37,577 bases of DNA from positions 1 through 37,577 of the forward strand of contig NZ_SSBC01000024.1 in assembly GCF_006475605.1 (NCBI RefSeq), given 5' to 3'. Positions 1 to 37,577 of the stretch are shown here, in pieces. The first letter of the stretch is position 1, and each line of letters begins with the position of its first letter. Source of the stretch: Asticcacaulis tiandongensis. GTDB taxonomy: Bacteria; Pseudomonadota; Alphaproteobacteria; Caulobacterales; Caulobacteraceae. Under the pieces are notes generated by a model. It saw only the letters and a list, made by a program, of their open reading frames with translations, ran no database searches and was not told the origin of the DNA. The position numbers and the translations under genes were made by a program.

Positions 1-246
1 GATCGTAGATCGTCCCCATCGGGAAAGTTCGGTGACCAGAACCAGATCGATGCCTCTGGCCTGGGCGAGCGCCATGACCTTCTTCCGTTCGGCTCGATCC
101 AGCTTCGCTCCGGAGCTCGTCTCTTTGTAGACACCGGCGATCGTGTAGCCGGCACGCTCGGCAAAGGAAGTGAGATCTCGCTCCTGTCGTTCACAGGACT
201 GATCAGCTGTCGAGACACGGCAATAGATGGCGGCGCGCTGTCCCAA
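1..246 (-). CDS. tnpR: Tn3-family serine resolvase, N-terminal part (cut by window edge)
   Basis: Reading leftward from 246, the frame is open to the window edge and encodes the N-terminal catalytic domain of a serine recombinase. It begins IYCRVSTADQ, where the Ser of RVS is the family nucleophile, and continues to LVTELSRWGRS, the second conserved catalytic block with its arginines. The role would be resolving the cointegrate formed by replicative transposition at the neighbouring res site. No ATG fits. A TTG at 246 preceded by a GAGG-like ribosome site is the best start. It is divergent from the transposase gene, as in the Tn3 subgroup. The C-terminal helix-turn-helix lies outside the window. 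Confidence 0.88.
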   Translation of the reverse strand, partial: MGQRAAIYCRVSTADQSCERQERDLTSFAERAGYTIAGVYKETSSGAKLDRAERKKVMALAQARGIDLVLVTELSRWGRSTI

Positions 247-341
247 TTGAACCCTCGTGGATTTTTGTGCCGGAAGACCTTGATTTGTAGGGGCCAATTG
301 TTGTCCAAAACAGACTAAACTTCAATGGGGACAATTCTGGT
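247..341. promoter_or_regulatory. Divergent tnpR/tnpA intergenic region, presumed res site
   Basis: These 95 bases separate the divergent resolvase and transposase starts, where Tn3-subgroup elements carry both promoters and the three-part res site. Several TGTCC-type half-sites are visible in opposite orientations: TGTCC at 239-243 just inside tnpR, TTGTCC near 300, and GGGGACA near 327. They could be resolvase-binding arms. Subsite boundaries cannot be assigned by eye, so this is inference from position plus partial symmetry. Confidence 0.45.
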
Positions 342-3213
342 ATGCCACGACGACATATTCTCACCGAGCGACAGCGCTCGGCACTCTTCGACTTGCCAAC
401 CGACGAATTGTTGTTGCTCAGGCATTACACACTGGCCGACGACGATCTGGAACATATCCGTGAACGGCGTAGACCGGAAAATCGGCTCGGGTTCGCTTTA
501 CAGCTCTGCGCCCTTCGTTATCCCGGTCGTGCGCTGACACCCGGCGAGCTGATCCCGCAAGAAGTTCTGTCCTTCATCGGAGCGCAACTCGGTGTTCCGG
601 CCGATGCGCTTCTCACTTACGCCACTCGCCGCCAAACTCGTCAGCAGCATATGGAAGCCTTGCGCGAGATTTACGGTTACAAGGCGTTCGCAGGCCGTGG
701 CGCCCGCGATTTGCGAGACTGGCTTTTCGATCAGGCCGAAGATGCCAGGTCCAACGAAGATCTGGCGCAGCGCTTCGTCTCGCAATGCAGGAAAATGGTG
801 ACGATCCTGCCAGCGGTGTCCACGATAGAGCGCCTGTGCGCGGATGCTCTCGTTGCCGCCGAGCGACGCATCGAGACACGAATTGCCGACCGGCTCGACC
901 TTGATGCGCGTGAGCGCCTGGACGGGCTTCTGACTGAAATGGTGAACGGAAATATCAGCCGCTTCATCTGGCTTCGCCAGTTCGAGGTCGGCAGCAATTC
1001 CGCGTCAGCGAACCGCTTGCTTGATCGGCTGGAGCTCCTGCGCGGTCTGAAGATCGATCCTCAGATCCTCGTGGGTATCCCGCCACACCGCATCGCGCGC
1101 CTGTGTCGGCAAGGCGAGCGCTATTTCACTGACGGGCTGCGCGATCCTCGCCGTTTGCGCCGTCGAATGGGAAGCGGCAATTGCCGACGCCATCGTCGAG
1201 ACCCACGACCGCATCGTCGGGAAAACCTGGCGGGAAGCCAAACGACTTCATGACGAGCGGATTGCCAGTTCCAAAGCGGCCGTCACTGATACGCTTCGCG
1301 CTTTCACGGCGTTGGGAGCCTCATTGCTGGAAGCCCGCGACGATGGCGTTCCGCTGGAAAATGTATTGGCGCGATCAGCTGAATGGCATCAACTTGAACA
1401 ATTGGTCGCGGCAGGGACGCAGCTTACCAGCACGTTGGCAGACGAGCCACTCGCTCATGTAGGACAAGGTTATCATCGCTTCCGTCGATATGCTTCAAGG
1501 ATGTTACGATGCCTGAGGCTCAAGGCCGCGCCGGTAGCCGAACCATTGATTGTAGCTGCGAAAGCCATCGGTGAAACGCGTGCGCCGACACCAACCAGTG
1601 TGTCCTTCTTGCGACCGAATTCGAAATGGCATCGTCATCTCCGCGCGCAAGATGGGAATGACAACCGCTTATGGGAGGTTGCGGTCCTCTTCCATCTTCG
1701 CGATGCTTTCCGATCGGGTGACATATGGCTCGATCATTCCCGCCGATACGGTGATCTCAAGCAGGTCCTTGTACCGTTAACCTCGGCGCAGGCAAACGCC
1801 AAGCTGGCAGTTCCCATTGATCCTCAAGCCTGGCTGACAGATCGCAAAGCCCGTCTTGCGGACGGTTTGAAGCGGCTGGCGCGTGCCGCTCGGGATGGGA
1901 CTATTCCCCATGGCAGCATCGAAGATGGAACGCTGCGCATCGATCGGCTCACCGCGGACGTTCCCGAAAACGCAGAGGAGCTTGTTCTCGATCTTTATCG
2001 TCGAATGCCGGCGGCGCGGATCACGGACATCTTGCTGAAGGTTGATAAGGCGATTGGCTTCTCCGACACCTTCTCCCATCTGAGAACCGGAGCGCCATGC
2101 GCCGACCGGGTCGGCTTGCTGAACGTCCTTCTCGCCGAAGGACTAAATCTTGGCCTCCGAAAAATGGCGGAAGCTTCAAACACACATGATTACTGGCAGC
2201 TCTCGCGCCTCGCCCGCTGGCATGTCGAGAGCGAGGCTATGGACCAGGCGCTGGCAATGGTGGTGACCGCGCAGGGGAAGCTTCCGATGTCCCGGTTCTG
2301 GGGCACGGGCACGACTGCATCAAGCGATGGTCAGTTCTTCCCGTCGGCCCGGCAGGGCGAGGCCATGAACATGGTCAACGCCAAATACGGCAATGAACCC
2401 GGGCTGAAAGCCTACACCCACGTCAATGACCAGTTCGCGCCGTTTGCGTCACAGACGATTCCCGCAACGGTCAGCGAAGCACCGTACATCCTCGACGGCT
2501 TGCTGATGAATGAGGCAGGTCGGCAGGTTAGAGAGCAATATGCCGATACGGCCGGCTTTACCGATCACCTCTTCGGCATCAGCGCCATGCTTGGCTATCG
2601 CCTCATCCTGCGTATTCGTGATTTACCATCGAAACGGCTCTACGTGTTCGCCCCCGCAGCAACGCCGAAGGATTTACGCGGCCTGGTCGGCGGCAAAATC
2701 CGGGAAGAGTTGATCGTCGCAAATTGGCCTGATCTATTCCGGTGCGCCGCCACGATGGCTGCCGGCAAGATCAGGCCGAGCCAGTTGCTCCGGAAACTGG
2801 CGTCCTATCCCCGACAGAACGATTTGGCGGCGGCTCTGCGCGAGATCGGACGCGTCGAGCGCACTCTCTTTATTATAGAGTGGATTCTCGACACCGATAT
2901 GCAGCGGCGCGCCCAGATCGGCCTCAACAAGGGCGAGGCTCATCATGCACTCAAGAATGCCTTGCGCATTGGCAGGCAGGGTGAAATCCGGGATCGAACC
3001 ACGGAGGGGCAGCATTACCGGATCGCTGGGCTGAACCTGCTCACGGCGATCATCATTTACTGGAACACCGTCCATCTCAGCCACGCCGTGGTCGAACGAC
3101 GAAACGAGGGCCTTGATGTCCCGCCCGAGCTCTTAGCCCATATCTCTCCTCTGGGCTGGGCGCACATCCTGCTCACCGGCGAATATCTCTGGCCCACGGA
3201 GGCAAACGCTTAG
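342..3213 (+). pseudogene. tnpA: Tn3-family DDE transposase, frameshifted
   Basis: The two frames together have the length of a Tn3-type TnpA (about 957 codons). Frame one (342-1253) gives the N-terminal DNA-binding half, starting MPRRHILTERQR. The frame then shifts near 1140-1150, after GERYFTDGLRD. In the other frame the protein resumes AILAVCAVEW and runs to 3213. The shift corresponds to a small net deletion of 3n+2 bases; the family usually has a few more residues between these blocks. The C-terminal half has the Tn3 DDE triad: Asp in SSDGQFF (near 2326), Asp in ADTAGFTD, and Glu in NKGEAHHAL. The stop codon lies inside the terminal inverted repeat. As read, no full-length transposase can be made. 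A sequencing error is possible, but missing family residues argue for a real deletion. Confidence 0.88.
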
Positions 3214-3246
3214 GGTGTCATTCCGCCCCGAGCCGGAACCGACCCC
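3209..3246. repeat. 38-bp terminal inverted repeat of the Tn3-family transposon
   Basis: Read on the minus strand from 3246, the sequence begins GGGGTCGGTTCC and ends CCCTAAG after exactly 38 bases. This is the length and the GGGG...TAAG form of Tn3-family ends. It contains the tnpA stop codon. Immediately outside it, at 3247, the sequence becomes identical in register to the intact receptor gene at 24750, which fixes the transposon boundary. The partner repeat must lie left of this window. Confidence 0.9.
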
Positions 3247-3620
3247 AGAAGCGTGTAGCGCCCCTTCATGCCCTGCATCCGGATATTGGAAGCCCCCAGC
3301 GACGGCGACGTCACCTGCACACGGATACCGGGCGTTTCGCTGACCAGCATCGCTATGTTGCCGGGCATCATGGCGATCTTCTCTTCGATCTCATCGCGGT
3401 TGATGACCTCGACACGGATCGGCTCGTCCTGAAGCTTGCGCCCGGCGCGCGTCGCCTGGACGATGACTTCCGTCACCTCGTCCTCGTCGTGCTCCTCATG
3501 TTCTTCGCGGCTCTGGGCGGACACTGACGACGCTGCTGACAGCGAGAGCGCGGTGAGCGCGGCAAGCGCCGTGCTTCGGGCGAGAAATTGTTTGAAAGTA
3601 CGCACGATCGACCTCGGCAA
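3247..3620 (-). pseudogene. TonB-dependent receptor, N-terminal fragment interrupted by Tn3 insertion
   Basis: The first ~125 residues match the intact receptor at 23144-25123 almost exactly: signal peptide, acidic His-rich stretch (EEHEEHDEDE), TonB box-like VTEVIVQA and the start of the plug domain up to GRYTLL. At 3247 the match stops and the frame runs into the transposon end, adding a few unrelated residues before a stop at 3210. Bases 3247-3620 align without gaps to 24750-25123. The rest of this gene, if it survives, should be beyond the left end of the transposon. The protein made here could not form a beta-barrel. Confidence 0.9.
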
Positions 3621-3772
3621 ATGAATACGTGCCGGGCCATACAGTCTGTAGCTACTAGAGGGTCAAGAGTGTTTCTGGATATGGACCGTAAATCTGACAG
3701 CGACATCCCAGTCGAGGCCGTGCTTCACTCCGCCCCTACCGTAATCCGGTGCCCCTTTAATGTGCAGAGGCC
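3247..3772. repeat. Long direct repeat, copy 1 (receptor 5' end plus upstream region)
   Basis: This segment is repeated in the same orientation at 24750-25273. The coding part is nearly identical. The ~150 bases upstream of the start codon are also shared (for example the block around TACAGTCTGTAGC and the final CCCCTTTAATG), with scattered mismatches and a 2-base length difference. Similarity stops at 3772, where the IS3 remnant begins. Confidence 0.88.
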
Positions 3773-3775
3773 TGT

Positions 3776-4102
3776 AAGCGCGTTGGCTACCCAAGGGTCA
3801 TTCGGGTTGATCAAGGCTCGGAATTTATCTCTCGTGACCTTGACCTCTGGGCCTACCAGAAGGGCGTCACGCTCGACTTCTCGCGGCCCGGAAAGCCAAC
3901 GGACAACGCCTTTATCGAGTCTTTCAACGGCAAGTTCCGGGCGGAGTGCCTGAACGCGCACTGGTTCATGAGTCTTGACGACGCCCGCGAAAAGATGGAG
4001 TCTTGGCGTAAGGACTACAATGAAGTCCGCCCCCATAGTGCCATCGGCAATAAACCCCCGATATCACTCGTTTCCGGCCCAGCGGTGCCAGCCGCACCCT
4101 GA
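3776..4102 (+). pseudogene. IS3-family transposase (OrfB), C-terminal remnant
   Basis: The open frame reads VGYPRVIRVDQGSEFISRDL, continues through LDFSRPGKPTDNAFIESFNGKFR, and ends at a TGA at 4100-4102. This is the C-terminal half of an IS3-family DDE integrase: the second catalytic Asp in VDQGSEF, the Glu in DNAFIESFNG, and the terminal YNEVRPHSAIG block. Upstream coding sequence and OrfA are absent because the frame begins at the receptor-repeat junction at 3772. Only a remnant is left and it cannot encode an active enzyme. Confidence 0.88.
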
Positions 4103-4157
4103 GCCCTAACCCCCGGAAGTTCCAGTTTCGGGTGGCCAAGAAATGGGGAGCAGGTCA
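4103..4157. mobile_element. Right end of the IS3-family remnant
   Basis: The 55 bases after the transposase stop end in GGGGAGCAGGTCA. Read inward on the other strand this is TGACCTGCTCCCC, the TGA-start terminal inverted repeat typical of IS3-family elements. The opposite end is missing, so no target duplication can be examined. Confidence 0.65.
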
Positions 4158-4181
4158 GCTGCCTCCGCGCGCGGAGGCAGC
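4158..4181. repeat. Perfect 24-base palindrome at the IS3 remnant end
   Basis: GCTGCCTCCGCG is followed directly by its exact reverse complement. It abuts the IS end and is followed on the plus strand by AGTATTTTA. It could be a terminator-like hairpin lying beyond the end of the leftward secretion operon, or part of the IS target. The rest of the stretch up to 4308 is AT-rich and holds no gene I can see. Confidence 0.6.
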
Positions 4182-4308
4182 AGTATTTTACAACAGCTAA
4201 ATCTGTAGATTGAAACAATCAATCATAAACCAAATACTGACAGTTGAAGCTCAAACAGAGTCTGATATTAACTTATAATTTCCGCGTTTTACCCTTTCCT
4301 CCTTACGC

Positions 4309-5739
4309 TTATATCATCTTTTCCTGAGAAGGTCGTTGAGGTAACTTGACAGGCTGCGGCACGATCCGACTTGGTAGCCCCTTATCATAAATTTTCAGTT
4401 TTGAGGGATTGTCCGCACTCTTTACTGCCTCATTAACACGAACCCTGGCATCCTCACGCAACCGGTCGAACCTTGCCGCGTCCCAACTATTGCGGATAAC
4501 CTCTTTTGTTTCATAGCCAACTATCTTACCGACACTGTCCTGAACGGGCATATCGACCGTCACAGGCTTCTGTCCCGCGAAAGCCAGAACGATCTTATCA
4601 CCGACCTGTGCACCTGATGCCTCCACAGCCCTTGGCAGGTCAACACCCCAGACCTTTGACCTTTTGCCCTGTTCGTCTTCAAGGGTGACAAAATGGCTGT
4701 GCTTTTCTCCTGTTTTATCCTGATAGGGCGCGGTGCCGGTTTCCACCAGTTTACCCACATGGATACGACAGTTCCGAAATCGCTCAGTGGCCAGTTCTTT
4801 GGCTCTGGCTATAGCTTCGGGACTGTCACCGCGATCAGCCATGACAGTCTCCAGTATCTGGACAATCTGTTGCTGGCCACGGGTGAGTTCAGGACGCGGC
4901 TCATTACCGGCAGCTATGTCTTTCCCTTCAAACCCCTTGCCGGTCTTTTGAGCACGATCAACACCGGTGCTATGACCCCTACCCTGCCGATTATACTCTG
5001 TCTTCTGGTCTTCCAGACGGGCCAGATCGATCCTGTCCGGTTTATAGCCCTTGACCTTCATGCCGCGTAATTGTGTTTGCAACCAGGCTTCACGTTTAAA
5101 GTCCTGCGTACCGGTCAGATTGATATCGACCCACCCCCGTGTTTCCGCCAGATCCAGCATGGAGGTGATGACGGCGGGGTCCTCCAGTCTGGTGACCAGC
5201 TTTTTCTCTTCGGCGCTGAAGGCCAACGCCTGATCCTTGTCACGGAAGTGATAGGTATCCCCCGCGATCAGATAACGTTTGTGCAGGTTTTCCAGCAGCA
5301 TTCTCTGGCGATCAGCCTGTTTTTGGGCCTGTCGATCCTCAGAACGCTCTGTGGCCGGTTCAGAGGGAGACGCAAGGTCAGAGGTTTGCTCTGCCCCTTC
5401 CATGTCTTTCTCGCCCTGTTTAAGGCCGGAGGCTGCTCTCGCCCGCCGTTTCCGGCCTATAGCATCGCTTATTGTATTGTCGGGGTCTGCCGGTCTGTCC
5501 AGTGCCGGTTGTTCGGCTTGCCGCTCTTTCTCGTCAGGGACATTCAGATCCCAGATACGCAAGGCGCGGTTGGGATCAACGCGTGCGATCTTCGCCAAAT
5601 CCTCACGGATCAGGGAGACACGATTATGGAGGCTTTCACGCACATCCTCATCAGGCGATTCCATGTGCGCCCACGGCGTTTCTTTCAGCCGTTGAGCAAC
5701 AGAGACGCTCAACGCATCAATATCCGGTTCCTGTGCCAT
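4309..5739 (-). CDS. LPD7-domain protein of the conjugation module
   Basis: A 476-residue protein and last gene of the leftward secretion operon. The middle (about residues 145-245) resembles the LPD7 polyvalent-protein domain found in conjugation and relaxase-associated proteins: HKRYLIAGDTYHFRD, then the block ending GYKPDRIDLARLEDQ. The N-terminal third is charged and low-complexity (Glu/Arg/Gln-rich linkers). The C-terminal ~200 residues include a beta-rich segment (CRIHVGKLVETG to GDKIVLAFAGQ). I see no relaxase catalytic Tyr or HxH motif, so it is probably an accessory transfer factor or a detached relaxase C-terminal domain. The ATG at 5739 (MAQEPDID) is chosen because it lies just after the lipoprotein stop; a GTG at 5811 would overlap that gene. 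Function in transfer is inferred from context. Confidence 0.75.
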   Translation of the reverse strand: MAQEPDIDALSVSVAQRLKETPWAHMESPDEDVRESLHNRVSLIREDLAKIARVDPNRALRIWDLNVPDEKERQAEQPALDRPADPDNTISDAIGRKRRARAASGLKQGEKDMEGAEQTSDLASPSEPATERSEDRQAQKQADRQRMLLENLHKRYLIAGDTYHFRDKDQALAFSAEEKKLVTRLEDPAVITSMLDLAETRGWVDINLTGTQDFKREAWLQTQLRGMKVKGYKPDRIDLARLEDQKTEYNRQGRGHSTGVDRAQKTGKGFEGKDIAAGNEPRPELTRGQQQIVQILETVMADRGDSPEAIARAKELATERFRNCRIHVGKLVETGTAPYQDKTGEKHSHFVTLEDEQGKRSKVWGVDLPRAVEASGAQVGDKIVLAFAGQKPVTVDMPVQDSVGKIVGYETKEVIRNSWDAARFDRLREDARVRVNEAVKSADNPSKLKIYDKGLPSRIVPQPVKLPQRPSQEKMI

Positions 5740-5749
5740 GGTTCTGCGC

Positions 5750-5932
5750 CTATTGTCCGGAAGTGGCCAAAGAGGCGTCAGTCCGACCGGCTTGCGGCTT
5801 CGACAGTTCACCCACAGTTTCGGGGCTGTTGGCCGGACGCTTATAGGTGCCCAATGGTGCCTGTGGCGCGGCAGAACTGCAGGCTGTCAGATACAGGCTT
5901 GCCATAAGGATGAGGGTCAGTCGGGCTGTCAT
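5750..5932 (-). CDS. Small VirB7-like lipoprotein
   Basis: Sixty residues with a short basic start, a hydrophobic stretch and a lipobox LTAC (Cys18), followed by a Pro/Ala/Ser-rich tail. This is the size and form of the VirB7 lipoprotein that anchors VirB9 in the outer-membrane core of type IV secretion systems. Its start overlaps the virD4 stop as TGATG, so translation is likely coupled. VirB7 proteins share little sequence, so the assignment rests on lipobox, length and being the only lipoprotein in the operon. Its place after virD4, not between virB6 and virB8, is unusual; an entry-exclusion lipoprotein is an alternative. Confidence 0.65.
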   Translation of the reverse strand: MTARLTLILMASLYLTACSSAAPQAPLGTYKRPANSPETVGELSKPQAGRTDASLATSGQ

Positions 5933-7953
5933 CAGGCCTCCATCAGGATTTGGTTCGGGGTTTCGTCTTCGGGGATATCGCCGAACATCTGCAACATGAC
6001 CGCCTGTGTATCGACGCCCATGGCTTCAAAGGCCCCGTCAAGCATCCGGTTCAGATCGTCATCTGTTGGATTCACAGAGTCATCCAGTGCAGGGATTTTC
6101 GACAGGTCGAGGTCGAGTGTCTTCAGATCAATGCCGTCATCAAGCGTCAGGGGCCGCAGGCGTTGCTGCACCCTGGCCAGATGCGTGTCGATATCCAGTA
6201 CCGGTACCGGCATAGCCAGTTCGCGTTTCACAAAGGCAGCATTTTCAAACTGTGCCCTGTCCGGAAGCCCCTTTATGGCACTCAAGGCAGGACTGAGCGC
6301 TTTCAGACGATCCATGAAAACAGCTTCGCTGTAATAGCGCGCCTTCTCGCAGCGGATCGGTCGTGTATTCTCGCAGATAATGATCTGTTCTGCTTCCGGC
6401 AGTTCTTTGAGTTCCTGCGGCAGCATCAGGGCGCGGCGCTGGTCTGAGGTGTTTTCACTGTTTGAGCCGCCACCATTCATACCGCGATTGGTCGAGCGGC
6501 CCTTACTGGTGGCCTTGAGCGTATAATAGCCCAGCATCTCGCTATAGGCATTGGCGTCTCTCTGTTCCCGCGGGGTGAACAGCACCTGCATGGCATGGTT
6601 GGTGATCAGGGTGCGGGCGTCATTCGGACCATAAACGGATTCAAGCTGGGCCACGCTCTGGATGATGGTCAGCAGACGCAGATTATATCCGGCAATAAAG
6701 GCATTGGCCTTCGCCACAATCCCGATCCGGCCCATGGCCGTGAACTCATCGAGGATCAGCAAACATTGCAGCCGGTGTTTGTCTTCAGAGGGCAATGTCT
6801 TCGTATTGACGTTAATCAGCTGACTGAAAAACACGTTGATCAGAAGCGAGGCCTCCGCCAGCCGGTTCGGCTGGATACCGATATAGATGGTCATCTTCCG
6901 GTCGCGCACTTCACTGATGTCGAAATCACTCGCCGAGGTCGCCGCATCGACCAGCGGATTGGCGAACAACACCAGAGGCGCTGTGAAGGTGCTGATGATA
7001 TTGGCCAGCGTGTTTTCAGAAGCGCTCATAAACCGGTTAAGCGCATTCAGACAGTCGGCCGAATAGGGCTTTTCCGTAGCCACCCGTGCATTGATACGTT
7101 CGGCCAGATAGTCCTTCAGGCCCTTCCCCTGACCGCCGGACTGACGCAGGATTTCGCCTAAGGTCAGAGGTAGTTCCGGACTTTCCATGATCATCAGCGC
7201 CAGACCGAGAAACAGGTTTTTGGCACTGTCCTGCCAGAAGGCATCCTTGTCACCCGCCACACTGGGATAGAGGCCTGAGGCCAGTGTCAGCAGATCCCCG
7301 ACACGGAAATGCTCATCGCGACTGATACCATCCAACGGGTTCCAGCGATGGGTGCGCCCGTCTTCGGCAAAGGGATTGAACAGATAAACCGCCTGGCCAT
7401 GTCTGGCCCGGAACTTCGAGGTGAGAAGATAGTTTTCCAGCTTGATATCCAGCACCACACAGGATTGCGGCCAGTTCAGCAGATTAGGGATGACGAAACT
7501 GACCCCCTTGCCCGAACGGGTTGGTGCGGCCAGAAGACAGAACTGTTGCCCCGGAAACTGCAGAAACCGCCCCCGATATTTACCGACAATGATGCCGGCA
7601 TTCCCCGTCAGTCCGGCTCTCGCCACATCGGCCGGTGCGGCAAATTTCGCAGACCCGTGCAGTTCGCGGCTGTCACGACTGAGCGCAACCGACAAGATAA
7701 AGGCGGGCATGAAGGCGACTATGCCACCAAGGAAGATACTCAGAAGTAACAGCCCCCTCTGCCGGTCATCCGCCCAATAGGGCTGCACATAGGACAGCCA
7801 TGTTCCGATCGTCACCCCCTGAGGCAGGGTCTTGTGCAGCAGGAAGAACAGACACCCGGCCAGCCACAGGGCGGCCAGGACAGCGAGGATCAGGTATAAA
7901 ACCACACCTGTCGCGATCAGACCCGTGATCCACGGTTTGCGGCGCTGGCTCAA
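5932..7953 (-). CDS. virD4: VirD4/TraG type IV coupling protein
   Basis: A 673-residue coupling ATPase that would bring DNA-protein substrates to the secretion channel at the inner membrane. The N-terminus has two membrane segments (about 10-40 and 66-92) around a short periplasmic loop, then the soluble domain. Walker A is APTRSGKGVS (about 143-152) and Walker B is LLILDEFTAMG (about 398-408). An ITNHAMQVLFTPRE block and the ETLGYYTLK-type region are typical of VirD4/TraG. The C-terminal ~100 residues are acidic (repeated DLDLSK and PTDDDLNR motifs), possibly for substrate docking. The start overlaps the virB11 stop by 4 bases (ATGA). Confidence 0.95.
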   Translation of the reverse strand: MSQRRKPWITGLIATGVVLYLILAVLAALWLAGCLFFLLHKTLPQGVTIGTWLSYVQPYWADDRQRGLLLLSIFLGGIVAFMPAFILSVALSRDSRELHGSAKFAAPADVARAGLTGNAGIIVGKYRGRFLQFPGQQFCLLAAPTRSGKGVSFVIPNLLNWPQSCVVLDIKLENYLLTSKFRARHGQAVYLFNPFAEDGRTHRWNPLDGISRDEHFRVGDLLTLASGLYPSVAGDKDAFWQDSAKNLFLGLALMIMESPELPLTLGEILRQSGGQGKGLKDYLAERINARVATEKPYSADCLNALNRFMSASENTLANIISTFTAPLVLFANPLVDAATSASDFDISEVRDRKMTIYIGIQPNRLAEASLLINVFFSQLINVNTKTLPSEDKHRLQCLLILDEFTAMGRIGIVAKANAFIAGYNLRLLTIIQSVAQLESVYGPNDARTLITNHAMQVLFTPREQRDANAYSEMLGYYTLKATSKGRSTNRGMNGGGSNSENTSDQRRALMLPQELKELPEAEQIIICENTRPIRCEKARYYSEAVFMDRLKALSPALSAIKGLPDRAQFENAAFVKRELAMPVPVLDIDTHLARVQQRLRPLTLDDGIDLKTLDLDLSKIPALDDSVNPTDDDLNRMLDGAFEAMGVDTQAVMLQMFGDIPEDETPNQILMEA

Positions 7954-9068
7954 AGCACTGCCTCCGGCCCTGTTGTCACCTGACGGACACCGAAACGGGT
8001 GTCCAGTTTAGCCACCGGATCGTAATGCACCTCGCTGACAAACCGGAGTTTGCGGCGTTCACCATTGGTTAGAGTGACGATCTCACTGCGCATATGGACG
8101 ACAATATCCAGCGTCAGTGTAACCAGCCGTTTCAGACCCTCCGCATCAAAGATCGCCGCATTCGGATGCTCCTTCGCCATCAGTACATAGCGCTCAAAGG
8201 CCAGGGCACAGCTTTCGGCATGATAGGAGGTGATCGACCCGCTGTGGCCGGTCGTCAGAAGTTTGAGGAAATCAAACGACTCCGAACCGCGCAGTTCGGC
8301 CAGCAGCACACGGTCGGGCCGCATACGCATATTGGCGGCGATCAGATCGGCGGGTGTCACCTTCGCCACCCCCTGCCCACCTTTTGAATAGAGGAGATGT
8401 ACCTTGTTCCGGTGAGACGGCAGATCGATCTCGCGTACATCCTCGATGGTGACGATCCGTTCATCGGGCGGAATGTGCTGGCACAGGCTTTTCATCAGCG
8501 TGGTCTTGCCACTGCCCGTATCCCCGACAATGGCCATATTGCGCCGCCCCTTAACCGCGCTGGTCAGAAAGGCTTTCAGATTGCGGGCAGCCAGATGCGC
8601 CACAAGTTCCCGATCGACCGTTGCCAGTGCAGGCGACGTACTATCAGGCACGGCCCACACAAATCTGTCAAACGCCCCTTCTGTCTCATAGTCATCCAGT
8701 GCGCGGATAGTCCCTGACGGCAGACGAATGGACAGGCTGATGGTTTCCGGCGCAACGGCAGGCGGCACCACGATCTGTACCCGTTGACCATCGGGAAGGA
8801 TCGCCGACAGGATCGGATGACGCGGGCCTATGTCCTGATCGGTAAAGGTGGCAATGGCCCGCACCAGACTGTTCAGACGCTCCGCTGACAGGTCAGAGAC
8901 CGTTTGCGTGTGCCAGTCGGCCCCCTGCTCGAACATCACCTCACCGGGACGATTAATGACGATCTCCGTCACGCCCTGAAGCCGGAAAAACGGCTCCAGT
9001 GGGCGCAGCAGTTCCCGCACCGCCGTATCGCGGCCGAAGGCGCTAGTCTGCACGGAGTCTGTAGACAT
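7950..9068 (-). CDS. virB11: VirB11 secretion ATPase
   Basis: A hexameric traffic ATPase of the VirB11/TrbB family at the cytoplasmic face of the channel. Walker A is GDTGSGKTT (about residues 182-190). The Asp box is IVTIEDVREIDLP. The Walker B region is MRPDRVLLAELRG, and the His box is TGHSGSITSYHAES. The start is set at the ATG at 9068 (MSTDSVQTS), which overlaps the end of virB10 by 26 bases. A further in-frame ATG at 9095 would add nine residues (MWRAIWIFP) and overlap more. Length (372 residues) is a little above the usual ~340. Confidence 0.95.
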   Translation of the reverse strand: MSTDSVQTSAFGRDTAVRELLRPLEPFFRLQGVTEIVINRPGEVMFEQGADWHTQTVSDLSAERLNSLVRAIATFTDQDIGPRHPILSAILPDGQRVQIVVPPAVAPETISLSIRLPSGTIRALDDYETEGAFDRFVWAVPDSTSPALATVDRELVAHLAARNLKAFLTSAVKGRRNMAIVGDTGSGKTTLMKSLCQHIPPDERIVTIEDVREIDLPSHRNKVHLLYSKGGQGVAKVTPADLIAANMRMRPDRVLLAELRGSESFDFLKLLTTGHSGSITSYHAESCALAFERYVLMAKEHPNAAIFDAEGLKRLVTLTLDIVVHMRSEIVTLTNGERRKLRFVSEVHYDPVAKLDTRFGVRQVTTGPEAVL

Positions 9069-10383
9069 TGGAAAAATCCAGATCGCGCGCCACATAGATC
9101 ACGCCCCGATCGCCCTGATTTTTATAGAGGGTCGGCGGAATATTGATCGACTGCTGAAGCACGCGATCCGCCATGGTGTTACCGGTCTGGGCCGTATTGC
9201 CAAAAACAACGGTTGAACCGCCGGACTTGGCCTGCTCCTGCGCAATACCATACTGGATGGCGTCCTGAACGGTCGATAACAGGAAGGCCGCTCCGATGCG
9301 TTCCCACCAGTGGTTATCCACCTTACCTGTCATGCCGGTCGACCCCAGTTCATCGGCCGCAGGGGAATCCAGATTAATGACGACACCCGACGGTGTGATG
9401 ATCCGTGTCCAGACCACAAACAGGCGTTTCTGGCCCAGGGTCGCGCCTGAGCGATATTCCCCTACGGCCTCGCTGCCGCGTTCGATCAGCACCACCTTGC
9501 CCGAGGCCGAATAGACATTCTGTGTCACGACACAACTGGCCTGTCCGGCCAATGACGAGTTGATGCGCATCGACAGGCCACAGTCTATTGACCGGCCCTT
9601 TGGCAGCAGCATGTGGGGGTTGGTGATGCGTGTGGCCTGTACCAGAGGCGTACGCGACGGGATCAGTTCAGCCTCCAGCGTACCCGAGCGCGGTGGCGCG
9701 GTCAGGAGACCTTCCGTACGGGACTGCGCCACCGTGGCCTGTGTGGGTGGTATAATGGCCATCATCTCAGTCGCCAGACCTTGTTGCGTTTGGCTATATG
9801 TGCCGTCATTAAGCATCATGAAACCGTCCGGCGTCTGCACAAGACGCTGCGTGTCTGGAACACTACCGGCCGGAGGCTGATAAGCCTGCCCCGCTACCGG
9901 AACAGATTGCACCGGAATTGGTTGGGTCTGTGCCGGTGCGTGACGCACAACCTGACCGTCGGGGCAGACCCTGACAATCTGACCATTGGCGCTACGGACG
10001 GCCACACCATCGGCGCCGCGCAGTTCATTGCCCGGTGATCCGTCACGACACAGCGGCTGAACATTACCCGTCTGATGGGTACTCTCCCCCGGCAAGGCCG
10101 GAGGGGTTTCGGCATCAAATGTCATGCTTACCGGCGCGTACGCCTCTGTTGCCGGTTTGGTTCCAGAGCCAGACAGCTTCGCTTTCAGAACATTGAGCGA
10201 CAGAAGGCCTCCGACCAGCACGACCGCCGCCACGCCACCGATCATCAGCAGCGGTCCGGCCTGCCCGTTCTGGCGGCGGCCCTTCTCATTGACGCTGACT
10301 ATCTCTTCAGAAGAGGTGTCATTTACAGAAGCAGTGCCCTTTTCCGGCAGGGAAGACAGAGGGCCGGTGTTTTCCGTGGTCAT
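9043..10383 (-). CDS. virB10: VirB10 core-complex protein
   Basis: A 446-residue protein spanning both membranes and part of the outer-membrane core complex. A cytoplasmic N-terminus (about 1-42) is followed by one membrane helix (GPLLMIGGVAAVVLVGG), a Pro/Gln-rich periplasmic linker, and the conserved TrbI/VirB10 beta-barrel domain in the last ~200 residues. That domain includes LLPKGRSIDCGLSMRINSS, VLIERGSEAVGEY, and the closing INIPPTLYKNQGDRG block. A Cys-containing insert (PLCRDGSPGNELRGADG) in the linker is not usual. The start overlaps the virB9 stop by 4 bases. Confidence 0.94.
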   Translation of the reverse strand: MTTENTGPLSSLPEKGTASVNDTSSEEIVSVNEKGRRQNGQAGPLLMIGGVAAVVLVGGLLSLNVLKAKLSGSGTKPATEAYAPVSMTFDAETPPALPGESTHQTGNVQPLCRDGSPGNELRGADGVAVRSANGQIVRVCPDGQVVRHAPAQTQPIPVQSVPVAGQAYQPPAGSVPDTQRLVQTPDGFMMLNDGTYSQTQQGLATEMMAIIPPTQATVAQSRTEGLLTAPPRSGTLEAELIPSRTPLVQATRITNPHMLLPKGRSIDCGLSMRINSSLAGQASCVVTQNVYSASGKVVLIERGSEAVGEYRSGATLGQKRLFVVWTRIITPSGVVINLDSPAADELGSTGMTGKVDNHWWERIGAAFLLSTVQDAIQYGIAQEQAKSGGSTVVFGNTAQTGNTMADRVLQQSINIPPTLYKNQGDRGVIYVARDLDFSNVYRLRAD

Positions 10384-11198
10384 TGGGCCTCTCCCAGAAT
10401 TTCACGGCGTACACCGGCAACCGTTGTACCGCCTACCGGCGCTACACCCTGCGGATCGAAATCTTCATTCCAGACGGAAACGACGGATTTCCCCAGACGC
10501 AGGACAAACCGGCGACCGAGTTTCTGCACCACCATGTGATCGTCCTGCATGGTGAAGTTGACGCGGGCTTCCCTGCCATCCGAGCCGATGACAAAAATGG
10601 TCGGCAGTTCACTGTTCCCCGGAAAGCGGAAATAGGTGAACACCCCGTCATCGAAGACGGCTTTGGGTGTGATGTCCGCGCCCTTACCGTTGGATTGCAG
10701 GGTGTAGTTGAGGTTCCGCGCCACGGGTTGTGTGCCTTTAAGACGATCTTCGACCACGGCAACTTCATCCGGCGGGGTGTCGGAGGGTTCCGGCAGCGCT
10801 TCCGTCTTAGGGTGCCGGATGATGACCCGATAGGTGGTCGTGGCACCGACCATCAGGTCGATACTGTAGTCCCGCCGGTCGGTTTTCAGCTCCAGATTAT
10901 TCTTTGACGCCCCCGTCTTGGGCTTGACCCACACTTCATTGGCATTGGCATCAGCCACTATGCACCAGACATGGGCCTCATTATCGCATTTTGACGGAAT
11001 ACCTGTTGCGGCGGCAACGATCTTCTCGCCGCGCTCCAGTACGATACGGGTAACGACCGCGCGTGATACCGGCACAGCAATCACACCCTCTTCGATATAG
11101 TCCACGCTGCGGATGCGCGGATCAGTCGGCACAGCCGAAGCGGCTGAGGCGACACCCGCCGTCAGACTACCTGCCACTATCAAAGCCAGCGCTCTCAT
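10380..11198 (-). CDS. virB9: VirB9 core-complex protein
   Basis: A 272-residue secreted protein that with VirB7 and VirB10 forms the outer-membrane core. A signal peptide (about 1-19, ending GVASA) is followed by DPRIRSVDYIEEGVIAVPV, the typical VirB9 N-domain opening. A middle block (NEVWVKPKTGASKNNLELKTDRRDYSIDL, in parts) and a C-terminal beta domain (FDDGVFTYFRFPG, then LPTIFVIGSDGRE) are also present. Four-base overlaps with virB8 upstream and virB10 downstream indicate a tightly coupled operon. Confidence 0.94.
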   Translation of the reverse strand: MRALALIVAGSLTAGVASAASAVPTDPRIRSVDYIEEGVIAVPVSRAVVTRIVLERGEKIVAAATGIPSKCDNEAHVWCIVADANANEVWVKPKTGASKNNLELKTDRRDYSIDLMVGATTTYRVIIRHPKTEALPEPSDTPPDEVAVVEDRLKGTQPVARNLNYTLQSNGKGADITPKAVFDDGVFTYFRFPGNSELPTIFVIGSDGREARVNFTMQDDHMVVQKLGRRFVLRLGKSVVSVWNEDFDPQGVAPVGGTTVAGVRREILGEAQ

Positions 11199-11938
11199 CG
11201 CACGCCCTCCGTTCCCGGCAGGTTCACCGGCACACCGCCAATCTCGGGATCAGCGCGGAAGGCTGTGACCGTAAATCCCAAGGGATTCTTTATCAGATCC
11301 TGTTCCTTACCCGTCCGCTGCGGGTGATATTCATAGGTCAGGGTCGCGATGTAGCTTTCCGGCGTGGCAAGATTGTTTGTCTGGAGATCGCGTTGCTGCA
11401 CCCTGTAACGTACCACAGCCTTCTGGCTTACCGCGTCAGGCGCCAACTGAATGGAGGTGATGGTCACCTTGCGTTCAATGGTCGGCCCCCAGACCTTGTT
11501 TACAGCATTCTCGCCGCTGAATCGGGCGGCATAGGCCTGCGCCACGCGCGGTGCTGAAAACGCCACCGTATTGTCGAAATCCGTCTGCAACAGTTTCCAG
11601 TCATAGGATTCATGGGCCAGCACATAGGCATTGGTAAAATGCTTGTCGAGCACGTCCTGACTGGCCGTAATCTGCCTCTGTCCTGCCGCATCCATCAGTG
11701 TCAGCTGGCCGGTTTGCTTGTCTATCGAATAGACATAGGGCACGACCCGTTTCAGGGGCAGAAGGCTGACTATGGCCACGACCAGAATAGCCGTGATCAG
11801 GCACAACACGAAGGTGATCAGCCAGGCCCGCTTCTCGCTTCGCTCAATGCGGGCCAGACGGTCAGATTCCCAGTCAAGCCCCGCACCGAAAAAGGCCTGT
11901 GCCTGTTCAGGCTGTACAGTTCGCTTAAGCATCGTCAC
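11195..11938 (-). CDS. virB8: VirB8 inner-membrane assembly factor
   Basis: A 247-residue bitopic protein that nucleates assembly of the channel. A cytoplasmic stretch (about 1-37, including the AQAFFGAGLDWESDRLARIERS type opening common to VirB8) leads into one membrane helix (about 38-62), then a periplasmic NTF2-like domain. SLLPLKRVVPYVYSIDKQTG and the ESYDWKLLQTDF block are family features. Neighbours overlap by 4 bases on both sides. Confidence 0.94.
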   Translation of the reverse strand: MTMLKRTVQPEQAQAFFGAGLDWESDRLARIERSEKRAWLITFVLCLITAILVVAIVSLLPLKRVVPYVYSIDKQTGQLTLMDAAGQRQITASQDVLDKHFTNAYVLAHESYDWKLLQTDFDNTVAFSAPRVAQAYAARFSGENAVNKVWGPTIERKVTITSIQLAPDAVSQKAVVRYRVQQRDLQTNNLATPESYIATLTYEYHPQRTGKEQDLIKNPLGFTVTAFRADPEIGGVPVNLPGTEGVR

Positions 11939-12726
11939 TCTGCCTTGCCGGACGGACGCTGATAGCTGACCGTCGTGAAATCAAAACCATTGAGAACGGA
12001 CGGCTTATTGGTCGCCATCAGGGCGTTTGTGCGCTCGGCCTGCGCCTGGATCGCAGCGCGGCGGCTGGATTCAAACATGGCGTTTGCCATCAGAATCTTG
12101 TTCTGGTCATTGGCAATCTGGGCCTCTTCAACCGCCAGCCGGGCCTGTAACTCCGCAATGGCTTTGGGATCCTGTGTCTGGTTGATCTGCGCCCGCAGAC
12201 TTTCTATCTGCGTTGTGCGCTGGGTCAGCATCACCATCGTATCCTGCTGAAACGCCATTGCCTGAGCGTTCTGGTTCAGCAAGACCTGACAGGATATACG
12301 GGCATCGGGATTGGTAATGTCGCCGCAGTCATAGAGGGCAGACGCGTTACGGATCGTCAGGGCCTTGCCGGAAAGCAGGCCCGTGGCATTCAGGGACTCC
12401 AGCGTGTTTGACAGATCCGTCGGGATCAGGTGACGTAAGCCCGGATTATTAAACAGGTCACCGAAACCCCGTGCGCCGGTGACAGCATCCACCTGTGCCC
12501 TGACCGTGTCATAAGTGGCTTTGGCCTGCTCAAGGCTTTGACGCATCTGGTTATATTGCTGCGTCCAGGCCTGTACCTGTTTGACGGCCTGCGCATAGTT
12601 GGTCGGATCATAAACAACCATAGCCGCCGCAGAGGTCGAAAGCGCCGCTATGAACAGAGCGCATCCGGCTATGATCGCCGGTTTAGGTTTCCTGAGAACA
12701 GACAGAGTCCGGGCGTAAAGTGTCAT
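11935..12726 (-). CDS. virB5: VirB5/TrbJ-type minor pilus protein
   Basis: A 263-residue secreted, helical protein. After a long basic/hydrophobic signal (cleavage likely near STSAAA) comes VVYDPTNYAQAVKQVQAW, the standard opening of the VirB5/TrbJ family. Gln-rich amphipathic helices follow (TQQYNQMRQSLEQAKATY, and LRAQINQTQDPKAIAELQ). VirB5 caps the T-pilus and helps contact recipients. Here it lies after virB6 and not before it, a swapped order compared with the Agrobacterium virB operon. Two cysteines (DCGDI and SCQVL) could form a disulphide. Confidence 0.9.
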   Translation of the reverse strand: MTLYARTLSVLRKPKPAIIAGCALFIAALSTSAAAMVVYDPTNYAQAVKQVQAWTQQYNQMRQSLEQAKATYDTVRAQVDAVTGARGFGDLFNNPGLRHLIPTDLSNTLESLNATGLLSGKALTIRNASALYDCGDITNPDARISCQVLLNQNAQAMAFQQDTMVMLTQRTTQIESLRAQINQTQDPKAIAELQARLAVEEAQIANDQNKILMANAMFESSRRAAIQAQAERTNALMATNKPSVLNGFDFTTVSYQRPSGKAE

Positions 12727-12733
12727 GGATCAC

Positions 12734-13741
12734 CTATTTGTTGAGATATCTTATGGCGTTGCGACGGTAGGCCGGCACTGCACCGCCGGAGGTCGAATTA
12801 CGACCGCTCTGGCGACTGGCATTGCCACCGGCTGGCTGCATAGAACCGCCACCGCCTTGCGAAGAACCGGATGGGGAACGGCGGTTGAACCGCGGTAATC
12901 GCGGGGCAGAAATATGTGGCATGGGTGAACCGCCCACCAATGACGCCGCCAGCATGGGGATGTAGCCCAGGATAAAGCCGAAGGCGACGGACAGGATTAG
13001 GATTTGCAGCATATCCATAAAAAGCGCCGTCTCATCAAAATGGGTAACAATGTTTTCTGTTACTTTCTGTAGAAAGAGCGTGCTGATCGCCAAAATCATA
13101 CCCGCCAGTACCTTAATGATGATGGTATTCATGGCGGCCGATAGCCAGGCATCGGCCAAGCGCTGAATAGGCGGGAATATCAGTGTCACGATGAATGCCG
13201 GACCAAGAGCGATAACCAATACGCCAGCAACCTTCCCCAGCATCAGTACGCAAACCGCAAAGCCAAAAAATATGCAGGTCGCAATCGCCAGTATCAGTAC
13301 ACAAATGGCCACGCCGAAGTTCGGAAGTACGCCGCCAAAACTGTCGGCTTGCATATGTTCCAATAGCTTCTTCCCCAGTTCGAGAAACTGGTTCAGTGTG
13401 GCATCCAGTAATTGCCCGCCATTAGTTGCGCCGGTTGTCGCCTGTAAGAGGCCGGACTCGATACCGTGCAATCCGCCAACAATATAGGTATTAAAACTGC
13501 CGGCGCTTAAAGCTACACCTGCAACCAATGACCATTTGACTACTTTCCACACGGATGAGTGCAAACTGTCTTTTGCTTCGCCGCGCATTACGGCATAGCC
13601 GATCAGCATGATGTAAATGACGATACCGGCGGCGACGACCGGCGCGAGAATGGCACACAGATTGGCAACTGTACTGCTCACAAAGCCCGCAAGCTGGGAG
13701 TCCATGCCGTTCTCGAAACTCTCAAGAAAATGAATAGCCAT
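12734..13741 (-). CDS. virB6: VirB6/TrbL polytopic channel protein
   Basis: A 335-residue polytopic inner-membrane protein. At least five strongly hydrophobic segments are visible (for example AAGIVIYIMLIGYAVM, AICVLILAIATCIFFGF, VLVIALGPAFIVTLIF and ILILSVAFGFILGYIPM), with the conserved WKVVKWSLVAG region near residue 67. VirB6 is thought to form part of the inner-membrane passage for DNA. The C-terminal ~60 residues are Ser/Gly/Arg-rich and disordered-looking (RRSPSGSSQGGGGS). It starts 10 bases after the preceding gene. Confidence 0.9.
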   Translation of the reverse strand: MAIHFLESFENGMDSQLAGFVSSTVANLCAILAPVVAAGIVIYIMLIGYAVMRGEAKDSLHSSVWKVVKWSLVAGVALSAGSFNTYIVGGLHGIESGLLQATTGATNGGQLLDATLNQFLELGKKLLEHMQADSFGGVLPNFGVAICVLILAIATCIFFGFAVCVLMLGKVAGVLVIALGPAFIVTLIFPPIQRLADAWLSAAMNTIIIKVLAGMILAISTLFLQKVTENIVTHFDETALFMDMLQILILSVAFGFILGYIPMLAASLVGGSPMPHISAPRLPRFNRRSPSGSSQGGGGSMQPAGGNASRQSGRNSTSGGAVPAYRRNAIRYLNK

Positions 13742-13751
13742 CAGCCGCCCC

Positions 13752-14075
13752 TTAAGGTTTCGGTTTCACGGGATTAGAGGCAGACTTTTCCTTCGGGCGT
13801 GGGACTAATCTCGCCTTTGCACGGATATTGGCTTTCCACTGGCTATCACAGGACTTGCCTTCACAATCCCATGCATCCCAATATTCACGCGCCTGACGAG
13901 GGTAGATTTCCAGCCATTTCTCACGGGTGATACCGGCTGTTTTTAAACCACGATCAGAGGTTACGCCGTCAAACTGAACGTCGTTGAGGGCTGACCGTCT
14001 TGCCTGTGCCGGATACAGCTGCGCCGTAAGTGACAGGCCTGCAATGAAAACAACAGTGAGATATGCCTTCTTCAT
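13752..14075 (-). CDS. Small exported protein of unknown function within the virB operon
   Basis: I do not recognise this 107-residue protein. It has a clear signal peptide (MKKAYLTVVFIAGLSLTA, cleavage likely near PAQA), then a charged mature part with one Cys pair (WDCEGKSCDSQW, around residues 70-80) and several Trp, and a Lys/Pro-rich tail. Its start overlaps the virB4 stop by 4 bases and it ends 10 bases before virB6, so it is made with the channel. It could be a periplasmic assembly factor, an entry-exclusion protein or a structural subunit; position between virB4 and virB6 is where virB5 usually lies. Confidence 0.75.
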   Translation of the reverse strand: MKKAYLTVVFIAGLSLTAQLYPAQARRSALNDVQFDGVTSDRGLKTAGITREKWLEIYPRQAREYWDAWDCEGKSCDSQWKANIRAKARLVPRPKEKSASNPVKPKP

Positions 14076-16510
14076 AAATCCACTCTCCTATGTGCACGTC
14101 TGTGAACCTCATTCAGGAATACCGGCAGCCAGTTTTCCGGCGCATCGCCGGTCATCTGCCGGACCTCATCGAGCAGGTTCACGTTCTCGGTCGTGCCGGA
14201 CAGTACGGTCAGAACGTCGGTCATGCCCGACAGATCAAAACGGCAGATGGCGCTGGTCTGGCCCTGCTTGACCAGAAAGGTGCGTGAGGTTTCACCTAGA
14301 TTGCGGATCACCTCGAATTCGGCTTCGCTGAGCTTGAACCCCCCGACATAGTCAGACCGGTCAGCACGCGGATTGGGCAGATAGATCTGCGTAACGCTCT
14401 GCTCAACCATTGTCTTGCCGATCGGATGGGTCAGCACATCAGACGGGCTTTGCGTCACAAACAGCCCGAGACCGTTCTGTTTGCGGATGGTTTTCTGCTT
14501 GTTCAGGGCGAAGTCACTGAAATGGCTGTCCATCAGCGGCTTCCAGAACTCCTCCATAATGTAGAGGAATGGCTGGCCATTGATCAGGTTCTCCGTGACA
14601 TGCAGCAGATAGGCCATGACCGGTGTTCTGACTTCGGGATCATCAAGGAATTCCGTGTAGTCGAACCCGAACACCCGACCCGTGCTGAAATCCAGTTCAT
14701 CACGATCATTATCGAACACCCAGCCGAGTGTATTGCCACGCAGCCATTTGCGAAGGCGTGCCTGTAAGGAGTTATCGTCTATGGCCGACAGATTCTGACA
14801 GACCAGAGACAAACAACGGACATCGCGGCTGACATGATCGCTCATCGTCGTTCTGACCGCATGGGCGATTTCATTTTCGTCACGTGCCGATACGTCCCCG
14901 CCGACCAGCAGCTTCACCAGCCGCTCACAGAACTGGATATTGTCCTCGGTCGGTTCCAGCCGGAACGGATTGAAGCCGGTTGGCTCACCACGTTCCAGAG
15001 CGCGATAATTGCCGCCCAGCGCGCGAATACCGATCTCCATGCCCCGATCCTTGTCGAAGCACACGGCACGAAGTCCCTGATATTTTAAGGCGAAGGCCAG
15101 AAGTGCTGTCTGCAGTACGGTTTTGCCAGAGCCAGTCGTGCCGCAAATGAAGGTGTTGCCTGCAAGGGCTTCACCGGTAGCATCCCGGCTGGCCGGTGAC
15201 ACATGAAAGTTGAAATAATAGGGCTGACCACTGGGCGTCTGGAACAGCGCCAGCGCTTCGCCCCACGGATTACCGTTACGTTTGCCCGTCTCAAAATTAT
15301 GAAACGGCGACAAGCCTGCGAAATTGCGGCTGGTCAGCTTGGCCTCACGCGGGCGTAAGTCCCAGTTGCCGGGCAGTTGCGCAAACCAGGCCGCCTCCGG
15401 TACCACGTCGATCACCGACATCTTAAATCCGGCCTGATCCTGCAGGACGGCTCTGGCCTCGGACATGGCCTTGCCGAGCGCATCCTGTGTCTCCGTCAGG
15501 ATGGCCAGTGAATAGTGATATTCCCCGACCTCGATCTGACCGGCGATCAGATCGTCCAGCGCTTCGGTAATCTCCACGATTTCCGTCTCGGAGGCATCTT
15601 CCGCTGCGTGCATCTGTCCGCGTTGCCGCTCCAGCGCCGATTGCGCATCACGCCGGTTAAGGATCGAAAACGACTGCGTCTCGATATATTCAAAGTCCGA
15701 ATAGAGAACCGCATTGGCAATGCCGCTTTCTGTCCATTTGGGATAGTCAGCGAAGTCCAGAAATCCGGCAAACCGTTGGGCTGCGGGATGAACGATCTGC
15801 AAGCGCCCGTTATGGTCACCAAAGTGTAGGCGGCTGGTCGCCAGATACTGGTCTATGCTGGCATGACGTATGGGAATATCTTCCCAGACGCCGTTCGTCA
15901 GATAGCCGAAAAAGGTCAGAAGGCCTGAACAGGTAACATCACCTCTGGCATAGGTGGTCAGGCGTTCCGGCCGGTACGGCGCCATCGACCGTTCCACCAT
16001 CTGGGCAACGTCCTCAAGCCCGTCCAGTGCTTCAAGGGTCTGCGCTCTGATCTCCTGAAGGCTACGCTTCTGTCCGCCGAACAGATTGCCGAAGATATTG
16101 GGAATCTTCCCGGCGTTCGGGCGATAGACGACACTTAAATAGAGTTCCGTCCGCATCTGACGATGTGTGTCAAATCGGCGGTAATAATCTTCCGACAGTT
16201 TGCGCGCGAAGGCATTGTCATAGTCTCCGCCCAGACGCTCATATACCTGCCGTCTGACCTTGTGAGACCACAAGGCCACCTGTCCACCATTAAGGCCGCG
16301 TAGCAGATTGGTCAGGCTTTCCTTATGGGCGGCAATGTCCGCCTCATCCTGTGACTCGAAGCTGATCCCGCGTAATTTCCATGTGGCGACCAGATCACCT
16401 GTGCGGCGAAGCTGAATCACATCGGGCCGCAGATGGCTGCCGAAGGGAATATAGTCCCCCACCGGCACCTGATCGGTAACCGCTGTTTTGAGTCTGGCTT
16501 TGGGCTTCAT
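14072..16510 (-). CDS. virB4: VirB4 secretion ATPase
   Basis: An 812-residue ATPase, the largest energy component of the channel. The N-terminal ~400 residues form the VirB4 CagE/TrbE-type domain (YIPFGSHLRPDVIQL, FFGYLTNGVWEDIPI). The C-terminal motor domain has Walker A GTTGSGKT (about 457-464), Walker B FLYIMEEFWKPL (about 648-659) and KQNGLGLFVTQSPSD, the typical sensor block. Length is normal for a VirB4 without a VirB3 fusion; virB3 is separate, ending 3 bases upstream. Confidence 0.96.
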   Translation of the reverse strand: MKPKARLKTAVTDQVPVGDYIPFGSHLRPDVIQLRRTGDLVATWKLRGISFESQDEADIAAHKESLTNLLRGLNGGQVALWSHKVRRQVYERLGGDYDNAFARKLSEDYYRRFDTHRQMRTELYLSVVYRPNAGKIPNIFGNLFGGQKRSLQEIRAQTLEALDGLEDVAQMVERSMAPYRPERLTTYARGDVTCSGLLTFFGYLTNGVWEDIPIRHASIDQYLATSRLHFGDHNGRLQIVHPAAQRFAGFLDFADYPKWTESGIANAVLYSDFEYIETQSFSILNRRDAQSALERQRGQMHAAEDASETEIVEITEALDDLIAGQIEVGEYHYSLAILTETQDALGKAMSEARAVLQDQAGFKMSVIDVVPEAAWFAQLPGNWDLRPREAKLTSRNFAGLSPFHNFETGKRNGNPWGEALALFQTPSGQPYYFNFHVSPASRDATGEALAGNTFICGTTGSGKTVLQTALLAFALKYQGLRAVCFDKDRGMEIGIRALGGNYRALERGEPTGFNPFRLEPTEDNIQFCERLVKLLVGGDVSARDENEIAHAVRTTMSDHVSRDVRCLSLVCQNLSAIDDNSLQARLRKWLRGNTLGWVFDNDRDELDFSTGRVFGFDYTEFLDDPEVRTPVMAYLLHVTENLINGQPFLYIMEEFWKPLMDSHFSDFALNKQKTIRKQNGLGLFVTQSPSDVLTHPIGKTMVEQSVTQIYLPNPRADRSDYVGGFKLSEAEFEVIRNLGETSRTFLVKQGQTSAICRFDLSGMTDVLTVLSGTTENVNLLDEVRQMTGDAPENWLPVFLNEVHRRAHRRVDL

Positions 16511-16513
16511 GCT

Positions 16514-16834
16514 CTAACGTCTTTTGTATTTTAGCGGCGTATAGGTCAGCGCCCCCCAGTGGCGGCGACTGCCCTGCATACGCGCCCGCATTCGCAGGCG
16601 CACGATCAGCTGGTTCAGGCGCTGGTCATCCTGTCGGGTGAGCATCCGCATCCAGACATAGACCGGCAGATAAACGGCTATGATCAGGATCGTCAGATAG
16701 GCGTTCACAAACAGGGCCAGCATACCGAGAAGCACCGCAAACCCCGTGAGCAGAATAAACGGCGTCATCGGCACGCCGAAGAACATCGGCGGGCGCGTGC
16801 AGCCTCTGAACACGGGGTCGCGGTACGAAGTCAT
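16514..16834 (-). CDS. virB3: VirB3 inner-membrane protein
   Basis: A 106-residue protein with the VirB3 opening (YRDPVFRGCTRPPMFFGVP), then two close membrane segments (FILLTGFAVLLGMLALFV and AYLTILIIAVYLPVYVWM) and a basic C-terminus. VirB3 partners with VirB4 at the inner membrane. It lies between virB2 and virB4 with gaps of only 3 bases, so coupled translation is likely. Confidence 0.93.
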   Translation of the reverse strand: MTSYRDPVFRGCTRPPMFFGVPMTPFILLTGFAVLLGMLALFVNAYLTILIIAVYLPVYVWMRMLTRQDDQRLNQLIVRLRMRARMQGSRRHWGALTYTPLKYKRR

Positions 16835-16837
16835 ATG

Positions 16838-17140
16838 TCAGGTGCCCGAACCGCCGGAGAACAGCTGCGGGCCGATAGCCGCCGCACCGCCCACCAGAAT
16901 GCCCCCGAAGAAGATGTGCGCGACTTCCGACCATTTGGCGTGCTGGAACATCATCTTGATGCCGACCCACATCAGGGCGATGATGATGATCACCACGCCC
17001 ACACCGGTAATTGTGGTTCTGATCCAGTTAAGGCCTGAGGTCAGTTGCGCCATCTGCGCATAGGCAGGTGTAGCGCAGATCAGCGCGAACCCCACAAGTG
17101 AACCGAAACGGGCAATTTTGTGACGCGTAAGAGTATCCAT
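16838..17140 (-). CDS. virB2: VirB2/TrbC major pilin precursor
   Basis: A 100-residue prepilin. A signal peptide (about 1-28, ending TPAYA) precedes a mature part of about 70 residues with two hydrophobic helices (ITGVGVVIIIIALMWVGI and IFFGGILVGGAAAIGP) joined by a short polar loop with Lys. This is the VirB2 fold that polymerises into the conjugative pilus. A GGGAGAT ribosome site sits close upstream of the ATG. Confidence 0.93.
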   Translation of the reverse strand: MDTLTRHKIARFGSLVGFALICATPAYAQMAQLTSGLNWIRTTITGVGVVIIIIALMWVGIKMMFQHAKWSEVAHIFFGGILVGGAAAIGPQLFSGGSGT

Positions 17141-17149
17141 AATATCTCC

Positions 17150-17818
17150 CTAGAAGAGCAATGCCGAAACCGGCTGATCTGATAATGGGGTTGAAGGCGG
17201 CTCATGATTTGACGCCGAAGGAGGCGTACTGGCATCAACCGACGAGACAAACAGGGCGTGCCCTTTAGGCGCCGATGCCTTGCGGGTGTCCGCAGCGACC
17301 CTCAGACTTCGAGGTACAGATGTCTGAACGGAAAGCCGCGGCACAACCGGAGCGGTTGCAGGTGCGAGATCAAACAGACTTAGTGGCGGCTGCACAGATA
17401 CAACTTTGGCGACATATCCCAACCTGTAGCCTGCCGTGAAATTACCGGTGTAATAACAGGAGAAAGCGTCCGTTAAAGCGGTCGCGGAATGACCGGCACG
17501 GCGGTAGCAGTCCTCCAGAATCTGCGCGCCTGCCCGCAAGTTGGCACATACGTCAAAGCCGGTTCGCCACGTCAGACCATAGCGGGCGAAGTTCTTCTTA
17601 TTCACCTGCATCAGGCCTATGGAGTAGTTATATCCTTTATTTTCAAGCATTTCTGCTGTCGCCATAGCCTCTGCCAGGGTCTTTGGCTGACGTTCAAGGC
17701 GTGCACCGACCACCCCGATAGCATAGGGGTTGAAACTCGATTCAACCGATGCAATCCGGTGCAGGGTATCGATATGTACGTTAGGCGCGCAAAGCTCCGC
17801 CATTGCCGCGAAGTCCAT
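17150..17818 (-). CDS. virB1: VirB1 lytic transglycosylase
   Basis: A 222-residue SLT-type transglycosylase that opens peptidoglycan for channel assembly, and first gene of the leftward operon. The catalytic Glu lies in RIASVESSFNPYAIG (about residue 28). The IGLMQVNKKNFARYG and LRAGAQILEDCYRRAG blocks and FSCYYTGN complete the domain by about residue 150. The rest is a Pro/Ser-rich linker and tail. No classical signal peptide is visible after the ATG at 17818, though many VirB1 proteins have one. The operon promoter must lie in 17819-18160. Confidence 0.93.
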   Translation of the reverse strand: MDFAAMAELCAPNVHIDTLHRIASVESSFNPYAIGVVGARLERQPKTLAEAMATAEMLENKGYNYSIGLMQVNKKNFARYGLTWRTGFDVCANLRAGAQILEDCYRRAGHSATALTDAFSCYYTGNFTAGYRLGYVAKVVSVQPPLSLFDLAPATAPVVPRLSVQTSVPRSLRVAADTRKASAPKGHALFVSSVDASTPPSASNHEPPSTPLSDQPVSALLF

Positions 17819-18093
17819 GCTCGCCAGCTACCTTCAGATAAATTGCAAGGGTGTGAACGCTACTGTTGCGAGAACCTAAGCATAGAGATTCCGTGATGCA
17901 ACATCTAATGCAACCAATTCGCATTTAATCCACAGATTGTATTATAATACTTAGAGTGGATCATTTGTGGAAGGTGGTCGTAAAGTGACTTTGCCAATCT
18001 GGCCTAGGTATGCAGGACTTGACAATCTTGCAGATGCGCAGATACGCAAATGCGCATAATTCCCATTTATTCTATTTTCAACATATTATCACT
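17819..18093. promoter_or_regulatory. Divergent promoter region between virB1 and hipB
   Basis: This AT-rich stretch contains no gene. It should hold the promoter of the leftward virB operon. A perfect 12-base palindrome, GTATTATAATAC, lies at 17939-17950, about 120 bases before virB1, and could bind a repressor of the transfer genes. Several GCGCA/TGCGC elements around 18036-18058 resemble weaker copies of the HipB half-site (GATAC-N8-GCATA at 18041-18058). Promoter boxes cannot be assigned securely. Confidence 0.5.
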
Positions 18094-18140
18094 TTATGCC
18101 GAAAGAAGAATATTGCGGTATTATGCGATTTGCGGCATAA
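18094..18140. promoter_or_regulatory. Two HipB-type operators upstream of hipBA
   Basis: TATGC-N8-GCATA is exact at 18122-18139 (extended to TTATGC-N8-GCATAA at 18121-18140), and TATGC-N8-GAATA lies at 18094-18111. The starts are 28 bases apart. The geometry matches the TATCC-N8-GGATA operators bound by E. coli HipB, with one base changed in each half-site. The exact copy ends about 20 bases before the hipB start, so binding should block transcription. HipB binding here is inferred from this architecture. Confidence 0.72.
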
Positions 18141-18161
18141 TGATTGCGAGGAGATACTATT

Positions 18162-18413
18162 ATGACCGCGCTCGCTCGATCCGCCATTCAGGTGGGACAA
18201 ATCATACAGGCACACCGTAAAGCTCAGGGCTTGAGCCAGACAGATCTCGCCCTTCGCACCGGTTTGCGGCAGGAACTGATCTCACGCATCGAAAACGGTC
18301 ATGAGGGTGCCAAAGTCGGTACAATCTGCGAGTTGCTGGCGGCACTTGATCTGGAGATGACCATAGGGCCGCGCACAAAAAGCTCCGCTGCCGATATCAG
18401 GGATATCTTCTGA
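18162..18413 (+). CDS. hipB: HipB antitoxin, Xre-family repressor
   Basis: An 83-residue DNA-binding antitoxin. It has a helix-turn-helix of the Xre type (about residues 14-65): IIQAHRKAQGLSQTDLALRTG, then QELISRIENGHEG. The start is the ATG at 18162 with GAGGAG nine bases upstream; a TTG at 18144 is in frame but has no ribosome site and would fall in front of it. The stop overlaps the hipA start as TGATG, the usual coupled arrangement. It should neutralise HipA and repress its own promoter through the palindromes just upstream. Confidence 0.92.
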   Translation: MTALARSAIQVGQIIQAHRKAQGLSQTDLALRTGLRQELISRIENGHEGAKVGTICELLAALDLEMTIGPRTKSSAADIRDIF

Positions 18414-19741
18414 TGGGCCGGCGCAAAATCCATCGCCCCCTGAACATCCTTATCAATAACCGTCTGGTTGGGCGGCTGGTAAAAGACTCCGGTGGAGGGA
18501 TATCTTTCCAATATGACGAAAGTTGGCTGAACTGGCCTCACCACTTCCCGGTGTCTTTGTCATTGTCCCCAAGGCCATCAGCCTATCGGGGCGAAGCCGT
18601 GGTCGCTGTTTTTGAAAACCTCCTGCCCGATAATCCGGATGTGCGTCGTCTGGTGGCAGAGAAAACCGGTGCACAAGGCATTGACCCTTACAGCCTGCTG
18701 GAACAGATCGGTCGCGACTGTGTGGGCGCGATGCAGTTCCTTCCGGATGATATTGCTATCAGTGCTCTGGAACCGATCACAGGTGAGATAATAAGCAATA
18801 CAGACATCGAAACCCTGCTGGCCAATCTCACCCGCACGCCATTGGGTATAGATACCGACCATGAATTCCGCATTTCTGTGGCTGGCGCACAGGAAAAGAC
18901 CGCCCTGCTCTTTCACGAAGGTCAGTGGAAGCGGCCCACCGGCACAACACCCACCACACATATCCTCAAACCGCAACTGGGCGAGATACCCACCCCCTGG
19001 GGTTTGATTGATCTGTCCAACAGCGTCGAGAATGAACACTACTGTCTGAAAGTTCTGGAAGGCTTCAGCCTTCAGGTCGCCCAAACCGAAATCGCCAGAT
19101 TTGGTGACCGAAAAGCTCTGGTCGTCGAGCGATTTGATCGGACATGGGTAAACTCTGACAGGCTGCTGCGCTTGCCGCAGGAGGATTTCTGTCAGGCCCT
19201 ATCCATACCCCCCGCCCGCAAATACCAAAATCAGGGCGGCCCCGGCATTATCGATATTCTGAAACGGCTGGGGGGCAGCGATGATCCCCTAAGGGATCAG
19301 GCGGCTTTCCTCAAAAGCCAGATAATTTTCTGGCTGATAGGGGCTACAGACGGACACGGCAAGAACTTCAGCCTCTTTCTGCGCCCGGGCGGACGTTTTG
19401 AACTCACGCCTTTTTATGACGTCCTGAGCGCCCAACCCGCCTTTGATGCTAAACGGATACCCCATAATAAATATAAACTCGCCATGAGTGTCGGGGACAG
19501 TCGAAAATATGAGCTTTTGCGTATTCATGGACGGCATTTTGTCGAAACCGCAAAACAGGCCGGTCTTGGCCCCACTATCATCAAGCAGGTGATTGAAGAC
19601 GTGCAGCGTGATGCCCTGCCCGCACTTGAGAGAGCCATCAACCTGATGCCTTCAGGCTTCCATATCGATATCCATGAATCGATCAGGGCCGCAACAATAA
19701 CCCGCCTACACCAGTTGGAAACCGCCGATGAGGCGCTGTGA
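18413..19741 (+). CDS. hipA: HipA serine/threonine-kinase toxin
   Basis: A 442-residue HipA-type kinase. The E. coli protein phosphorylates glutamyl-tRNA synthetase and causes persistence. Key features fall at nearly the same positions as in E. coli HipA: the P-loop/autophosphorylation motif RISVAGAQEKTAL with Ser155, the catalytic loop ATDGHGKN with Asp313, and the metal-binding Asp336 in FYDVLSA. The N-subdomain (NRLVGRL to NLLPDNPDVRR) is complete. Nothing is missing, so the toxin is probably active and depends on HipB. Target conservation is inferred, since HipA homologues can have other substrates. Confidence 0.93.
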   Translation: MGRRKIHRPLNILINNRLVGRLVKDSGGGISFQYDESWLNWPHHFPVSLSLSPRPSAYRGEAVVAVFENLLPDNPDVRRLVAEKTGAQGIDPYSLLEQIGRDCVGAMQFLPDDIAISALEPITGEIISNTDIETLLANLTRTPLGIDTDHEFRISVAGAQEKTALLFHEGQWKRPTGTTPTTHILKPQLGEIPTPWGLIDLSNSVENEHYCLKVLEGFSLQVAQTEIARFGDRKALVVERFDRTWVNSDRLLRLPQEDFCQALSIPPARKYQNQGGPGIIDILKRLGGSDDPLRDQAAFLKSQIIFWLIGATDGHGKNFSLFLRPGGRFELTPFYDVLSAQPAFDAKRIPHNKYKLAMSVGDSRKYELLRIHGRHFVETAKQAGLGPTIIKQVIEDVQRDALPALERAINLMPSGFHIDIHESIRAATITRLHQLETADEAL

Positions 19742-19940
19742 TAGAACGGCGGTTTATTAAAAACTTTTGTCCGCTCATATATATACCATGACAACTACCA
19801 ATTATGGATTGAACGAACTGACGGTAAACCGAAAGGGAACCTGATCACTGACGGTGACAAGAAACTGGCGTCTGACCTTTCGTATAAACGACCTTGGTGC
19901 GCTGATCGATATGAATTTGGAGGACTATCATGGCTCTTAA
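19738..19940 (+). pseudogene. Decayed HigB-type toxin gene
   Basis: In the frame ending with TAA at 19938-19940, the translation reads NYGLNELTVNRKGT, a TGA stop at 19842-19844, then SLTVTRNWRLTFRIND and GALIDMNLEDYH. HigB toxins end in the same way (W-S-x-T-V-x-x-N-W-R-L-T-F-R ... D-x-N-L-E-D-Y-H). The TGA stands exactly where the family has Trp (TGG). The upstream part is also degraded: another frame starting with GTG at 19738, overlapping the hipA stop, reads IERRFIKNF, and the total length is about 25 residues short. The 3' end overlaps higA by 11 bases as in intact higBA operons. No functional toxin should be made. Confidence 0.75.
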
Positions 19941-20232
19941 GATGCACCCGTCCCTCGCCATTCATGTGGGTGACTGGCTGAAAACAGAAATTGTCGATCC
20001 AACAGGGCTGAGCATTACATCATTGGCGGAGCACTTTGGTGTTTCAAGGCAAGCACTGAGCGCATTGCTCAACGCCAATGCCAACCTGTCTGCTGACATG
20101 GCTATCCGTTTTGAAAAGGCCTTTGGGATTAAGGCAGACACGCTTTTGTGTATGCAAACGGCCTATGAACTTGCACAGACCCGTGCCCATGAGGACGACA
20201 TCAAGGTCAAGCGCCTCGCTGTTCATAGGTAA
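19930..20232 (+). CDS. higA: HigA/VapI-family antitoxin
   Basis: A 100-residue Xre-like protein: MHPSLAIHVGDWLKTEIV opening, helix-turn-helix ITSLAEHFGVSRQALSALLN (about 29-49), then ADMAIRFEKAFGIKADTLLCMQ, all typical of HigA antitoxins. GGAGG lies 5-9 bases before the ATG. Since the toxin gene in front is broken, this is an orphan antitoxin. It may still act as a repressor, or protect against a related HigB elsewhere in the cell. Confidence 0.88.
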   Translation: MALKMHPSLAIHVGDWLKTEIVDPTGLSITSLAEHFGVSRQALSALLNANANLSADMAIRFEKAFGIKADTLLCMQTAYELAQTRAHEDDIKVKRLAVHR

Positions 20233-20388
20233 AGGTCCCATAGAGTGCCGTTTGTGTATGGATGCGCAGAACAAACGTAAAGCGATGACTGTCGCTCTTA
20301 CCCATCAGTCTGTGGATGCGTCCTTACTCCTGTAGTTGGCCCCTGCGTTGGGCACCATCAAGAGGAAAAGGTCAGGGAAGATTTCCGT

Positions 20389-20429
20389 GACGGGTTGGAG
20401 GTTGAGAGAGAGGCTCTTGACTACCCGTC
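20389..20429 (+). promoter_or_regulatory. Stem-loop leader in front of the ParB-like gene
   Basis: GACGGGT at 20389-20395 pairs with ACCCGTC at 20423-20429. An inner AGAG/CTCT stem lies around the run GAGAGAGAGGCTCT. The ribosome site GGAG (20431-20434) follows at once, then the ATG at 20444. A fold here could control access to the ribosome site. I recall similar GAGAGAGAGGCTC leaders ahead of plasmid genes in alphaproteobacteria, but cannot check this. The stretch 20233-20388 holds no gene I can support. Confidence 0.5.
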
Positions 20430-20443
20430 ATGGAGTTAAGCCC

Positions 20444-22579
20444 ATGAACGCTGCTGTTCAGAAAATCGTTCTGTCTTCCTCACGTGACATCCCCTTCAAC
20501 AAGCTGGTCCTGTCTCAGTCCAATATCCGCCGCGTCAAGTCCGGTCTATCTGTTGAGGAACTGGCTGAGGATATTGGCCGCCGCGGCCTGCTTCAAAGTC
20601 TGAATGTTCGCCCTGTGCGCGATGATGCCGGCCAGGAGACCGGCCAGTTTGAAGTCCCCGCCGGTGGACGGCGGTTCCGGGCGCTAGAACTGCTGGTCAA
20701 GCAGAAGCGTCTGGAAAAGACCGCGCCCGTGCCTTGCGTCGTGCGTGAGCTTAATACCGATATTCTCGCTGAGGATGACAGTCTGGCGGAAAACACCCAG
20801 AGACTTGCCCTGCATCCGCTCGACCAGTTTCGCGCTTTTCTGGATATGCGGACAAAAGGCATGACCGAAGAAGCTATTGCGGCAGCCTTCTTCACTACGG
20901 TTCAGGTTGTCAAACAGCGCCTGCGTTTAGCTTCTGTGTCCCCTGCCCTGCTTGTCGCATACGAAGAAGACGAAATGACGCTGGAACAGCTGATGGCATT
21001 TACCGTCTCCGGGGACCATGCCCGTCAGGAACAGGTCTGGGAAACCATCCGCACAGGCTGGCAGAAAGACCCTTATCATATCCGGCGTATGCTGACCGAA
21101 ATCTCGGTTCCCGCCTACGATCGTCGTGCCCGCTTTGTAGGCATCGAGGCTTATGAGGCCGCTGGCGGTGAAGTTCTTCGGGACCTGTTCCAGGGGGACA
21201 ATGGCGGCTGGTTACAGGATGTCGGTCTGCTTGATCGCCTGACCAACGACAAACTCAAGGCTGCCGCCGATGAGATCGGCGCCGAAGGCTGGAAGTGGAT
21301 TGAAGCTGCCGTGGATTTTCCCTACGGCATTGAGAACGGCCTGCGTCGTCTGTCAGCCGATGGTCCCCATTATACAGAGGCCGAACAGGCTGAGATGGAA
21401 ACCTTACAGGCGGAATATGACGCTTTTCACGAAGAGTATGAAAGCTGTGATGAGTTCCCGGGCGAGGTTGACCAACGCCTCGGCGAAATCGAGGCGGCTT
21501 TGGAAGCCTTCGATAACCGCCCCGCCATCTATGCCCCTTCTGATATCGCCATCGGCGGGGTTTTCCTGAGCCTTGACTCTGAGGGCGGCCTGTCCATCCG
21601 GCGCGGCTATGTCCGGCCTGAAGATGAAGCTCTGGCCAATGCGCAGGAAGCAGATATGTCTTCGACAGAAGCGCATCACACCTCTCTCTCAGTCGATCAG
21701 GCACCTGCTATTACCATCGACGGGCAATCAGCGTCTGCCGAAGACGAGGACGAAACGACACTCAAGCCCTTGCCGGAGCGACTGGTTATAGAACTGACGG
21801 CTCACCGGACGCTGGCCTTGCGCGATAATGTGGCCCATCATCCGCACGTCGCCCTGACCCTGCTTCTGCATAAGCTGGTATCGGACTGCTTCCGGCACAG
21901 ACCGGATACAGGGTGTCTGGAAGCCAGTATACGCTCTGCAAGCTTCCCGTTTCAGTCTGATGACCTGAAGGAAAGCCTGTCTGCCCGTAATATCGCTGAA
22001 CGTCATGAAGCCTGGCAGTCGGATATCCCGACCGGTGATGAGGAACTGTGGGATTGGCTGAACGGTCTGGATGATACCACAAGACTAATGCTGCTGGCAC
22101 ATTGCGTTTCTTTCGGCGTTAATGCCCTGCACGAAAAAGTCAATCCTTACGGGGCCGGTATCAGTGCGCGCGGACTACAGGGACGCTTTGCCCATGCTGA
22201 TCGTCTGGCTCAGGCGACGGGTCTCGATATGGTAGATGCGGGATGGCGACCGACGGTGGCGAATTATCTTGGACGGGTCACTAAGCCCCGGATACTGGAA
22301 GCGGTGCGTGAAGGCGTTGGCGAACGCCCTGCCCAGCTCATTGAACACCTGAAAAAAGGCGATATGGCCGTTGAGGCGCAGCGCCTGCTGGCAGACAGTG
22401 GCTGGTTGCCGGACCTTCTCCGACTTCCGGCAGGTCAATATGACAATAGCGCTTCGTCGGACACTAATGACATCGCTGAAGACGAACCCCTCCCCGCCTT
22501 CCTGTCAGACGACTCCGGGGACGAAGAAGAGTGTGCCGGCGAAGACGATGAGGACGTTCAGCACTTCGTCACACAATAA
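20444..22579 (+). CDS. Large ParB-like (ParB/Srx N-terminal domain) plasmid protein
   Basis: A 711-residue protein. The N-terminal ~200 residues form a ParB/Spo0J-type domain: IPFNKLVLSQSNIRRV, LAEDIGRRGLLQSLNVRPV, then EVPAGGRRFRALELL (the CTP-binding ParB box) and LAENTQRLALHPLDQFRAF. A helix-turn-helix-like EEAIAAAFFTTVQVVKQRL follows. The remaining ~500 residues are acidic and of unknown role, ending in an Asp/Glu-rich tail. It is much longer than chromosomal ParB (~290) and has no ParA partner in the window. Such long ParB-like proteins are common on alphaproteobacterial plasmids and integrative elements. The start is the ATG at 20444 with GGAG at normal distance; an earlier in-frame ATG at 20336 would run through the leader hairpin. 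Confidence 0.85.
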   Translation: MNAAVQKIVLSSSRDIPFNKLVLSQSNIRRVKSGLSVEELAEDIGRRGLLQSLNVRPVRDDAGQETGQFEVPAGGRRFRALELLVKQKRLEKTAPVPCVVRELNTDILAEDDSLAENTQRLALHPLDQFRAFLDMRTKGMTEEAIAAAFFTTVQVVKQRLRLASVSPALLVAYEEDEMTLEQLMAFTVSGDHARQEQVWETIRTGWQKDPYHIRRMLTEISVPAYDRRARFVGIEAYEAAGGEVLRDLFQGDNGGWLQDVGLLDRLTNDKLKAAADEIGAEGWKWIEAAVDFPYGIENGLRRLSADGPHYTEAEQAEMETLQAEYDAFHEEYESCDEFPGEVDQRLGEIEAALEAFDNRPAIYAPSDIAIGGVFLSLDSEGGLSIRRGYVRPEDEALANAQEADMSSTEAHHTSLSVDQAPAITIDGQSASAEDEDETTLKPLPERLVIELTAHRTLALRDNVAHHPHVALTLLLHKLVSDCFRHRPDTGCLEASIRSASFPFQSDDLKESLSARNIAERHEAWQSDIPTGDEELWDWLNGLDDTTRLMLLAHCVSFGVNALHEKVNPYGAGISARGLQGRFAHADRLAQATGLDMVDAGWRPTVANYLGRVTKPRILEAVREGVGERPAQLIEHLKKGDMAVEAQRLLADSGWLPDLLRLPAGQYDNSASSDTNDIAEDEPLPAFLSDDSGDEEECAGEDDEDVQHFVTQ

Positions 22580-22592
22580 CATTGATCTGGCG

Positions 22593-22616
22593 CAGGGGTG
22601 GCTTTGGTCACCCCTG
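22593..22616 (+). terminator. Hairpin terminator after the ParB-like gene
   Basis: CAGGGGTG and CACCCCTG pair perfectly (8 bp) around an 8-base loop, 14 bases after the stop codon. The following T-run is short (TTTG), so it is either a weak intrinsic terminator or a transcript-stabilising hairpin. Confidence 0.6.
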
Positions 22617-22809
22617 TTTGCGTTTCTGTCGCCCCATTTCCTGTAAAGGTAACCATCAGGGTCGTGGCACCGCCTATCTCATCAGGACATTAGATGACAC
22701 TTCCGGCCCCGGTGGGGCTGAAACCACCCCGCTCTTTGAGGCCATACCCTGATTTCCTTCCGTACTTAGACGATCAACCCTTAAAGGGTCTGCTACGCCA
22801 GCGTGCTGG

Positions 22810-22833
22810 CCGCCCGTGCTTTGCTACGGGCGG
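22810..22833 (+). promoter_or_regulatory. Hairpin in the leader of the small ORF
   Basis: CCGCCCGT and ACGGGCGG form a perfect 8-bp stem around GCTTTGCT. The loop resembles that of the terminator hairpin 200 bases upstream (GCTTTGGT). It lies about 80 bases before the ATG at 22913. The remaining sequence from 22620 to 22912 shows no other gene. Its function is unknown; possibly a processed or structured leader. Confidence 0.45.
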
Positions 22834-22912
22834 TGATCGCGGACGTATGAAAATCTCACGGGTGCCTGTCGAGCGGGGAATGGTCCCCGCCTCCAAACAG
22901 GAGCCGGAAAAA

Positions 22913-23077
22913 ATGTCTTATAAAAGTGCCCACGCTTTCGCTTACAGCCTTGCCACGACCCTCATGGTTTCCATCATCGTTTTTCGTGCTGGCGATGGCA
23001 CACTGAGTGTTGTGCCTGCCAGCGAGTTCGATGGCAGCACCGATGCTATCGTCAACGAAATCGACCCCTTCCCATAA
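22913..23077 (+). CDS. Small hypothetical protein (54 residues)
   Basis: MSYKSAHAFAYSLATTLM begins a 54-residue frame ending in EIDPFP. The ATG follows an AGGAG (22899-22903) at normal distance. A longer reading from 22694 is possible but runs through the hairpin and has no ribosome site. The sequence looks like a compact alpha/beta protein with an acidic end (SEFDGSTDAIVNEIDPFP). I believe similar small proteins follow ParB-like genes on alphaproteobacterial plasmids, but this is memory and not a search. Function unknown. Confidence 0.5.
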   Translation: MSYKSAHAFAYSLATTLMVSIIVFRAGDGTLSVVPASEFDGSTDAIVNEIDPFP

Positions 23078-23143
23078 GGGGCTACCATTCGTTTCTTGAC
23101 TACTTAGCGCCCAATCCGGACATATAGCGGATGCCGGAAACAT

Positions 23144-25123
23144 TCAGAAGCGGACCCGAAGCCCGGCATTGGCGGTAAAGCCCTCGGTCGGCTCCCAGGC
23201 ATCGACGGTCCAGCGGCCGTCTGCGGCGCGGCGCGGCCGCACCAGCGGATCGTGCTTGGTCTGGCGGACATTGAGCAGGTTCTCCAGGTTCAGGAACAGG
23301 CTGACCTTACCGAGCTTGACCTCACCCATGGCCCCCAGTTCCCAGTAGGGCTTGCCTTCCGCGCGATACGGATTGTCTTCGAGAGTTTGGCGGCCGGTAT
23401 AGTAGGCCTCGAAGCCGAGACGGCCCTTGCCTTCTTCTTCCCACATGGCGACCAGGCCGCCCGTATGCTTAGGCGTATCCGGCATATCTCTGCGCAGGCC
23501 GGTAGCTGGATCAGTCTCAGTCGCATCGACGATGACGTAGCTGCCAGTCAGCGAGAAGGCCTCGTGGCGATAGCGCAGGCGCAGTTCCGAACCGCGCGTG
23601 CGGGTGACACCGATCGCGTTGATCAGCCGCACGCTGGTGTCGCTGGTCTCCTGAAGTTGGACGGCATTGTCGATGTCCGAACCGAAGAGCGTCATATTCG
23701 CTTCCAGCGGTCCTGCCGTGTAGGTCAGATCAACAGACGCCGTCTGCGCTTCCTCGGCCTTCAGGCGCCCGAGCGGTGACAGGCGCGCCAGACCGGCCGC
23801 CTCAATCTCCTCCACAAACGGCGTCGGCGCATAATAACCCCGCCCGACCGAAGCCCGCACCGTCCAGTTGCCAGGACGGTAGAGCATCGAGACGCGTGGG
23901 CTGACTTGCGAACCAAATTCGCTATGATCATCCAGCCGCGCGCTGCCGGCCAGCGTCAGATCGCCGAACTTCTGTTCCACCTGACCGAACACCCCCGGCA
24001 CGGTGTAGTCGTAATTGAAGCCGCTATAGCGCTTGGAACGATAGCGATCGCCTTGCCAGGCCAGACCCGCGACCCATGACGTGCTGCCTTTTTCCCCGGT
24101 AAGGGAGGTCTCGACAAACGTCGTATTGTGATTGTCGCGGTCCGTCGCCTCACCAAAGCGATGATCGTGGCGTTGACTGAGCGTCGAGGCGCGAACATGC
24201 AGCGTGCCGATGCCTTCGACCGGTGTTTGCGCGGTCAGGCCCGCGTCCATCCGACGGCTATCTTGGGTCTCGCGGAAAGAGGTGCCGTCCAGCACAGTGC
24301 GACCGGAGACGGTCCCGCCATCGCGCTGTTCGGTCATAGCGCCCAGTGTCAGCAAGGCTTTGGCACCATTGTCTCCATACCAGAACAGGCGCGGTCGCAA
24401 GGTCCAGCGCTCATACCCCGCCATATCGATCCAGCCATCGCCGTCGATATCGTTCTGATCCTGCCGGTGATAGCCGCCCGTGATCGAATAGCTCAGGCGT
24501 TCGCTGATTGGGGCGGAGCTATAGGCCGTCAGGTCCTGACCGCCTCGGCTGGTCACATTGAACAGAAGCTCGGATTCAAGTTCAGGGCTTGGGCGACGCG
24601 ATACCAGATTGATAACACCCGCCAGCGCAGACCCGCCGTAGAGCGCCGAGGCCGAACCCTTGATGACTTCGACCTGTCCCAGATCGGTGGGCGGGGTCTG
24701 CAACAGGCCCAGGGACTGGCCGCCGTAGAGCGGCAGTCCGTCGGTCAACAGAAGCGTGTAGCGCCCCTTCATGCCCTGCATCCGGATATTGGATGCCCCC
24801 AGTGACGGCGACGTCACCTGCACCCGGATGCCCGGCGTTTCGCTGACCAGCATCGCGATGTTGCCGGGCATCATAGCGATCTTTTCTTCGATCTCTTCGC
24901 GGTTTATCACCTCCACGCGGATCGGCTCATCCTGAAGCTTACGTCCGGCGCGGGTCGCCTGGACGATGACTTCCGTCACGTCGTCCTCGTCGTGGTCCTC
25001 ATGTTCTTCGCGGTTCTGGGCGGACACAGAGGACGCTGCTGACAGCGAGAGCGCCGCGAGCGCGGCAAAAGCCGTGCTTTGGGCGAGAAATTGTTTGAAA
25101 GTACGCACGATCGACCTCGGCAA
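23144..25123 (-). CDS. TonB-dependent outer-membrane receptor, intact copy
   Basis: A 659-residue receptor and active transporter. The signal peptide runs to about residue 36 (ASSVSA). The mature N-terminus is acidic with three His (EEHEDHDEDD) and runs into a TonB-box-like VTEVIVQA. The plug domain (about 50-175) includes VSETPGIRVQV, IRMQGMKGRYTLLLTDGLPLYG, and VEVIKGSASALYGGSALAGVINLVSR. The rest is a 22-strand barrel ending in a C-terminal Phe (LRVRF), required for outer-membrane insertion. The form and length resemble the BtuB/FepA-like group. The His/Asp-rich start suggests metal or metal-chelate uptake, but the substrate is unknown. It is a paralogue of the gene cut by the Tn3 element at 3247. 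Confidence 0.92.
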   Translation of the reverse strand: MPRSIVRTFKQFLAQSTAFAALAALSLSAASSVSAQNREEHEDHDEDDVTEVIVQATRAGRKLQDEPIRVEVINREEIEEKIAMMPGNIAMLVSETPGIRVQVTSPSLGASNIRMQGMKGRYTLLLTDGLPLYGGQSLGLLQTPPTDLGQVEVIKGSASALYGGSALAGVINLVSRRPSPELESELLFNVTSRGGQDLTAYSSAPISERLSYSITGGYHRQDQNDIDGDGWIDMAGYERWTLRPRLFWYGDNGAKALLTLGAMTEQRDGGTVSGRTVLDGTSFRETQDSRRMDAGLTAQTPVEGIGTLHVRASTLSQRHDHRFGEATDRDNHNTTFVETSLTGEKGSTSWVAGLAWQGDRYRSKRYSGFNYDYTVPGVFGQVEQKFGDLTLAGSARLDDHSEFGSQVSPRVSMLYRPGNWTVRASVGRGYYAPTPFVEEIEAAGLARLSPLGRLKAEEAQTASVDLTYTAGPLEANMTLFGSDIDNAVQLQETSDTSVRLINAIGVTRTRGSELRLRYRHEAFSLTGSYVIVDATETDPATGLRRDMPDTPKHTGGLVAMWEEEGKGRLGFEAYYTGRQTLEDNPYRAEGKPYWELGAMGEVKLGKVSLFLNLENLLNVRQTKHDPLVRPRRAADGRWTVDAWEPTEGFTANAGLRVRF

Positions 25124-25273
25124 ATGAATACATGCCGGGCCATACAGTCTGTAGCCACTAGAGGGTCAAGGGTGTTTCTGGATGTTGATCATAAATCTGA
25201 CAGAGACGTCGCAATCGAGGCCGTCTACCCCCACTCCTACCGGAATCTGGTGCCCCTTTAATGTTCAGAGGCC
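24750..25273. repeat. Long direct repeat, copy 2
   Basis: Same orientation as 3247-3772. The coding portion aligns without gaps; the upstream ~150 bases align with a 2-base length difference and end at the same AGAGGCC. Together the copies bracket about 21 kb of conjugation, toxin-antitoxin and ParB-like genes. Confidence 0.88.
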
Positions 25274-25424
25274 ATTTTCGCAGCGACGGTGTAGTTAGGC
25301 CAAATAGGATCTACCGATTTGCGCCCTTTCCGGACATGAAACCTAATCAGCATTACCGTGAAAGCGGACATCCGTGATAGGCTGGTCCGATGCATAACGT
25401 TGTATTGTGCCGATGATGGACTGG

Positions 25425-25448
25425 ACTGAATGTAAACTTTAATTCAGT
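25425..25448. promoter_or_regulatory. Inverted repeat upstream of the nuclease-like gene
   Basis: ACTGAAT (25425-25431) and ATTCAGT (25442-25448) flank GTAAACTTTA, about 20 bases before the probable start codon. The position and symmetry suit an operator. Apart from the shared upstream repeat, 25274-25424 holds nothing recognisable. Confidence 0.45.
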
Positions 25449-25469
25449 TTGTTCAGAGGCTTGTAAGTG

Positions 25470-26702
25470 ATGGCTTGGGTCGAGTTCCTGAACGTGAAAG
25501 GGGGAGGCATGTTCAAGCGACGGCGCGCGTCATTCAAAAGAGCTCACGGTCTGCTACAGCAAGTCAAACGGGCTGCATTCCACCTGCAGCTGGGCGAAAC
25601 CGTTCGCCCGCAAAAGCTTACGCCGCTGAGGTTGCTTCAAAAGCTGCTATTACGTGAAGTGGGTCGTTGTGAGCGTAAGATACGGCGGACCAAGGCGTTT
25701 CTCAAAGCCGCAACGGACGATGACGTTCGGCTGGAACTCGAAGAGCGCATCGCCAGCTTCCGACACCTCGCCTACAACTGGCGGACATTCGGTGACGCAA
25801 TCGCCTTCGCATATCTCGATAAGTTTGCGCTAAAACATACGCATTTCAACACGCACAATCTGAACGCCAAACAGGATGCCGGCTTTTTGATTGAGAAGGA
25901 GGGGTTGGTCACTGAGCTTGCGATGCTCTATGGCCTACTCGACCGAGGTGTCCCGGCTTTGCTAGCGGATCTGACCAATACAATTAGACATGGCGACATC
26001 TGCCTCCTCCAAGGCCCAGATCCGAAGATGATCGAAGTGAAGGCCGGAGAGCTAGGGCCCCGCGGTCGACGGCAGCGTAATGCCATTCGCCTGCTCGAAG
26101 CCTTCTTTGAAAATGACGAGGCTGAGGGGCTTCGTGGCCTACCGAGAATCCAGCGGCGTAGCCCGCAAAGACTGGAGATTACTCACGTCCCAGCGATGAA
26201 TCAATGCATCGCGGCGGCACGGCGGGCTGGAGGCGCGTGGTGTTCACCCGAGGCGGGATTGTATTATCTGGCGCTCGCTGACGAACGAGTGCCTCTGGAC
26301 CAAACAATTGGTCAAATCCCCTTGGTGAAGCCGATGGCATTTTCGTTGAACGAAATGAAGGCAGGTCTGGCCTGGACGCCATATAGCCCGTACACGCTTT
26401 CGATTGAGGATGAGGGGGCGCTGTTTGAGTTCATTTGGGGTGATTTGTATTTGATGGTTTTGTGGGAAATTCCTGATCAATGGTTCTTAGATGACGGAAC
26501 CATCTATTCTGTGACGCCGTGCGATGAAGAGTCGGACTATGCGTTCGACGTGACAGCCCCAGACGGATCGGAAATCAAGCTCTCCAAAGGAATGCTCCAG
26601 CGGATCGCTTTGGAATTCACGTCGCCAGAATGGATATTTCTGACGGCTATTGAGAAAATTCATGGGGCCGGGGAATCAAAGCCTGCTTCAGAAGCTCATT
26701 GA
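25470..26702 (+). CDS. Predicted PD-(D/E)XK nuclease-fold protein, function unknown
   Basis: I do not recognise a named family for this ~410-residue protein. A basic N-terminal helical part (KRRRASFKRAHGLL, LLLREVGRCERKIRRTKAF) is followed by EKEGLVTEL (Glu near residue 150), RHGDICLL (Asp near 177) and KMIEVKAGE (Glu190-x-Lys192). This E...D...ExK spacing is that of the PD-(D/E)XK nuclease core. The C-terminal ~200 residues look like a separate alpha/beta domain. The start is uncertain: ATG at 25470 has AGAGG about 11 bases upstream, while the ATG at 25509 (MFKRRRAS) follows a strong AGGGGGAGG that is very close to it. The gene stands alone except for the overlapping small gene. A defence or restriction role is possible but unproven. 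Confidence 0.72.
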   Translation: MAWVEFLNVKGGGMFKRRRASFKRAHGLLQQVKRAAFHLQLGETVRPQKLTPLRLLQKLLLREVGRCERKIRRTKAFLKAATDDDVRLELEERIASFRHLAYNWRTFGDAIAFAYLDKFALKHTHFNTHNLNAKQDAGFLIEKEGLVTELAMLYGLLDRGVPALLADLTNTIRHGDICLLQGPDPKMIEVKAGELGPRGRRQRNAIRLLEAFFENDEAEGLRGLPRIQRRSPQRLEITHVPAMNQCIAAARRAGGAWCSPEAGLYYLALADERVPLDQTIGQIPLVKPMAFSLNEMKAGLAWTPYSPYTLSIEDEGALFEFIWGDLYLMVLWEIPDQWFLDDGTIYSVTPCDEESDYAFDVTAPDGSEIKLSKGMLQRIALEFTSPEWIFLTAIEKIHGAGESKPASEAH

Positions 26703-26853
26703 GCTCGGTTCCAGCGGTATCATCGAGCTTTTCGGCGGCGGAGTCGAGGCACCGGCGTTTGCCATTGGGGCCGTGTTCAACTGTCTGGCTGGGAATCTGA
26801 CTAGACGGTTCGGTAGTCGTCAAATGTCCGCAATGGGCGCATTGCAGAATTAA
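26662..26853 (+). CDS. Small companion protein overlapping the nuclease-like gene
   Basis: A 63-residue frame starting MGPGNQSLLQKLIELGSS, overlapping the end of the nuclease-like gene by 41 bases in another frame. It has an amphipathic N-terminal helix and a Gly-rich hydrophobic segment (GIIELFGGGVEAPAFAIGAVF) before a basic end. The overlap suggests translational coupling. It runs beyond the upstream gene, so it is not just a shadow frame. No motif gives a function; an inhibitor or membrane-associated partner of the nuclease is conceivable. The 226 bases after it contain no gene I can support. Confidence 0.5.
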   Translation: MGPGNQSLLQKLIELGSSGIIELFGGGVEAPAFAIGAVFNCLAGNLTRRFGSRQMSAMGALQN

Positions 26854-27079
26854 CTTACAAATTCATTGTGAAATTATAATTGGCATGATCCGGATTGAGT
26901 CAAAAGGCTTCCAGTTGCTTAACTACATATAGGCCTATTTATCACCGGGGCCGTTACTTACTCTGGCTTGAGAAAGGTCCACTTGAGGTGGAACGGCGGG
27001 GCTGCTGTTTCACCGTCCCGGCAATGGATTAGTATAATCTGCCCTTTACCGCTGACCACGCCCCAACAGTTCAACTCTG

Positions 27080-27847
27080 TTATAAGCAAATGACATCCGG
27101 CAGACCGGCAACCGTATCAATCACCTTATCTGCGCCTGCACGTAATAAGGCTTCACGGGCATCCTGCACCCTCGCGGCAAGTTCTGATGCGCTCAGGGCC
27201 TGAAACTGAGGCAGATCAAGTCCCACCCCATTGCCGCTGGCGGCAATACCGACGGTAAAACATCCTGCCGCCCTGCCCGCTTCGATGCCTGCGATGGAGT
27301 CGTCCACCACCACCACCTCCGCTGCCGGATAAACCCCCAGTTCCACCATGGCCTTCCAGATTATCAACGGTGCCGGACGCCCCTTTAGGGTTTCTCCGGC
27401 ACAGACGATGATTTCCGGTTCATAGCCTTGCGCCGCGGCCGCCTTCTGAATGGGAACCATCATCGGACGTGTGTAACCGGTGGTCGAACCTATGCGAATA
27501 CCTTTGGCGCGTAATTGATCAAAGGTCGAGCGCGCGCCGGGAATAAGCGTAGCACGGGCTGCACCCGCTTCGCGCATCAGGCTGTCAAGACTGGCAAAAA
27601 TATGATCTGCGTCAGCAGCGGCAGGGGCCTGTCCATACTGCTCGATCCACGCCTGACGCACCCGCTCTATGGCCAGTATACTAAGAACATGATCCCGCTT
27701 GGCCTGTCCCATCGGCAGACGAGCTTCCGGTTCGGTAATAGGTACATTCATCTGTGTGAAAGCATGCTGCATGGCAACAACGGGTGCCAGCGAGCCGAAA
27801 TCGACCATAGTGCCAGCCCAGTCAAAAATGACGGCTTTAGGGGTCAT
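27080..27847 (-). CDS. phnX: Phosphonoacetaldehyde hydrolase (phosphonatase)
   Basis: A 255-residue HAD-superfamily enzyme that cleaves the C-P bond of phosphonoacetaldehyde to acetaldehyde and phosphate in the cytoplasm. The nucleophile Asp9 lies in VIFDWAGTMVDFGS (the family usually has DWAGTTVD; here Met replaces one Thr). The Schiff-base Lys50 lies in MGQAKRDHV, equivalent to Lys53 of the Bacillus enzyme. GSTTGYTRPMM (motif II), KGRPAPLIIW and VVVDDSIAGIEAG (motif III/IV) are complete. It lies 19 bases after the FAD oxidase on the same strand, so the two form an operon in which the oxidase supplies phosphonoacetaldehyde. No PhnW transaminase is present. Confidence 0.92.
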   Translation of the reverse strand: MTPKAVIFDWAGTMVDFGSLAPVVAMQHAFTQMNVPITEPEARLPMGQAKRDHVLSILAIERVRQAWIEQYGQAPAAADADHIFASLDSLMREAGAARATLIPGARSTFDQLRAKGIRIGSTTGYTRPMMVPIQKAAAAQGYEPEIIVCAGETLKGRPAPLIIWKAMVELGVYPAAEVVVVDDSIAGIEAGRAAGCFTVGIAASGNGVGLDLPQFQALSASELAARVQDAREALLRAGADKVIDTVAGLPDVICL

Positions 27848-27866
27848 GTCAGGCGTTCCTTATCAG

Positions 27867-28982
27867 TTAGAAAAGTGATTTCAGCGTATCTTCGGCAATG
27901 GCAAAAGCGGTAGAAGCGCCTGTGCCACTGGTTACAGACACAAGGCGTACGCGCGGGTGCGGTGCCTCACAGAACATGTCATTGTCTGCGCTCGGATAGG
28001 TGCCAAGCCAGCGCTCAATAACCGAAGGTGCAGGAAATCCACATACACGTGTAAACTCCTCCAGGATCAGAGCCTCAATGCGCTGATTATAGAAAGGGTC
28101 AGGCGTACGGGCATAGTGATGGCTGTCGCCCACCACCAGCGCCCCATCCGCGTCTTGCACCACAATCAGATGCACGCCGTGCCGAAGTGCATTGGGGCAC
28201 TCGCGTTCTAACCTGTGCTTCAAAGCGGCGCTTTCGGGCCGTTCGGCATAGCCGCGATAGCGTATCAGCGACAGATCCGACATAAGCGCACAGGGTAAGC
28301 GAAAACCGGGCGAGGCCAGTCGCATCATATGCAGCTTGCTTAAGGTAACACCATGTCGGTCATAGACATCAGGATAAAGCGTATTGAGATCATCACCGGG
28401 GCAAACCACTATGCTTTCAGCACAGATGTCACCGCGTGCGGTCGATATATATGGCGGGTCAATAGCCGTAACGGCGGTCTCAAAATGAAAGGTCACGCCC
28501 TGTGATTTCAGCCAGTCAATGAGACGGGAAATGGCAGTGGGTGAATGGACGCGTAGCTCATGCGGACTATAGAGTGCGCCACATAACGCCTCACCTGTTA
28601 GTCCTGCATAAGTATCGCGCACTTCATTGGGGGTAAGAATCCGGCAATCCACACCCATTGGATGCACCCTGAATGCTTCCAGCACCGTCATGGCCTCAGG
28701 GCGCTGCGCCGTAACCAGAAGACCGCGATGCACGATATCTATACCGGCTCGCGGCGCCAGTTCAGCCCATATATCCCGACTGCGGCGCGCCCTTTCCCAG
28801 GTTTGATCGGCACTTTGCCCCGTAACAGTAATGAAACCGAAATTGCGTATCGAGGCGCCCACAGGCGCTGCGTGACGATCACAGACCGCGACCTTAAGTC
28901 CACGCTGCTGCGCCCCTAATGCATGGGCCAGCCCGACAATACCTGAGCCGATTATCAGAAGGTCGTAATGAAGTAAGGCCAA
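27867..28982 (-). CDS. HpnW/PbfC-type FAD-dependent aminophosphonate oxidoreductase
   Basis: A 371-residue DAO-fold flavoprotein. It starts with the dinucleotide-binding motif LLIIGSGIVGLAHALGAQQRG, then ASIRNFGFITVTGQS, typical of the family often called HpnW, found next to phosphonatase genes. The C-terminal FAD contact is VSVTSGTGASTAFAIAE. Family members oxidatively deaminate aminophosphonates to phosphonoacetaldehyde; the characterised one, PbfC, is reported to prefer N-methylated 2-aminoethylphosphonate. Being first in an operon with phosphonatase fits. Whether this protein takes the free or the N-methyl amine cannot be read from sequence. The start ATG at 28982 opens the divergent promoter region. 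Confidence 0.88.
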   Translation of the reverse strand: MALLHYDLLIIGSGIVGLAHALGAQQRGLKVAVCDRHAAPVGASIRNFGFITVTGQSADQTWERARRSRDIWAELAPRAGIDIVHRGLLVTAQRPEAMTVLEAFRVHPMGVDCRILTPNEVRDTYAGLTGEALCGALYSPHELRVHSPTAISRLIDWLKSQGVTFHFETAVTAIDPPYISTARGDICAESIVVCPGDDLNTLYPDVYDRHGVTLSKLHMMRLASPGFRLPCALMSDLSLIRYRGYAERPESAALKHRLERECPNALRHGVHLIVVQDADGALVVGDSHHYARTPDPFYNQRIEALILEEFTRVCGFPAPSVIERWLGTYPSADNDMFCEAPHPRVRLVSVTSGTGASTAFAIAEDTLKSLF

Positions 28983-29088
28983 GGCGCTGGCTCCGGTTTA
29001 ATTTTCGCCAACCTTCATAGCAATGTCGCATAACAAATTTATAACTATAATTAAAACTAATTTTGATTATTCTCAGGATAGCATTCAA
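28983..29088. promoter_or_regulatory. Divergent promoter of the FAD-oxidase operon and the phosphatase gene
   Basis: 106 bases, strongly AT-rich in the middle. ATAACTATAATTA at 29041-29053 recurs on the minus strand upstream of the transporter gene (ATAACTATTAATTAT, 35725-35711). Such shared sites suit the LysR regulator encoded in this locus. Promoter boxes cannot be assigned with confidence. Confidence 0.45.
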
Positions 29089-30870
29089 ATGTTCCACACC
29101 CGTGCAACCCTCTGCCTCACCTTGCTGATGGCCACAAGCGCCCTGCCGGTCGCTGCTGAACAATGGCGACTGGAAACCGGTTATGACTTGCCACGCCGCG
29201 CCGCGCTTTTGCCAATTAAGGCATATAGCGGGCCAGTGATCGCACAGCCCCTATCCTCTGCGCCGCTGTTTTTCGGTGCCACCGCCAGCCATTCGCAAAC
29301 ACTTAAGGCCGACGCCGTTACCGGTGATTTTACTGCCGAGCTATGGCTGGTTGATCATGTCAATCAACCGGTTGGTGTGCTGATGAGCGTAGGCGATGCG
29401 CGTTTTGGGTATTATGACCGCACAGCAGCCTTTGGCGGCACTGACAAACTCGAGACCTATAAGATGCGCGACAAAGCCTTCAAGGGGCGCTGGCACCATC
29501 TGGTGCTGGTGCGCGAAGGCAAAACCCTGCGTCTGTATAACAATGGCACCCTGATAGGGGAAGCAACGGCAAACAGCCAGGGCGGTCAGGTGCGTCTGGA
29601 CAGCTATCTGTCGAATGAAGCCTTTATGCAGCCTGCCAATCTGGTGCATATGGCAGGTATCGAGCCACGCGCTTTAAACGCTGCTGAAATCAGCGAACGG
29701 TTTACCTCCCATGCCCAGCGCGTTGAGGACGGCATCCTGTATGCTGACCGCTTCCATTTCACCCAACCGCCCTATCTAAACATGCCACAGACCGATTCGA
29801 TTGAACTGTCGTTTGAGTTCGACCGCGTCGCTGTGGCTGAAGTCGCCTACGGGGAAACAGAAGATACGCTCAAGGTCGTTCCCTTAAGCGCAAATGCGCG
29901 CCTCAATGGATTAAAGCTAGAGGGTCTCAAGCCGGATACCCCCTATTTTTACCGCGTGACGGCAAAGGATGCGCAAGGCGGAACGATTGATTCCGGCCTG
30001 CTGTCTTTCCGAACCGCCCCTCCGGCCGGTCAGCCCTTCGTGATGGTTATTTCCGGCGATACCGAAGCGCGTCCACATATTAACAATCGTATGGCCGAGC
30101 TGATGTGGGAAGAACGCCCCGCACTTCTGGCTATTGTCGGCGACCTGACGGACGGCGGTTCAAAAACCAATCGCTTTGAATGGACGCACGAATATTTCAC
30201 GGGCATGGGCCATTTCTTTGGCCGTGTGCCGGTCATCGCCACACCGGGTAATGGCGAGAGCGAACTGCACTGGTATAATCACTATCACCGCCAGCCTCAG
30301 CCGGAGAGCTATTTCTCAATGGTTTATGGCGACGTGGAAATCTTCGTGCTCGATGCCAATCTGGATGAACGCGAAAAAGAAAGTGCAGGCTTCCGTGAAC
30401 GGCAAAAAGCCTGGTTTGACGGGGCACTGAAGGCTTCAAAAAGCCGGTGGAAAATCGTCATGCACCATCAGGATGTACGGACATCCGACGATGATGATTA
30501 CGGCAATAGTTTCCGCACCCGTTCACGTCATGGCGATTCGGATGTTCAGGCGGATTTCGTGCCTCTGTATGAAAAGCACAATGTCGATCTTGTGTTTTTT
30601 GGCCACCTTCATGCTTATGAACGTAGCTGGCCGGTACGCGGTGAAAAGGCTGACCCGAAGACGGGCATTACCTATGTGCAGGTCGGCGGTCTGGGCGGCA
30701 ATCTGGAAGATTTCGCACCGAACAAACCGTGGTTCTCCACTAAGACCGTGCGCGCGCACCACTATGTCAGCTTACATGTCAGCCCTGAAAAAATTGAAGC
30801 CCGTATGGTCGATGCCGACGGCCATTTACGTGATGTATTTAGTGTGCTGCCACGTAACGATAAGCGCTAA
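29089..30870 (+). CDS. Exported LamG / purple-acid-phosphatase-like metallophosphoesterase
   Basis: A 593-residue protein. A signal peptide (about 1-23, SALPVAA) precedes a concanavalin/LamG domain (about 60-215, with GRWHHLVLVREGKTLRLYNNGTL in parts). Next come a PAP-type fibronectin-like domain (about 240-330, AEVAYGE to LKPDTPYFYRV) and a calcineurin-like phosphoesterase domain (about 340-560). Metal motifs are VISGDTEARPH, AIVGDLTDGG, PGNGESE, VMHHQD and FFGHLHAYERSW. GNGE replaces the usual GNHE, so the catalytic His is missing there while the metal-binding Asn stays. The ATG at 29089 is chosen for the signal peptide; an earlier ATG at 29023 would bury it. It likely removes phosphate or phosphonate from an extracellular substrate before uptake. 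Confidence 0.87.
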   Translation: MFHTRATLCLTLLMATSALPVAAEQWRLETGYDLPRRAALLPIKAYSGPVIAQPLSSAPLFFGATASHSQTLKADAVTGDFTAELWLVDHVNQPVGVLMSVGDARFGYYDRTAAFGGTDKLETYKMRDKAFKGRWHHLVLVREGKTLRLYNNGTLIGEATANSQGGQVRLDSYLSNEAFMQPANLVHMAGIEPRALNAAEISERFTSHAQRVEDGILYADRFHFTQPPYLNMPQTDSIELSFEFDRVAVAEVAYGETEDTLKVVPLSANARLNGLKLEGLKPDTPYFYRVTAKDAQGGTIDSGLLSFRTAPPAGQPFVMVISGDTEARPHINNRMAELMWEERPALLAIVGDLTDGGSKTNRFEWTHEYFTGMGHFFGRVPVIATPGNGESELHWYNHYHRQPQPESYFSMVYGDVEIFVLDANLDEREKESAGFRERQKAWFDGALKASKSRWKIVMHHQDVRTSDDDDYGNSFRTRSRHGDSDVQADFVPLYEKHNVDLVFFGHLHAYERSWPVRGEKADPKTGITYVQVGGLGGNLEDFAPNKPWFSTKTVRAHHYVSLHVSPEKIEARMVDADGHLRDVFSVLPRNDKR

Positions 30871-30886
30871 AGCGTCAACAAACCGT

Positions 30887-30934
30887 CATACGATAAATGT
30901 ATGAATTAACCTGCCTCATTTGTATAAATTATAC
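30887..30934. promoter_or_regulatory. Two inverted repeats upstream of the large TonB receptor
   Basis: CATAC-N7-GTATG (30887-30903) and the near-palindrome GTATAAATTATAC (30922-30934) lie in the AT-rich part of the 265-base gap between the phosphatase and receptor genes. The second has the T-N11-A outline of LysR-type sites. They could place the receptor under the local regulator. The rest of the gap to 31135 contains a short GTGTGT/ACACAC hairpin near 31093 and no gene. Confidence 0.45.
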
Positions 30935-31135
30935 TGATCGCGGCCAACGGGGGTAAACTTAAAAGGCAGCGGTCAGTTCGGTGACGTAACGCCCAATTAA
31001 AATTGTCCGGTTTGCACGTCCAACAACATGACGAACCGGATGCACCGTTTTTTCATTCCGTCCGAACACAGCGTCGGGCGGTTGCGGGTCGGTGTGTGCC
31101 TGACACACGCCGGTTCAGCCTTCATGGAGATATCA

Positions 31136-33976
31136 ATGTCTAACCTCTCATTCCCGCTTTCAGGACGCAAGATCGCCGCCCTGACCAGCGTCAGTCTTAT
31201 GGCTCTGGGTCTGGGCCTGCCATTTGCCGCGATAGCCAGTGACGACGAAACAACCGAAGTGATCGTCACCGGTCAACGCCTTTCGAATGCCAACTCGATT
31301 GAGCAACAAAAGAAGGCTACAGGCGTAGTAAACGTCATTTCGGCGGATGATCTGGGTAAGTTGCCCGACGCCAATGTTGCCGACGCTTTGGCGCGTATCG
31401 CCGGCGTCAATGTGGTGGTCAATCAGGAAACCGGCGAAGGCGAATATGTGTCGGTGCGCGGGCTGGCCAGCACCTATAATGCCTATTCGATCAATGGGGT
31501 GCGTGTCGCCCTGACCGATTCGAATTCGCGCAAGATGTCGATGACGGTGCTGCCGCCCAATGGTCTGAAGGCGATCTCGGTCTATAAGACCCTGACGCCG
31601 GATCTGGATGGCGACGCCATCGGTGGCTCAGTCAATTTCACCACACCAACAGCCTTTGATTTCAAAAAGCCAACGGTACGCGTGTTTGGCACCTACGGCA
31701 TGAATGACCGTGCCGACAAGCAGGGTGAAGAGTCCTCCAACAGTCAGCTTCAAATCGATGCCGCCCGCCGTTTTGGTGATGGCCGCTTTGGTCTGTTTGG
31801 CTCTTTTAACTATGGCAAAAGCCACTACACCAACGAAGAGTCGGAAAATAACGGTGAGTGGGAACCCTATATCTGGCGCAAGGATTCCGAAGAAACAATT
31901 GATGACCGTACCCTGTATCTGCCCGGCGTTAATCTCGATTACCGCCGTGGTGAGCAGGAACGTTTCGGTGGCAATTTCTCGGCCGATTATCGCGGCAATC
32001 AGCACGATTTTTATCTGCGTGGTCAGTATTCAAAGCTGAACCGTACAGCGACGAATGACTATACCGACTTCCGCAGCCGCACGACTCCGCGTCTGACGCA
32101 GGTTAATCTTGAAGACACCGGACTGCTGCAACCCGATCAGATGATCACAGGCTATGATCCGGTTAAAGGCAATGTCTATGGGTACGGGCTTGATCAGATT
32201 GTTGACCGTGATGGCGACGATATGATCACCGACGCCGACCGCAGATCGGGTAATTCCTACTGGTCACTCTTTGGGCGTTCCGGCGTCTGGGACCCGCAGG
32301 CCATGCAGTTCGCCCGTACGCACGAATCCCAGGATCAGGAATCGTCTCTGGCGACCCTCAATATCGGTGGCCAAAGCCGCTATGACCGCCTGACCCTCGA
32401 TTACGACCTGAGCTATTCCTACGGTGAAAAGGGTACGCCGCTGTCCTATGGCATCAATTATGACTGCGATAAGTGCGACACCGATCCGATGTTTACCTCG
32501 ACCGGTATTCTGTGGTCGTCAGCCGATCCGCGCTTCCCGCTGCCGCAGCTTCCGGCCTATGCCGCCGATGTCGCCAAACGTGATGACCTGCTGCCGTTTT
32601 CAGGCGCATGGATGGATCGCAGCGAACAGTCTGACGCCCGTACAGCTTTGAAACTGGATGCGAAATATGAAATGGGCGGTTTTATCGATCATGTGAAGGG
32701 TGGTTTCAAATATCTGAAATCCGAGCGTGAATACGATTCAACGCCGATCTGGGAATATGATGAAGACGACATGGCTGACCTGCCGATGGTCAACCAGACT
32801 CTGGCGCAGTCCGGTCTGGTCGAGCGTCAGATCGACGGCTTCTTCAAGGATCGCTACTATTTTGGTTCAATCATGAACCGTGACAGGGTCGTTTCGCTGA
32901 TCAACGACGCCCGCGGCACCTATCCGGTGGTGCAAAGCTTTGAAGACCTGAACCGGGACGACAAGCGAGGTAACGAAACCATCTACGCTGCTTACGGTCT
33001 GGTTAATATGAAGTCCGGTAACTGGGAAGTCATCGCCGGTGCCCGCGTTGAGCATACCAAGGTTGAAAACGTAAGCTGGATCAACGAAGATGAAAGCAAT
33101 GGCGGCGTGTCGGGCTTTGGCAAGACCGAGGCCGATTACACCAACTTCCTGCCCAGCGTGACCGCTGTTTACCGTGCCGGTGACAATCTGGTTTATCGCG
33201 GGGCGATCTGGACGAGCTTCTCGCGTCCTGAATATGCCAATATTTCACGCGGAGAAAGCGTCAGCCGTGATCCGGTGACTGATGAAATCGTGGCCATCAG
33301 CCGGGGCAATCCTGACCTGAAGCCTGCCGAAGCGGTCAATTTCGACCTGTCGGCGGAATATTATCCGGACCGTTCCAGCATGGTGTCGATTGGTTTCTTC
33401 CATAAGGAAATCAAGAACTTCATCTTCACCAATGGCCGTTCGGTCAATGCCGACACTAAGGAAGGCACGATCACCATCACCCAGCCGCAAAATGGTGAAG
33501 ACGCCACCATCACCGGTGTGGAACTGACGCTTATCAAGTCGTTTGAAGGTCTTCAGGCCCCGTTCGACGGGTTCGGTGTCGAAGCCAATGTCACCACGCA
33601 GAACTCGACAGCGGAAACCGGTCTGGCCTATCGTCGCGGGCGTCCGATCTCGTTCCTGCAAGCGCCCGATCTGATCTATAACGCCTCGCTGACCTATCAG
33701 AAGTACGGCTTTGAAGCCAAGCTCAGCTATCAGTATCAAGGCGCCTATATCGAAGATACGCGCGACAACGCTATCGACAAATGGGTCCAGCCAAACAAGT
33801 CGCTTGACCTGCATACACGCTACGTCATTCGTCCGGGCCTGTCGGTTGATTTCGACATTCAGAACATCCTTGATGGTCACCGCTATTACACCACCAAGGG
33901 TAAGAACCCGACCTATCAGAAAGACTATATGGAGCCGGGTCGTAACTTCATCCTGCGCTTTGCCTACAGCTACTAA
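31136..33976 (+). CDS. TonB-dependent receptor of the Xanthomonas/Caulobacter type
   Basis: A 946-residue outer-membrane receptor. Signal peptide to about residue 34 (LPFAAIAS), TonB box-like TTEVIVTGQRL, and plug domain with ISADDLGKLPDANVADALARIAG, EYVSVRGLASTYNAYSING and LDGDAIGGSVNF. This is the TonB-Xanth-Caul type, large receptors that usually import complex carbon sources. The barrel ends in a C-terminal aromatic (FAYSY). Loops are acidic with Cys pairs (DCDKCD near residue 440). The start ATG at 31136 has GGAG six bases upstream; an earlier ATG at 31028 lacks one and precedes a spurious extension. In this locus it should bring the phosphonate substrate through the outer membrane. Confidence 0.93.
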   Translation: MSNLSFPLSGRKIAALTSVSLMALGLGLPFAAIASDDETTEVIVTGQRLSNANSIEQQKKATGVVNVISADDLGKLPDANVADALARIAGVNVVVNQETGEGEYVSVRGLASTYNAYSINGVRVALTDSNSRKMSMTVLPPNGLKAISVYKTLTPDLDGDAIGGSVNFTTPTAFDFKKPTVRVFGTYGMNDRADKQGEESSNSQLQIDAARRFGDGRFGLFGSFNYGKSHYTNEESENNGEWEPYIWRKDSEETIDDRTLYLPGVNLDYRRGEQERFGGNFSADYRGNQHDFYLRGQYSKLNRTATNDYTDFRSRTTPRLTQVNLEDTGLLQPDQMITGYDPVKGNVYGYGLDQIVDRDGDDMITDADRRSGNSYWSLFGRSGVWDPQAMQFARTHESQDQESSLATLNIGGQSRYDRLTLDYDLSYSYGEKGTPLSYGINYDCDKCDTDPMFTSTGILWSSADPRFPLPQLPAYAADVAKRDDLLPFSGAWMDRSEQSDARTALKLDAKYEMGGFIDHVKGGFKYLKSEREYDSTPIWEYDEDDMADLPMVNQTLAQSGLVERQIDGFFKDRYYFGSIMNRDRVVSLINDARGTYPVVQSFEDLNRDDKRGNETIYAAYGLVNMKSGNWEVIAGARVEHTKVENVSWINEDESNGGVSGFGKTEADYTNFLPSVTAVYRAGDNLVYRGAIWTSFSRPEYANISRGESVSRDPVTDEIVAISRGNPDLKPAEAVNFDLSAEYYPDRSSMVSIGFFHKEIKNFIFTNGRSVNADTKEGTITITQPQNGEDATITGVELTLIKSFEGLQAPFDGFGVEANVTTQNSTAETGLAYRRGRPISFLQAPDLIYNASLTYQKYGFEAKLSYQYQGAYIEDTRDNAIDKWVQPNKSLDLHTRYVIRPGLSVDFDIQNILDGHRYYTTKGKNPTYQKDYMEPGRNFILRFAYSY

Positions 33977-33995
33977 TTTACAAACATCCTGAACG

Positions 33996-34028
33996 ACCTT
34001 CCGGTGTTTCGGCACCGGAAGGTTTTTT
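33996..34028 (+). terminator. Rho-independent terminator of the receptor gene
   Basis: ACCTTCCGGTG (33996-34006) and CACCGGAAGGT (34013-34023) form an 11-bp perfect stem around TTTCGG, followed by a run of six T. It lies about 20 bases after the stop codon and separates the receptor from the LysR gene. Confidence 0.95.
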
Positions 34029-34128
34029 ATGTAAACTATTTGGCTATGTGGCGACGGTCATGATTTTCAGACATATTTATCTGTTATAGCTTGTTCAAAG
34101 AATCTGTTTGTTATTATGAGAACCGCCC

Positions 34129-35058
34129 ATGACTACGCCGCCCATAACGCCAGATGAAAGTTCAGACCGCCCCAACCGCCGCCGTGAAAGTTCCGGCCTG
34201 TCGATAGGGGCCTTAAGGGCTTTCGTCAGTGTGGTTGATCTGGGGTCATTTTCGCGGGCTGCGGCCGAACTGGGGGTGTCGCAACCCAATATCTCCAATC
34301 AGATCATCACCCTTGAGCAGGCCTGCGGCGTCAGGCTTTTGCACCGCAGGTCACAGAACCAGCTTCTGACGGATGCCGGCAAAGAACTTTATACCCGCGC
34401 ACGTCTGGTCATTAGCCGGATGACTGATTTTGAAAATACAGCAAATCTGTTCAACAGCTTAAAGCGCGGGCGCATCGTCGTCGGCTACTCCACTCCGCCC
34501 GTAGCCATGAAACTGATCGGTCAGTTCATGCGCACCTATCCGGAAATCGAGTTGATGGCCCGACACGGCAATACCGAAGGGCTACGAAACGATCTTCAGG
34601 AATGCCGCATAGACACGGCGATTGTCACCCTTATGGAGCCGGAGCCGGCATTTGCCTGTCAGATGATCGCGCCACAGGGGCTTAATCTGCTGGTGCCATC
34701 CGATCATCCCTTCGCCTCACGTAGTGACATAGCGGTCAACGAGTTGTCCGGTCTGGCTTTGGTGGCACGTGAAGACGGATCGGCGACGCGGACCCTGAGC
34801 GAAGCCGCGCTAACGCTCGCCCATACCCCTTTTGAGCCGGTGCTGACCGTCGAAAGCCGTGAAGCCGTTAAAGAAGCCGTCGCGCACGGAATCGGTTTTG
34901 GCTTTGTGCTTGATGGGGAAATTGGCGATGACACACGGCTTAAGGCACTGGCCATACGTGGCCTGTCGCGCAAGGTCGGGGTTTACGTCGTCAGTTTGCG
35001 CGAAAGTCTGGAGATTCCTGCGGTTTCAGCCTTTGTCGGACTTGCGGAAGGACTCTGA
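34129..35058 (+). CDS. LysR-type regulator of the phosphonate locus
   Basis: A 309-residue LysR-type protein with a winged helix-turn-helix near residues 25-85 (LRAFVSVVDLGSFSRAAAELGVSQPNISNQI) and a PBP2-like effector domain (GRIVVGYSTPPVAMKLIGQF onward, then NLLVPSDHPFA). The opening resembles the LysR group associated with 2-aminoethylphosphonate catabolism genes. A polar ~24-residue extension precedes the DNA-binding domain. It should sense the phosphonate or a product and act at AT-rich sites upstream of the oxidase, phosphatase, receptor and transporter. Effector is unknown. Confidence 0.88.
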   Translation: MTTPPITPDESSDRPNRRRESSGLSIGALRAFVSVVDLGSFSRAAAELGVSQPNISNQIITLEQACGVRLLHRRSQNQLLTDAGKELYTRARLVISRMTDFENTANLFNSLKRGRIVVGYSTPPVAMKLIGQFMRTYPEIELMARHGNTEGLRNDLQECRIDTAIVTLMEPEPAFACQMIAPQGLNLLVPSDHPFASRSDIAVNELSGLALVAREDGSATRTLSEAALTLAHTPFEPVLTVESREAVKEAVAHGIGFGFVLDGEIGDDTRLKALAIRGLSRKVGVYVVSLRESLEIPAVSAFVGLAEGL

Positions 35059-35102
35059 GATCAGTATAATATATATAAATCAAATCAACATTTAGATATA
35101 TT

Positions 35103-35678
35103 ATGATTATGACAAACCCAGCCTCCGCTGAATCCCTGAAACAGGAAATCCGTCGTCTGTATCTGGACAATGGCAGCCGCGCCTACGGACTTTACGATCT
35201 CAATCAGTTGCAGCACGCCCTGCAATCGGCGCAACATGCCGAAGCGCAGGGCTTTTCAGCAGGGCTGATCATGGCCTGTTTGCTGCATGATGTGGGTCAC
35301 ATGGTCCATCGTCTGGGCGAAGCGCCCGCAGAAGACGGCGTCGATGATCAGCACGAAGACCTGGGCGCGCAGTGGCTGGCCGAACATTTCCCCGCCGAAG
35401 TTAGCGAACCCGTAAGGCTTCACGTGGCTGCCAAGCGTTATCTTTGCGCCGTTGAAGACGGCTATGAGGCGTCTCTGTCAAGGGACTCTGCCTTGTCTCT
35501 GGCCCTTCAGGGCGGACGCATGAACGCAGCCGAACAAAAAGACTTTCTCAACACCCCCAGCGCAGATGAAGCTATCGCGCTGCGCCGCATTGACGACAGG
35601 GCCAAGGACCCGAAAGCGGTCACCCATTCGATAGAGGTGTTTCTGGATCGCTATCTGATAGATGCCCTGCAAGGATAG
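35103..35678 (+). CDS. PhnZ-like HD-domain diiron oxygenase with altered substrate pocket
   Basis: A 191-residue HD-domain protein of the family that includes PhnZ, a mixed-valent diiron oxygenase which splits (R)-1-hydroxy-2-aminoethylphosphonate into glycine and phosphate. All metal ligands align: His38, His62-Asp63, His66, His84, His107 and Asp164/165 (PhnZ His34, 58-59, 62, 80, 104, Asp161). The phosphonate-binding Lys (HVAAKRYL, Lys111) and Arg (RRIDD) are also kept. Tyr28 matches PhnZ Tyr24, but the amine-binding Glu27 is Tyr31 here (YGLYDLNQLQH). So C-P cleavage chemistry is probably kept with another amine group. No PhnY/TmpA hydroxylase is in the window to make its substrate. Two ATGs (35103 and 35109) are possible and neither has a clear ribosome site. 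Confidence 0.85.
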   Translation: MIMTNPASAESLKQEIRRLYLDNGSRAYGLYDLNQLQHALQSAQHAEAQGFSAGLIMACLLHDVGHMVHRLGEAPAEDGVDDQHEDLGAQWLAEHFPAEVSEPVRLHVAAKRYLCAVEDGYEASLSRDSALSLALQGGRMNAAEQKDFLNTPSADEAIALRRIDDRAKDPKAVTHSIEVFLDRYLIDALQG

Positions 35679-35710
35679 AGATTTATCCGGCGCATCGTCA
35701 TTTAATCGTT

Positions 35711-35725
35711 ATAATTAATAGTTAT
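35711..35725. promoter_or_regulatory. AT-rich motif shared with the divergent promoter at 29041
   Basis: On the minus strand this reads ATAACTATTAATTAT, one inserted base away from ATAACTATAATTA at 29041-29053. Both lie upstream of phosphonate-locus genes, so a common LysR operator is possible. In such AT-rich DNA a chance match cannot be excluded. Confidence 0.38.
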
Positions 35726-35750
35726 GAAATCGGTCAATAAATTCACTTAA

Positions 35751-35780
35751 CCCATAAGGCTCGCGGCCTATGGGAAGGAG
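35751..35780 (+). promoter_or_regulatory. Stem-loop directly before the transporter ribosome site
   Basis: CCCATA (35751-35756) pairs with TATGGG (35769-35774), with a further inner GGC/GCC stem after one bulged base. The next six bases are AAGGAG (35775-35780), the ribosome site for the TTG start at 35787. Hairpin and ribosome site touch, so folding could affect translation, or the hairpin ends upstream transcripts; there is no T-run. Confidence 0.5.
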
Positions 35781-35786
35781 CCGATT

Positions 35787-37133
35787 TTGACCACTTCTAT
35801 TACGCGGGCCTTGGCGCGTGCGGGCCATGTATGGGTGGGACTCTACGCCCTGAGCGCGGCTTTCATCACCTATTTTTGTATGTATGCGTTTCGCAAGCCC
35901 CTGACAGCCGCCACCTATGAAGGCGTAGAGGGTTGGGGATTTTTGCTCGATTTCAAGATCGCCATGGTGATCGCTCAGGTGCTCGGATATGCCGCATCAA
36001 AGCTGATTGGCGTCAAGGTCGTCACCGAAGCCTCAGAAACACATAGACCCTGGATGATACTCGGCTTTATCCTGACCGCCTGGGTGGGTCTGATCCTCTT
36101 TGCCGTCCTGCCCGGCAATTGGAAAATTGCCGCCATTTTCCTGAGTGGTTTGCCTCTGGGGATGATCTGGGGGCTCGTGTTTGCCTATCTCGAAGGCCGT
36201 CGTATGAGTGAGATTCTTGGCGCAGGCCTGTGCGCCAGCTTTATTGTCTCATCTGGCGCAGTAAAGGCTGTGGGGCGGGCACTGATTGTCGATTATGGTT
36301 TACCGGAATTATGGATGCCTGCCGCAACCGGCGCATTGTTTTTACCCCTGTTAGCCGTGTCGGTATGGCTGTTGGCGCAAACCCCGCCACCCGACGCCAA
36401 AGATGTCGCTGAACGGGTGAAACGTCAGCCCATGTTTAAGCCCGAGCGTGCGGCCTTTCTGGCGGTGACCGGGGTTGGGCTTTTGATGCTGGTCGTCGCC
36501 TATATTGTGCTTACCGCCTTACGCGACTTCCGCGATAATTTCGCCGTTGAGCTTTGGGGAGCACTGGGGTTCGGCGACACGCCTTCGATATTCGCTCTCT
36601 CTGAACTGCCGGTAGCCGGTGTGGTTCTTGTATTATTCGGCCTTACGGCACTAATCAAAAATAACCGTTCGGCGGTACTGACCTATCACTGGATGATTAT
36701 GGCCGGAGCCATCATTATTGCCGGTGTCACCTTTGCGTTTCAAGCTGGTTACATGGATCCGGTATGGTGGATGATCGCCGTAGGAGCGGGCGTTTATATG
36801 GGATACGTCCCCTATAATGCGGTATTGGCAGACCGGTTGACGGCGGCGTTACGGTTACCGGGAAATGCCGCATTTTTCATGTATGTGGCCGATGCGTCAG
36901 GCTATGGCGGCAGCGTTGCACTTATGCTCATTAAGAACTTTATGAGCCTGAATCTCGACTGGCTGAGTTTCTTTAATCTGGTTTGTTACGTCTCAGCGGC
37001 TGTTGTTTTGGTGACAACTTTTTCATCTTACCTATGGTTTCGTTTCAGGGTCTTCCGCACTCAGCCTGCACAAAATCTGGAAATGCACACCATAAGCACC
37101 ATCGCCGCTCCCCCTGTAAATCAGAATGGATAA
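35787..37133 (+). CDS. Polytopic transporter, MFS/DUF5690-like
   Basis: A 448-residue inner-membrane protein with about 12 hydrophobic segments. It opens with ITYFCMYAFRKPLTAATY, shared with DUF5690 proteins and similar to GlpT/UhpT-type carriers of organophosphates. LSGLPLGMIWGLVFAYLEGRR and YVADASGYGGSVALMLIKNF are family-like blocks. It starts at TTG (35787), well supported by AAGGAG six bases upstream. Last gene of the locus, it is the only inner-membrane carrier present and would move the phosphonate into the cytoplasm; no PhnCDE-type ABC transporter is present. The substrate is inferred from context only. Confidence 0.82.
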   Translation: MTTSITRALARAGHVWVGLYALSAAFITYFCMYAFRKPLTAATYEGVEGWGFLLDFKIAMVIAQVLGYAASKLIGVKVVTEASETHRPWMILGFILTAWVGLILFAVLPGNWKIAAIFLSGLPLGMIWGLVFAYLEGRRMSEILGAGLCASFIVSSGAVKAVGRALIVDYGLPELWMPAATGALFLPLLAVSVWLLAQTPPPDAKDVAERVKRQPMFKPERAAFLAVTGVGLLMLVVAYIVLTALRDFRDNFAVELWGALGFGDTPSIFALSELPVAGVVLVLFGLTALIKNNRSAVLTYHWMIMAGAIIIAGVTFAFQAGYMDPVWWMIAVGAGVYMGYVPYNAVLADRLTAALRLPGNAAFFMYVADASGYGGSVALMLIKNFMSLNLDWLSFFNLVCYVSAAVVLVTTFSSYLWFRFRVFRTQPAQNLEMHTISTIAAPPVNQNG

Positions 37134-37193
37134 TTTCAGCCCCGGCTACTTTACGCCCCTTAAACCGTTATTTGACCCGACATTTCACAATGC

Positions 37194-37223
37194 GTTATGC
37201 CCCAGCAACCACTGGGGCATAAC
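37194..37223. terminator. Strong hairpin between convergent genes
   Basis: GTTATGCCCCAG (37194-37205) and CTGGGGCATAAC (37212-37223) form a perfect 12-bp stem with a 6-base loop, 60 bases after the transporter stop and 10 bases after the converging phosphatase remnant. No T-run follows on either strand, but the site suits a bidirectional terminator. Confidence 0.7.
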
Positions 37224-37232
37224 CACTATTCA

Positions 37233-37463
37233 TCAATCCAGCATGATACTTTTCAGACGCGCCTCATCCGCAGCAGATAAACCGAGATCTTCCCGCGTAT
37301 AACGCTCCCAGCCGCCTTCGCGTGTCTCAATCGCCTCAAAAGCAGAGGCCAGATAACGGGCATCAACCCCCATCAACGCCTGAATAACTTCTGGCGGCAA
37401 GGTACGGAAAAATGCCATAGCCGGGTCCTCGGCTTCACCGGCCTTAGGCATGTACGTCGTCAA
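37233..37463 (-). pseudogene. Protein-tyrosine-phosphatase-family gene, C-terminal fragment
   Basis: The 76-residue frame ends in VDARYLASAFEAIETREGGWERYTREDL-type sequence (positions ~33-60) and LGLSAADEARLKSIML. This matches the C-terminal tail of bacterial dual-specificity/tyrosine phosphatases (V-D-x-x-Y-L-x-x-A-F-x-x-I ... Y-x-x-x-x-L-G-L). The catalytic part with its HCxxGKDRTG loop is missing. Upstream sequence changes to insertion-sequence end DNA beyond about 37464, so the gene was probably cut by that element. The TTG start at 37463 is unlikely to be used. Confidence 0.65.
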
Positions 37464-37577
37464 AGTTTTTGGGACAATCGCGTTTGAAAAATCCTGGAGG
37501 GTTTAGCGTCTATTGGGTTTGATATTAAGCGGCTTGTTTTTGGAATTGCAAGCGGCGGTGTTCGAGTGTTTTCATCT
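37464..37577 (-). mobile_element. End of an insertion sequence with transposase C-terminal tail (cut by window edge)
   Basis: A leftward frame reaching the window edge ends with KTLEHRRLQFQKQAA and a TAA at 37527-37525. It looks like the basic C-terminal tail of a transposase. The ~60 bases between it and the broken phosphatase gene (with GTTTTTGGGACA near 37465) would be the element's terminal region. Family and exact end cannot be decided from this fragment. Confidence 0.45.

Follow-up and report, generated by a model that had tools for sequence, protein, structure and literature searches.

A related idea has been published for the 'phosphate utilisation system' (Pus) loci of Flavobacterium (PMC8115612). 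Characterised kin of the oxidoreductase HpnW are described in PMC10590968, where PbfD1 is named as a TIGR03364 member and Azospirillum PbfC is reported to prefer N-methyl-AEP over AEP. N-methyl-AEP is reported as a constituent of sphingophosphonolipids, and HAEP as one of the membranes of Bdellovibrio (PMC10590968, PMC12366243). For the inner membrane, the GlpT-like MFS protein AepP has been described as a 2-AEP permease (PMC8316502). The original prediction for the present locus, that no system of exactly its make-up was known to have been described, has to be qualified by the Pus loci; apart from these, neither the gene combination nor an outer-membrane route for phosphonolipid use was found in a literature search that mostly stopped short of full texts.

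The locus occupies positions 27080..37133 of a 37,577-nt stretch (the window) of contig NZ_SSBC01000024.1 from Asticcacaulis tiandongensis (GCF_006475605.1). As predicted, it comprises seven contiguous genes, and every ORF was confirmed with domain or family matches (Table 1). The receptor has the predicted 946 residues when read from the in-frame ATG at 31136, and 982 in the ORF list. The locus is not a single operon, PhnX and HpnW being divergent from the remaining five genes. Terminator-like sites were not enriched in the region as a class (12 found, 11.9 expected from shuffles). Scanning the window for PHO-box-like sites yielded three, one of them within the LysR gene, against 2.98 expected, and PHO-box control of the locus was set aside because this number is at chance level. 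The same contig carries Tn3 and Trb transfer genes. Its ends do not overlap, giving no sign of a closed circle; none of the plasmid records searched held 80% of the stretch 27080-34000.

Table 1. Features of the locus (positions in the window) and the matches on which the assignments are based.
Feature	Position	Strand	Evidence
PhnX, phosphonoacetaldehyde hydrolase	27080..27847	-	TIGR01422 321.7 bits (cut-off 220), positions 2-251 of 251
HpnW-type FAD amine oxidoreductase	27867..28982	-	TIGR03364 412.3 bits (cut-off 285.1)
MPE, exported LamG + purple-acid-phosphatase-type phosphoesterase	29023..30870	+	Laminin_G_3 + Metallophos
TonB-dependent receptor, clade label TBDTa	31028..33976	+	PF07715 66.5 bits, PF00593 133.1 bits; TIGR01782 585.5 (cut-off 310)
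Terminator-like hairpin, receptor/LysR gap	33995..34024	+	13-pair stem; weak evidence
LysR regulator, phn_lysR-like	34129..35058	+	Best model TIGR03339 218.7 bits, below cut-off 341.1
Phn-HD, PhnZ/TmpB-type di-iron C-P oxygenase by homology	35103..35678	+	TIGR03276 198.4 bits, below cut-off 214.6
DUF5690 inner-membrane carrier, MFS fold	35787..37133	+	PF18943 483.9 bits (cut-off 25)

By homology, HpnW would turn N-methyl-AEP into phosphonoacetaldehyde. In a comparison set that did not contain PbfC, it was 46-66% identical to other TIGR03364-annotated alphaproteobacterial proteins and 25.7-25.9% identical to chromosomal Acinetobacter baumannii homologues, which are presumably PbfD1-like. Sequence kin of Phn-HD were TmpB (6npa, 99 bits) and PhnZ (4mlm, 62 bits), and 41 of 387 genomes of the class gave TIGR03276 matches above the cut-off. 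Counting of positions showed H62, H84, H107 and K111 of Phn-HD to be the same in 123 of 123 rows. The usual lid Glu (E27 of PhnZ) is replaced by Tyr at the lid position (31) of this protein; Tyr was found in 7 of the 37 cassette proteins, this one included, and Glu in 30 of the 37 cassette rows and 65 of the 86 other rows. A Phn-HD tree with six changes of receptor linkage was weakly supported and was not used. No PhnW, TauD-type hydroxylase or PhnJ was found in this genome, and the locus therefore appears suited to N-methyl-AEP and to AEP that arrives ready-hydroxylated. The sole PhyH protein was considered as a hydroxylase partner of Phn-HD and rejected: it adjoins an aminotransferase resembling EctB by eye and was taken as a putative ectoine hydroxylase.

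With 45 TonB barrels in the genome, about 24% of 20-kb stretches hold a receptor by density; the neighbourhood alone therefore proves little, and the proof is carried by conservation in relatives. Receptor loci were collected in a receptor-first scan by two peptide patterns, which is biased to near kin and not exhaustive. Flanks of up to 10 kb were fetched, and 37 of 39 loci had a receptor above the set score threshold. Receptor fragments from the two ends of one contig (L147 and L148) were excluded before this count; loci with a partial receptor frame (L143), a cut Phn-HD (L110), a cut phospholipase C (PLC) gene (L128) or a contig end (L133) were kept. Seven of the 37 seemingly came from genomes that the set of relatives also contains. 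Annotation relied on HMMs derived from the first relatives, with thresholds set for this analysis, and trees were made with FastTree only.

The 37 usable loci belonged to Caulobacterales, Sphingomonadales and others. Culturable carriers include Asticcacaulis taihuensis (L117) and A. benevestitus (L115). Phn-HD was present in the flanks of 35, less than 500 bp from the receptor in 24; an exported phosphoesterase was likewise found in 35 (PLC in 31, MPE in 5), a GntR or LysR regulator in 34, DUF5690 in 29, HpnW in 22 and PhnX in 20. HpnW, PhnX, Phn-HD, DUF5690 and the esterase occurred all together in 18 loci, and 15 had neither HpnW nor PhnX. Phn-HD is a steadier receptor partner than HpnW or PhnX. 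Gene order varied among families while receptor linkage persisted. Co-conservation of the receptor with phosphonate genes, on which the original prediction depended, was observed in 36 of the 37 loci (Phn-HD or PhnX present); the exception, L133, has just 278 bp on one side.

When the relatives were searched from HpnW, a TonB receptor of one of several clades lay within 10 kb in 21 of 25 loci; receptor density in the present genome would predict about 24%. HpnW was present in all 11 relatives with a close receptor and in 14 of 70 without one (Fisher p 3.7e-7, kinship not corrected), although in 3 of these 11 (G019, G023, G029) it was located elsewhere in the genome, unlinked to the receptor. 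In the wider class only 3 of 80 Phn-HD loci had a receptor nearby; these controls came from a score-ordered list, not a random one, some were truncated at contig ends, and TonB receptors may be few in many members of the class. Among plasmids the best receptor kin was 54% identical and was encoded on a Novosphingobium EMRT-2 plasmid, in a row annotated as PLC, phosphohydrolase and TonB receptor, with a TIGR03364 enzyme and a DUF5690 protein about 36 kb away. Clustering revealed no lipase, ceramidase or SusD-like family recurring in at least 4 of 36 loci; the sole unlabelled family that did recur was a PAP2 protein (7 loci). A substrate too large for porins cannot be concluded from the receptor, because maltose and small aromatics are also among the cargo of TonB receptors in these groups (PMC7142613, PMC6874591).

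The phosphoesterase of this locus is the MPE, which has a likely start at 29089 followed by a Sec-type signal (by eye) and a Metallophos domain (PF00149, 53.3 bits). Its predicted fold is that of a purple acid phosphatase (PAP), with lupin PPD1 (3zk4, E 1.3e-22) as the best Foldseek match and plant PAPs and phytase as other neighbours of the model. Purple acid phosphatases have the motif GNH(D/E). This was not seen in the MPE; the corresponding sequence was GNG in 9 of 9 aligned proteins, with Gly389 invariant. For the LamG part, the fold comparison gave weak lectin-like matches (TM at most 0.20, normalised by query length), which were set aside. The PAP-like fold serves varied phosphoesters, and the LamG part could indicate a glycan rather than a lipid. 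A phosphatase had been predicted as a member of the gene set, and an exported phosphoesterase indeed is one, but the LamG/PAP enzyme itself, found in 5 of 37 loci, was rejected as its constant part.

In most sister loci the slot is filled by a PLC. All eight cassette PLCs tested scored above the cut-off of TIGR03396 (PlcN/PlcH type), and an RR motif was seen by eye in 12 of 13 N-termini, two of the 13 representing the same gene. In the genome studied here no TIGR03396 protein was matched at E 1e-60, and the MPE occupies the esterase slot. The PLCs of receptor loci formed their own clade in the PLC tree. In this tree 31 proteins were labelled as cassette PLCs by an HMM score >900, 30 of them belonging to receptor loci and the remaining one (L104) to an HpnW locus that has a different receptor; 3 of the 11 other PLCs were second copies within receptor loci (L118, L119, L146). 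MPE without PLC appeared at three places on the receptor tree (3 changes), suggesting a shared role of the two enzymes; LysR and GntR were exchanged in 2 changes. The phosphonolipid, one of the substrates proposed originally, gains weight because the exported phosphoesterase is usually a phospholipase C, whereas the locus itself has the MPE.

For the DUF5690 protein, neither single-sequence nor profile searches found a sequence match among solved PDB chains, and no paper was found under the name DUF5690. Its model was nearest to organophosphate antiporters of the MFS fold, e.g. G6PT/SLC37A4. A PhnD-like binding protein is encoded elsewhere in the genome.

Our preferred reading, which we rate slightly above an even chance, is that the locus scavenges aminophosphonate esters, in all likelihood phosphonolipid head groups above others, by a TonB-coupled route. 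Substrates, direction of transport, order of steps and regulation are inferred as follows. The exported phosphoesterase, MPE here and mostly a PLC with a Tat-like signal in sister loci, would release a small aminophosphonate, and the receptor would let either the substrate or the released product pass the outer membrane, the esterase acting before or after this passage. The DUF5690 carrier would bring the small phosphonate into the cytoplasm, where HpnW and then PhnX may yield phosphate from N-methyl-AEP, perhaps also from AEP, and Phn-HD may yield it from AEP whose 1-hydroxyl group was present before import. LysR would turn the gene set on. Points against this reading are that the window contains no PLC, that Phn-HD and LysR score below the curated cut-offs, that HpnW is unlinked in 3 of 11 relatives and absent together with PhnX from 15 of the 37 loci, that Phn-HD loci of the wider class seldom have a receptor close by, and that neither a lipase nor a ceramidase recurs among the neighbours. 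More tentatively, with somewhat less than an even chance, it may be a dedicated phosphonolipid locus of Alphaproteobacteria with a phosphonate-ester receptor clade, an interchangeable PLC or PAP-type esterase, and a hydroxylase-free Phn-HD acting on lipid-derived HAEP.

The receptor might instead import free AEP, N-methyl-AEP and HAEP while the phosphoesterase, merely co-regulated, yields phosphate from unrelated esters. The uptake of maltose and other small substrates by Caulobacter TonB receptors (PMC7142613) agrees with this, as do the HpnW loci of relatives, which pair with several receptor clades and mostly have no PLC or MPE labelled nearby; we nevertheless consider it rather unlikely, since an exported phosphoesterase accompanies nearly every locus of the receptor clade, with PLC and MPE interchanging. 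It is less probable still that a general phospholipid or organophosphate esterase and its receptor share a phosphorus island, but no substrate, with the phosphonate genes. Two pairs without phosphonate genes speak for such an arrangement and against our reading: PLC, receptor and DeoR at L267, and sigma factor, FecR, receptor and PAP-type MPE at C15 of the present genome (G000), homologues of which occur in two relatives (G013, G024). For Caulobacter, PhoB regulation of TonB receptors and PLC is moreover reported (PMC11208175). Opposed to it are Phn-HD as the commonest and often immediate receptor neighbour, the separate clade of the PLCs and PHO-box-like sites that do not exceed chance. Supply of iron, not phosphonate, by the receptor is very improbable: it would fit the steadiest neighbour, Phn-HD, an iron enzyme by its PhnZ/TmpB homology, but the best and sole receptor model above cut-off was the general TIGR01782, not a siderophore model, and PLC and MPE would be left unexplained. 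A chance neighbourhood, suggested by the receptor density and the transfer genes on the contig, is scarcely credible and was rejected for the receptor clade because linkage is conserved across several families despite changing gene order and HpnW accompanies the close receptor in relatives.

Phosphorus is stored in the phosphonolipids of protists, of invertebrates and of some bacteria. A route for using these lipids would gain a concrete genetic target in a receptor clade linked with a C-P enzyme and a PLC, and DUF5690 would gain a testable role. Phosphonate loci in TonB-rich bacteria can differ in build from the ABC-importer type.

Among known systems, PhnZ and TmpB resemble Phn-HD in sequence and in the four counted His/Lys positions; it differs in that no hydroxylase partner was found in this genome and in the lid Tyr in place of the usual Glu. 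The phosphocholine-specific PLC fills the exported-esterase slot of most sister loci but is absent from this genome, and its receptor-locus copies stand apart in their own clade. AepP is alike as an MFS carrier in a phosphonate locus (PMC8316502). With PbfC/PbfD and PhnX (PMC10590968) the locus shares a TIGR03364-type flavoenzyme adjoining PhnX, here in a genome without PhnW; the main text of that paper does not mention TonB, phospholipase or outer membrane. The Pus loci (PMC8115612) are alike in having an outer-membrane TonB-type transporter clustered with exported phosphodi- and monoesterases. They belong to a different phylum; the present locus has no SusD partner among its seven genes, it has LysR/GntR regulators with PHO-box-like sites at chance level, and it unites one receptor clade tied to Phn-HD with a PLC or PAP-type esterase in a single slot.

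All seven genes of the original prediction were found by ORF reading and family searches, and reading from ATG 31136 gives the 946-residue receptor that it had described. The window represents an entire contig (G000:C21, 37,577 bp) of the 3.2 Mb genome, G000, which is assembled in 22 contigs. The phosphonate locus seems to lie on a mobile or plasmid-like element; no overlap was found between the ends of the contig. PHO-box-like sites occurred in the window at chance frequency.

Features of the window and of related loci (L, fetched loci; scores against curated NCBIfam cut-offs)
Feature	Source	Position	Strand	Remark
Tn3 transposase, Trb-type conjugation genes, T4SS coupling protein, HipA	window	1312-19741		same contig as the phosphonate locus
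Second TonB receptor	window	23144-25123		2.7 kb from HpnW; siderophore and B12 receptor models nearest, scores under their cut-offs
PhnX	window	27080..27847	-	passes
HpnW	window	27867..28982	-	passes
MPE (exported LamG/purple-acid-phosphatase-type phosphoesterase)	window	29023..30870	+	
TonB receptor	window	31028..33976	+	passes
LysR	window	34129..35058	+	below, 218.7 vs 341.1
Phn-HD (PhnZ/TmpB-type HD protein)	window	35103..35678	+	below, 198.4 vs 214.6
DUF5690	window	35787..37133	+	
Sigma factor, FecR, STN-type TonB receptor, PAP-type MPE	G000:C15 (L262)	6462-12740		consecutive
TauD-domain proteins near HpnW, two relatives	L097; L106	6360-9143; 5883-7505		possible hydroxylase partners
TonB receptor with C-terminal OmpA domain	L239	12973-16140		adjoins HpnW-PhnX-Phn-HD locus
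PhoD-like phosphatase	L084	14685-15782		between DUF5690 and PLC, receptor locus of G019

Since the genome encodes 45 TonB barrels, a receptor near any locus is unsurprising (by density, the chance is ~24% for a 20-kb stretch), and relatives were therefore compared. Among 81 genomes, 11 contained a close receptor (at least 63% identity; one partial, one split). Full-length HpnW was present in all 11 versus 14 of the 70 others (Fisher p = 3.7e-7, without correction for kinship). The two genes were within 10 kb in eight of the 11; in G019, G023 and G029 HpnW was located elsewhere in the genome. Nine aligned receptors, scanned against a set holding a single genome for each bacterial or archaeal species, yielded 39 loci, 37 of them with a receptor above the threshold that we set. 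The hosts were Asticcacaulis, Caulobacter, Brevundimonas, Phenylobacterium, Pseudaquidulcibacter, Sphingomonas, Novosphingobium, Sphingopyxis, Altererythrobacter, Croceibacterium, Niveispirillum and others, including MAGs. The fetched flanks of these 37 loci encoded Phn-HD (35), DUF5690 (29), GntR (27), HpnW (22), PhnX (20) and LysR (7). Phn-HD or PhnX was found in 36, the sole locus without a C-P enzyme (L133) having one flank of only 278 bp; 18 combined HpnW, PhnX, Phn-HD, DUF5690 and an esterase. In the public annotation of a Novosphingobium plasmid, phospholipase C, phosphohydrolase and TonB receptor are consecutive. The link of the receptor to phosphonate genes is firm.

The predicted exported LamG/PAP phosphoesterase is encoded in the window, but the same flanks of the sister loci mostly encode a phosphocholine-specific phospholipase C (PLC, 31/37) and only rarely MPE (5/37). 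All eight PLC copies tested from sister loci scored above the TIGR03396 cut-off, and an RR motif was seen by eye at the N-terminus of 12 of the 13 inspected. The cassette PLCs, 30 from receptor loci and one (L104) from an HpnW locus with another receptor, group in a single clade of 31 (support 0.78) separate from 11 others, three of which are second copies within the receptor loci. On the 38-leaf receptor tree, MPE in the absence of PLC requires three changes (window clade; Brevundimonas L123-L125; Croceibacterium L139); L127 encodes both enzymes. Such interchange would be expected if one job were shared by the two enzymes, and the sister loci give good support to the role of an exported esterase. 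At E 1e-60, PLC was detected in only 24 of the 200 genomes searched from this order and not in G000; no phosphonate genes were seen in eight other fetched PLC loci. The MPE structure model (mean pLDDT 79) is nearest to lupin PPD1, plant purple acid phosphatases and phytase. In nine aligned MPE proteins the Asp, Asn and His residues that we take to be the expected metal ligands are invariant, and the motif reads GNG instead of the GNH expected in purple acid phosphatases. A PAP2-superfamily protein adjoins PLC in 7 of 36 loci (L126, L127, L130, L135, L137, L138, L145; one copy family-tested).

By homology, HpnW would convert N-methyl-2-aminoethylphosphonate (N-methyl-AEP) to phosphonoacetaldehyde, on which PhnX would then act. 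The sections of PMC10590968 consulted describe a ~400-fold preference of Azospirillum PbfC for N-methyl-AEP over AEP, and N-methyl-AEP in sphingophosphonolipids; those of PMC12366243 place hydroxylated AEP (HAEP) in membranes of Bdellovibrio stolpii. The window HpnW is only ~26% identical to its A. baumannii homologues (presumably PbfD1-like). Genome G000 lacks PhnW (best 40.6 bits, cut-off 400.8) and PhnJ, family searching found no TauD-family protein in it, and its sole PhyH protein looks, by context, like an ectoine hydroxylase. If Phn-HD, which is sequence kin of TmpB and PhnZ, is a similar oxygenase, its substrate must come in already hydroxylated. Given this chemistry, the missing enzymes, the lipid-borne HAEP and N-methyl-AEP, and PLC, lipid head groups would be the most economical substrate, which makes a phosphonolipid a good candidate. 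The lid position, Glu in most of these proteins, is Tyr in the window Phn-HD (and in 7 of the 37 cassette sequences in all), which may mean that it acts on a different substrate. DUF5690 is modelled with an MFS carrier fold nearest to G6PT; because other MFS families score close behind, its substrate class is only suggested.

Several observations stand against a dedicated phosphonate-ester system. A receptor lies within 10 kb at 21 of 25 HpnW loci of relatives (8 of the window clade, 7 TBDTb, 2 TBDTc, 4 others), and most of the 25 have no labelled PLC or MPE. TonB coupling of HpnW loci is thus a habit of these bacteria and not of the window receptor alone, and such coupling does not require a substrate that needs trimming. 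Neither HpnW nor PhnX was found in 15 of the 37 receptor loci. TBDTb is a second receptor clade found near HpnW (L083, L086, L094-L096, L104, L107); most of these loci also encode DeoR, a sulfotransferase and Asp/Asn hydroxylase-like proteins. Of 80 Phn-HD loci sampled from the wider class, only 3 have a receptor nearby. Receptor and esterase also pair where phosphonate genes are missing: L267 carries PLC, receptor and DeoR, and the G000:C15 set, with homologues in G013 and G024 (L263, L264), resembles a self-signalling locus for organophosphate scavenging. A PhnD-like binding protein is encoded elsewhere in G000 (TIGR01098, 125.9 vs 112.05; PhnD model, 145.2, under 261.1). On balance we lean towards TonB-coupled scavenging of aminophosphonate esters, most likely phosphonolipid head groups, as the function of the locus, a reading tempered slightly by the three relatives in which HpnW and the receptor are unlinked.

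Among the literature searched, the closest published idea is that of the Flavobacterium 'phosphate utilisation system' (Pus) loci. Compared with these, as far as the consulted portions of PMC8115612 describe them, the window set comes from a different phylum, is without SusD, and is of a type built around one receptor clade with Phn-HD.
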